In this document: positions 1 through 64,000 of the stretch, piece by piece
Layout of the letters: each line of letters starts with the position of its first letter
Position numbering within the stretch: position 1 is the first letter of the stretch
NCBI GenBank assembly: GCA_036874045.1
Contig: JAZBRI010000008.1
Span: 10,803,001 to 10,867,000, forward strand
Direction: 5' to 3'
DNA: 64,000 nt
DNA from: Cymodocea nodosa
Taxonomy: Eukaryota; Streptophyta; Magnoliopsida; Alismatales; Cymodoceaceae
Translations under genes and position numbers: made by a program
Notes under the pieces: generated by a model
The model's database searches: none
What the model was told of the DNA's origin: nothing
The model's input: only the letters and a program-made list of their open reading frames with translations

Positions 1-1531
1 CTAGTTTGAAAATGTTTAATTGAGTATCCTCATTACCATATGCTAACTTCATCACTCTAGTTTTACAATTTATAACAGCCCCTAATGTTGCTAAGAATGG
101 TCTTCCCAAAATTAAAGATGTATCATGATTCTGATGCTTCATTTGTTGGGAATCCAAAATCACAATATCAATTGGATATATGAAGTTTTTGATTTTAATT
201 AGGACATCCTCTATTTTTCCTCTAAGGTATCTTATACTTCTATCAACTAATTGAATCAAAGTCCTAGTAGGGATTAAGCCTTCTAATACTAAGGATGCAA
301 ATATATCACTAGGCATAACATTTATACTTGCACCTAGGTCTATTAAGGTTCTTTCCAGAATGGTATTTCCTATAGTGCATGATATAACAAAGACTCCAAG
401 ATCAGATAACTTTTTAGGAATTTGTGGTAGAAATAGGGAACTACTTTGCTTAGCTAAAAAGACTTTCCTTAAAACTTTTCACTCTCTTTTCTTAGTACAC
501 CAATCCTTAAGAAATTTAGCACAAGGTGGCATTTTCTGTAATAAGTCTAACAAAGGAATGTTAACTTGTACTTTCTCAAAAATTTCTCTAATTTTTTCTT
601 TTTTTTAGGAAATGTTTGTTGTAATCTTTCAGGATAGGGTGCTAATGATTGTGATTTATAAGATTCTTTTTCTTTCATTTCATTCATTTGATCATTTTTA
701 ATCTCATTTTCATATTCAGATTTTTCTTCATTGATTTCTAAGTTTTTAGATATTACATTTTTATTATCATTTTGAATTTTGTTCTTATCCACCTTCACAC
801 TACTTCCTTTTTGAATTCTTGGTGGTATATCAATTCCAGATCTTAATGTTATACGTACATCTTCTAGATTTTCATTACTTTCATGATGTTCTTGTATTTC
901 ATTTTCATGATTTTGATCTTCAATTGTTTTCAATTTTAACTTACGTTCTTTAAATTCTATTGCATTGGTATTTTCTTTTGTCTGTATGTCTTGCAAATTA
1001 TGCATATCTGTAACTTTAAAGTTTTTATTTGTATTTTCCTGTTGCATAACTTGTAATTTCATTGTAAATTCATCCAATGCTTTTAGTTTTCTTTCTAGAT
1101 CATCTAATCTCATTGCATTTAATTTTTGATCAATTTTCATCATGGTTTTTTCAGTTTTGCATATGATATCAATTTTAGGTTCTGAATTTTCTTCCCTATA
1201 GTTTAATTGGTTGACTTCTTGTTGCTAACACATGTATTGTTCTAGTTTGTCCATGTTTAGCTCTAAACTATGCTCTAGTCTGTCATACCTATTGCAAACT
1301 TCCTTGTCTCTCAACATATTACAGGTTCTAAACTAACCATTAGTTAGGTAAACTATAGGATTCTCATACTCAACTCTATTATATTGAATATAATTCATTT
1401 GTTATTCATGTGATCTAACCATCTGCAATCGTCTTAGTTTCAAACAATCAGAGATGTGATGAACTTCCAAATTGTAGAACTCACATATGCTAACTCCAAG
1501 TTTTAGAAATCTTTGAGCATAAGCATGTCAT
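1..1531 (-). pseudogene. Athila-like gag/protease fragment (G3), runs off window
   Basis: This is the 5' internal part of an Athila-like Ty3/gypsy element read on the minus strand. It begins just inside a primer site at 1611-1630 and runs left off the window. It matches the G1 copy (15389-16910) piece by piece: a short N-terminal stretch with a CCHC knuckle region, a lysine- and glutamate-rich segment (about 547-1143) with the Athila-typical LRSG motif, and the aspartic protease region at about 1-400. The start region has lost a base compared with G1 and G2, so the N-terminus is out of frame, and other stops interrupt it. No core capsid domain is visible upstream of the knuckle. The protease would act on a Gag-Pol polyprotein in the virus-like particle, but this copy cannot make it intact. 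Confidence 0.85.
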
Positions 1532-1610
1532 GTTTTCAATTATATAATAAAACACACAACACACCTAATGCTATTAAAACAAAACAGCACTCACAGTTGC
1601 TTAGCTTCTC

Positions 1611-1630
1611 AATCCTCGACAATAGTGCCA
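1611..1630 (-). other. Degenerate tRNA-Asp-type primer binding site (G3)
   Basis: On the minus strand this reads TGGCACTATTGTCGAGG. It is a decayed form of TGGCGCCGTTGCCGGGG, the primer site of Athila elements, complementary to the 3' end of tRNA-Asp (known for the family). The differences are mostly C-to-T and G-to-A. It sits 8 bases inside the LTR edge at 1639. Confidence 0.75.
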
Positions 1631-1638
1631 AAAAAACT

Positions 1639-3477
1639 TGTTTGGATGTTTATGAAAAGTCAAATTAGAATTTGTTTGATTTGTTTTTATGCTTATATTA
1701 ATAAATTCTTTTAGAAGTAAATAAACAATCTTTCATACAAATTAGATGTTAAGTCCAATTTACATTTTAACTGCAAGTGCACAATGTATATTGTATTTGT
1801 GCGCAAGTACAGGTCAATCCCATAGAGATTGAGTAAGAATTGTATACTATTTTGATTTTTATATTGGAGTTTATATGTGTTCAGTTAAGCACTTCGTTGA
1901 GTTACAATTAACACAATAGACTTAGTTTGTGGAGTTATGGTTAACTCAATAGACTAACCTCGTGGACTTAAGTTAGCTCCATAAACCTACCTTTCTAGTT
2001 AAATACTACTATTTATAGAGGAATTCGGCCAACCATTAAGCAGTTCTATAGAATGTAAATAACATCAATTAAGCTCTTTAATGTTAGTTAATATTAGATT
2101 TGTCATTAAGCAACAGTAACATTCAAATATTTCAAATAGTAACCATTAAAATCTTTATGTATTTGGAACAAATCAATTTCAGTAAATAATAAAATTATTT
2201 TCTATTTTCTGAACCAAACAAACATAAAACATTCACAATAATGACAATGATAACATTAATCACGATACAAAACAAATAATACAACACTTTAATACTAAAT
2301 GTAAACATAGATAATTTATTGTTTTTGGAATTTTTGTTTTGATATGTTTCTGAAGATGAGCGAAATGTGAAATGTAAAAAATCTCTATCGACAATAAAAA
2401 CTTCTGTCACTACATGCGACGTGATTACACCATTGAAAACTTAATCACTTACAATCTTGCCTCCTCTCCCTATAGAATCGCGTATCAAGAATTGTAAGAT
2501 GATCTCTTCTTCAGCGTACTGGCATCAACCCAAAACTAAGGCTAGAAGCTTTACGATTTCCTGAGATATGAGTCGATGCTAGGTGAAAATGGCTTCCCTT
2601 CTTGCGACGCGGTCACTCCTGTTAGTGGTTGTCAATCACCATGTTTGGCTCGGAATCGACTCAACATCCGAAAGGTATCCTCATAGACCTCCGATGGTTG
2701 GTGATTTTGGTGGTGTGGTTGGTGGAGCTTCAGGGAACTTCTAACGCTTCCTACAGTTAGCACGGTTCTCCACCTCTTTCTCATAATCTTTTTCTTCATT
2801 TTTTATATTTCTTTCTATAATAACTACTTTTGCTTAAATGATCGGTTGGATTTCCTTCATTCATATCAACGATGGTGATTTCTTCTTCATTCCACGAGTG
2901 AATTCCTGCATGATACGTGCAATCGTGGTTTTCCTTCAAATTTCCTGTTTCTGCAACTACTATAGTGGCATATTAGAAAATAAATGGTTCATGGAGTTAG
3001 TGTAACTCAATGGACTTACTTCATTGATTTAACTATAAAGCACGTGCAATAAAGAAATAACGAGTTCAGATATTTCAGATACTTACAAACCTAACTATTC
3101 GATGCTCAGACACATTTCAGATAGTTACTAGATAACTTACCGAACATTCACTTAAGTCATGCATTAAGGTTACAACACATGTACTCTAAGAAATAATAAA
3201 ATATTCTTTAATCGTTTAAAACATAGCTGTCTGATACATGCAATATAACTCTCTAAAATAACAGAAAATTTAGATACTTAGGAATTTCAAAGCCTATAAT
3301 TGACCGATAGTTCAGAAATATACTTAATTAACATTAATTTCTTGAAATTATGTAGATTTTTTCATTAAAGCATATAACAATGCAATTATAACATAATGGC
3401 TTAATTCTTATATGATAAGCTAAATATTATGCAATTAACCATCATTTAACCATTAATATTATGCATTTTTTCACACA
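1639..3477 (-). repeat. Athila 5' LTR of G3 (left arm of an inverted LTR pair)
   Basis: This is an LTR of the G1 type in minus orientation. Its inner edge (plus-strand TGTTTGGATG at 1639) abuts the primer site and its outer edge is near 3477. It carries the family landmarks: the block around 1740-1850 beside the RNA/U5 region, GTTGAGTTA/TAACTCAACG palindromes at about 1885-1975, the GC-richer block at 2440-2760, and a U3 end full of TAACTATC/GATAGTTA motifs. It lies U3-to-U3 against the LTR starting at 3480. Confidence 0.85.
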
Positions 3478-3657
3478 AGTGTTTAGAATGAAAAAGTGCA
3501 TAATATTAACGGTTAAATGATGGTTAATTGCATAATATTTAGCTTATCATATAAGAATTAAGCCATTATGTTATAATTGCATTGTTATATGCTTTAATGA
3601 AAAAATCTACATAATTTCAAGAAATTAATGTTAATTAAGTATATTTCTGAACTATCG
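3304..3657. repeat. Centre of a long inverted repeat between two head-to-head LTRs
   Basis: The reverse complement of 3304-3470 matches 3488-3657 almost base for base: I see about two differences near the centre, then roughly 145 identical bases. Only a few bases separate the arms. Outside this core the arms, two full LTRs, still pair but look near 90% by eye. Transcripts crossing the centre could fold into a long hairpin. Confidence 0.9.
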
Positions 3658-5495
3658 GGGAATTACAGGTTGTGAAATTCTTAAGTATTTGAATTTTCTA
3701 TTATTTCAGAGAGTTATATTGCATGTACCGGACAGTTATGTTTTTAACAATAGAAGAATATTTTATTATTTCCTGGAGTACACGTGTTGGAACCTTAATG
3801 TATGACTTAAGTAGATTTTCAATAAGTTATCTGTTAACTATCCGAAATGCATCTAGGCATCGGATAGTTAGGTTTGTAACTATCTGAAATATCTGAACTT
3901 GTTAAGTTAGAATTATGCACATGTTGAATTTAAATGCTTTAGTATATCACGTGTGATGCACATGTTTAACTCGTTAAGTTTGCATAACTGTATGCATTGA
4001 GTTACATAAATACACATTAAGGTAACGCATTATGTTACCTGCTTATTTCTTTATTGCACGTGTTTTATAGTTAAATCAACGAAGTAAGTCCGTTGAGTTA
4101 TCTGTAACTCCACGGACCATTTATTTTCTAATATGCCATTGTAGCAATTACAAAAATAGGACATTCGAAAGAAAACCATGATTGCACGTATCACGTAGGA
4201 ATTCACTCGTGGAAGGAAGAAGAAATCACCATCGTTGATATGGATGAAGGAAATCCAACTGATCATCTAAGTAGAAGCAGTTACTATGGAAGAAATATAA
4301 AAGAAGAGGAGAAAAACGAAGAAAGGGTGGTTGGTAGTGCGTACATAGGTGGAGGACCGTGCTAACTGCAGGCAACGTCAGAAGTTCATTAAAGTATCCA
4401 CACCATCACCAAAAATCACCAACATCACCATAATCACCAACCATCAGAGGTTTGTGAGGATACTTTCTTGATGTCGGGTCAATTCCGAGCCAAACACGAT
4501 GTTTGACAACCACTATGTGGAGTAATTGCATCGCAGGAAGGGAAGTCATTTTCACCAAGCACCGACTCATATCTTAGGAGATCGTAAAGCTTCTAGCCTT
4601 GGTTTCGAGTTGATGCTAGTATGCTAAAAAGGAGATCATCTTGCAATTCTAGACTCGCGATTCTATAAAGAGAGGAGGTAGGATTGTAAGTGATTAAGTT
4701 TTCAGTGGTGTAATCACGTCTCATGTAGTGATGGAAGTTTTTATTGTCGATAGAGATTTTTACATTTCACCTTTTACCCATTTTCATGAACATATCAAAA
4801 CAAAAATACCAGAAACAACTTATCTATGCTTATATTTAGTATTTAAGTGTTGTATTGTTTGTTTTGTATCGTGAGTAATGTTATCATTGCCAGTATCATG
4901 AATGTTTTATATTTGTTTAATTTAGAAAATAGAAAATAGTTTTACAATTTACTGAAATTGATTCGTTCCACATACTTAAAAATTTTAATAGTTACTGTTT
5001 GAAATATCTAAATGTTAGTGTTGCTTAATGATAAATCTAATGTTAACTAACATTAAAGAGCTTAATTGATGTTATTTACAATCTTTGGAACCGCCTAATG
5101 GTTGGCCGAATTCCTCTATAAATAGTAGTATTTAGCTGAAAAGATAGGCTCGTGGAGTTAACTTAAGTCCACGAGGTTAGTTAGTCCGTTGAGTTAGCCA
5201 TAACTCTACAAACTTGGTCTGTTGTGTTAACTGTAACTCAACGGAGTGCTTACTAAACACATAAATTCCATTATTAAAATCGGAACAGTACACAATTCTT
5301 ACTCAATCTCTATGGGATCGACCTATACTTGCACACAAATACAATATACATTGTGCACTTGTAGTTAAAATACAAATTGGAATGGATATCTAATTTGTGT
5401 GAAAGGTTGTTAGTTTACTTCTAAAAGTAATTATTGATATAAGCCTAAAGACAAATTAAACAAGTAAAAATAGAAGTTAACGAACCCAATAAACA
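3480..5495 (+). repeat. Athila LTR, plus orientation (right arm)
   Basis: A complete LTR starting TGTTTAGAATG, as in G1, and ending AAACA just before a degraded primer site at 5503-5520. It carries the U3 TATCCGA motifs (3640-3910), a block at 4330-4760 matching the G1 promoter/leader region, the CTCAACG palindromes at 5148-5245 and the conserved end near 5290-5370. Almost none of the plus-strand element that should follow survives. Confidence 0.87.
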
Positions 5496-5502
5496 AGTTT
5501 TC

Positions 5503-5520
5503 TAGCGTTGTTGCTGGGGA
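5503..5520 (+). other. Degenerate tRNA-Asp-type primer binding site
   Basis: TAGCGTTGTTGCTGGGGA lies 7 bases after the LTR end. It differs from the Athila primer site TGGCGCCGTTGCCGGGGA at a few positions, all C-to-T or G-to-A. After it, 5521-5556 is an LTR-end-like scrap (matching the edge seen at 52118), then the next fragment begins. Confidence 0.7.
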
Positions 5521-5559
5521 CCAGTTGTCTGATCTAACCTTTCACATCAATACAACTCT

Positions 5560-6214
5560 CTAAATGATTGTTTACTTTAGCTACCTTACCTTTACCCTTT
5601 CTATCACCCATTAAAATTTCATTTTCTGATTCTTTATTGAGTTGACTTGATGAACCTAAATCATCTAAAGGAACACTCATCGGTACAAGAGGAGTTTCCT
5701 TTTCGGGAATGCTAACCTCTCTCCTGGACCTTAGTGCAACAAAAGTTTCAACTGATTCATCCTAAAGCAAGGATGTTGATCTTAACTCTATGTTTTCATA
5801 ACCATCTATGTCAATGGGAGCACTAGAGGCTTTTGTTAAGTTTAATAATTCCATAGAGGTGTTAAGTTCAGCAATTGCCTTAGCTAAGTTGATTGAAGAT
5901 TCAGCATAGGGGATATTTCCTATAGGCTTTTCCATTTTAATTTCACAACTATAGCTACTAGTGTCATAAACATCAGCATTATAATTTAAATTTGGCATAG
6001 ATAGACTAACATTAGAACTAGAACATACACCTACATTGCTATTTAGCATATAAAATGGGCAATCAACATCAACATGATTATTCAATTTGCATTTAGAACA
6101 TGTAGGTGTCAAATCAAAACTAAATTCATCCATATTATAAATTAAATTTTTATCTAGAATGGCATGCAAATTTTCAACTAAATGAACAAACCGAATGTAT
6201 TCAATCAAGCACAA
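5560..6214 (-). pseudogene. Gypsy gag fragment with CCHC zinc knuckle (second gypsy family)
   Basis: A minus-strand reading frame of about 218 codons, with one stop near 5763. It contains a CCHC zinc knuckle (C-x2-C-x4-H-x4-C, CSKCKLNNHVDVDC) around residues 37-50. A low-complexity tail follows, then a Lys/Gly-rich stretch near the broken end. Zinc knuckles of this form bind RNA in nucleocapsid proteins. The frame lies downstream of the primer site at 7041-7058 in the same orientation, so it is probably the C-terminal gag of the element whose LTR is 7065-9147. There is no good ATG at the listed start. The left end is a break at about 5556 against Athila sequence. Family-level placement is inferred. 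Confidence 0.6.
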
Positions 6215-7040
6215 CCTTCAAGTGATTTAAGCAAATTTGCAACATAATAAAAGAATTGATAAAAAGTTACTTTTTCTTTTACTTGAAACTTAATTTTTCA
6301 TAGATTCATTCTACCACTATTCTATTATCATGCCCCTAAATTCTAGATGCAAACAGCAATGCATATATCTCACAAACATTGTATATAATCTAAGTTTCAT
6401 CTAAAACGAGTAGTCATGGAATTTTTGAAACTAAACTATACTACCTTGGCTTAAAAAATCACACAGAAATTTATGTAGCTCCAAATGACACATATAAATA
6501 CTCGTTGGAAAGATAATTTCATCTAGTTTTTGAAAAAATCATTGAATTAAATTTTAAATACTTTCATAATAGCATATTTTTAAAATTCATTAGCAGAGAC
6601 CTATCTAGAATTCTATAAAACATCTCTATTTTATAATATTTTTATCTTTTAACATACTAATCAGAATTTTACGCATAAGTACTCAAAAGAAATATTAGAA
6701 ACCGAGTATTTCAGGAAAAATATCATAAAAATGAGTTCTAATCTTGTACATGTCAAAAATTTAAATTTCCAGACAGACAGATTCTATCTTAATAATTTAT
6801 ACACAAAGATTATCATTACTCCATTAAGCTACTTGTCACCAAATTATATACTTGAATTAAACATGTGACAAGCAATACAGATAATAAAGAATTAAACACA
6901 TAGAATGGCTAATCCATGTATCCTTTTCCTTGCAAACAAATAAAAACAATAACTCAACAAGAAAACAAACAAAACTAGAATAATATAGAGGATATTAAAT
7001 CTTGCAAATCATCTAATAAATCATTTTAAAGCACCAAAAC
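6215..7040 (-). other. 5' untranslated/decayed gag region of the second gypsy family
   Basis: This AT-rich stretch lies between the primer site at 7041-7058 and the gag fragment. I see no open frame of useful length and no recognisable motif. It is probably leader plus eroded N-terminal gag. Confidence 0.5.
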
Positions 7041-7058
7041 TCCTTGGCAATAGTGCCA
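7041..7058 (-). other. Primer binding site of the second gypsy family
   Basis: On the minus strand this is TGGCACTATTGCCAAGGA, a decayed version of the tRNA-Asp-type primer site. All differences are C-to-T or G-to-A. It lies 6 bases from the LTR beginning at 7065 and fixes that LTR as a 5' LTR in minus orientation. Confidence 0.75.
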
Positions 7059-7064
7059 AAAACT

Positions 7065-9147
7065 TGTAATGCTTTTATGTGTTGTTAAATTAATGGCAAA
7101 AGCACAAATTTTATATTTGTAACTGCAAGCACATGATGCCCATTGTAATAAGCATGTGCAAGTATGGGTTGAATCCACAAGGAGTTTGTCTAAATTAATT
7201 TTATTGAAATGATTATTTGATAAAATACCCACACTAAATTAACTCATAATTAAACTCTAATTATTTGATATTAATATACAAAATTTGTATTACAATTAAG
7301 GTTTATAAGATTACCCCAAAATCCAATTAATTCTTAAGTTATCATAAGATATTCAAGAACTCAATGAGTGTCAATCCTAAAATTATAGAAGTTATGCCCA
7401 ACTTTTAACTTTAATAACTTCCAACCTGAACATTTAAAATCAAGAATAAATAACAATTGGAAAGGTCCTCAAAATATCTTTAAAATGACAGTGATTTCGT
7501 GGATTAACTCAACTTAAAATGCTGGAAGTATCCTATTTAAGAAAGGGGTGCAAATAGTTATGGAAACTTTCCATAAACACACCTTCGGTGCAAAAATTAG
7601 ATCTTTGTCAAATCTTCATAAAATGCTACGAAATAATACACCTTGAAAGTAGATTCATTACACTAATAAGGAAAATTTATAGAACCAAATTCCACAAAAC
7701 ATACAATGCAAGCACTGCACAAGCGTCGAGCTCAAAACTAGCACTCAATAGAGATTCAAAACCACTGAGAAATTAAAATTAAAAACCTTCGAAAAACATT
7801 CTAAAATAATCTGAAACTTTGCAAACATGTTCTAGACTCATAGTACTTACAAAAAGAAATAAAAAACGAGATTAAGAAATGATGAACAAGTAGATACAAC
7901 TAGAACAAAAGCTACAAACATTCTGGAAATCTAAGAAATGAAAAACTGCATTCACAAATTATACAATCATATGAAATTTAATTTAAAACATTTAAAATAA
8001 GATTCATGCATGAAATTTCGTTCTTCAACACATTCAAACCATACTCATACATATAAAATTTCAAAATATGAAAACCTAGTATGAGGATCTCTCCTTTCCA
8101 TCATACCTTTAAGTTTTCCACTTTTCTTCAAGCAAGAACTCCCTAAAGTCCTTGAAACCAATGCTCCACAGGGCTGTCACCACCTGTAGCACATCCAAGT
8201 GAAGCTTCTAGGGTTGCCTTGAAGAAGATGGGTGCACATCCTCAAGATCTAGCCTCCAAGACCCACAACTTTGGCTTCCACGTCTAAGGATGATGCTTCC
8301 TATTACTCAACCCTGAAGATCATAACCTTTTTCTCCACTCCAAATCAGTCACACGAGCCTCCTAATCCACAAAGAGCAACACTCAAGGGTGATCCTAACA
8401 TATGGCCATCTGATTGAAGAGAAGGTGTCATCTAGGAAGAGGGGAAGATGCCAAGGCTCACCATTCTTGAAGGGAGCTTGTTCAAGATCAAGGAGAAGAT
8501 AAGACCTGCTGGATGGAGCTATTGGAAGGATTGGAACCGTCGACTACCACTTGTTTGGAAGAGGAGAAGATAGCCTTGGTTTGAGTGGCCAAGCACTTTA
8601 CATAGTCTAGGCTATTGTTGCTTGATCTCTAATAAGTCATCCAATGGCCCACATTTTTTCCTCTTTGATCCACCTTGATTTCATGATTTATTGACCTATA
8701 AAACTCAAAACCAAGTTGGATGCACATATAAATTGAATATAAATCATATGATGCAAATATAGCATACATGCATGCATGAGTTGCCATATATGGAAAGTTG
8801 CCAAATTAGGAAGGTTTTGGTCCACAACTTCTTCACATGTGCAAACATGAATTACTTAAAGTTCTTTAGTTTAACATCATATTTAAGTGATTTGGCAATC
8901 AAACAATGTATATAAAGTCATACATTGAAGAATTATAAGAATCATGTCTAATACAAGGGCTATTAACTAGGTGTTTAATTGATAAAGGATAAATTTTTAC
9001 ATTATCAACTATTTAATCCCTAATTCATGCATATGTCTAAAAATATGATTTTCATGTAATCTTTTATAAGAACATATATAATGATGACTTATAATACTTA
9101 ATATGCATGAATTAACATATATAAAATGCACAAATTGATACTTTACA
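7065..9147 (-). repeat. 5' LTR of a second gypsy family
   Basis: About 2.08 kb, bounded by TGTAATGC on the left and CTTTACA on the right. A second copy of the whole unit lies at 40827-42974 as a solo LTR, which confirms both edges. It holds a GC-richer central block (about 8090-8680) and an AT-rich flank. Near its inner edge is the 'GTGCAAGTA...GAATCCACAAGGA' block, a counterpart of the RNA-end region in the Athila LTRs. It appears inserted in a plus-strand Athila LTR, of which 9148-9819 is the remainder. Confidence 0.82.
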
Positions 9148-9819
9148 TGTAATTGCATTGCATGTAGTGACAAAAGTTTTCTTACTATTAATAAAGAAGT
9201 TTTCCTTTCATCACTTGCTCATCTGAAGGAACAAAAACAAAACAAAACTCAATATTTGTTTTATGCTTATCAAATCTATGTTGTATTGTTGGTGTTTATA
9301 TTGTTAGTAGTGTTGAATGTCTTGTGCTTATTTCATTTCAATTATAGAAAGTCATATTACTGAATGTTTAAACTAGTTAATATAAATCTCTGAAATCTTG
9401 ATTTAAAAATCTATTGTTTGGATTTATTGAATGCTAGAATTGATTAATGATGAATGTAATATGAATTAGCATTTGAAAGCTTAATTGATGTTGTTTGTAA
9501 TATATAGAATCACCCAATGGATGGTCGTGTTCTTCTACAAACAACAATATTAATTATAAATTATTTGAGAACTCGTTGAGTTAACCATAACTCCACGAGG
9601 TAAGTTTGTTGAGTTAACCATAACTCTATGAACTAAGTCCGTTGAGTTAACTGTAAATCAACGGAGTGAGCATATTGTGAATATACACTATACCTTGGCT
9701 ACGAAAATTTATAGAGCAAAGTGATTTCGACAGTTCTCTATAGGTTCAACTTGGACTTGCATACTTATACAATAGATGTTGTGCACTTGCAGTAAATTTA
9801 ATGGACTATGTAGAATCAT
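9148..9819 (+). repeat. Partial Athila LTR (3' third)
   Basis: Plus-strand LTR tail matching the last 700 bases of the G1 LTR with many substitutions. It contains three GTTGAGTTA/TAACTC palindromes at 9572-9665 and the GTGCACTTGCAGT block at about 9780. It is cut on the left by the LTR ending at 9147 and on the right by the copia B LTR at 9820. Confidence 0.75.
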
Positions 9820-11080
9820 TGTATCACAAGAGGGGGGTGAATTATGTCTTTAGTAATTAAAATTACTAGTGGATAAAACAAGAGCACAAAACACTTGTAA
9901 ATAAAATTCTATTCTTTATAAACTTTAAAGAAAGAATTTATAATATCTTTTCAGCTCAATTCCCTTCTTAACGATTTTGATACAGTAATGTCCGATATAT
10001 AATTCAAATAGAAAATGAAGTTCTTATTCAAAACTAATTTCGAATTGTATAAATCCTGATCTTTATGCACGTAGCTCCTTTCCTTCTTTTCATTCAACTT
10101 CTATATCTCTTCTTCTTCAATTGTCGAATTTCCAGACTTCTTATGTTTACAACTCCTTTTTTGAAATTACTTGAAATTTTGAACTTCTTTTGATGTTGGA
10201 GAATTTTTCTAGATATGAATATTCAAACTTGATTTTTCAGTTTGAGATTTGGATTGAATATTAAGATTTGGTTTTTGAGATTGGGATCTTCAATATAATG
10301 TAGCTCGTACTCTCTATTAGTAGTCGAACTCTGACTTCACGTTCAGCATGTTCATCCACTTAATCCATAATCCACGTACTAATTTCAAATTCAAATCATC
10401 CACGATTTTCACTATCTTTTTGAATTTCCACTATGTCCACTATCATTTTTAAATTTCCACTTTCTCCACTATCATTTTGAAATTTCCACTTTCTCCACTA
10501 TCATTTTGAATTTTCACGATTTCCACTTGTAGATTCATCGAAACTTTATCTTCTTGGAGACTTGTAGAATATCTTCTAAGTCTTCATTTTAGTCGAATAC
10601 TTATCTTTTAAGTCTTATAAAAACTCGAACACTTATCTATAACTCTTCCAGTTTTTGCACTTGCAAAACACGTGACTGAACATAGAAAACTTATCTGTTC
10701 CTTAGTCATTTTATAAAACTCGAATAGTTATCTATCCATGCGTATAAAAACTCGAATAGTTATCTAACTCTTCGATTTTCATTACCGAAGGCACATGGAA
10801 AAACACGTGACAACTTAAAACATTAAAAACACACATGTAGATAACTTAACTATACGAGTTTTTAACATAACTCTTCGACTAAATCGAAACGTTAACTATC
10901 CGAAAGTTTAACTGTCTGAAATTCTAACTATTTGAAAACTTTAACTATTCGAAAACTTAAATGAAACTTTCCAATAACTTGTCAACGTTTAATTACGTGA
11001 CTATTATACTTAGAAAATATTATTTAGACTTATTTATAAATTTTTATAAAGCATCTATCATCAAAACAAAATTCCTAACA
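9820..11080 (-). repeat. 3' LTR of Sirevirus-like copia B
   Basis: About 1.26 kb, bounded by TGTATCACAAG (9820) and CCTAACA (11080). Read on the minus strand it starts TGTTAGG directly after a polypurine tract, the usual Sirevirus arrangement. The same sequence recurs at 37926-39061. It contains three copies of a ~29-bp unit (about 10425-10515), only partly present in the other LTR. Many CGAATAGTTA, TAACTATCCGA and related half-sites lie at 10640-10975. Confidence 0.85.
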
Positions 11081-11097
11081 ATCTCCCCCTTTTTGAT
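11081..11097 (-). other. Polypurine tract of copia B
   Basis: Minus strand AAAAAGGGGGAGAT sits immediately before the LTR's TGTTAGG. It is the primer for plus-strand DNA synthesis in this class of element. A second AAAAGGGGGAGA follows close by at about 11132-11143. Confidence 0.85.
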
Positions 11098-11422
11098 GAT
11101 GTCAAAACCTAATAAGTCAAATAATCTATCTTCTCCCCCTTTTTGGCATTATAAAAAAGTAAATAAAATGTAAGGAAGAAAAACTTGCTAAGTATATATC
11201 ATTCAAAAAGACATTTTTAAACATGCATAACTTTCGTGGAGAAGAATAAACTTTTTAAATAAAATTGATTGAAACAAAAATTGTCAAAAACAAGTATATG
11301 ATCATTAAATGCAGTAAACAATTTACATAATGTGATTGCTTTACATAAGTAATTTTCGGTAACAAATTACAATAAATAAATTATGCAATACATAATTTGT
11401 ATAATCACAAGCCTCTTTGTCT

Positions 11423-11689
11423 TCAAAAAATATTGATTAGAGTATCTAAAATTTGCCTTGCAATTTCTATACTTACTTTGTTTATTTGATCAATTATTGC
11501 TTGATCTAAATTAGTTTGTGAAACTTGTGACAGTTGTTGTAAAAATTTGATATTTATGTTTGTATATAAATTTGTATGTGTATCTATATGTATATTTGTA
11601 TTTATATCTGTATGTATATCTGTATTTGTATCTATTTGTTGTTGTTTTGAAAACTGTGTCGACTGTTGCTGTTGTGATTAAGTTGGCCA
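11423..11689 (-). pseudogene. C-terminal end of copia B extra ORF (split by copia A)
   Basis: This is the continuation of the copia B extra ORF from 32327-34649, displaced by the copia A insertion. It begins Gln/Asn-rich, passes through a slipped tandem repeat (11555-11640), and ends with a short hydrophobic-heptad stretch (from about ILQQLSQVSQ) stopping at TGA 11425-11423. A helical tail also closes the Athila extra ORF, which supports the assignment. The repeat has shifted frame, so this copy is not translatable as one piece. 11098-11422 is 3' untranslated sequence with nothing further recognised. Confidence 0.55.
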
Positions 11690-12711
11690 TGTTAAAACTA
11701 AAATTGATCATTCAGTCAACTTACTATGGCACGATTCGAAAACACTCACCTCTTAACTCACTAAAATTGGAAAGTGAAGAGAAAGAGGAAGAAATAGCAC
11801 TGAAGACATAGGATTTATGTGATTTAATAACAGCTTACATCCACGAAGAGTTGAGGGTTCTACTATGAGCTTCAACACAATCAATCGTAATGTTTTACAA
11901 CATCATGAAGGTTTATATACTACCCAACTTAGGGTTAATAAACCTTTAATTACGTTTAAGCAATTACAGTAGAGAGATAATGCTTCGGAGAAGGAACTCT
12001 CAATTTTGGAGCCTTATCTTCCTATCTTTCTGAAATCTGCAACACTTCGGATAGTTACAGAACTTAACTATCCGAAGAAAATTCTTCTTTCTTCATTTGA
12101 TGTACTAGGTGATACTATAGCAGGCTAACTGTCTAGAGAGATTCGATCTTTTGGATAGTTATAGACTTAACTATCTCAAAACTCATTTGTCTCTCTCTTT
12201 ATCCAATCGGAAGGTTCTGCCATTAACTCTCCAAAAACTGCATGTCTTTCGGATAGTTACTCACTTAACTATCCAAAAAATCACTTAAGTGTCTCTTTAG
12301 TCATTTCGGAAGGTTGTAGCTGTAACCTTTCGGAAAACTTATGATTTTCAGATAGTTACTGCCTAACTATCCAAAGATCTACTTAAGTCACTATTTTCGG
12401 ATACTTGGCTTCTTAACTATCCGAACATCTACTTAAGTGTTTGACTTTCAGATACTTAGTTTTATAACTATCTGAATGTCCACTTAAGAGTCCTTTAAGT
12501 CATTCCAGATGGTTACAGCTAGTAACCCCCCGAAATCTCTTAACTTTCAAATAGTTAGCTAAAAGCCTTCCGACTAAAAACATTATTTCAGATACTTTGA
12601 CCTGATAACCTTTCGAAATTATAAATCTATCAGAGACTTACTGCTAACAAGCTTCCGATTGAACTTGGACTTCTTGTGGCATACTCCACACCTGTACCAC
12701 TTGCCCTAACA
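11690..12711 (-). repeat. 3' LTR of Tork-like copia A
   Basis: 1022 bp, matching the 5' LTR at 31302-32326 along its whole length. On the minus strand it starts TGTTAGGGC and ends at 11690. Its half nearest 12711 is an array of about nine imperfect palindromes, TCGGATAGTTA paired with TAACTATCCGA, spaced by CACTTAAGTG-like links. The best is 12045-12077, with 13-bp perfect arms. Confidence 0.92.
12045..12560. repeat. Array of TCGGATAGTTA/TAACTATCCGA palindromes
   Basis: Successive hairpin units at roughly 50-70 bp spacing. The first (12045-12077) has arms CTTCGGATAGTTA and TAACTATCCGAAG. Later ones are degraded by C-to-T and G-to-A changes. Spacers often contain CACTTAAGT, itself palindromic. 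The same array is in the partner LTR at 31665-32230. Its position in the LTR suggests U3 regulatory sites; that function is inferred. Confidence 0.85.
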
Positions 12712-12726
12712 ATCTCCCACTTGGAG
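12712..12726 (-). other. Polypurine tract of copia A
   Basis: Minus strand CCAAGTGGGAGAT immediately precedes the LTR start TGTTAGGG. This is the standard polypurine tract and LTR junction of plant Tork/Tnt1-type copia elements. Confidence 0.85.
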
Positions 12727-12819
12727 TTTGACACAATGATCAAAGAAAAAACAATATCTACTCTTAGCTTACAGATTATTTGTAGCTCAAATAAACATCA
12801 ACTCCACATCCCCTTTTCC

Positions 12820-13021
12820 TTAATTATTTAGGAGACCAATTAAGGCCATACAGAGCCTTAATTTCTACAGATTCAGAACTTTAGTTAACATGTCTACAAC
12901 GTTTTCAGCACCAACAATCTTCTGCAAATCTAACTTGTTCTACTCTATCTCTTCCCTTTTGAAATGAAACCTCATTCTCATATGCTTGGACCTTGAATGA
13001 AACTTCAAATTTTCAGCTAAG
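12820..13021 (-). pseudogene. Copia A RNase H, C-terminal end
   Basis: This is the last part of copia A's polyprotein: KHMRMRFHFKREEIE followed by a DMLTK motif, the normal end of a copia RNase H, with a stop near 12822. It joins in frame to the piece ending at 27575 once G1 and one copy of the CTAAG duplication are removed. One in-frame stop interrupts it. 12727-12819 is 3' untranslated sequence. Confidence 0.85.
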
Positions 13022-13380
13022 TGTTTAGAATGAAAAAGTGCATATTATTAACGGTTAAATGATGGTTAATTGCATAATATTTAGCTTTTCATATGAGAAT
13101 TAAGCCATTATGTTATAATTGCACTATTATATGCTTTAATTGAAGAATCTGCTTAATTTGGGGGAATTAATGTTAATTTAGTACATTTCTGAACTGTCGG
13201 TAAGTTGCAGGCTGTGAAATTCTTAAGTGTCCAAATTTTCTAATATGTCAAACAGTTATGTTCAACATATCGGACATATTTCGGACAGTTATGTTTAATA
13301 GACGGAACATGTATCAGATAGTTATGTTTAAATTGCCGAACAGTTATGTTTTGAAAGAATATTTTATTATTTCCTGAAGT

Positions 13381-13805
13381 ACACGTGTCAAAACCATAAT
13401 GCATGACTTAAGTGAACTTTCGGTGAGTTATCTATAACTATCCGAAATTGCAGCTGGGCATCAGACAGTTATATGTATAACTCTCTGAAATCTCTTTCTA
13501 TTTATAAAATAGTTGAGGACACGTGTCATGTTCTAGAAAATTGACTTAAGTGGATTTTCAGTGAGTTATCTCTAACTATCCGAAATGCATTTGGGCATCG
13601 GATAGTTAGACCTGTAACTCTCCAAAATGTTATTTTATGATTAAACTACTGCTGGCACGTGTCGAGATCTGGTAGATTTACTTAAGTTATATATCGGTGA
13701 ATTATTTGTAACTATCCGAAATGCATCTGAGCATCGGATAGTTAAGTTTATAAATATCCGAAATGCACCTAAGCATCAGATAGTTAAATTTATGCACGTG
13801 TTTTA
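13381..13805 (+). promoter_or_regulatory. Triplicated U3 unit with CACGTGTC G-box
   Basis: Three tandem units of about 138 bp. Each opens with CACGTGTC (a G-box/ABRE-type core, ACACGTGTC in the first two), continues with ACTTAAGT, and then has one or two TATCCGA palindromes. The best is at 13573-13608, with perfect 11-bp arms TAACTATCCGA and TCGGATAGTTA. The repeat lies upstream of the TATA candidate, where U3 enhancers sit. The 3' LTR has the same at about 25749-26165. Confidence 0.75.
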
Positions 13806-14017
13806 TAGTTAAATCAATGAAGAAAGTCTGTTGAGTTATCTGTAATTCCACGGACTATATATTTTCTATTATGCCACTGTAGCGGTTGCAGAAACAGGAC
13901 AGTTGGAAGAAAAACCACGACTACACGTATCGCGTAGGGAGAAGAAAGCATCACCGTTGATATGAATGAAGGAAATCCAACCAACCATTCAAGTAGAAGT
14001 AGTTACTACTGAAGAAA

Positions 14018-14025
14018 TATAAAAG
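14018..14025 (+). promoter_or_regulatory. Candidate LTR TATA box
   Basis: TATAAAAG in a purine-rich context, conserved in the 3' LTR near 26386 and in other LTR copies. It lies about 1 kb into the LTR. A second, weaker TATTTATAAA is near 13496. Confidence 0.55.
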
Positions 14026-15231
14026 AAAAGAAGAAAAAGAAGAAAAGGGTGTGATCGATGGACGGCCGATGTATACAGAGGAGGAGCATCAAGCTTTCTT
14101 CAGATAGTATCGGTGATTCTCTAAAGTATCACACCAGCCATCGTTACCACCACCACAATCACCAACCATCGGAGGTCTATGAGAATACTTTCTTGATGTT
14201 GGGTCGATTCTGAGCCAAACACAGTGCCTAACAACAACTATGAGGAGTGATCGCGTCACGGGAAGGGAAGCCATTTTCACCAAGCACCGACTCATATTTT
14301 AGGAGATTGTAAAGCTTTTAGCCTTGGCTTCGAGTTGATGCCTGTATGCTGAAGAGGAGATCATCTTGCAATTCTAGACTCGCGATTCTATAGAGAGAGG
14401 AGACAGAATTGTAAGTGGTTTAATTTTCAATGGTGTAGTCACGTTACAAGTAGTGTCGAAAGTATTTACTGTCAAGTGAGATTACTTTACATTTCACCTT
14501 TCGCCCATTTCCATGTTCATATTAAACTAAAAATACCAAAAACAACTTATCTGCTATTGTATGTTGTATTTGAGTGTTGTATTGTTTGTGTTGTATCATG
14601 ATTAATATTATCTTTGTCAGTGTCGTGATTGTTTTATGTTGTTTTAGTTTTACAGTTTACTGAAATTGGTTCGTTCAAAAGACTTAAAGATTTTAATGGT
14701 TACTGTTTGAATTATCTAAATGTTAGTACTGCTTAATGATAAATCCAATGTTAACTAACATTAAAGAGCTTAATTGATGTTATTTACAAACTATGGAATC
14801 GCCCAATGGTTGGCCGAATTCCTTTGTAAATAGCAATATTAAAAAGAAAAAAGATAGACTCGTGGTGTTAACTTAAGTCGACAAGGTTAGTCCGTTGAGT
14901 TACCCATAACTCAACGAACTTTGTCCATTAAGTTAACTATAATTCAACGAAGAGCTTATTGAATATATAAATTTGATTGTTAACAAACGAACAGTTCTCA
15001 ACTTCTTCAGCAATTCCCTGTGGGATCGACCTGTACTTGCACATTGATACAATAGACACTGTGCACTTGCAGTTAAAGTACAAATTGGAATTAATATCTA
15101 AATTATATTAAAGGTTGTTTGTTTACTTCTAAAAGAAAGAATAGGCATAAAGATAAATTAACTAAGTAAAAATAGAAGTAACAAATCCAAGTTTTTCTAG
15201 TGTAGTGCTGGGAAAACACAAACAAGTTTTA

Positions 15232-15250
15232 TGGCGCCGTTGCCAGGGAA
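15232..15250 (+). other. tRNA-Asp-type primer binding site of G1
   Basis: TGGCGCCGTTGCCAGGGAA is 7 bases after the LTR. It matches the known Athila primer site apart from one base and is the best preserved of the primer sites in the window. The leader 15251-15388 begins with an imperfect ATTGA/ATAGA pentamer repeat (to about 15320). Confidence 0.9.
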
Positions 15251-15388
15251 TTGAATTGAATTGAATTAAATTGAATAGAATTGAATTGAATTAAATTGAA
15301 TAGAATTGAATTGAATTAATATAAGCAACTATTAGAGCTATTTCGTTTTAATAGCTAGAGTTGTGTGTTTTCTTTTGTAATTGAGAAT

Positions 15389-16543
15389 ATGGCATATGCT
15401 TATGCTCAAAGATTTTTGAAACCTGTAATTAGCATATGTGAATTCTGCAATTCAGAAGGACACGACATTTTTGACTGTTTGAAACTGAGACATTTATAGA
15501 TGGTTAGATCCCATGAACAACAAATGAATTATCCTTAATATAATAGAGCCGAGTATGAGAATCCTATAGTTTACCCAACTGATGGTCAGTATAGAATGTG
15601 TAATATGTTGAGAGACACAGAAGTTTGGGATAGGTATGACAGACTAGAGCGTAGTATAGAGCAAAATCTTAACAAACTGGAATACTTTATGTGTCAACAA
15701 CAAGAAGTCAACAAATTAAACTATAAGGAAGCATATTCAGAACCTAAAAAGGATATAATTTACGAAACTAAAAAAATCATAATGAAAATTGATCAAAAAT
15801 TGAATGCAATGAAATTGGATGATCTAGAAAGAAAACTAAAAGCATTAGATGAATATACAATGAAAATACAAGTTATGCAATAGGACAATGAAAATTAAAA
15901 TGTTATAAACCTACATAATTTGCAAAATATATAGCAAACAAAGAATATTAATACAAGAGAATTTAAAGAATGCAGTTTAAAACTAAAAACAATTGAAGAT
16001 CATAATTATGAAAATGACATACAAAAACATCATGAGAATAATGAAAATCTAGAAGATGCATGTATAATATTAAGATCTGGAACTGATATACCACCAAGAA
16101 CTCAAAATGAAAATAATATGAAGGTGGATAAGAGTAAAAATCAAAATGATAATAAAAATGTAATAGTTGAAAATCTAGAAATCACTGAAGAACAATCTGA
16201 ATTTGCTAATGAAGCTAAAAATGATCAAACAAATCAAAGGAAAGAAAAAGAATCTTTGAAATCAAAATCTTTAGCACCCTATCTTGAAAGATTACAACAA
16301 ACAATACCTAAAAGAAAAGAAAAAATCAAAGAAATTTTTGAAAAAGTACAAGTTAACATTCCTTTGTTAGATCTATTGCAAAAAATGTCACCTTGTGCTA
16401 AATTTTTGAAGGATTGGTGTACTAGGAAAAGAGAGCGAAAAGTTCTTAGAAAGGTCTTTTTAGGCAAAGTAGTTCCCTATTTCTGCCACAAATTCCTAAA
16501 AAGTTATCTGATCCTGGAATCCCTATTATATCATGCACCATAG
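15389..16543 (+). pseudogene. G1 gag-like ORF: zinc knuckle and Athila gag tail, no capsid core
   Basis: ATG at 15389 opens a frame beginning MAYAYAQRFLKP. A CCHC knuckle follows almost at once (CEFCNSEGHDIFDC, residues about 18-31). Then comes a charged, coiled-coil-prone region (15596-15883) and a Lys/Glu-rich tail with the ILRSG motif (about 16070-16085). Typical Athila Gag has a large capsid core (retrotrans_gag) before the knuckle; here nothing precedes it. The same start is seen in G2 (52011) and, eroded, in G3 (1531), so the short form is a property of this family and not damage in one copy. In-frame stops occur at about 15497, 15536 and 15881, with others near 15930. Presumed role: RNA-binding/assembly. 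Confidence 0.8.
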
Positions 16544-17228
16544 GAAATACCATTCTAGAAAGAACCTTAATAGACTTAGGTGCAAATATAAATGTTATGC
16601 TAAGTGATATATTTGCATCCTTAGGATTAGAAGGCTTAACTCCTACTAGTACGGTTATTCAATTAGCTGATAGAAGTATAAGATACCCTAGAGGAAAAAC
16701 AGAGGATGTCTTAATTAAAATCAAAAATTTTATATATCCTATTGATATTGTAATTCTGGATTCCCAACAAATTAAGCATAAAAATAGTGATACATCTTTA
16801 ATTTTGGGAATGCCATTTTTAGCAACATCAAGGACTGTTATAAATTGTAAAACTAGAGTAATGAAGTTAGCATATGGTAATGAGGATACTCAATTAAATA
16901 TTTTGAAACCAAAAAGGTTTGAGGAGTTAGAAATGTCCTTACACACTATAGACTTTTTAGAGGATAAGGAGATATGTTAGATGATGTGATTCAAGAAGAA
17001 TTAAATAGGCAAATCAATTCTGAAACTTTAGAGGAAAGTGAAAGCATAAATATAGAAGAACATCTAGAAGAAATTAATTTAGAAAATGATGATGTTCAAT
17101 TAGGAGCTCTAGCTTTTGATGGGCAGCATTTAGAATTAAAACCTTTACCTCCTAAATTAACCTATATATTTCTGGAAGAGAAACGAACTTGTCCAATCAT
17201 TATTGCTTCAGATTTAAAAGAGGATTAA
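16474..17228 (+). pseudogene. G1 aspartic protease region
   Basis: A retropepsin-like domain with the active-site motif LIDLGANINVM (about 16567-16600) and the closing ILGMPFLAT motif (about 16800-16830). It would cleave the polyprotein in the particle. A downstream linker (to 17228) with acidic residues and PPKLTY leads to RT, as in Athila Pol. It is shifted one base relative to the gag frame, and frames overlap at 16974-16980, so at least two indels are present. Confidence 0.88.
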
Positions 17229-20031
17229 ATAGTTAAATTAAAAGATGTAGTAAAAAGTTATAAAGAAGCAATAGGATAGACTATGACTGATATAAAAGGG
17301 TTAAGTTCAACTTTATGTTGTCACCACATATATTTAGAAGAGAATGCTAAACCTGTTAGAATTCCTGAGAGGAGATTAAATCCAAACCTTAAAAAGTAGT
17401 CAGGAAGGAAATAGTTAAATGGTTAGATAATGACATAATTTATCCGATTTTAGATAGCTCGTGGGTTAGTCCAATCCATGTAGTTCCCAATAAATCATGA
17501 TTAACAGTTATTAGGAATGAAAGTCAAGACTTGATACCTACTAGAATTCAATCAGGCTGGAGAGTATGTATAGACTATAGAAAGCTGAATGTTGTGACTA
17601 GGAAAGATCATTTTCCCTTACCTTTTATAGATCAAATGCTGGAAAGATTAGCAGGGCAAGAATATTTTTGTTTCCTAGACGGGTATTCAGGGTATAATCA
17701 AATTCCAGTAGCATTAGAAGATCAAGAGAAAACAACTTTCACCTATCCTAATGGAACTTATGCTTTTAAGAGAATGCCATTCAGATTATGCAATGCACCA
17801 ACTACCTTTCAAAGGTGTATGTAGGGCATATTTACTGGAATGACTAAAGATTTTTTAGAAATATTTATAGATGATTTTACTATATATGGCAACTCATATG
17901 AAGTCTGTTTAAAAAATTTAGACTTAATATTAAAACGTTGTGTGGAAAAAAAAAAATGGTTTTAAATTGGGAAAAATGTCACTTCATGGTTAAACAAGGA
18001 ATAGTCTTAGGGCATGTTGTTTCTAAGAAAGGGTTGGGAGTAGATAAGGTTAAAATAGAAGTAATTTCTAATCTACTAGAACCTAAATCAGTAAAAGATA
18101 TTAGATCATTTCTAGGACATGCTGGTTTTTATAGAAGATTTATTAAAGACTTTAGCAAGATAGCTAGACCTTTAACTAATCTATTAAAAGATGTCCCATT
18201 TAACTTTGATAAAAATTGTAAGGAATCATTTTTCAGACTTAAGACTAGCTTAATTTCAACTCCTATAATTCAAGCACCTGATTGGAACTATCCATTTGAA
18301 TTAATGTGCAATGCTTCTGATTTTGCTGTAGGAGCGGTGTTGGGACAAAAGATAGAAAAATCTCCTAGAGTGATTCATTATGCAAGCAAAACCTTAAATG
18401 ATGCTCAAGTTAATTACACAACTACTGAAAAAGAATTATTAGCTATTGTGTTTGCTTTAGAAAAGTTTAGATCATATCTGATTGGAGCTAAAGTAATAGT
18501 ATACACGGATCATTCAGCTCTAAAACATCTAATAAAGAAAAAAGAAACTAAACCTAGATTGATCTGATGGATATTATTATTGCAAGAATTTGATCTAGAA
18601 ATTAAAGATAAAAAAGGTTGTAAGAATGTAGTAGTAGATCATTTATCAAGATTACAAATAAAGAAATCAAATATTGAAATTAAGGATAATTTTCCTGATG
18701 AACAATTAATGACCATCAACACAATGCCTTGGTATGCAGACATAGTTAATTACTTAGTTACTAGTTTAACACCTAAGGATTGGAATAGACAGGATAAGAA
18801 ATTGTTTTTCTCAAGAGTAAAATATTACTATTGGGAAGACCCATACTTATTTAAGAAATGTCCTGATCTGATTTTAAGGAGGTGTGTTCCAGAAACTGAA
18901 TATCCAAGCATATTGTCTTTCTATCATGACCAAGTTAGTGGAGGGCATTTTGGTTTAGGGAAAACTACTGCAAAAATTCTGCAATGTGGGTTTTATTGGC
19001 CAACACTATTCAAAGATGCTCAAAAATATTGCTTAAGTTGTTTAATATGTCAACAAATAGGAAGAATATCAAAGAGGAATATGATGCCTCTTAATCTTAT
19101 TATTGAGGTTGAAATCTTTGATGTGTGGGGAATAGATTTTATGGGTCCATTTCCTTTGTCTAATCAATTTAATTACATATTGTTGGGGGTGGATTATGTA
19201 TCTAAATGGATAGAAGATATTCCTACAAAAACTAATGACAACAAAGTGGTAATACAATTTATAAGAACAAATATATTTTCCAGATTTGGAATACCTAAAG
19301 CTATTATCAGTGATAGAGGAACTCATTTCTGTAATAGAAATTTTGAAGCCTTAATGAAGAAATATGGAGTAAACCACAAAATTCCAACATCATATCATCC
19401 ACAAACAAGTGGACAAGTAGAAAGTGCAAACAAACAAATTAAGTTAATCTTAGAAAAAGTAGTAAATCCTACTAGAACTGATTGGGCTAATAGATTGATA
19501 GATGCACTTTGGGCTTATAGAACTGCTTATAAAACGAGCTTAGGTATGTCACCTTTTAGGCTAGTATATGGAAAAAGTTGTCATTTACCTGCTGAAATAG
19601 AACATAAAGCTTATTGGGCATTAAAAACTCTGAACACTAATTTAAATCAAGCTGCTGAAAATAGAAAAATGTAATTAATTGAATTAGAAGAATTTAGAAA
19701 TGAAGCTTATTCAAAGACTGTAAGAGAAAAAGAGAAAATTAAATTCTGGCATGATAGAAAAATTATTCCTAAAAGCTTCGAAATAGGACAAGAAGTATAT
19801 CTTTATATGGCTAGACTCCATAACCATCCAGGAAAATTAAAATCTAGATGGGCAGGACCTTACATAGTTTGAAATATTTATCCTTATGGAGCTATTGAAA
19901 TTGAAAATCCTAAAAATCAGAATATATTTAAAGTAAATGGACAAAGACATAGACCTATTCTGAAAACACCAAAAAACTCCTTTGGAATTATGGAAGAAGT
20001 TAGAGTAGAGGACTACTCGAGCTTTACTTAG
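17229..20031 (+). pseudogene. G1 reverse transcriptase, RNase H and integrase
   Basis: Pol in usual gypsy order. RT (about 17400-18110) shows WRVCIDYRKLN, the FLDGYSGYNQI block and the catalytic FIDDF motif. RNase H (about 18280-18560) shows [28 protein letters not shown] and [10 protein letters not shown]; the first catalytic Asp, normally CDAS, is Asn here. Integrase (about 18900-19680) has the D,D,E residues in [16 protein letters not shown] and QVESANKQ. The C-terminal domain continues through a stop at 19674 to SRWAGP and ends at TAG 20029. Breaks include TAG at the Trp of the 'IGWT' block (about 17277), a stop at 17822, a slip in the 11-A run at 17946-17956, and TGA at 18565. It is not functional as read. 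Confidence 0.93.
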
Positions 20032-20095
20032 TAGAAAATCAATTTTTATGTTGATATAAAAAAATATATATATATATATAAAATATAAAAATCAT

Positions 20096-20270
20096 TGCGG
20101 TTCAACCGACTAGATCCATCGGTATGACCGAAACATAAAAAAATATGTATATTAATTTTCAAAAAAAATATTGGTTTTACCGAAACATAGTATCGGTTCA
20201 ACCGAAAGAAAAAATAAATAAATTTTTTTTTAGGTCTGATCGAAACATAGTATTGGTTAAACCGGTAAAA
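20096..20270. repeat. CGGTT...AACCGA palindrome cluster upstream of extra ORF
   Basis: Short palindromes built from CGGTTCAACCGA, GGTTTTACCGAA, GGTATGACCGAA and close variants, linked by AAACATA. They lie between integrase and the extra ORF. Equivalent clusters are at 50320-50525 (G2) and 60361-60660 (G4). Function unknown. Confidence 0.8.
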
Positions 20271-20325
20271 AAATAGAAAAACTATTATCAGTAATATTTT
20301 TATTATTATATTTGCTCATACGGGG

Positions 20326-20425
20326 GAGTCCGTTGAGTTACGCTTAACTCAACGAGCTTACTCCGTTGAGTCTTGAGTTAGTCAACGAGCTTATTCTGTT
20401 GAGTTAACTATAACTCAACGGAGTA
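20326..20425. repeat. CCGTTGAGTTA/TAACTCAACGG palindrome array
   Basis: Three to four hairpin units with arms CCGTTGAGTTA and TAACTCAACGG and short loops. The same units occur near the ends of all Athila LTRs here and downstream of the extra ORF at 23241-23425. Confidence 0.85.
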
Positions 20426-20499
20426 CTGTAGCTAAGACCGCGGATAAAATAGTAATAGTTGGTTCAGGAAATGACCTGATTACCCGCCTAAACTTAGGG

Positions 20500-20530
20500 C
20501 TTATTTAAACTAAAACCTAGGGTTTTGGGG
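20500..20530 (+). promoter_or_regulatory. Candidate internal promoter for the extra ORF
   Basis: CTTATTTAAAC followed by AAAACCTAGGGTTTTGG about 95 bases before the extra ORF ATG. The second part contains AAACCCTA-like sequence on the minus strand, a plant telobox-type promoter motif. G2 (near 50036) and G4 (near 60930) keep TTTATTTATACTAAA at this place, a better TATA match. Whether it drives a separate transcript is inferred. Confidence 0.4.
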
Positions 20531-20605
20531 GCATTATTTGGCAAATCATTTAGAATCTAGAACAATAGAAATCAGAGCGATTTTGTGCTGTTGTGTAACT
20601 CCACG

Positions 20606-22816
20606 ATGAGGAAGATGACACCTGAATTCTGAGAAGAGGCTGTTGATACATCAGAATTTCTAAAGGAATTAGAAGAATGGCACACGCAATAGAAGATCAG
20701 AAATACGACGAGAGAAAAAGAGTTACAGAAGGTAGAATTTAAACTTTTTAGATTAAGAAGAATATTAGTAGATTGTGGTATACAAATACCCTAGATAATG
20801 GAGACACGAGTCAGAGTAGCGACAGAAATTGCAGTAAGTAAAGAAAGAAAGATCTGGCCAAACAATGAAGTAGCCCTAGAATTAATCCCATGTAAGTCCC
20901 GGCTCTGGTTCAAAAGACGAATCTGTAAACGAGCTAGATGGGCGATCTAGGAGCAAGAAAGGAAAGAAAATGAAGAAGAGGCAACTGAAGAATAGGAGGA
21001 ATCAATTGCTAAAAGACCTATTCTTGAGGAACAATAGTTAGGACCTCTAGTTCAGCCAATAGAGCCATTGCCACGAGTTGCATTTGCTTGGCTGAGAACT
21101 AAAAAAGAAGAGAAGGAATTTACTAGCCTGGTCAAGATAGCAAGAGACCAAGGTGATACTCAAGAGATAGCTATGGCTAAGGCACATATTTTATATGATG
21201 CCATTAAGAAAAAAAGGGTCAAAGAAAGGATAAAGGCCCAATACAAAATAAAAGTTGAACAATATTAGGCAGCAACTAAATCAAGTGCTGTAGGAGAGGC
21301 TGGTCCTTCGAGACCAGTAGTTATAAAAAGAGTTAAACAGGAAGAGCCAGTACCTATGGCTCGAAGGCCTGTAGAGCCTACTTTTATAGATTTAATTTCA
21401 TAAGAATAAGAGGAAGAACAAACACAATTAATCAGAAAAAAGAAAGGAAAAGAAAAAGTGCCTGAATATGAAGAAATTAAATTTGAAGTACCAATTTTTA
21501 AAGGGCTTGTGGAGCAAATTTTTATTAACTTGTTATCTGATTCTAAGGAGGAGCTGCAACAGTAGGAGCAAAGTAAAGAAGAAAATCAGGCTGAAATTAG
21601 TCTATAGCCTGTACAAGAAGAAACAGAAATTAGGGCAGAAACTGAATTGCCCGTGACTCCATCCCAATTTGTTACAGAATCAAAAAGAACAGTAACAGAA
21701 CAGATTGGTAGTCAAGAGGAAAAAGAAAGAGTAGAAAATGAAGAGGTTGAAAAAAGCCATTTGGACAAAAATAATTTCACAGATTCCATTGAAGAACAAG
21801 AAACTCTTTAGCAATTTATGGAAAGAATTCAAGATAGAGTGGAGAGTTTTGCCGGGTCACCACCACAAACAAAAACAGAAATTGAGGAATTTGTAGAAAA
21901 TGTTCAAATGCAGCCTATAGAAGAGGAAGAGCAAGAACAAACCCCTCTGGAACAACAAAGTCACCTTCCTAACCCAATTGAAACAATAATTTTGAATGAA
22001 GTACATTTTTGTAGTTAGGAAGCTTATACTAAATACCAAGAAATAAGGGGTTATGATATTATTTATAGTAGACCAGTAAATTGGGATGGAATGCAAGAAA
22101 TCAAAGATTTATTTGAATTCCAAGGTCTACTGCAATTCATTTCTAAAGAAAGAGGGCATGCAGTATATGAGAATTTAGTGCCCTGTTTTTATGCAAATTT
22201 AAGAGGAGGAAGAGGATTAATTTCTAACGTGGAGGAAGCAGATGTACAGATAACACTAGAGCTTCTCCACAACATTTTTGGTTTAAAGAATGAAGGAATA
22301 AAAATTTTGGAAGACACAATTGCAGTCGAGTGGACTGAATAGGAAATTAAGGATTGTTTAGCTATCAATCTTGGTGTGCCATTATTAAACAGATTGAAGC
22401 ATTTAAATGGTAAAGCACACATGGTAGCTAACATTCTGATTAAGAATGTCTATCAACGATAGGGCCATGACATAGAATTAAGTCAATTTGTTAAATGGGC
22501 CACATATGCAGTTGTAAATAAGATCTAAATAAATTGTTCTGCAGTTTTTATCTCCAAGTTGAAAGTAGTAAAGAAAAAATTATTTTATGGAGATTTGATT
22601 CCATTGCTAATGGTGGATTGTATTGATTTCATGAAATAGACATCAAAAAGGATCAGATCAAGAACCATTTCAGTGAAAGAATACAGAAATTTTGTAGCTG
22701 CAGAGATAGTTGTACCTTCTTAAGGCATTACAGGAGTAGTAGAGAGGATTAATCAATTAGAACTTCAATTAGAAAAACTCCAGAAGGAAGTAGATGAACT
22801 TAGGTATAGAGATTAA
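20606..22816 (+). pseudogene. G1 extra ORF (env position), ~736 codons, plant-transposon-protein-like C-terminus
   Basis: ATG 20606 to TAA 22814 is exactly 737 triplets with no net frameshift. Eighteen in-frame stops are read (13 TAG, 4 TAA, 1 TGA). N-terminal ~150 residues: charged, helical, Arg/Lys-rich. Middle (about 150-465): acidic Glu/Gln-rich, probably disordered. C-terminal domain (about 473-650): YDIIYSRPVNW, EFQGLLQFI, LVPCFYANL, SNVE, LELLHNIFGLKN, LNGKAHM, KWATY. A short coiled coil closes it (about 711-735). There is no signal peptide or clear membrane segment, so it is not an obvious envelope protein. The domain resembles the family Pfam labels 'putative plant transposon protein' (from memory; unverified). 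Homologues: 47679-49948, 61031-63243, and in copia B at 32327-34649. Confidence 0.8.
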
Positions 22817-23240
22817 ATTGTATTGTTTGTCTACTTGTGTAAAATTTTATGATGTACTTGTAATGTAATTGATTCATATTAATGAATGTAAATTTTTCAA
22901 ATGCAATTTTCATACATGTTTTGGATGTGAAATGAATGGAATTTATTAAATATTATGTAATTTGTGGAACTTTATGAATGAATATGTAACAGATTTACAA
23001 TTTGCTGAATGACAGGATAAATGCTTAAAAATTTTTGCATATTGCAAGGTAAAATGTAAATTCTACATAACATAAAATAACCTGCAAGTTAAATCTTTAT
23101 ATAATGGTCAGATTTAAACGAATTTTGATTAGAATGATGCATTTATGACATAGATTTAACTTTACTTCAGTTAGCAGAATAAAAAATAGAAAAGAATAGA
23201 GAGGAACTTACGAGAGTAAAACTTAGAGGTTGCTAAGTGT

Positions 23241-23425
23241 TAACTCAACGAAGTAAGTCCGTTGAGTTAAATGCAACTCCACGAGGTCAGTAATATAATA
23301 TAAGGTCACTCCGTTGAGTTATCTATAACTCAACGTAGTTAGTCCGTGGAGTTAGCAACAGTAATCGACTGTGTTCTGTTGAGTTATCTATAACTCAACG
23401 AGGTTAGTTCGTGGATTAAGCAGAA
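23241..23425. repeat. Downstream CTCAACG palindrome array
   Basis: About four units with arms (T)CCGTTGAGTTA and TAACTCAACG(G). G4 has the equivalent at 63705-63955 with more units; G2 keeps part at 47160-47222 and 46310-46375. Confidence 0.85.
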
Positions 23426-24046
23426 CGGATATTCTTTTAACCACAAACGAAACTTTGTCGGTTTAGCGGTTACCAAAATTTGAAATTAGTAGTGGTACAT
23501 GTATCCATAAAAATAGGAGCCACGATGCATGTTGCAAGACACGTTTTTGCAACGAGATTTATTCACTTTATGGATGTGTAGTATATATATAAAACAAAAT
23601 GTTATTTACGAGTTACCAGCACTTTTAAAAGAAAGGAGAATGAGTTGGAGGAATTGGAAGGAGAAGTAGTTGATTCAACTTCATCCGACAACAAATATTT
23701 ATTGAATGGAAAGCTTTAGATTGGTATGTAATTAATCTTCTACTATTTATTTATGAGCACATGGACTCGTTCTCTAAGCACTAAATGATTAGTAAGAACA
23801 CCTACCTAGGAATTTTCATTGCAGAGGAGATGGTTATATTATAAACAAGTTATATTTTGCTTTTATCTATGAATGAAAAGTTTTTCAGAATCAAAAATCG
23901 GAATATGCAGAAAGAGATACAAATGAAACAAGGTATGTAACTAATTACTTACCTTGAATTTTAAATCAAACAAAACTGTATTCATGCCTATTACAATTAC
24001 TGTACTTATTGTCAAATCTTTTACATTGAGGACAATGCAAAATGTA

Positions 24047-24062
24047 GATATGGGGGGGAGGT
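24047..24062 (+). other. Internal polypurine tract
   Basis: TATGGGGGGGAGG follows 'TTGAGGACAATGCAAAATG', a block I recall from many plant gypsy elements. It is conserved in G2 (46213-46230, minus). It lies 1.3 kb before the 3' polypurine tract and could be an extra plus-strand primer. Confidence 0.6.
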
Positions 24063-24879
24063 AATTAAAGTAACAACCATGTAAGTTTGTTAATTAAAAA
24101 AATTAAAATGGTACTGCAAAGTTGTGGAAATTGAAAGTTTTTATGAAATAGCTGTAAGTATCCGATAATTGAGACTGTAAAATTTATATAAACTGTAACT
24201 GCTTGAATGTTATCTTTAGAAGGCTATATAAGATGCTATAGAATTTACTATTTATGCAAATCTAGATATAGTATCTTATGTTTTTTCTGAATTTCATGAG
24301 TTTAATAGTTTCACGATTTTAAAATGAAATCAGAATGCTTAATGAAAAATCAGTAAATTATTTGAAGTCCTAAAGGAGCTGAGATGTGAATTCTAGATTA
24401 AATGAAACATATATGATGAAAGATACATTTAATTTGACTGATTGAACTTGTAGAATGATTTATGTGTAGATCTTATTAAACTATAGAAAAAGTATGAGCT
24501 TATCGTTATGGATTCATATTTACAGTAAATGATAGAAGCAGGACTATATGAGATTGGTGTTTTAATACATCTGTATTAATGAAATACATATATATACAGT
24601 ATGTGATTAATGTTTTGTTTTGTGTTTGTATTTTGATTAAATAAAAAATAAAATAAAAAAAATAAATTTTTTTTTTTGAGAGTTTATTGACTTGTTTGAT
24701 CACGAGCCTTTTGTACTTGAGCAGATAGGTATGTAGGGATTGTTGACTTGAAAAATGACTCTTGAAATCTGGTAACCTAAGATCTTGATCAGATCTGGGA
24801 TTGTTGACTGAAAGCTCGTTACATGGGCGCATTAGAAAGCTCTTGCATGATTCAAGCTTGTCAAATTAACTTTTAAAGT

Positions 24880-24917
<38 letters not shown>

Positions 24918-25376
24918 CTATTCTGAAAAGATACAAGTGTTTTGTGAAATACAGATATCTTATGAATCGAGTATATTTTCTGTTATATAGAATTGCTGTA
25001 ATATGAATCTAGAATTGACTTTTGAAGCTGTTTAATGGAGAGAATTCTTTATTCTACTTGTCTTAATCATATTGAATTGAATTGTATTTTGATTCGTATG
25101 TTGTTGAAATTTCTTCTAGAAATCTTATTGGAAAATTCAGGATGACAGATGATGAAAAGAAGAACAAACAATAATATAATTAACATTTATGTGATGATGA
25201 TATACTTTGTATGTAATTTACATATATTCTAAGTATATTTGCAGGTTGATTACTAAAACATATAGAATATATTTTTATGCTAAACAGAAGAAAAACAAAG
25301 GGGAAGAATTAATTCTAGCACTTTTAGAAAGACCAATTAATTAGATCTTAGTTTGCTAAGGGACTAGCAAAATTTA

Positions 25377-25389
25377 GGTATGGGGGAAG
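25377..25389 (+). other. 3' polypurine tract of G1
   Basis: GGTATGGGGGAAG ends directly at the 3' LTR start (25390). G2 has the same tract at 44929-44940 in minus orientation. Confidence 0.9.
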
Positions 25390-27569
25390 TGTATAGAATG
25401 AAAAAGTGCATATTATTAGCGGTTAAATGATGGTTAATTGCATAATATTTAGATTTTCATATGAGAATTAAGCCATTATGTTATAATTGCATTGTTATAT
25501 GCTTTAATTGAAGAATCTGCTTAATTTGGGGGAATTAATGTTAATTTAGTACATTTCTGAACTGACGATAAGTTGCAGGCTGTGAAATTCTTAAGTGTCC
25601 GAATTTTTTGATATTTCGAACAATTATGTTTAACATACCAGACATATTTCGGACAGTTATGTTTAACAAACCGCACATGTATCAGATAGTTATGTTTAAA
25701 TTTCCAAACAGTTATGTTTTGAAAGAATATTTTATTATTTCCTGAAGTACACGTGTCAAAACCATAATGCATGACTTAAGTGAACTTTCGGTGAGTTATC
25801 TATTACTTTCTGAAATCGCAACTAGGCATCAGATAGTTATATGTATAACTCTTCGAAATCTCTTTTTATTTATAAAATAGCTGAGGGCACGTGTCATGTT
25901 CTGGGAAATTGACTTAAGTGGCTTTTTAGTGAGTTATCTCTAACTATCCGAAATGCATCTGAGCATTGGATAGTTAGACCTGTAACTCTCTGAAATGTTA
26001 TTTTATGATTAAACTACTGTTGACACGTGTCGAGATCTGGTAGATTTACTTAAGTTATATATCGGTGAGTTATTTGTAACTATTCGAAATGCATCTGAGC
26101 ATCGGATAGTTAAGTTTATAAGTATCTGAAATGCACCTAAGCATCGGATAGTTAAATTTATGCAAATGTTTTATAGTTAAATCAACGAAGAAAGTCCGTT
26201 GAGTTATTTGTAACTCCACAAACTATATATTTTCTAATATGCCACTGTAGCGATTGCAGAATCAAGGCAATTGGAAGAAAAACCACGACTGCACGTATCG
26301 TGTAGGGAGAAGAAAGCATCACCGTTGATATGAATAAAGGAAATCCAACCGACCATTCAAGCAGAAGCAGTTACTACTGAAGAAATATAAAAGAAAAAGA
26401 AGAAAAGGGTGTGATCGATGGACGACCAGTGTATATAGAGGAGGAGCACCGAGCTTCTACAGGCAGTATCGGCGATTCTTCGAAGTATCACACTAACCAT
26501 CGTTACCACCACCATAATCACCAACCATCGGAGGTCTGTGAGAATACTTTCTTGATGTCGAGTCGATTCCGAGCCAAACATAGTGCTTGACAACCACTGT
26601 GAGGAGTGATCGCGTCGCGGGAAGGGAAGCCATTTTCACCAAGCGTCGACTCATATTTCAGGAGATCGTAAAGCTTTTAGCCTTGGCTTCAGGTTGATGC
26701 TTGTATGCTGAAGAGGAGATCATCTTGCAATTCTAGACTCGCGAATCTATAGGGAGAGGAGACAGAATTGTAAGTGGTTTAATTTTCAGTGGTGTAATCG
26801 CATTGCAAGTAGTGTTGAAAGTATTTACTATCAAGTGAGATTACTTTACATTTCACCTTTCGCCCATTTACATGTTCATATTAAACCAAAAATACCAAAA
26901 ACAACTTATCTGCTATTGTATGTTGTATTTGAGTGTTGTATCGTGATTAATGTTATCTTTGTCAGTGTTGTGATTGTTTTATATTGTTTTAGTTTTACAA
27001 TTTACTGAAATTGGTTCGTTCAAAAGACTTAAAGATTTTAATGGTTACTGTTTGAATTATCTGAATATTAGTATTGTTTAATGATAAATCCAATGTTAAC
27101 TAACATTAAAGAGCTTAATTGATGTTATTTACAATCTGTGGAATTGCCCAATGGTTGGCCGAATTCCTCTGTAAATAGCAGTATTAAAAAGAAAAAAGAT
27201 AGACTCATGGAGTTAACTTAAGTCCACGAGGTTAGTCGGTTGAGTTAGCCATAACTCAACGAACTTTGTCCATTGAGTTAACTGTAATTCAACAAAGAGT
27301 TTATTGAATATATAAATTTGATTGTTAACAAATGAACAGTTCTCAAGTTCTTCAGCAATTCCCTATGAGATCGACCTGTACTTGCACACTGATACAATAT
27401 ACACTGTGCACTTGTAGTTAAAGTACAAATTGGAATTAATATCTAAATTGTATTAAAGGTTGTTTGTTTACTTCTAAAAGAAAGAATAGGCATAAAGATA
27501 AATTAACTAAGTAAAAACAGAAGTAACAAATCCATGTTTTTCTAGTGTAGTGTTGGGAAAACACAAACA
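25390..27569 (+). repeat. 3' LTR of G1
   Basis: 2180 bp, TGTATAGAATG to ACACAAACA, collinear with 13022-15224. It carries the three CACGTGTC units (about 25749-26165), the TATAAAAG near 26386 and the CTCAACG palindromes (27205-27300). It is followed by CTAAG, the target duplication. Confidence 0.95.
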
Positions 27570-27574
27570 CTAAG

Positions 27575-28947
27575 TAAATGGTACTTTGATTGTCATAGAA
27601 TAGAATACTTCTTTTTTGTTTGTGCCCTAATTCGGCTAGTACATTCTCTAGCTAGATTCTTTCTTTAGTTGCCTCTGCTACTGCAACATATTCAGCTTTT
27701 GTGGTCGAGAGTGCAACAATACTTTGTAACTTGGATCTCTAGCTTATTGTAGTACTTCCTATGTAGAAAACATACCCTGAAGTATTTTTGCTTTTATCCA
27801 ACTCTCTTCCCAAATCAGCATCACAGTAGCCAATCAATTCAACTGGTCCTTTCTTGAAGTTCAAATCTACATCTAGGGAATATTTGAGATATCTGAGTAT
27901 CCATAGCGTAGCAGACCAATGCTCAACTCCTAGATCTGCCATATATTTACTGACCACTCCCACTACATGAGATATATCAGGTCTTGTGTATATCATGGCA
28001 TACATTAAACTTCCCACTACTAAAGCATATGGTATTCTAGACATCTTTGTCCTTTCTTCTTCTGTCTTAGTTGGCTGATCTTTAGACAACTTGAAGTGGG
28101 GTCCAAGAGGGAGTTCAGTTTTCCTCTCATTTGAGATGTTAAATCTTTTAAGTACCTTTTCTAAATACTTCTTCTAATTTAATTTCAATGTGCCTGCCTT
28201 TCTATCTCGAATGATTCTCATACTCAAGATTTGCTTGGCTTCTCCCATATCCTTCATGTCAAATTCTTTTGACAATTGTCTCTTTAATTGCTTAATCTGT
28301 TCCATACTTGAATAAGTAATTAATAAATCATCTACATAAATTAGTAGAATAATGAAGTAATCATTAAACAGTTCTATGTAGCAGCAATAGTCTGTATCAC
28401 ATCTTTTGAAGCCTAGGGTACAGGTAAAGGTATCAAATCTCTTGTATAATTGTCATGGTGCTTGCTTCAAACCATACAGACTTTTCAGCAATTTACATAC
28501 TGTCTTTCTTTTCTCGCTAGTCACTGCAAATCCTTTTAGCTGCATCATGTAAAGTTCTTCCTGCAAATCCCCATGTAGGAATGTTGTCTTTACATCCATT
28601 TGTTTGAAGAACAAATTTTCTACAACAATAATGCTTAAGACTATTCTTATAGTATTCATCTTCACGATTGGAGAGAATACTTTAGTATAGTCTATGTCAT
28701 GAATTTGTTGAAAACCCTTGACTACAAGTCTAGCCTTAAATTTCTTGCTGCCATCTAGTTGTTTCTTCATCCTGAACACCCACTTGTTTCCTAGGATTTT
28801 CTTTACTTCTGGCAATGAGGTTAGCTCCCAAGTTTTATTCTTCTCTAGGGACATCATTTCTTCTTTCATTGCTAACTCCCATTTATGTGCATCACTTGCA
28901 CAAATTGCTTCCTGATATGATTTAGGTTCACCATCATCCGTTAGCAA
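27575..28947 (-). pseudogene. Copia A reverse transcriptase and RNase H (5' piece)
   Basis: Copia RT with NKWVFRMK, ARLVVKGF, FKQMDVKTTFLHG, KSLYGLKQAP and the catalytic YVDD (near 28325). RNase H follows with ELIGYCDADLG and STTKAEY, and is cut at 27575 by G1 after QSTIYL. The remaining RNase H is at 12820-13021. Stops include TAG after LKQAP, one at the KKYLEKV block, and one near 27740. In a live element this makes the cDNA. Confidence 0.93.
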
Positions 28948-30479
28948 TAGATAATTGAATGATGGTACATACCTTTCAGGTTGTTTGGAAACCCTTCCAA
29001 ATCTTCTAAGTTATCTGGTGACAACTTCATCTTCTTGATCATCTAGATGTTCTTGTTGTTCAGCCTTTGGAAGCTGAATTTCTTCTACAAGTTCCTTTTG
29101 AAGTTGTTCAACATCATTATCTAGACTAATCTCAGCAATACTTTCAGACTAAAGCTTAGATTGCTGTTCATCTACACTTTCTCTATGCTTGTACATCTTG
29201 GATTCAATAAATGTGACATCTTTTACACGAATTATTTTCTTGGTTTCTTCTATCTAGAATCTATAACCAAAATAATCCTTACCATAGCTAATGAAATAAC
29301 ACTTCTGTGATTTTGAATCCAACTTGTCTCTTTTGTCACTGTTCAAGTGGACAAATGACTTGGATCTAAAAACTTTTAAATGAGCATAGTTGACCTCTTT
29401 CCCAGTCCAGAATTCTTTAGGGTTTTTGAGCTCCATTGGGACAAATGGTCCTCTATTTATTAGATGGGTAGTTGTATTAACAACTTCTGCCTAGAATATC
29501 TTGGGAAAACTTGCATGTAGTCTCATGCATCTTGCCTGTTCATTCAAGGTCATGTTCATCCTTTCAATAATTCCATTTTGTTGTGGAGCTCCAACTACAG
29601 TCCTCTGCCTTCTAATCCCTTGCTCTTCATAGTAGACTTTGAATTCATGGCTATCATATTCTCCTCCATTATCTAACCTGATGGATTTAATTTTTTTTCC
29701 ACTTCTGCCTTCCATTTCTTGAAGACTTGAAAACTTCAGACTTCTATTTCAAAAAATAAATCCATACCTTCCTTGTGCTGTCATCAATGAAGGTGACATA
29801 ATAGAGAGCACCTCTTAAAGAACTAATAGGGGCAAGTCCCCACACATCTGTGTGAACCAGCTCCAATTTCTATGACTTAGGATCATAAGGAGTCTTGGCA
29901 AAGCTGACTTTCTTCCGCTTTCCCTCAATGCAATCCTCACATATCCCTAAATTGACATTCTTCAGCTTAAGGATTTTCCCTTCTACCACTAAAACCTTTA
30001 GTCTAGTCTCACTGAGGTGTCCCAGTCTTTTATGCCATAAGTTAGTGTCTTCAATATCATTGACTGCTGCAATAGTGTCATCTTGATCTGATGTCAAATA
30101 TAAGGTGTCTATCCTCTATCCTAAGGCAACAATTCTTGTACCTTTGGTTACCTTCCATTTGCTTATACCAAAGGAAATCTAATAACCATTATTATCTAGG
30201 AAACTTATGGAAATTAGTTGCTTTGCAAGATCAGGAACATATTTGACTTCTTATAATTTCTATATCCCTTGTTTTGTTTTAATGTATACCTCTCCTTTTC
30301 CCAACACATCCAAACTTGTGTTGTTAGCTAAGTACACTTTCTTTACAGGAGTTGCACGATAATTGTGCAACAAATCTTTCTTGTAGGTAGTGTGGAATAA
30401 AGCTCTTGAGTCTAGTACTCATGAGTCAATAGAACTGTCCACACAGCATATTAGGGCATCATTTGAATCGTAAGAGACA
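28948..30479 (-). pseudogene. Copia A protease and integrase
   Basis: Reading leftward from about 30479: a decayed protease region (the DSGA-type site reads as a stop-broken DSRALFHTT), the GAG pre-integrase HHCC module (LWHKRLGHLSE...CEDCIEGK), and the integrase core. The core has Asp at LVHTDVWG, Asp at RLDNGGEYD and Glu at IERMN. Then comes the variable linker before RT. Many Gln and Trp codons are stops (TAG/TAA), and there is a frame slip near 29700-29760. Integrase inserts the cDNA into the chromosome. Confidence 0.9.
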
Positions 30480-31264
30480 ACATTTGCACCTACTCCTTCT
30501 GATTCCTTCCCTTTGCTGTCTTTCTTGGGAGCTTTATATTATGACTTGAAGTGCCCTAATTGATTACAGTTCCAGCATTTAATATCTGATCTAACCTTAC
30601 CGGTACCTCTAGACTTTGACCTTCCGTTGGATTTAAATTGTTTTGATTTACTTCTCCCTCTACTTTCAACACTAAGGGCAGAAGTTGAAGTTGACAATTC
30701 ACTTGTCCTACGAATGTCCTCACTCAAAATTAAATCCCAAATGTCACTCATTTTGAGCTTCTCATGACCTAGTGAACTACTTACACTAGTCACGATAAGA
30801 GACCAACTTTCTAGTAATGAGGATAATAAAATCAAGGCCCTGACTTCATCATCAAATATTATATCTACTGAATGTGGTTGATTCAAAATTATACTTAACT
30901 CATTAATGTGGTTTGTAACATTTCCACTTTCATGCATTTTCAGATTGAATAATCTACGCATGAGAAATACCTTGTTGGTGGTTGATGGCTTCTCATACAT
31001 GTTGGATAGTGCTTTCATTAAGTCAACCATTGTTTTCTCCTTGGCAATATTTAAATGAACGTTCCTTGCTAGTGACAACCTGACGAGACTTAGAGCTTTC
31101 CTATCCAGCAACTCCCACTCTTCCTAATCCATCTTCTTTGGTTCTTTTCCGAACAGAGGTTGATGAAGATCCTTCTAATACAAATAGTCTTCTATCTAAG
31201 ACCTCCAGTATCCAAAATCTTTTCCATCAAACTTCTCGATCCTGAACTTTCTATCGTTTGCCAT
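30480..31264 (-). pseudogene. Copia A gag
   Basis: ATG at 31264 starts MANDRKFRIEKFDGKDF, the usual N-terminus of Tork/Tnt1-type Gag. The capsid-like helical domain (UBN2/gag-copia type) continues through about 30750. A Ser/Lys/Arg-rich stretch and a CCHC knuckle (CWNCNQLGHFKS, last Cys lost to a Tyr codon) follow. Stops interrupt the first 60 codons at Gln and Trp sites. Gag forms the particle and packages RNA. Confidence 0.9.
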
Positions 31265-31288
31265 TTTGTTAAACTGAAAAACCTTCGA

Positions 31289-31299
31289 CTCTCATACCA
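31289..31299 (-). other. Primer binding site of copia A
   Basis: Minus strand TGGTATGAGAG, one base from TGGTATCAGAG, complementary to the 3' end of initiator tRNA-Met as in most copia elements. It lies 2 bases from the LTR edge at 31302. Confidence 0.85.
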
Positions 31300-31301
31300 A
31301 T

Positions 31302-32326
31302 TGATAGAACTAAAACCGATCGTTTAGTCAACTTACCATGGCACGATTCTGAAACACTCACCTCTTAACTCACCGAAATTGGAAAGTGAAGAGAAAGAGG
31401 AAGAAATAACATTGAAGACACAGGATTTACGTGGTTCAACAACAGCCTACGTCCACAGAGAGTTGAGGGTTCTACTATGAGCTTTGGCACAATCAACTGC
31501 AATGTTTTACAACATCATAAAGGTTTATATACTACCCAACTTGGAGTTAATAAACCTTTAATTACATTTGAGCCATTACAGTAGAGAGATAATGCTTCGG
31601 AGAAGGAACTCTCAATTTCAAAGCCTTATCTTCCTATCTTTCTGAAATCTACAACACTTCAGATAGTTACAGAACTTAACTATCCAAAGAAAATTCTTCT
31701 TTCTTCATTTGATATACTAGGCGGTACTATAGCAGGCTAACTGTCTAGAGAGATTCTATCTTTTGGATAGTTATAGACTTAACTATTTGAAAACTCACTT
31801 ATGTCTCTCTCTTAGTCCAATTGAAAGGTTCTACTGTTAACTCTCTCAAAACTGCATGTCTTTCAGATAGTTACTGACTTAACTATCTGAAAACTCACTT
31901 AAGTGTCTCTTTAGTCATTTCGGAAGGTTGTAGCTATAACCTTCGGAAAAACTTTTGATTTTTGGATAGTTACTACCTAACTATCCGAAGATCCACTTAA
32001 GTCACTACTTTTCAGATACTTGGCTTCTTAATTATCTGAACATCCACTTAAGTGTCTGACTTTCGGATACTTAGTTTCATAACTGTCTGAATGTCCACTT
32101 AAGAGTCCTTTAAGTCATTTCGGATGGTTACAACCAATAACCTTCCGAAGTCTCTTGACTTTCGGATGGTTAGCTCAAAGCCTTCCGATTGAAAACATTA
32201 TTTCGGATACTTTGACTTGATAACCTTTTGAAATTATAAATCTATCAGAGACTTATTGCTAACAAGCTTCCGACTAAACTTGGACTTCTTATGACATACT
32301 CCACACCTGTACCACTTGCCCTAACA
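31302..32326 (-). repeat. 5' LTR of copia A
   Basis: 1025 bp, collinear with 11690-12711. The TCGGATAGTTA/TAACTATCCGA palindrome array is at about 31665-32230. Flanks TGCCG (right) and GGCCA (left of 11690) agree at three of five bases, so the target duplication is plausible but not clean. Confidence 0.92.
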
Positions 32327-34649
32327 TGCCGATCCTATTGTTGTTGTTGCTGTCGAATTATAGGTGTATTTGTTTCCTGGTATTTTTGTAGTTCCTTTGC
32401 AGAGAAAGGTGTTGACTTTAATTATTTTTATGGCCAAGGTGTAATATCTATATGACTTGCCACAATTCTCAAAAGTGTATCACCATAAAATAATTTACTC
32501 TGTAAGTTTAAGATATGAGAAACAAGTTCACTTGTATATGGTTAATTAATACATATGTAGCATAAAGACAGCATCTGCCAACCTCTACACCATGACCAAA
32601 CCTCTGAAAGAGTGAAGCATGCAGTATTTTTGTAATAAAATGTGCTTGGCCATTTAAATCATTTAGTAATCTCATTTGATTATTGGTAGTCGGATCTTTG
32701 GCTAAACTTTTAATGTCCCATCCCAACTAATAAACCTACTTTCTTTTTGATAATTTAACTCCATTTTTCAAACCAAGTACTTGATAAAGTAATTCTAGAG
32801 TTAAATATATAGCGTAGTCTTGTATATTGGAAACATGAATACCTTCTTCCATTGTTAAGTTTGAGTAAAAATAACTTACAAGTTCTGGTACAACAAGATG
32901 GCTTGGCTGTTGTGGAAGTAGAGTCAATAAGCCTTGAAATGCAAACATTTCTCGTATATGTGCCATCCCTTCAAACTTAACTGGTCTTGAATATAAAACT
33001 GTAAAAGTTTTATATGTTTGAAATTTTTCATAATATGAACTATTTCTAAACCATAACAATGTATTTTCATCTAAATTCTATTCAGGATTAGGTATTTTCC
33101 TATCATAATGTTTTGATTTGGGACTTGTTTTAATATTATCAGCAACATCTATATTTTTAGATCTTTCAGAATTAGTGGAATTTCTATCAAAGCTAGTATA
33201 AATGTCTGAAATATCTGTTATTGTCATATCAATAATCTGCTGAATTTCTTCTGTGTGATCTTCTTGAAACATATCAGTATCAATAGTCTCTGTACTATTC
33301 TATCTATTAGCAACATTTATTACTATAATTGGACTATACAATAATTGTCTTTGTATGAAAGAATGCTCTATATCTATCTGTGTAATAGAGTCATTCTATA
33401 ATTCTGAAATTTCTATAATTGAGACATTAGTAGTGTCATATTCTATTTGTAATTGTGTAGTTTGTTTATTATATACATTTATCAACAAATATACTATATA
33501 CTGTAACAGACATAACCACATGTATTAAATGTAGTATAAGCAACTATACCAAAAATAAAAAATCTCTATCCAAGATATAGTAAGAGGAAAAATATCTATA
33601 CATTCCTCTTTAGATGAAATATCTTCAAAATTCATAGACTCAGTGTTTATATTATCAAAAATATCATCAAAATTGATATCATCTGTATATATATCATCAA
33701 AATTTCCTACATGTTTTCTTTTCGTAGGAAAAGAATATTGGCTTGTAGTATGATGTGAAAAACTATCCATTGTATTAAAAGAAACATTATGCACTAATGT
33801 GACACAATACCTTATAGTATATGCTTGAAATCTGATATTTGTCACATCTGCTGGGATTCCTGAAATAAAATCCTGTCTAGCTTGTGTAATGGAACATAGT
33901 TTTCCATTTTTCAACGATTCTTCTCTTTGCTGCAATATGCCTTGTACAGTTGCAGTCAATCCAAAATATTCTAATGTCTTCTTCTTTTTTCAACTATATA
34001 TCTGTAGTGTTTTTGGTTGTTTAGGAGGTTCTAAAGTTTTCTTAATTTCTCCTATTAAATGCACCTGTAGTCTTGATGGTCCTTCACTATGATGCCTAGG
34101 TTGTAATAATGGAATATAGAGTTTTAAGCTCTCAACCTCTATCATTTTTAGTTGATAAACTTTTTGTCCTTCACTTCGAAGGCCCATTTTCCAAATGGCA
34201 GTTTTTTGTTCATCAATAAATTGTTGAATGTCGTCTAAAATAGCTAGAGGAAAATAATGTTGGGAATACAAAGATTCTAATTCCCTGTTGGCATTTTCTA
34301 TTATTGGTCCCCATTTCTTTTCATAATAAGTAATAGACTGTACCGATTTTTCAGGTACTTGTCTAGAACTTGTAACAACCTTAGGGTTAGGTTGTTAAGT
34401 TCGTTTCCACATTTGTAATGTGAAAAGTTCAGTCTGTTTTAGTCTAAATTGTGTTTCAACATAATTTTAGATAAGTTTCCAACAAAAATTTTTCTCGTCT
34501 TGAACAGCTTTTCTAATTTCATGTAGTGCTTCATTAGAAAAAGTATACCTTGAGTAGATGTCGTTGATCTCATTTTCTATTTTCTGAAGTTCCATCGCTC
34601 TTTTCTGCACTTTTGTCATTCTACCACATCCTCATCCACGTCTTGACAT
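32327..34649 (-). pseudogene. Copia B extra ORF (env position), homologous to the Athila extra ORF
   Basis: Downstream of copia B RNase H on the minus strand, starting at ATG 34649. N-terminal part (34649-33990): charged, helical, with stops at likely Gln codons. Middle (33960-33070): acidic, Asp/Ser/Ile-rich. C-terminal domain (33059-32508): LYSRPVKFEGM, AFQGLLTLL, ELVSYFYSNL, VSNIQD, LTLELLYQVLGLKN, LNGQAHF, FQRFGHG, ATYVLIN, each with a counterpart in order in the gypsy ORFs at 22082-22560 and 62490-62960. It ends at copia A (32326) and resumes at 11689. No clear membrane segment except a short aromatic stretch near 33540, which may be a frameshift artefact. Not functional as read. Some Sireviruses are known to carry an env-like ORF here; this one looks different. 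Confidence 0.75.
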
Positions 34650-36552
34650 TGTCGATTAATCTTCGCTATTCACTGTAGAATTTAGAGGAAGTAAAGATTG
34701 TGAAACTAGGGTTTTACCAAGGTAGAAACGCGAAAGGTTGCTAGTAATACATTTATAACTCTTTGAGTTTATAAACGAATAAATGGATTCAATCATTGAA
34801 ATCATAAATATAAGATCCGTTATTGATAAATAACTCAAATGCTTATAATAACTGTACGAGTTTTACAACTGACAAAAGTAGAAGACTTAGTGTAACTATT
34901 CGTGTAAAGAAAATAACTACTAGCTAAGTAAAAATGAGAAAACTCGAAGACTTATGATAACTATTCGAGTTTTATGAGTAGTAAAGCACATAACTATACA
35001 ACAAACTAGGATAGTTATTGTCATATTTTAAGTCTTTCATAAAAATATAATAATATTAAGTTAACTGTTTGAGTTTCTTAGATGGATATGCGTAAAAGTC
35101 GAAGACTTAAGCATAAATGTTCGAGTTTCTTAAAAGGATAAAATATAAGAATTTAAAAAAGAAACTCAGAGAGAAATCTAACTATTCGAGTTTGTAGAAG
35201 AGTAAAAACTTAACAATACGAAGCTCGAAGGGTTAGATAAAATAGTTGTAATCAAGTGAAATACATAACTGTACGTTAAACTAACTAAATGAGTCTAACT
35301 TTTTATCCGTATAAGTTCTAGAATATTTGCATTTGATTAAATGTACCATTGTTTGTCATTATTTGCTCCCCCTACATAAATGTAGTCTAGAGAATCTATG
35401 GTATACTTAGTATTAGGTTGCCAAACCCTAATAGATTTGTCATTAAAGTCCAAATAGTTGACTTAAGTTAGTTGCTAAGCCTTAAATAGATTTGTCATTT
35501 AAGTTCAAAATCTGGCGTACTTAAACTAGGTTGCCAAGCCCTACTAGATTTGAGTTTCTCTAACTTTTTTTTTTTAATTTAAATACAAAAATAAGTAGTA
35601 GATTTAACAATTTAGAATTTTTGGCTTTTATTTTACTCAATTTACAAAAGAAAATTCATAGAGATATACTTTCAGGTAACTTAAAAGAATTCAATAATGA
35701 GTATACGAACTTAAGAAAATAAATGCATTACATTATGTGTAAAGAATAGATAATAACAAAGATTATATGCATAGATTATGGCAGAATTGTTATAACACTT
35801 GTAAAGCAAACTAAGCTTGAGTACATTGCCCCTTTTTTTAAAATTTTATGTATTACCTCCCACAATATCATCTTTTTATGTGATCACAATCTCTTGCTTA
35901 GGGGAAAGATAACTAGTTACTCAATGATAAGTGAGAATAGGTAACCTTTTTTTTTTATATTAAATAGAATCTAAATTACTTGTAAAATGAGTTTTCAGTC
36001 AGCACATCCCAAACCAGTTGGTTTAAGTGACTAGGTTTTAAGATCCCCCAATGGATTTAATTACTCAAGCAATTGCAGATAAACAATAAAACAATATAGT
36101 AAATTGAATAAGAGGCAATCACAAGACTTAATTTTTCTAACAGTATGTTAATAACTTTCCTTTAATGAATGGTACATATTTTCTATGTATTTTTCAATTA
36201 AAATCTTTATAATGGCATATACATAAGTAACAAAAAAAAATAGTTGGCACTCATATTTAATCAAATTAACCTTCCTTAAGTAACCTTTTCTGAATTTTTC
36301 TTAAATAAATTGATTTCAATAAAAATCAAAATTTCATAAATTCTTAACTACTAGTAAATAAAAATTCTAAAACAGATATTTTGAGTTTTTTTTTTAATAA
36401 AGAAATTAAATTCTAAAGCTACTTTATAACAAACCAAAATGTTATGCAATGAATAGGACAATTTAAACATTAGATAACCTATAGATACCAAGTTTTAATC
36501 ATAATTTTGAAAAGGTATTCTCATTTAAGGGTTTTGTAAATAGATCTACTAA
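34650..36552 (-). other. Copia B spacer between RNase H and extra ORF
   Basis: 1.9 kb, AT-rich, no useful reading frame. The half nearest the extra ORF (about 34838-35320) is crowded with CGAATAGTTA/TAACTATTCGAG-type half-sites and ACTCGAAGACTTA, as in the copia B LTR. The rest has T-runs and nothing I recognise. This mirrors the palindrome arrays upstream of the Athila extra ORF. Confidence 0.65.
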
Positions 36553-37925
36553 TTATTCTATGGTAGGAACAAAATTTAATACTATTTTTTCTTTTATAAC
36601 ATTATACCTTAGAAAATGATGTCGAACTTCTATATGTTTAGCTCGTGAATGTAAGATAGGATTTTTAGATAAACTTATTGTAGAACTACTATCATAGAAA
36701 ATCTTAATTGGTTCATAGGCTAAATTAAAATCCTTTAAAGTTTGTCTGATCCATAGGATTTGAGCACACCAAAGTACAACAGCTATATATTCAACTTCAA
36801 TTGTAGATAATGCTACACAATTTTGCTTTTTGCTAAACCATGACACTAAAGAATTTCCTAATAATTGAAAAGTACTACTAGTGCTTTTTCTTTCAGACTT
36901 ACATCCTACGAAATCAGCATCACTATAACCTATTAAATTTAAAGAACTATGTTTAAAGTAAAACAATCTGAAATTGATGGTTCCTAATAGATATTTAAAA
37001 ATTCATTTAATAGCAAGTAGGTGTGACTCTTTAGGATTAGATTGATATCTAGCACAAGTACACACACTAAACATAATATCTGGTCGGCTAGGTATTAAAT
37101 AAAGTAATGAACCAATCATACTTCTATATTGTTTTATATCTACAGTTTTTTCAAAGTCATCTTTATCCAACTTAGTGATAGTACTCATTGGTGTATTCTT
37201 TATTTTAGTGTTGCCTAACCCAAACCTCTTTAATAAATCTTGAGTATATTTTTCTTGTGAAATAAAAGTACCTTGTTCAAACTGCTTAATTTGTAAGCCT
37301 AGGAAAAATGATAATTCACCCATCATACTCATTTCAAATTGATTAGTCATGTCTTTCGAAAAAGACTCAACTAATTTATCATTTGTTGCTCCAAATATGA
37401 TGTCATCTACATAGATTTGAACTACCAATATATCTTTTTTAACCTTCTTGATAAAAAGAGTATGATCTACCTTTCCCATAGAATACCCTTTTTCCATAAG
37501 AAATTTAGATAATCTCTCATACCAAGACCTATGGGCTTGTTTAAGGCCATATAGTGCCTTCTTAAGCTTGTAAACATACCTGGGATGTTTTGAATCTTCA
37601 AAACTTGGAGGTTGTTTTACATAAACTTCTTCTTTTATATATCCATTTAAAAAATTAGTCTTAACATCCATTTGATATAATTTGAAATCCATGTAACAAG
37701 CATATGCTAACAAAATTCGTATTGATTCTAATCTAGCAATAGGAGCAAATGTTTCATCATAGTCAATTCCTTCCTCTTGCTTGTAACCTTGAGCAACTAA
37801 TCTAGCTTTATTTTTAACTATATGTCCATCTTGATCTACTTTGTTTCTAAATACCCACCTTGTTCCTATTATGGACTGATTTTCAAGTGGTGGAACTAGA
37901 TCCCATACCTCATTTCTTATAATAG
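36553..37925 (-). pseudogene. Copia B reverse transcriptase and RNase H (5'-truncated)
   Basis: The RT frame is open from 37925 to 37003, with [37 protein letters not shown] and the catalytic IYVDDIIFG. After one stop (TGA for a probable Arg, near 37000), RNase H continues to 36553 with LIGYSDADF, STIEVEYIA, YDSSSTISLS and KHIEVRHHF. Motifs are closest to copia C (56374-57837), a Sirevirus-like pattern. The gene is cut at 37925, where LTR sequence begins directly. Gag, protease, integrase and the start of RT are missing, so this element is a deletion product. Confidence 0.92.
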
Positions 37926-39061
37926 AAAGAGTGAATTGTGTCTTTAGTAATTAAACTAGCGGATAAAACAAGAGCACAAAACACTCGTAAATGAAATTCT
38001 ATTCTTTTATTTCAAGACAGAATTTACAATATCTTTTCAGTTCAATTCCCTTCTTGACGATTTTGATATAGTAATTTTTGATATGCAATTCAAATAGGAA
38101 AACAAAGCTCTTTTTCAAAACTAATTTTGAATTGTATAAAACTTGATCTTTATGCACACAACTCTTTTCTTTCTCTTTGCTCAGCTTCTGTATCTCTTCT
38201 TCTCTAGTTGTCGAATTTCAAGACTTCTTGCATTTACAGCTCCTTTTCTAAAATTGCTTGGAATTTCGAACTTCTTCTAATGTTGGAGAACTTTTCAGAA
38301 TATGAATATTCAAACTTAACTTTTCAGATAGGGATCCAGATTGAATATTCAGACTTGGTTTTTGAGATTGGGATCCTCTGTTGTAATGTAGCTCGTACTC
38401 TCTATTAGTAGTCAAACTCTGTTGTCTTTCACGTTCATCATGTTCATCCACTTGATCCACAATCCATAATCCACGTACTAATTTTCTCTTTAATCCAAAT
38501 TACTTTCTATTTAAATTTCCACTTTCTTCACTAACATTTTGAGTTTCCACAATCTCCACTCGTAGATACATCGAAACTTTATCTTCCTAGAGTCTTGTAG
38601 AATATCTTCTAAGTTTTCGATTTAGTCAAACATTTATCCTTTAACTCTTCGAGTTTTTGCACCTGCAAAACATGTGACTAAACAAAGAAACTTTTCTATT
38701 CGTTAGTCCTTTTATAAAACTCAAATAGTTATCTATCCATGCATATAAAAACTCGAACAGTTATCTAACTATTCGATTTTTCATTACCGAACGCACATGG
38801 AAAACACGTGACAACTTAAAACATTAAAAACACACGTAAAGATAACTTAATTATACGAGTTTTTAACATAAGGTATTCGACAAAAATGAAACGTTAACTA
38901 TCCGAAAGTTTAACTATTGCAAATCTAACTCTTTGGAAATCTTTAATTTATCTAACATAAAACTTTCCGATAATCTGTTAACTATTATACTTAGAGAAGA
39001 TTATGTAGACTTATTTAAATACGTTAATAAAGCATATATCATCAAAATTAAATACCTAACA
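37926..39061 (-). repeat. Copia B LTR, right copy
   Basis: 1136 bp collinear with 9837-11080, ending CCTAACA at 39061. It lacks about 17 bases at the inner edge and two of the three ~29-bp repeats. It is fused directly to RT on the left and to an opposite-strand RNase H fragment on the right, with no primer site left. Confidence 0.85.
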
Positions 39062-39470
39062 ATGTCAATTATTGGCAAATAATTTGGTGTCATGGTTTAG
39101 TAAAAAGCAAAACTGTGTAGCACTTTCTACTACCGAAGCTGAATATATTACTGCTACACTGTGGTGCACTCAGATTCTGTGGATAAGGCAAACCTTAGAA
39201 GATTTTGGATTATCTTATGATATAACTGAGATTTATTGTGACAGTAATTCTGCAATAAATCTTTCCAAAAATCCTGTATTACATTCTAGAGCAAAGCATA
39301 TAGAGGTTAGACATTATTTTCTAAGAGATAACGTAATTAAAGGAAAAATTAAATTAGAATTTGTGTCTAGTAAAAATCAATTAGCTGATATATTTAAAAA
39401 ACCTCTAGACGAAAATACATTCTACAACATTAGATTAAATTTGGGTATTTGTAGGCTATGTGATGTGTAA
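39062..39470 (+). pseudogene. Sirevirus-like RNase H fragment
   Basis: Starts in mid-domain exactly at the LTR edge and is open to its natural stop: NNLVSWFSKKQN, STTEAEYITA, YCDSNSAINLS, KHIEVRHYFL, LADIFKKPLDE. It is very close to copia C (57456-57822) and continues past the point where copia C is broken. Only the C-terminal half of the domain is present. At 39471 it is fused to an unrelated copia fragment. Confidence 0.9.
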
Positions 39471-40800
39471 AATGCTCACTAAGTTATGAGAAGCTCAAAA
39501 TGAGTGACATCCGAGATTTAATTTTGAGTGAGGACATTCGCAGGAAAAGTGAATTGTCAGCTTCAACTTCTACCCTTAGTGTTGAAAGTAGAGGGAGTAG
39601 TAAATCAAAACAATTTAAATCCAAAGGAATGTCAAAATCCAGAGGTACTAGTAAAGTGAGATCAGATATCAAATGTTGGAACTACAATCAATGGAGGCAC
39701 TTCAAGTCACAGTGCAAGGCTCCCAAGAAAGACAATAGAGGGAAGGAATCAGAAGGAGTAGGTGCAAATGTTGTCTCCTACAATTCAGATGATGCCCTAG
39801 TATGCTATGTAGACAGTTCCATTGACTCATGGGAAGTAGACTTAGGAGCTTCATTCCACACTACCTATAGGAAGGATTTGTTGCACAATTATCGTGCAAC
39901 TCTTGTGAAGAAAGTGTACCTAGCTAACAACACAAGTTTGGATGTGTTGGGAATAAGAGAGGTACACATTAAAACAAAACAAGGGATATGGAAATTGCAA
40001 GAAGCCAAATATGTTCCTGATCTTGCAAAGCAATTAATTTCCATAAGTCCCCTAGATAATGATGGTTATCAGATTGTCTTTGGTGTAGGCAAATGGAAGG
40101 TAACCAAAGGTGCAAGAATTATTGCCTCAGGACAGAGGACTGGCACCTTATATCTAACATCGAATCAAGATGACTCTATTGTAGTAGTTAGTGATATTGA
40201 AGACACTGACTTATGGCATAAAAGATTGGGACACCTTAGTGAAAATGGACAGAAGGTTTTAGTGGCAGAAGGGAAAATCCCTAAGCTAAAGAATGTCAAT
40301 TTAGGGATATGTGAGGATTGCATTGAGGGAAAGCAGAAGAAAGTCAATTTTGCCAGGACTCCTCATGATCCTAAGTCACAGAAATTGGAGCTGGTTCACA
40401 TGGATGTGTGGGGGCCTACCCCTATCAGTTCTTTAGGAGGTGCTCTCTATTATGTCACCTTCATTGATGATAGTACAAGGAAGGTATGGGTTTATTTTCT
40501 AAAACAGAAGTCTGAAGTTTTCCAAGTCTTCAAGAAAGAGAAGGCAGAAGTGGAAAATCAAATCCATCAGGTCAGATATTGGAGGAGAATATGATAGCCA
40601 TGAATTTAAAGTTTACTGTGAGGAGCAAGGGATTAAAAGGTAGAGGACTGTAGCTGAAACTCCACAACAAAATGGAGTTGCTGAAAGGATGAACAAGACC
40701 TTGAATGAATGGGCAAGATGCATGAGATTACATGTAGGATTTCCTAAGAGATTTTGGGCAGAAGTTGTCAATACAACTACCTATCTAATAAATAGAGGAT
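39471..40800 (+). pseudogene. Copia A-family fragment: gag C-term, protease, integrase N-half
   Basis: A 364-residue open frame (39500-40594) covers the Gag tail, protease, pre-integrase zinc module and first part of integrase. It is more intact than copia A, with the same sequence family. Changes: the knuckle reads CWNYNQWRHFKSQC with its second Cys as Tyr, and the protease site is DLGASFH where DSGA is expected. HHCC and the first integrase Asp (HMDVWGPT) are present. A frameshift at about 40565 puts the second Asp (in SDIGGEYD) and the Glu (AERMN) in another frame. It stops at 40800, where the G2 LTR inserted after LINRG. Confidence 0.9.
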
Positions 40801-43800
40801 TGTATTGATGTAAAAGGTTAGATTAGTGTAACGCTTTTATGTGTTGTTAAATTAACGACAAAAGTGCAAATTTTACATTTATAACCGCAAGTGCACAGTG
40901 CCCATTATAATAAACATGTGCAAGTACGGGTCGAATCCACAAGGAGTTTGTCTTAAATAATTTTTATTAAAATGATTATCCGATTAAATATCCACATTAA
41001 ACTAACTCATAATTAAACTCTAATTAATTAATATTAATATACAAAATTCGTAGCACAATTAAGGTTTATAAGATTACCCCAAAATCCAATTAATTCTTAA
41101 GTTATGATAAGATATTCAAGAAATTAATGAGTATTAATCCTGAAATCACAGAATTTAAGCTCAAATTTTAACTCTAATAACTTCCAACTTGAATGTTTAA
41201 AAATCCAGAATAAATAACGGTTGGAAAGATCCTTGGAATATCTTTCAAATGGTAGTGATTTCGTGGATTAACTCAAATTAAAACGCTGGCAATATCTTAT
41301 TTAAGAAAGGAGCGTAGACGATTATGGAAACTTTCCAAAAATGCACCTTCGATTCAAAAATCAAATCTCCATCAAATCTTCATGAAATGCTACGAAATAA
41401 GCACACCTTGAAAGTAGATCCGTTACACTAACAAGGAAAATTTACAGAACTGAATTTCACAAAATACACGATGCAAGCACAGCACAGGCGTCGAGCTCAA
41501 AACTAGCACTCGACAGAGACTCAAAATTGCTGATACCTTTACAAAATAAAATCAAAAATCTTTGGAAAACATTCTAAAAAATTCTAAAACTTTGTAAACT
41601 TGTTCTACACTCATTATACTTACAAAATAAAACAAAAAACTGAATTTAGAGATGACAACCAAGTGGATACAATTCAAACAAAAACTACTAACAATCTGGC
41701 CATCTAAGAAATGGAAAACTACCTTCACAATTCACATCATCACATTCATTCAAACTATACATATGATATGAACTCAATTCTTATATCAATTAACATCAAA
41801 ACAATATATGATCTTTAATTTAGAACATTTGAAACAAAGATTTATGCATAGAATTTCATTCTTCCACATACTCAAACTATACTCATACATATAAAATTGT
41901 AAAACATGAAAACTAGTATAAGGATCTCTCCTTTCCATCATCTTCCACATTTCTTCAAGCAAGAACTCCTCAAAGTCCTTGAAATTGATGCTCCACAGGG
42001 CTGTCACCACCTGTAGCATGTCCAAGTGAAGCTTCTAGGGTTGCTTTGAAGAAGAATGGTGCACGTCCTCAAGATCTTACCTCTAAGACCCACAACTTTG
42101 GCTTCCACGTTTAAGGATGGTGCTTCCGATGACTCAACCTTGAAGATCCTAACCTTTTGCTCTACTCCAAATCAGTCACATGAGACTCCCAAACCACCAA
42201 GATCAATGCCCAAGGAGATCCTAACGTATGGCCATCTGAATTGAAGAGAATGTGTCTTCTAGGAAGAGGGGAAGACGCCAAGGCTCACCATTCATGAAGG
42301 GAGCTTGTTCAAGATCAAGGGGAAGATGGGACTTTCCAGATGGAGATGCTGGAATGGCTGGAACCACCAGCTGCAATTTGTTGGAAGAGGAGGAGATAGC
42401 CTAGAATTGAGTAGTCAAACACTTTAAATAGTCTAGGCTTTTGTAGCTTGATCTCCAATAAGTTGCATCCAATGGCCCACATTTTTTTCTCTTTAATCCA
42501 TCTTGATTTCATGATTTATTGACCTATAAACTCAAAACCAAGTTGGATGCACATATACATTGAATATAAATCATATGATATAAATATAGTATACATACAT
42601 GCATGAGTTGCCATATATGGAAAGTTGCCAAATTAGGAAGGTTTTGGTCCACAACTTTTTCACATGTGCATACATGAATTACTTAAAGTTCTTTAGTTTA
42701 ACATCATATTTAAGTGATTTGGCAATCATACAATGTATATAAAGTCATATATTGAAGAATTATAAGAATTATGTCTAATACAAGGGCTATTGACTAGGTG
42801 TTTAATTGATAAAGGATAAATTTGTACATTATCAACTATTTAATCCCTAATTCATGCATATGTCTAAAAATATGATTTTCATGTAACCCTTTATAAGAAC
42901 ATATATAATGATGACTTATAATCCTTAATATGCATGAATTAACATATATAAAATGCACAAATTGATACTTTACAATCAGACAACTGATTTAATTTGTCTT
43001 TAGGCTGATATCAATAATTACTTTTAGAAGTAATCTAACAAACTTTCACACAAATTAGATATTAATTCCAATTTGTATTTTAACTACAAGTGCATAGTGT
43101 ATATTGTATTTGTGTACAAGTACAGGTCGATCCCACAGAGATTGAGTAAGAATTGTGTACTATTTCAGTTTTAATAATGGAATTTATGTGTTGAGTAAGC
43201 ACTCCGTTGAGTTACAGTTAACACAACAGACCAAGTTCGTGGAGTTATGGCTAACTCAACGGACTAACTAACCTCGTGGACTTAAGTTAACTCCACGAGC
43301 CTATCTTTTCAGCTAAATACTACTATTTATAAAGGAATTCAGCCAACCATTAGGCAGTTCCAAAGATTGTAAATAACATCAATTAAGCTCTTTAATGCTA
43401 GTTAATATTAGATTTATCATTAAGCAACACTAACATTCAGATATTTCAAACAGTAACCATTAAAATCTTCAAGTATCTGGAACGAATCAATTTCAGTGAA
43501 CTATAAAACTATTTTCTATTTTTTTCAAACAATATAAAACATTCACAATACTAACAATGATAACATTACTCACAATATAAAATAAATAATACAACACTTA
43601 AATACTAAATATAAACACATATAAGTTGTTTTTAGTATTTTTGTTTTGATGTGTTCATGAAAATGGGCGAAAGGTGAAATGTAAAAATCTCTATCGACAA
43701 TAAATACTTCTGTCACTACATACGACAGGATTACACCACTGAAAACTTAATCACTTACGTCCAAAATTGCAAGATGATCTCCTCTTCAGCATACTGGCAT

Positions 43801-44928
43801 CAACCCGAAACCAAGGCCAGAAGCTTTATGATTTCCTGAGATATGAGTCGGTGCTTGGTGGCAATGTCTTCCCTTCCCATGATGCGATCGCTCCTCACAA
43901 TGGTTGTCAAGCACCATGTTTGGCACGGAATCAACCCGACATTAGGAAAGTATCCTCACAGACCTCCGATGGTTGATGATTATGATAATGTTGGTGATTT
44001 TTGGTGATGGTGTAGAGCTTCAATGAACTTCTGACGCTGCCTGCAGTTAGCGCAGTCCTCCACCTCTACACACACAGCCAACCACACTTTCTTTGTTTTT
44101 CTCCTCTTCCTTTATATTTCTTCCATAGTAACTGCTTCTGCTTAGATGATTTGTTGGATTTCCTTCATTTATATCAACGATGGTGATTTCTTCTTCCTTC
44201 CACGAGTGAATTTCTTCGTGATACATGTAATCGTGGTTTTCCTTCGATTGTCCTGTTTCTATAACTACTATAATGGCATATTAGAAAATAAATGGTCCGT
44301 GGAGTTACAGATAACTCAATGGACTTCGTTGATTTAACTATAAAACACGTGCAATAAAGAAATAAGCTGCTAACATAACACGTTACCTTAGTGTGTATTC
44401 ATGTAACTCAACGCGTACAATTATGCAAACTTAATGAGTTAAATATGTGCATATCACGTGATATACTAAAGTATTTAAATTCAACACGTGCATAATTCTA
44501 ACTTAACAAGTTTAAATATTTCGAACACTTACGAACCTAACTATCCAATGCCTAGATGCATTTCGAATAATTAACAAATAACTTACCGAAAATCTACTTA
44601 AGTCATGCATTAATGTTTCAACATGTGTACTCTAGGAAATAATAAAATATTCTACTATCGTTAAAAACACAATTGTCCGGTATATGCAATATAACTCTCT
44701 AGAATAACAGAAAATTCGGATACTTAAGAATTTCACAGCCTGCAATTCACCGACAGTTCAGAAATATACTAAATTAACATTAATTCCCTAAAATTATGCA
44801 GATTCTTTCATTAAAGCATATAATAGTGCAATTATAACATAATGGCCTAATTCTCATATGATAAGCTAAATATTATGCAATTAACCATCATTTAACCGTT
44901 AATATTATGCACTTTTTCATTCTAAATA
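40801..44928 (-). repeat. 3' LTR of G2 (with inserted solo LTR)
   Basis: Edges TGTATTGATG (40801) and TCTAAATA beside the polypurine tract (44928). Without the insert at 40827-42974 it is about 1.98 kb. It carries CTCAACG palindromes (43200-43300), the block at 43740-44100 matching other Athila LTRs, and TATCCGA-type motifs at 44520-44770. Confidence 0.88.
40827..42974 (-). repeat. Solo LTR of the second gypsy family
   Basis: 2148 bp, TGTAACGC to CTTTACA, matching 7065-9147 throughout. It is flanked by ATTAG (40822-40826) and ATCAG (42975-42979), a 5-bp duplication with one C-to-T change. Removing it restores the LTR end sequence seen at 52118-52146. Solo LTRs come from recombination between the two LTRs of an inserted element. 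Confidence 0.9.
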
Positions 44929-44940
44929 CTTCCCCCATAC
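44929..44940 (-). other. 3' polypurine tract of G2
   Basis: Minus strand GTATGGGGGAAG next to the LTR start, as in G1 at 25377-25389. Confidence 0.88.
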
Positions 44941-46658
44941 TTAAATTTTGCTAGTCCTTTAGCAAACTATGATCTAACTAGTTGGTCTTTCTAAAGTGTT
45001 AGAATTTATTCTTCCTTTTGTTCTTCTTTAGAATAATAAATTAGATTACTATATAGATATTTTGTATTTTTCAGTAATCTATTTTAACTTTATTTTCTCC
45101 TCTTCAACTTGCAAATATATTTAAAACATATGTAAATTACATACAAAATATATTAGCATCACATAACTGTTAATTATATTATCATTTTTTTTCTTCTTTT
45201 CAGCATCTGTCATCTTGAATTTCTCAATATGATTTCCAGAATAAATTTCAACTACATACAAATCAAAACAAAATCCAATTCAATATGATTAAAACAAGTA
45301 GAATAAAGAATTGTATCTTAGATAAACAACTTCAAAAGTCTATTCTAGATTCATACTTTAGCAATCTTAGATAACATAAAATATACTCGATTCAAAAGAT
45401 ATCTGTATTTCACAAAATACTTGTATCTTTTCAGAATAGTATATGCATTTTTGTACTTTAAAAGTTAATTTGACAAGCTTGAATCATACAAGAGCTTTCT
45501 AGTGTACCCATGCATCGAGCTTTCAGTTAACAATCCCAGATTTGATCAGGATCTTAGGTTGTCAAATTTAAAGAGTCCTTTTTCAGGTCAACAATCCTTA
45601 CATACCTATCTGCTCAAGTACAAAAGGCTTGTGATCAAACAAGTCAATAAACTCTCAAAGTTTTTCTCTTTTTTTCCTCTTTTTTTCTTTTCAACATAGT
45701 ATATGTACGTATTTCTTTCATACAGATGCAATAAAACACAAATCTCATATAGTCCTGCTTCTATTATTTACTAAATATATGAATCCATATCAATAAGTTC
45801 ATACTTTTTCTATAGTTTAATAAGATCTACACATAAATCATTCTACAAGTTTAATCAATCAAATTAAATTTATCCTTGATCATATGTATTTCATTTAATC
45901 CAAAAATCAACATTTCAACTCTTCCAAGATTTCAAATAATTTATTGAGTTTCAGTTAAGCATTCTGATATCTTGTTAAAATCGTGAAACTATTAAACTCA
46001 TAAAATTCAACAAAAACATAAGATACTATATCTAGATTTGTATGAATAGTAAAATTTTGTAGCATCTTATATAATATTCAAGTAGTTATAGTACTTAAAA
46101 ATTTTACAGTTTCACTTATCAGATAGTTATAGCAAAAAAAAATTTCCAATTTCCACAAAACTTTTGCAGTACTATTCTAATTCCTCTAATTAACAAAATT
46201 ACGTGGCTGTTACTTTAATTACCTCCCCCATACCTACATTTTGCATTGTTCTCAATGTAAAAGATTTTACGATAAATATAGTAATTGTAGTAGGCATGAA
46301 TATTGTTTCGTTGACTTAGCACCTAACTCAACGAACGTAATTCGTTGAGTTAATGAATAACTCCACAAACTGAGTTTAAATGTAAATTCAGGATAAGTAA
46401 TCAATTACATACCTTATCCTTTTATATCTCCTTCAATATCTTCCGATTTTTGATTCTGAAAAACTTTTCATTCACAAATAAAAGCAGAATATATAACAAA
46501 ATAACAAAACATAACTTGTTAAATCATTTTCTTGTGTAGAACCTAGGCTCCTATGCCTTTAGTGGCTCACAAGCAAGTCAGTTGGTTTCCCAGAATAGAT
46601 ACCAACAAATTGGATTGATATATTTTTTTCTATTTTTTCTTATAAAATAAAACTAAAA
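44941..46658 (-). other. G2 3' untranslated region
   Basis: Collinear with G1 23830-25376, including the internal polypurine tract (46213-46230) and a short CTCAACG palindrome remnant (46310-46375). 46540-46658 does not match G1 and appears to belong to the inserted capsid segment. No gene seen. Confidence 0.7.
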
Positions 46659-47150
46659 CTAAGATTTTGTTGAAACATCTATGCCTTCATAAATTATACC
46701 TATTAATTGTGCTTTACTCATAGCATGATGTAGGCATTGAGTTAGTAAATCTTTAAATCTTCCAAAATATTTCCAGAATGATTCTCCCTATTTTTGGCTA
46801 CACATTAATATTTCCTTTTTCTTTTTAATCATTTGATGTGTTGGATAATATTTTTCCAAAAAAACAAAGTAAAATTCAATCTATGTAGAAATTGAATCAG
46901 GCCATAGAGTATATAACCATCTCTTAGCTGTGTCTTTTAAAGCAAAAGAAATATATCTAAGTTTAATAGCATCTATACTAATGTTCGGCATTTTCATCAT
47001 TTGACAAACTTCGCTAAATTCTCTAAGGAAATAATAGGCATCCTCTCTTTCTAATCCATGAAAATGTGGCAATTGACTAATATAATTAGATTTCAATTCA
47101 AACCTATCTCCCTCAAAGTTTGGCAATTGAATACATGAAGTCAAAGTTGA
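46659..47150 (-). pseudogene. Athila-type capsid (retrotrans_gag) segment in a 3' position
   Basis: A minus-strand frame showing the core Athila Gag capsid pattern in order: CIQLPNFEGDRFELK, LPHFHGLEREDAYYFLREF, SEVCQMM, ALKDTAKRWLYTL and then WKYFGRFKDLLTQC. Stops at 46880 and about 46792, at likely Trp/Gln codons, break it. In a normal Athila this lies at the 5' end of gag. Here it lies between the extra ORF and the 3' LTR, beginning just after the sequence matching G1's 'AATATAAGGTCAC' near 23309. It replaces about 530 bp present in G1. No ATG is obvious; it may be a captured fragment. Confidence 0.8.
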
Positions 47151-47159
47151 GTGACCTTA

Positions 47160-47222
47160 TATTATATTATTGACCGTGTGGAGTTAAGGTTAACTCAACG
47201 AACTTACTACGTTGAGTTAACA
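47160..47222. repeat. CTCAACG palindromes between extra ORF and capsid segment
   Basis: One full unit (GTTAACTCAACGAA...GTTGAGTTAAC) and a neighbour. It is the partner of the G1 array at 23241-23425, cut short by the capsid segment. 47223-47678 is AT-rich 3' untranslated sequence matching G1 22817-23240. Confidence 0.75.
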
Positions 47223-47678
47223 CTTGGCAAATTTCTAAAACTTACTCCACATATTAACTTCTATTTTTTTTTTTCTCTCCTGCATTTTGTCAACTTAAAT
47301 AAAGTTAAATACATGTCATTACGGTAGTATTCTAATTAAAACTCATTTAAATCTGATCATGATATGTATATTTAACTTGTAGTTCATTTCATGCTATGCA
47401 AAATTTACATTTTACTTTGTAGCATGCAGATATTTTCAAGCATTAACTAGTTATCTTGCATTTAATTCTACCATTCAAAAAATTTGTAAATCTTTTAAAC
47501 AATCTTGCATCTTGTTCAAACAATTATATAATATTCAACATAGTTCATCCATTACATCATTCTCAAACATAAATGCAAAAACATCTGAAAAACATACATT
47601 CATTTATATGAATAATTTACATTACAATCAATCAAATATTTTTCATACAAATAAATACAAGTAGACAAACAATACAAT

Positions 47679-49948
47679 TTAATCTTTCTTCCTAAGTTCA
47701 TCTACTTCCTTATGGAGTTTTTCTAATTGTTGCTCTAATTGGTTTATCCTTTCTACAGCTCCTGTAATTCCTCTAGAAGGTTCAGCAATCTCAGCAACAG
47801 CATAATTGTAGTTTCTGTATTCCTTCACTGAAATGGCTCTTGATTTTATCCCTTTAGATGTCTATTTCGTGAAGTCAATATAGTCCATCATCAGCAATGG
47901 AATCAAATCTCCATAAAATACTTTCTTCTTTACTATTCTCAGCTTGGAGATAAAAATAGCAGACCAATTTATCTAAATTCTATTCACAACTACATACGTT
48001 GCCCATTTGACAAATTGACTCAGTTCTATATCATGGCCTTGTCGTTGGTAGACATTCCTAATCAAAATGTTAGCTATCATGTGTGTTTTACCATTTAAGT
48101 GCTTCAGTCTATTTAATAATGGCACACCAGGATTGATAGCTAAACAATCCTTTATTATCTGTTCTATCCACTCAACTGTAGTTGTGCTTTCCAGAATTTC
48201 TAGTCCTTCATTCTTTAGTCCTAAAATGTTGTGGAGAAGCTCTGGTGTTATCTGTACATCAGCTTGCTCCACGTTGGAAATTAATCATCTTTCTCCTCTT
48301 AAGTTTGCATAAAAGCAAGGCACTAGATTCTCATATACTACTTGCCCTCTCTATTGAGAAATAAACTACAATAGACCGTAGAACTCAAATAAATCCTTAA
48401 TTTCTTCCATCCCGTCTCAATTTATTGGCCTACTGTATATGATATCATAACCCCTAATCTCTTGGTATTTATTATATGCTTCTTGACTCCAAAAGTGTAC
48501 TTCATTCAAAATTGTTGCTTTAGTCAGGTCAGGAATGTGAATTTGTTGCTCTAAAGGGGTTTGTTCTTAAACTTCCTCTTCCATGTGCTGAACTTGAATA
48601 GACTGAAAATGCTCTAGAGATTCCTGCATTTTTGCTTTTACTTTTGCCTATGGTGGTGAGCCGGCAGAACTCTCCACTTTGTCTTGAATTCTTTCCAAAA
48701 TTTGCTGAAGAGTTCTTTGCTCTTCAATGGAATCTATCGAGTCATTTCTTTCTTGTTCCATTTTTCATTTCTTTCTTGTTCCATTTGTATTTGTTTAGTT
48801 TCTTCTTTTTCTTCTTCCTCCTGACTACCAATCTACATTGTCACTATTCTTTCTGATTCTGTGGCAGATTGGGATGGAGTTACGGGCAAATCAGCTTCTG
48901 CCCAAATTTCTGTTTGTTTTGTTTGTATAGGTTGCAAATTAGTTTCAGCCTATTTTTCTTCTTCTCTTTGCTCTTGTTGCTGCTGCTCCTACTTCTCCTC
49001 AAAATCGGATAGCAGGTTTACAAAAATTTTCTCTACAGGCCCTACAGATATTTGCATCTCAGATTTAATCTCTTCTTGATGTTCAAGCACTATCTCTTTT
49101 CCTTTCCTTCTTCTAATTAATTGTGTCTGGTCTGCCTCTTCTTCTTTTGAGATTAATTCTACAAAAATAGGCTCTACAGGCCTTTGAACCATAGGTACTG
49201 GCTCTTTCTATTTAACTTTTTCTATAATTGCTGGTCTCAAAGGACCAGCTTCAGCTCCTCTTACAATAAGTATGGTAGTGGCTTCTTGATGCTGTTCAAT
49301 TTTAATTTTGTATTGGGCTATCAACTTTTCTACAGCCCTCTTTTTGCACCGTGCATCAAACACTAGATGTGTTATAGCTACTACCAACTCTTCTAGTTCT
49401 CCTTGGTCTTTTCCAATTTGAACCAGTTCTTGAAATTCTCTTAATTCTTCCTTAGTAGAAAGCTCCAAAATTGCTACTCTTTCTAATGGCCATGGTAGTG
49501 GAATTGAAGATCTGGGTTGTTGTTCCTCAAGGATAGGTCTTTCAGTAGTCGATTCCTCTTATTCTTCAGTTGCCTGTTCTTCATTTTCTATCCTTTGTTG
49601 CTCCTAGATTGCCCACTGAGCCCGTCTACCTATGCGTCTTTTGAACCAAAGTTGGGACTTACGTTGGATCAATTCTAGGGCAACTTCATTATTTGGCCTA
49701 ATTCGTCTTTCTCTGTTTACAGCAACTTCCGTAGCCACTTTCATTCATGTTTCCATAATTTGAGGTATTTGTATACCTAAATCTACGAACACTTTCCTCT
49801 AGTAGAAAAGGTCAGATTCTACCTTTTGTAGCTCTTTTTCCCTCATTGTATTCCTGATTTTCTACCTTGTGTGCCAATCTTCCATATCATTAAGAAATTC
49901 TGACGTGTCAACAATGTTCTCCCAGAATTCTAGTGTCATCTTTCTCAT
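47679..49948 (-). pseudogene. G2 extra ORF
   Basis: Same protein as 20606-22816, starting MRKMTLEFWE at 49948 and ending at TAA 47679-47681. The Trp that is TGA in G1 is intact here. The N-terminal helical part, the Lys/Glu-rich middle (open at 49208-49468 and 48989-49192) and the C-terminal domain (about 48490-47950, with LELLHNILGLKN, LNGKTHM, KWATYVVVN) are all recognisable. At least one frameshift lies in the middle (near 48750-48850). Several TAG positions are shared with G1, e.g. after the WHT block and before the EQQ block. Confidence 0.8.
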
Positions 49949-50104
49949 CGTGGAGTTACGAAACGAAACGGAATCACTTTGATCTCTATTGTTCTAAGTT
50001 CTAAATGATTCTACGGATAATGCCCACAAACCTTAAGTTTAGTATAAATAAGCCCTAAGTTTAAATGGGTAATCGAGTCATTTCCCACGTAAAACTCTCG
50101 CTCT

Positions 50105-50525
50105 CTCATCCATGGAATTACAGTTAACTCTACGGACTAAGTCCGTGGACTTAACTACAGTACTTCATTGAGTTATAATTAACTCAATGGGGTAAGTTCA
50201 TTAACTTATCCTAGACTCAATAGAGTAAGTTCGTTGAGTTAAGTGTAACTGAATAGACTTTCTGTAAAGTTATATCTAATAAAATACTTATAAGAATAAT
50301 TTTTACTTCAGTCAAGATCGAAGAATTCTCGATCTAACTGACTCTTAATTTTCCAACATTTTAAAATTTTGATCGAACCATTATATTCCTTAGTTGAACC
50401 GAAAAAAATTTCTTTTTTTTTTTCTTTGTCGATTGAACCGATACCATACTTCGGTAACACCAACACTAAACTAAATATAATATATAGATTTTTTATGTTT
50501 CTATATTTCGGTCAAATCGATGGTC
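50105..50525. repeat. Palindrome clusters upstream of G2 extra ORF
   Basis: CTCAACG-type units at 50105-50265, then CGGTT/AACCGA-type units at 50320-50525, in the same order relative to the extra ORF as in G1 and G4. The outer end is the deletion junction (about 50533). Confidence 0.75.
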
Positions 50526-50534
50526 TGCTATACT

Positions 50535-52011
50535 CCAATTTTACAATTAATGACAGCCCCTAATGTTGCTAAAAATGGTCTTCCCAAAATTAAAGATGTA
50601 TCATGATTTTTATGCTTAATTTATTGGGAATCCAAAATTACAATATCAATAGAATATGTGAAGTTTTTATTTTAATTAGGACATCCTCTATTTTTCCTCT
50701 AAGGTATCGTATACTTCTATCAGCTAATTAAATAACAGTCCTAGTAGGAATTAAACCATCTAATCCTAAAGATGTAAATATATCACTTGGCATAACATCT
50801 ATACCTACACCTTGGTCTATTAAGTTTCTTTCTAAAATGGTATCTCCTATGGTGCATGATATAACAAGAATTCCAAGATCAGATAACTTTTTAGGAATTT
50901 GTGGTAGAAATAGGGAACTACTTTGCTCAGCTAAAAAGATTTTCCTTAAAACTTTTCACTCTCTTTTTTTAGTACACCAATCCTTAAGAAATTTAGCATA
51001 AGGTGGCATTTTCTACAATAAATCTAACAAAGGAATGTTAACTTGTACTTTTTCAAAAATTTCTCTAATTTTTTCTTGTTTTTCAAGAAAAGTTTGTTGT
51101 AATCTTTCAGGATAGGGTGCTAATGATTGTGATTTAAAAGATTCTTTTTCTTTCATTTGATTTGTTTGATCATTTGTAGTCTCATTTTCAGATTTAGATT
51201 TTTCTTCATTGATTTCTATATTTTCAGATATTACATTTTCATTATTATTTTGATTTTTGCTCTTATCCACCTTCATATTATTTTCGTTTTGAATTCTTGG
51301 TGGTATATCAGTTCTAGATCTTAATGTTAAACATACATCTTCAAGATTTTCATTACTTTCTTGATATTCTTGTATATCATTTTCGTGATTATGATCTTCA
51401 ACTGTTTTTAGTTTTAAATTGCATTCTTTAAATTCTATTGCATTGGTATTTTCTTTTGTTTGTATGTTTTGAAAATTATGTAGATCTATAACATTAAAGT
51501 TTTCATTTGTGTTTTCCTATTGCATAACTTGTAATTTCATTGTAAATTCATCCAATGCTTTTAGTTTTCTTTCCAGATCATCTAATCTCATTGCATTCAA
51601 TTTTTGATCAATTTTCATTATGATTTTTTTAGTTTCGTAAATGATATCAATTTTAGGTTCTAAATATGCTTCCTTATAGTTTAATTGATTGACTTCTTGT
51701 TGCTAACACATATATTGTTCCAATTTGTCCATGTTTTGCTCTAAGCTACGCTCTAGTCTATCATACCTATCCCAAACTTCCTTGTCTCTCAACATATTAC
51801 ACATTCTAAATAGACCATCAATTGGGTAAACTATAAGATTCTCATACTAAGATCTATTATAGTGAAGATAATTCATTTGTTGTTCATGTGATCTAACCAT
51901 CTACAACCGTCTCAGTTTCAAACAATCAGAAATGTCATGACCTTCCAAATTGCAGAATTCACATATGCTAACTATAGGTTTCAGAAATCTTTGAGCATAA
52001 GCATATGCCAT
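50535..52011 (-). pseudogene. G2 gag-like ORF and protease
   Basis: ATG at 52011 begins MAYAYAQRF and leads at once to the CCHC knuckle (CEFCNLEGHDISDC), as in G1. Then comes the IDQKLNAM coiled region, the LRSG motif (about 51310), a Lys/Glu-rich tail (open 51013-51276) and the protease, ending at the deletion junction about 50533. Stops are scattered. No capsid core precedes the knuckle. Confidence 0.85.
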
Positions 52012-52090
52012 ATTCTCAATTATAGAAGAAAACACACAACACTCCTCTTGCGATTAAAACAAAGCAGCACTCACAGTTGCTTAGCTTCTC

Positions 52091-52109
52091 AATCCCCAAC
52101 AACGACGAT
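52091..52109 (-). other. Primer binding site of G2
   Basis: Minus strand ATCGTCGTTGTTGGGGATT, a decayed tRNA-Asp-type site 8 bases from the LTR edge at 52118. Confidence 0.7.
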
Positions 52110-52117
52110 TGAAAACT

Positions 52118-53009
52118 TGTATTGATGTGAAAGGTTAGATCAGACAACTAGTTTAACTTGTCTTAGGCTTATATCAATAATTACTTTTAGAAGTAATCAA
52201 ACAAATTTTCACACAAATTAGATATTAATTCCAATTTGTATTTTAATTGTAAGTGCATAGTGTATATTGTATTTGTGTGCAAGTACAAGTCGATCCTATA
52301 GAGATTGAGTAAGAATTGTGTACTGTTTTGATTTTAATAATAAAATTTATGTGTTCAATAAGCACTCTGTTGAGTTACAATTAACATAACGGACCAAGTT
52401 CATGGAGTAATGGCTAACTCAACGAACTAACTAACCTCGTGGACTTAAGTTAACTCCACGAGCCTATCTTTTCAGCTAAATATTGTTATTTATAGAGGAA
52501 TTCGATCAACCATTGGGCGGTTCCACAAATTGTAAATAACATCAATTATGCTCTTTAATGCTAGTTAATATTAGATTTATCATTAAGCAACACTAACCTT
52601 CAGATATTTCAAATAGTAACCATTAAAATCTTTAAGTATCTGGAACGAATCAATTTCTGTGAACTGTAAAACTATTTTCTATTTTTTTAAATCAAACAAC
52701 ATAAAAAATTCACAATACTGACAATGATAACAATACTCACGATACAAAACAAACAATACAGCACATAAATACTAAATATAAACACAGATAAGTTGTTGTT
52801 TTTGGTATTTTTGTTCTAATGTGTTCATGAAAATGGGCGAAAGGTGAAATGTAAAAATCTCTATCGATAGTAAATACTTCTGTCACTACATGCGACACGA
52901 TTACACCATTGAAAACTTAATCACTTACAATCATGCCTCCTCTCCCTATAAAATCGCGAGTCCAGAATTGCAAGATGATCTCCTCTCCAACATATTGGCA
53001 TCAACCCGA
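52118..53009 (-). repeat. 5' LTR of G2 (truncated)
   Basis: The last ~890 bp of an Athila LTR, TGTATTGATG at the inner edge. CTCAACG palindromes are at 52370-52465. The outer part (U3) is missing; the break at 53007-53009 joins copia C through a short duplication. Confidence 0.85.
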
Positions 53010-53070
53010 GATTTAAATGTTTATACCATGAATTGAGGAATCGCGAGATTTAAATGTTTATACCATGAAT
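53007..53070 (+). repeat. 27-bp direct duplication at a junction
   Basis: 53007-53033 and 53044-53070 are identical over 27 bases with 10 bases between. The second copy is the start of copia C gag; the first looks like filler added where the LTR was joined to it. Confidence 0.85.
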
Positions 53071-54741
53071 GAACTTATAGGAAACTTAGCTACTTATGAA
53101 GTTCAATTAAATGAATCACTAAGTCACAAAAAACTAAAAATGAAGAAAGAAATAGCCTACGAAATTAATTCAAATTCTGATATATCTACTGATTCTCACG
53201 AGGATTTGATTTTGCTGACTAGGAAATTCAGGAAAGCATGGAAAGCTAGGAAACAGCAAAGGAACAAAAATGATAAACCCTCAATGTCAAAATCACTAAA
53301 TGACAAGAATTCTTCATCTAGAAAGTATGTATGTTACAACTGTAAGAAACCTGGACATCTTTCTCTAGATTGTCCTATAAGGAAAAATGAAAAGCATAGT
53401 AGGACAAATCAAAAGAAGATAGCTCAAAAAACTTAGAAAAAGTTTTACAAGAAAAAGGCTTTGAAGGTCACTTGGGATTATACGTCTCAAGAGTCTGAAT
53501 CTGAGGAATCATCATCAAAATCTTCACATTCAGAAGGAGAACCAGAGTTAGAATACGTTGCTCATGTGTGCTTCATGGCAGATGAGTCTGAGGTAATATC
53601 TGATCTTGAAAGTCATTCAGATTTTAATTTTGATGAATTATTATGTGCTTATCATGCATTATTACAAAAACTTAAAGGTTGTAAACTGAAAAATAAGAAT
53701 ATCAGAAACTTTTTATCCATTGTAGAAGAAGAAAATTGTTTCATGTCTACTACTTTAGAAAAGTTTAAATGTGATAATGAAAATCATGCTAGAGATTTAC
53801 ATAAATTTAGATTTAATGAATGTGTCTTGCATGAACAAATGTAGAATACAAATGCTGAAAAATTAAAGATAGAATCTGAAAATGAAATGTTGGAAAAAAA
53901 TATAAATGGTCTTGAGTTAGAGATTGATAAATTAAAAATGAGAGACCTAGATTTAAATTCTACCATTGAGAAATGGAGTTTTAGTCAAACTAAGTTAGAT
54001 AAACTAACTAGTACCCCTACGGTGTCATATAAATATGGCTTAGGATTTGATTATCCTGAATATCCTAAATCTCAAGCCAACAAAGGATTTATTAGTTGCA
54101 ATTCAAGTAAATCTAAGACTAAAATTCCTTTTATCATGAAACAATGTAATAAATATGTAGAAGTAGGTACTTCAAGGGATGAATCTTGTAGTAAAAATAT
54201 AAATCAATTTGATTTGTCTAAATGTACTTCTAACATGACTATTAATGTCTCTAAAAATCTTCTTTCTTGTTCTAGAAATTCAGTTTCTAATGTTTCTAAA
54301 ATTTCAAACAATCGTAGTAAACTAAAAATTTAGAAACCTGAGCATGTAATTCAAAACACTAGTATTAGACCAATTACTAGTTCCGCATGTTCTTTATCTA
54401 AAAATTCTTATGCAGAAAAAGATTTTGTATGTACTGAAAATTTAACTACAAGTACAAAATCTTAGTATGAACTTATTGAAATGTATGAGCATGACCAAAA
54501 TAAATTAAAATCTGATAAAAATCGGTTTGGTCTTGGTTGTACTACATCTGAAAACAAAAAGAATGATTATAAGAGCAATAATGCTATAAGTAAGTTTGAT
54601 ACTAATGATAAATCATGAGTACTTACAACTAATAAGGATGTAAATGATAATGTTAAACTATTTTTAAACAAAAAGAAGAAATATGCGTTCAATGAACTTG
54701 GTCCTCAACAACATTGGATACCAAGAAAAAGTTTTTCTTAA
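53044..54741 (+). pseudogene. Copia C gag (Sirevirus-like, 5'-truncated)
   Basis: The frame opens in mid-Gag (DLNVYTMNELIGNLATYE). It has a CCHC knuckle (CYNCKKPGHLSLDC, about 53332-53375), an acidic Glu/Ser-rich region (53460-53620), and a long coiled-coil region (about 53630-53960) typical of the large Sirevirus Gag. It ends at TAA 54739 in the same frame as pol. Stops: TAG at about 53434, 53842, 54331, 54463, and TGA at about 54616. No frameshift. The N-terminal capsid half is lost at the junction with G2. Confidence 0.9.
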
Positions 54742-56370
54742 TTTGTTTTGCAGGAGGAAACAACATCAAAATGGATCTTGGACAGTGGAGCATCAAGTCA
54801 CATGACCAGACAAAAATGTCTACTAAAAAATTTTACAAATACCACGAAAGGAAGTGTAACATTTGGAAACAAAATCAAAGATAAAATCATAGGTATGGGC
54901 AATGTTCAAATAACTCCGACTTGTGTTATTTTAAATGTACAATACGTAGAAAACCTAGGATTTAATTTGCTAAGTGTTATAAAACTAATTGAGAATGGAT
55001 ATTATGTAGTGTTTGAAGATAATGTATGCAAAATTATTGATAAAAATACAGATGAACTTAAGTTTATTGCTAAAAAAAAAGGTTCTGTATGTATTTTATC
55101 TTTACCTTCTAGTGCAGTTGATTTAAATTCTTGTTTGCTAGTTGAAACTAGTGATGCATATCTATGGCATAGAAGGATCGAGCATATAAATATGAAACTG
55201 TTACATAAACTATCTAGAAAACATTTAGTGAGATGTTTACCAAAGATTAAATACTCAAAGGACTTTATGTGAGATGCATGTGAGTTAGGTAAACTTCACA
55301 AAAACTCTTTTAAATCCAAAACTAATATATCAAGCAAGAGAGTCTTAGAACTTATACATATGGATCTATTTGGACCAACAAGAATCATGAGTCTTGGTGG
55401 TAAATGGTATGTATTTGTTTTAGTAGATGACTTCTATAGATACACTTGGGTATATTTTCTAGCATCTAAGACAAAAGTTTTTGAAAAGATTAAAATGTTT
55501 TGCAATCTTGTTCAAAATGAACAAAGTGTCTCTGTTCAAAAACTTAGGAGTGATCATGATACTGAATTTGATAATGATCAAATGGATAATTATTGTAAAG
55601 ATCATAGCATTAATCACAATTTTTCTTTTCCAAGAGCACCGTCTCAAAATAGTGTTGTTGAGAGAAAGAATAAATCACTTCAGGAAATGGTCAGAACTAT
55701 GTTGAATGAACATAAGTTACTTCAAAATCTTTAGGCTAAAGTAGTGGATACATCTTGTTATGTTATTAATAGAAGTCACTTAAGACCTAGTGTTAATAAA
55801 ACTCCTTTTGAAATTATGTTTAATAGGGTTCCAAAAATTTCCTATATGAAACCATTTGGCTACAAGTGTTTTATTCTTAATACTCAGGATAAAAGGGATA
55901 AATTTCAAGCCAAAGTGGATGAAGGAATTTTTGTAGGTTACTCTACTAAAAGTAAAGCCTATAGAGTATATAACAAGACTTCTAGAACTATTGAAGAAAC
56001 CCTACATGTAAGCTTCAATGAAAATTCTTTTAGAGAATCTCAATCTAAAGTTGATAATGATGATTTGATCAATTTCCAAAAAGAGTTAGAGATCAATAGA
56101 GAGATTGAAGATTTATTTGAGAAAATCAAAAATATGAACTTAAATGACCAAACTAATGATGAAAGTGATGGACCTTCAGATGTTGATGAGAATATTGAGA
56201 AAAATCATTGAAATTAGCATTATTCTTCATCACATCTCATTACTCAAGTCATTGGTAATATTAATGAGGGAGTTAAAACTAGAGCTTTAGTTAACTTAAA
56301 TAGTATATGTATGTTTGTTTCTATGGTGGAACCAAGGAATATAGAAGAAGCATTATCTAATGAAAATTAG
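54742..56370 (+). pseudogene. Copia C protease and integrase
   Basis: Same frame as gag. Protease WILDSGASSHMT (54775) is intact. Pre-integrase zinc module: LWHRRIEHIN, with one Cys position replaced by TGA (55270) before DACELGK. Integrase core: Asp in HMDLFGP, Asp in LRSDHDTEF, Glu in NSVVERKN, so the triad is complete. The C-terminal part (KCFILNTQDKRDKF, GIFVGYSTKSKAYRVYN) follows to 56211. Stops at about 55732 and 56209-56370 precede RT. The start has TTTGTTTTGCAG just before GAGGAA, resembling a splice acceptor. Confidence 0.92.
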
Positions 56371-57822
56371 AAAGTGGCAATGCAAAAAGAACTAAATCAA
56401 TTCATCAGAAATGATGTTTGGGAATTAGTATCTCCACTAGAAAATCAATCTATAATAGGTACAAAGTGGATCTTTAGAAACAAAACTAATGAGATTGGTC
56501 AAGTTATAAGAAACAAAGCTAGATTAGTTGCACAAGGGTATACACAAGAAGAAGGACTAGATTATGATGAAACATTTGCTCTAGTGGCTAGGTTAGAAAG
56601 TATTAGAATATTATTGGCCTATGCTTGTTTTATGGATTTTAAATTATATCAAATGGATGTAAAAAGTGCATTTCTAAATGGTTTAATTAATGAAGAAGTA
56701 TACGTAAAACAACCACCTAGATTTAAAGATATTAAAAATTCTGACTTTGTGTATAAATTGAAGAAAGCCTTATATGGTTTAAAGCAAGCACCTAGATCAT
56801 GGTATGAAAGGTTATCTACTTTTTTAATAGAACAATGTTATATCATGGGAAAAGTAGATCATACTCTATTTATCAAAAGAAATGGTAAAGATCAGATTGT
56901 TGCTCAAATATATGTGGATGATATAATCTTTGGAGCAACCTCTGATAAACTAATAAAAATATTTTTTGAAGAGATGACTAGTCAGTTTGAAATGAATATG
57001 ATAGGAGAACTTTCATATTTTCTAGGACTTCAAATTAAGCAAATGGATAAAGGTATATTTTTAAATCAGGAAAAATATGTAGAAGAAATGCTTAAGAAAT
57101 TTAATTTTCATGATACAAGGATTCAGGGAACTCCTATGAGTGCTTCTTTAAAGTTAGATATTGATGACATAGGAAAATCAATACATCAAAGAAAATACAA
57201 AAGTATGATTGGTTTTTTACTTTATTTAACTATGAGTAGACTTGATATTATGTTTGTTGTGTGTGACTGTGCTAGATTTCAATCTAATCCTAAAGAATCA
57301 CACTCAATTGCAGTTAAAAGAATATTTAGATATATACAAGGAACTAAAAATTTCAGATTGTATTATTCTAAGGATAGTTCAATAGATCTTATAGGATATA
57401 CTGATGTTGATTACGCAAGATCTAAATCTGATAGAAAGAGTACTAGTGGCACATGCCAATTATTAGGAAATAATTTGGTGTCATGGTTTAGTAAAAAGCA
57501 AAACTATGTAGCACTTTCTACTACAGAAGCTGAATATGTTCCTACTGCACTGTGTTGCACTCAGATTCTGTGGATAAGGCAAACTTTAGAAGACTTTGGA
57601 TTATCTTGTGATACAACTGAGATTTATTGTGATAGTAGTTCTACAATAAATCTTTCCAAAAATCCTGTATTACATTCTAGAGCAAAGCATATAGAGGTTA
57701 GACATCATTTTCTAAGAGATAACGTAATTAAAGGAAAAATTAAATTAGGATTTGTGTCTAGTAAAAATCAATTAGCGGATATATTTATAAAACCTCTAGA
57801 TGAAAATACATTATGCAACATT
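56371..57822 (+). pseudogene. Copia C reverse transcriptase and RNase H
   Basis: 487 codons open without a stop: [55 protein letters not shown] (catalytic YVDD), then RNase H LIGYTDVDYA, STTEAEYVPT, CDSSSTINLS, KHIEVRHHFL, LADIFIKPLDE. It is the most intact polymerase in the window. The natural C-terminus is missing: at 57822 it passes into Athila 3' sequence. No extra ORF follows this copy. Confidence 0.95.
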
Positions 57823-58177
57823 ACACGAGTACATTAGAAAGCTCTTGTATGATTCAACTTTTCAAACTAACTTTTAAAGAAAATTATCAATATTTACTGT
57901 TTTAAAAAGAAAAAGTTGTTTCATTAATTACGGATATCTTTGAATCGAATATAGTTTCCACCAATATGATTGCTGATTTATTGAATCAAAATTAGTACTT
58001 TTGAAAACATTTATTTGATATACATTCTTTTATTCTCCTTGAATTAATCATATTGAGTTCAAAGTTGTGTTTTGATTCATATAAAGTAGGAATTGATTCT
58101 AGAAATTATTTTTGATGAATTCAGGATAATAGAAGTTTTTAAAAAGAAAATTTAAAAGTATAGTTATATTGAAAAAG
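57823..58177 (+). other. Athila 3' untranslated remnant
   Basis: Matches G1 from 24823 (CATTAGAAAGCTCTTG) to about 25170. The rest of the 3' region, polypurine tract and LTR U3 are deleted before 58178. Confidence 0.8.
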
Positions 58178-59304
58178 TGTGTGCAGAGGGTGGAGGACTG
58201 TGCTAACTATAGGCAGCATCGGAAGTTCCCTGAAGCTCCACACCACCACAAAAATCGCCAACCATTGGAGGTTTGTGATGATACTTTCCTAATGTCGAGT
58301 CGATTTTGAGCCAAACACAATGACTGACAACCACTATATGGAGTGATCATGTCGTGGGAAGGGAAGTCATTTTCACCAAACATCGACTCATATCTTAGGA
58401 GATTGTAAAGCTTCTAGCCTTGGTTTTGAGTTGATGCCAGTATGTTGAAGAGGAGATCATCTTACAATTTTAGATTCGCGATTCTATAGGGAGAGGAGGC
58501 AAGATTGTAAGTGATTAAGTTTTCAGTGGTGTAATCGCGTCGCATGTAGTGATAGAAGTTTTTACTATCGATAGAGATTTTTACATTTCACCTTTCATTC
58601 ATCTTCAAGAACATATCAAAACAAAAATACCAAAAACAACAAATTATCTTTGTTTATGTTTAGTATTAAAGTGTTGTATTGTATCTGATTAATGTTATCA
58701 TTGTCAGTATTGTGAATGTTTTATGTTTGTTTAATTCAAAAAATAGAAAATAGTTTTATTGTTTGATAAAATTGATTCGTTCCAGATACTTAAAGATTTT
58801 AATGGTTACTGTTTGAAATATCTGAATGTTAGTGTTGCTTAATGATAAATCTAATATTATGTAACATTAAAGAGCTTAATTGATGTTATTTATAATCTAT
58901 GGAACCGCCCAATGGTTGGCCGAATTCCTTTGTAAATAGCAGTATATAACTAGAAAGATACTCTCGTGGAGTTAACTTAAGTCCACAAGATTAGTCTGTT
59001 GAGTTAGTCATAACTCAACGAATTAAGTCCATTGTGTTAACTGTAACTCAATGAAGTGCTTACTGAACACATTTGTACTCTAATATAAAAATCAAAATAG
59101 TACACAATTCTTACTCAATCTTTGTGGGATCGACCTGTACTTGCACACAAATACAATATACACTGTGCACTTGCTATTAAAACACAAATTGAAATTAATA
59201 TCTAATTTTTGTGAAAGGTTGTTTGTTTACTTCTAAAATTAATTATTGATATAAGCATAAAGACAAATTAAACAAATTTAAGATTTAACTTAACAACCCA
59301 AACA
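58178..59304 (+). repeat. Athila LTR, 5'-deleted
   Basis: The last ~1.1 kb of an LTR, matching 4336-5495. CTCAACG palindromes at 58970-59060, ending CCCAAACA at 59304. It is followed after four bases by integrase sequence, so all of gag to RT is missing from the copy to its right. Confidence 0.85.
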
Positions 59305-59308
59305 ACTC

Positions 59309-60308
59309 CTTAAGTTGTTTAAGATGTCAACAAATAGGAAGAATATCAAAGAGGAATATGATGCCTCTGAATCCTATTATTGAGGTTGAACTTTTTGATG
59401 TGTGGGGAATAGATTTTATGAGTCCATTTCTTACGTCTAATCAATTTAATTATATATTGTTGGGGGTAGATTATGTATCTAAATGGATAGAAGCTATTCC
59501 TATAAAAACTAATGATAACAAAGTGGTAATACATTTTATAAGAACTAATATAATTACTAGATTTGGAATACCTAAAGCTATTATTAGTGATAGAGGAACT
59601 CATTTCTGTAATAGAAGTTTTGAAATCTTAATGAAGAAATATGGTGTAAATCACAAAATTGCAACATCATATTATTCGCAAACAAGTGGGCAAGTAGAAA
59701 GTGCAAACAAACAAATTAAGTTAATCTTAGAAAAAGTAGTAAATCCAACTAAAAGAGATTGAGATAATAGATTAATAGATGCACTTTGGGCTTATAAAAC
59801 TACTTATAGGACAAGCTTAGGTATGTCACCTTTTAGACTAGTATATGGAAAAAGTTGCCATTTACCAATTGAAATTAAACAAAAAGCTTATTAGGTATTA
59901 AAAACTCTGAACACTAATTTAAATCAAGCTATTGAAAACAGGAAAATGCAATTGATTGAATTAGAAGAATTTAGAAATGAAGCTAATTCGAAAACTGTAA
60001 AAGAAAAAAAGAAAATGAAGTTCTGGCATGACAAGAAAATTATTCCAAAAACTTTTGAAATAGGATGAGAAGTATATCTTTAGATGACTAGACTTCATAA
60101 CCATCTAGAAAAATTAAGATCTAGATGGGCAGGACCTTACATAATTCGAAATATTTATTCCTATGGAGCTATTGAAATTGAAAATCCTAAAAATCAGAAT
60201 ATATTTAAAGTAAATAGACAGAGACTTAGACCTATTCTGAAAATTCCAAAAAGTTCCTTTGGAATTATAGAAGAAGTAAGACTAAAGGATTACTTGAGCT
60301 TAACTTAG
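59309..60308 (+). pseudogene. G4 integrase
   Basis: Starts at the LSCLRCQQ zinc-site remnant, continues with Asp in GIDFMSPF, Asp in ISDRGTHF and Glu in QVESANKQ, so all three catalytic residues are present. The C-terminal part (RSRWAGPYII to YLSLT) ends at TAG 60306. Stops at 59761, about 59894, 60067 and 60082. Closely matches G1 19030-20031. Confidence 0.93.
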
Positions 60309-61030
60309 TAAGAGATAGATATATGTTAGTGTCAAAAAAAAAACTTATTTAAATATAATCACGGTTCAACCGAAAGAAATTATCAATTTTACCGAACCGT
60401 ATAAAAAATATTGTTACGGTCACACCGAAAGGATCCATCGGTCTGACCGAAACATAAAAACATAAAAAAATCTATATATTATATTAAGTAAAAATGTTGG
60501 TTTTACCGAAGTATGGTATCGGTTCAACCAATAGAAAAGAGAAAAAAAAAGTATTTAATTTCAGTTCAACCAAGGAATATAACGGTTTGACCAAAAATTC
60601 TAAAATGTTGAAAAATTAAGAGTTGGTCAGACCAAAAATTCTTTGGTTTTAATCAAATTAAAAATTATTATTATAATTATTTTTATTAGTTATAACTTTA
60701 CGAAGGTCTGTTGAGTTATGCTTAACTCAACGAACTTACTTCGTTGAGTCTAGGATAAGTTAATGAACTTACTCTATTAAGTTAACTGTAACTCAACGGA
60801 GTACTGTAGTTAAGTCCATGGACTTAGTCCGTGGAGTTAACCGTAAATCCACGAAGAAGTGAGTGAGATAGTGAGAGTTTGCATAGGAAAATGACCCGAT
60901 TACCCACCAAAAACTTAAGGTTTATTTATACTAAAACTTAGGATTTGGGGGGGCATTATCCACAGAATCGTTTAGAACTTAGAACAGTAAAGATCAGAGT
61001 GATTCTGTTCTGTCACACCAAGAAGACAAG
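60309..61030 (+). other. G4 spacer with two palindrome clusters
   Basis: CGGTT/AACCGA-type units at 60361-60660, CTCAACG-type units at 60695-60850, then TTTATTTATACTAAA near 60930 as a possible promoter before the ATG at 61031. The same order occurs in G1 and G2. Confidence 0.8.
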
Positions 61031-63243
61031 ATGGCGCTAGAGTTCTGGGAGGCAATTGACACTACGAGATTTCTTAAAGAATCAGAAGAATGACATACAA
61101 GACAAAAGATCAAGAACACAACATGGGAGAAAGAACTAGAAAAGGTAGAATCTAACATCTTCTACTGGAGAAAAGTTTTAGTAGATTTAGATATTAGAAT
61201 ACCTCAAATAGTGGAAACGAGGATTAAAGTAGCAACAGAAGTTGCTGTAAATAGAGAAAGAAAAATTAGACCAAACAACGAAGTTTCCCTAGAGTTAATT
61301 CGACGCAAGTCACAATTATGGTTTGTGAGACATATTCCTAGACATGCCTAGTGGGAAATTAGGGAGCAACAGAGGAAAGCAGCGAAGGAACTTGTAGTAG
61401 AAATGCCAGCTACAACAACAGAACAAGTAGGATCTTCAGTTCCACCAACAGAATCGTTACCACAAGTAACGTTTTCTTGGCCAAGAACTAAAGAAGAAGA
61501 CAAGGAGTTTGCTAGCTTGGACAAAATAGCAAAAGACCAAGGAGATGATGAAGAAATGGCTATGGCCAAGGCTCATATTCTATATGATGCCATAAAGAAA
61601 AAGCGGGTTGAAGAAAAGTTGAGGGCCTACTATAAAATTAAAGTAGAATAGCATGAAGAAACAACTAAATCAATGGCTACAAAAGAAACTGAAGCTGGTC
61701 CTTAGAGACCAGTAATTATAGAAAAAGTAAAACAGGAAGAGCTAGTACCTGTAGCTCGAGGGCCTGTAGAGCCTATTTTTGTAGACTTACTTCAAAGGAG
61801 GAAGAGGAAGATCAAGCATAGTTATTAAGGAAAAGGAAAAGGAAAGGAAAAGAGATAGTGCTTGAAGTTCAAGTAGAGATTAAACCTGAGCCTAGACTAT
61901 CAGAAGGACTTAAAGAGCCCATTTTTATTAATCTGCAATCCAAATCTAAGAAGGAATAGGAGCAGTAGTAGCAAGAGCAAAGAGAAGAAGAAAAATAGGT
62001 GAAATTAGTCTACAGCCTGTATAAATAGAAGAAATTGAAGTTAGGACAGAAGCTTATTTGCCCATAACTCCATCCTAATCTGCCACAAAATCTGAAAGAA
62101 TAGTAACAATACAAATTGGTAGTCAAGAGGAAAAAGTTGAACAAGTACATACTGAACAGGGAGAAAGTGACTCGATAGATTCCACTGAAGAGGAAAAGAC
62201 TCTTTAGCAAATTTTTGAGAGAATTCAAGAAAGAAGAGTGGAGAGTTCTGTTGGCTCTTCACCATAGATAGAAAGAGGAGCTGAAATGCAAGAATCTCCA
62301 GATCATTTCCAACAAGCTCAAGTTCAGCAAATTGAAGAAGAAATTCAAGAACAAACCCCAATGGAGCAACAAATTCAAATTCCTGACCCTTCCCTACAGT
62401 AAGTTCTGAATGAAGTATATTTTTGGAGTTAGGAAGTAATGACTAAATATCAAGAGATTAGGGGTTATGATATTATATACAGTAGACTAGTAAACTGGGA
62501 TCATATGAATGACATTAAAGAATTATTTGAGTTCTAGGGTTTACTGCAATTTATTTCTCAACAAAGTGGGCATGCAGTATATGAAAATCTAGTGCCTTGT
62601 TTTTATGCCAATTTAAGAGAAGGAGAAAGAGGATTAATTTCCAACGTGGAGCAAGCTGATGTACTGATAACACTAGAGCTTCTCCACAACATTTTTGGAT
62701 TGAAAAATGAAGGAATAGAAATTCTAGAGAGCACAACTGTAGTCGAGTGGACAGAACAGGAGATAAAAGACAATTTAACTATTAATCCTAGTGTGCCATT
62801 ATTAAATAGATTGAAGTACTTAAATGGTAAAGCACACATGGTAGCTAACATTTTGATTAAAAATGTCTATCAACGACAAGACCATGATATACAATTAAGT
62901 CAGTTTGTTAAATGGGCCACATATGTAGTTGTGAACAGAATTCAAGTTAATTGGTCTTTAGTTTTTATCTCCAAGTTGAGAGCAGCACAGAAAAAATTAT
63001 TTTATGGAGATCTGATTCCACTACTGATAGTGGACAGTATTGACTTCACAAAATGGACATCTAAGAGGATAAGATCTAGAGCCATTTCAATGAAGGAGTA
63101 TAAAAATTATAATGCTACAGTTGATGTTTCGATAGTTGGACCTTCTAGAGACATTATAGGAGTTGTTAAGCGTATAAATCAATTACAACAACAATTAGAA
63201 AATCTCTAGAAGGAAGTAGATGAACTTAGGAAGAAAGATTAAA
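61031..63243 (+). pseudogene. G4 extra ORF
   Basis: Begins MALEFWEAIDT and ends at TAA 63241-63243. Open pieces: 61403-61651 (Lys/Glu-rich middle, ALAKAHILYDAI-like block shared with G1) and 62592-63209, a 205-residue C-terminal domain with PCFYANL, SNVEQADV, LELLHNIFGLKN, LNGKAHM, QLSQFVKWATYVVVN and a closing coiled coil. One base is missing at about 61785 compared with G1 and G2, shifting frame. TAG stops occur at positions shared with G1 (e.g. after ETL and before EV/EA near 62432). This is the best-preserved copy of the C-terminal domain. Confidence 0.82.
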
Positions 63244-64000
63244 ATGTATTTTTCGTCTACTTGTATTGAAAAAATATCTGACTATATGTAAATGTAAACT
63301 ATTTATATAAATGAATGTTTGAATTTCAGATGTTTCTAAATTTGTGTAATTGTGAATGAATGATATAACTGAGAACTGTATTGAATTGAATATTATATAG
63401 CTGATTAAAGATTTGTAGACTGTTTAAAAGTTTTACAATTTTTATGAATGACATGGTTAAATGCATGATGATTGGTTAATGCTTGAATATATCTACATAC
63501 CGAAAAGAAAAATGTAAATTCTACATAACAAGAAATGAATTGTAAGTTAAATATGCATATATTGTTCATATTTAAATGAGTTTAAGTTAGAACATTGCAT
63601 TAATGAAATGTATTTAACTTTAATTAAGTTGACAAAATCCAAAGAAAAAAATAAAAATAAATAAATAAATATATATATATAGAAGTTTTAGAAAAATTGT
63701 CAAATGTTAACTCAACGAAGTAAGTTCGTTGAGTTAACCTTAACTCCATGAGGTCAATAATAAAATATAAGGTCACTCTGTTGAGTTATCTGTAACTCAA
63801 CGAAGTAAGTCCATAGAGTTAGCAAATAGGCAATGAAGTTAGTTCGTTGAGTTAGCTATAACTCAACGAGATTAGTTCGTTGAGTTAGAAACAATAACCA
63901 AGGCTAGTCCATTGAGTTAACTATAACTCAATGAGGTTAGTTCATAGATTAAATTGAACAATTATTCTTTTAGCCACGAACAAAACTTCGTGAGTTTAGC
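63244..64000 (+). other. G4 3' untranslated region, runs off window
   Basis: AT-rich, matching G1 22817-23460, with an ATAT run near 63660-63680 and a large CTCAACG palindrome array at 63705-63955 (five or more units). No gene seen. Confidence 0.8.

Follow-up and report, generated by a model that had tools for sequence, protein, structure and literature searches.

The window analyzed here, 64 kb of the Cymodocea nodosa genome, consists of LTR elements nested within one another (Table 1). One of these, copia B, carries a Ty1/copia-type reverse transcriptase (RT; Pfam RVT_2, E 3.4e-46 at 37003-37713), a linker, and an extra ORF whose N-terminal part closes with a hydrophobic stretch (~33530-33474); gag to integrase are absent between its 5' LTR and RT. 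The end of the extra ORF is interrupted by copia A, an element with 90% identical LTRs (11690-12711 and 31302-32326) that in turn holds an Athila element (LTRs at 13019-15224 and 25387-27569). Because copia A was inserted at this point, the interval given for the ORF in an initial annotation of this DNA ended at 32327. In the Athila element at 15.2-25.4 kb, the pol domains stand in gypsy order and a sense extra ORF follows the integrase. In a further Athila copy (copy 3), a gypsy integrase (59289-59762) precedes the domain in the same orientation.

Other copia sequences were also found in the window. An element at 53032-57837 has a copia integrase and RT (Pfam), the latter 68% identical to the copia B RT, and halts at ~57.8 kb, where Athila-like sequence takes over; the domain of a relative elsewhere in the genome, L068, is of the second copia type described below. 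At 39062-40799, a copia RT fragment (93.5% identity to 57453-57823) is followed by opposite-strand sequence 89% like 29449-30786 of copia A, and this stretch is a rearranged or nested copia remnant. The Athila LTRs contain a tandem duplication (25865-26133 and 13404-13765) with a period of ~136-138 bases and 74-76% identity.

Table 1. Features of copia B and of the Athila elements in the 64-kb window.
Feature	Position	Strand	Basis or remarks
Copia B 5' LTR (TGTTAGG at 39061)	37931..39061	-	Direct repeat with 9837-11085, 78% identity; sequence
Copia B reverse transcriptase and RNase H (Ty1/copia type)	36553..37920	-	RVT_2; match to copia 56404-57823
Copia B linker	34650..36500	-	Eight ACTCGAATAGTTA-like motif copies; one AGGGGGAG at 35366-35373
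Copia B extra ORF, N-terminal part	33474..34649	-	Pieces 34631-34467, 34394-33990, 33989-33525; no similarity to Athila ORF found
Copia B extra ORF, linker M	33078..33299	-	Approximately neutral; dN/dS 1.17 (0.94-1.45), 21 copies
Shared domain, copia B	32380..33032	-	Pairwise scores, profile-profile match, L060 query
Copia A, nested in end of copia B extra ORF, itself holding an Athila	11690..32326	-	LTRs
Copia B remainder past copia A: extra ORF tail and AGGGGGAG stretch	11081..11689	-	AGGGGGAG at 11083-11090 and 11133-11140
Copia B 3' LTR	9837..11080	-	Begins 10 bases after start of last AGGGGGAG
Athila protease, RT, RNase H, integrase in gypsy order (pieces)	16450..19674	+	Pfam Asp_protease_2, RVT_1, RT_RNaseH, rve
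Shared domain, Athila copy 1 (broken)	22019..22813	+	L060 query match
Shared domain, Athila copy 2 (broken)	47682..48482	-	L060 query match
Shared domain, Athila copy 3	62433..63239	+	L060 query match; open 62538-63209

Copia B looks like a Sirevirus, an assignment made from its AGGGGGAG tracts. As in the Sirevirus lineage (Maximus/SIRE, including SIRE1 of soybean and ToRTL1 of tomato), a Ty1/copia element has a sense ORF between pol and the 3' LTR, several AGGGGGAG tracts, a hydrophobic segment, and a motif that recurs in both LTR and linker; the likeness to SIRE1 and ToRTL1 is one of description. In the accessible part of PMC2829016, AGGGGGAG is the Sirevirus polypurine octamer, which starts 10 bases before the 3' LTR and has further copies upstream. 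This octamer occurs three times in the 64 kb, compared to 0.32 expected, always on the - strand in copia B, and the spacing of the last copy from the 3' LTR matches the Sirevirus description. The ACTCGAATAGTTA-like motif, with a TCGA core, occurs seven times in each copia B LTR as well as in the linker but is absent from the ORF and RT. The same part of PMC2829016 reports, for some of the genus, a motif with a CGG-CCG core repeated in the LTRs and linkers of elements with an ENV gene; the copia B motif differs in lacking this core, and copia B itself has also lost gag to integrase.

The window Athila elements resemble Athila4, Calypso, and Cyclops, which have an envelope-like 3' ORF, in their gypsy order and sense post-integrase ORF, again by description, and differ from them in that four long frames lack a membrane-like segment (see below). 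The name Athila, taken from the initial annotation, is putative and reflects structure and likeness to the Pfam family PF20167. Among the flanks covered, gypsy pol upstream of the domain was seen for window Athila copies 1 and 3 only. At another genomic place, L003, an Athila-type domain has a gypsy integrase nearby on the opposite strand, an arrangement that is a rearrangement or nesting.

Members of the copia B family regularly carry the extra ORF. Of 9712 candidates from a search of one genome (374.6 Mb in 28 contigs) with 32736-33077, the best 150 were scored; each of them, the window included, matched at 80-100% identity. Twenty of these loci were examined, a non-random sample comprising the eleven top-scoring matches other than the window plus nine chosen for long open frames. 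The N2, D1, and D2 pieces of the ORF were present and colinear in all 20 copies, and the ORF start (N1) was present in 16, being missing in L043, L045, L052, and L053; in L044, the match to linker M came from a second copy within the locus. A copia RT lay upstream on the same strand in 13 copies and RNase H in 14, with neither within 5.2 kb in six. The flanks of the copia A insertion adjoined, within ~65 bases, in 19/20 copies, and a copia B LTR followed the extra ORF in all but L044 and L052. The colinear ORF and the adjoining LTR together place the extra ORF in the copia B family. The initial annotation had itself raised the alternative that 32327-34649 came into copia B as an inserted gypsy fragment. 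Although the window contains much nesting, a stray fragment is extremely improbable given the colinear ORF in 20/20 copies, the copia B LTR adjoining it in 18/20, at least 150 matching places, and no N-terminal similarity to Athila found.

Three Athila copies in the window have extra ORFs that are homologous to the C-terminal part of the one in copia B. Because all four ORFs are broken by stops, open pieces were compared, namely 32736-33077 (-) and 32508-32726 (-) for copia B. In six of eight domain comparisons with open Athila pieces, the score exceeded all 1000 shuffles, for example 207 compared to a shuffle maximum of 46 for a copia B piece and Athila 22019-22342 (113 and 107 aa), and 122 compared to 50 for a copia B piece and Athila 62538-63209 (72 and 223 aa); the remaining two comparisons paired non-overlapping parts of the domain. 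A profile-profile comparison of seven copia rows with seven Athila rows, the check proposed in the initial annotation, gave a probability of 100, E 2.4e-39, and 36% identity over 260 columns. An uninterrupted Athila domain, L060, used as a query, found four places in the window, the three Athila copies at 78-89% identity and copia B at 37% (33032-32526) and 33% (32523-32380) identity with E 7e-34. These results bear out the common ordered string of motifs described earlier for copia B and Athila, with small variants (YSRPI and YSRLV in two Athila copies), and the C-terminal homology placed at 33059-32508, except that the domain reaches slightly further, to 32380. By contrast, none of 12 comparisons between N-terminal copia and Athila pieces rose above 300 shuffles. 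Since copia B is Sirevirus-like, its extra ORF is probably the 'envelope-like' accessory gene known in that lineage, and its last 220-260 residues are probably the domain that ends the Athila 'envelope-like' gene.

Searches for relatives of known function found none in the protein database or Pfam. A protein database search with an Athila piece gave 241 candidates and none at E <= 0.001, and viral contigs searched with two domain alignments (A1 and A2) gave no match. Both domains resemble PF20167 (Transposase_32), weakly and below its curated cut-off of 45 bits. Among copia sequences, one of five domain-bearing pieces (L055, E 5.8e-6) and neither of two window pieces matched, the best copia piece scoring 26.7 bits; among Athila sequences, one of three window pieces (62538-63209; E 0.0074, 16.6 bits) and none of three long frames matched, and the Athila-type places L002-L008 scored 29-37 bits, with a best genomic place at 37.3 bits. 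Only L001, a distant domain, reached 45 bits. A search against this family, a putative plant transposon protein, was among the checks proposed in the initial annotation. The 14 best-scoring places in a genome search with PF20167 comprised 11 of Athila type, two of a second copia type (L066 and L068), and L001, so that with copia B there are four domain types. In L068, an upstream same-strand RT shares 85% identity with the copia at 56.4-57.8 kb across 85 residues. L066 has a copia integrase (45%) ~4 kb upstream and no other copia domain found, and we assign it to the second copia type mainly because its domain is 76% identical to that of L068.

How old is the sharing? Mean domain identity is 42.5% (41.0-45.8%) between copia B and the second copia type, 37.2% (34.9-40.8%) between copia B and Athila, and 34.4% between the second copia type and Athila; L001 is 26-27% identical to each type. 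The RTs of copia B and the 56-kb copia are 68% identical, whereas copia B and gypsy RTs scored 35, with shuffles up to 45, and could not be aligned beyond chance; copia and gypsy integrases matched weakly beyond shuffles (86 compared to a maximum of 56). One accessory domain occupies the same place in both a copia and a gypsy lineage, as the initial annotation maintained, and its two versions are much more similar than the RTs, which fall within shuffle noise. In a domain tree of 15 rows, from which L046 and both window pieces of copia B were left out, copia B (97/99), the second copia type (99/99), and Athila (90/91) form separate groups whose branching order the tree does not resolve, and L001 is a long branch. 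Because domain identity between copia and Athila is near the level between copia types and the RTs are unalignable, the sharing appears much more recent than the divergence of copia and gypsy. Descent of the domain from a common ancestor of copia and gypsy, with loss elsewhere, would account for the same position in both, but it is very improbable given domain identities of 35-41% alongside RTs at chance level in a similar test.

A single transfer suffices for the sharing observed, and we infer that the domain moved between gypsy (Athila) and copia (Sirevirus) ancestors. The route could have been template switching or read-through between element RNAs and, if rates are alike, the timing would be about that of the separation of the copia families seen here. 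No similarity was found between the N-terminal halves, which means that each element is arranged in its own way, and this observation would also fit separate capture of the same host gene by both lineages. None of the 14 best-scoring PF20167 places resembles a host gene, however, and we consider separate capture improbable.

The domain in copia B is constrained like the copia RT, and the linker that precedes it is neutral. dN/dS was summed over pairs in identity-filtered sets with stop-bearing codons dropped, and neutral linker M from the same copies (Table 1) served as an internal control. Values were 0.45 (0.39-0.52) and 0.50 (0.40-0.61) for the copia B domain pieces, compared to 0.45 (0.36-0.56) for RT and 0.50 for RNase H. 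For Athila, dN/dS was 0.21 (0.19-0.24) in the domain and 0.53 in an N-terminal piece. Because many copies are broken, these values are drawn towards 1. The shared domain is not the sole part under selection, as N1 is also constrained (0.51, 0.44-0.62); N2 gave 0.78 (0.66-0.93), and the hydrophobic part showed moderate constraint (0.60, 0.47-0.79).

A 19-residue Kyte-Doolittle mean of at least 1.6 marks a membrane-like segment. In the copia B family, a hydrophobic stretch lies between N2 and M in 19/20 copies, and a segment at or above this value was found in 12/20 (three of these twelve contain an internal stop, scored as zero), whereas four long open Athila frames (710, 630, 559, and 362 aa) have no membrane-like segment (maxima 1.05-1.31). 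Judged by hydropathy only, a candidate transmembrane segment is seen in copia (12/20) and not in Athila (0/4), and the earlier statement that envelope hallmarks are missing stands for the Athila frames and not for the copia B family. The longest Athila frame, L060 (710 aa), is acidic (pI 5.0), has five cysteines and no segment above 1.21, and terminates in regular leucine heptads. These observations bear on the idea that the extra proteins serve as genuine envelope proteins or in cell-to-cell movement, the shared domain being an interaction part. The position between pol and the 3' LTR and the moderately constrained copia segment speak for this idea, and plasmodesmata opening is named as a possibility in the available text of PMC7264820. 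Against it stand the Athila frames, which bear the same domain without a membrane-like segment, the few cysteines of L060 and its three possible glycosylation sites in 710 residues, and Pfam searches, which matched no envelope family. On balance we regard such proteins as unlikely. Because the Athila frames lack a membrane segment, an envelope role for the shared domain itself is unlikely; the copia protein may have a link to membranes.

What might the domain do? The copia B extra ORF lies between pol and the 3' LTR, has a high copy number, and contains a domain under constraint. The mechanism we favor, tentatively, is that of a soluble, oligomerizing accessory module that would act inside the cell on the particle or cDNA of its own element. 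The domain would be soluble and mostly helical, the helical character being weakly founded because AlphaFold gave no usable structure for five window pieces (mean pLDDT 35.8), and it may oligomerize via a coiled-coil tail in Athila or a Q-rich tail in copia. It could serve in nuclear entry, chromatin, or silencing, and would not take part in membrane fusion. The N-terminal half attached to it in the Sirevirus family is a different one, whose membrane-like segment may place the module at a membrane. A sunflower Athila aORF that carries PF20167 is predicted to be nuclear, with an NLS, in the accessible part of PMC11728184, the only source in our survey to name this family. For Cymodocea nodosa, nuclear entry is without support because a simple pattern scan of L060 found just one basic run (RKKK). 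The same source reports counter-silencing factors of VANDAL DNA transposons, and by analogy alone the protein could be such a factor for its element; solubility in Athila, constraint, and carriage by unrelated elements would fit, although we think this role improbable.

The shared accessory gene belongs to a known kind, the 'envelope-like' ORFs of Sireviruses and Athila. Du et al., in 2010, reportedly proposed a single origin, with the Sirevirus envelope-like genes derived from the gypsy lineage. In the parts available of PMC7264820, PMC3414828, and PMC2829016, these ORFs have been recognized for a long time and are described as having a disputed, unproven function, and MASiVEdb (PMC3414828) cites Du et al. 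2010 for 'recently formed hypotheses' on the origin of the gene. Two points from such partial texts count against an easy shared origin, namely that env-like proteins of the Athila lineage share little similarity (PMC1142308) and that Sirevirus ENV is highly variable (PMC2829016). In the literature surveyed, which did not include Du et al. 2010, we found no statement of homology between the copia and Athila domains. New here are the constraint on the domain compared to a neutral linker, the apparently young sharing, and a hydrophobic segment confined to copia as compared to Athila. One possible, though far from assured, synthesis is that a portable, non-envelope module crossed between Athila and Sirevirus as the copia families split, became attached to unrelated N-terminal halves, and came under polymerase-like selection in copia, which would make 'envelope-like' a misnomer for both. 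A shared, selected, and apparently soluble domain narrows the question of 'envelope-like' function to one testable module, and its distribution indicates that accessory genes can cross from one of the two major groups of plant LTR elements to the other.

As a separate observation, the distant PF20167 domain of L001/L059 (45 bits; G000:C7:14999438-15008400) is immediately followed by an RVT_3 RNase H-like frame, and remnants of RT and RNase H of gypsy-like type occur a few kb upstream. This locus may represent a third kind of domain-bearing element.
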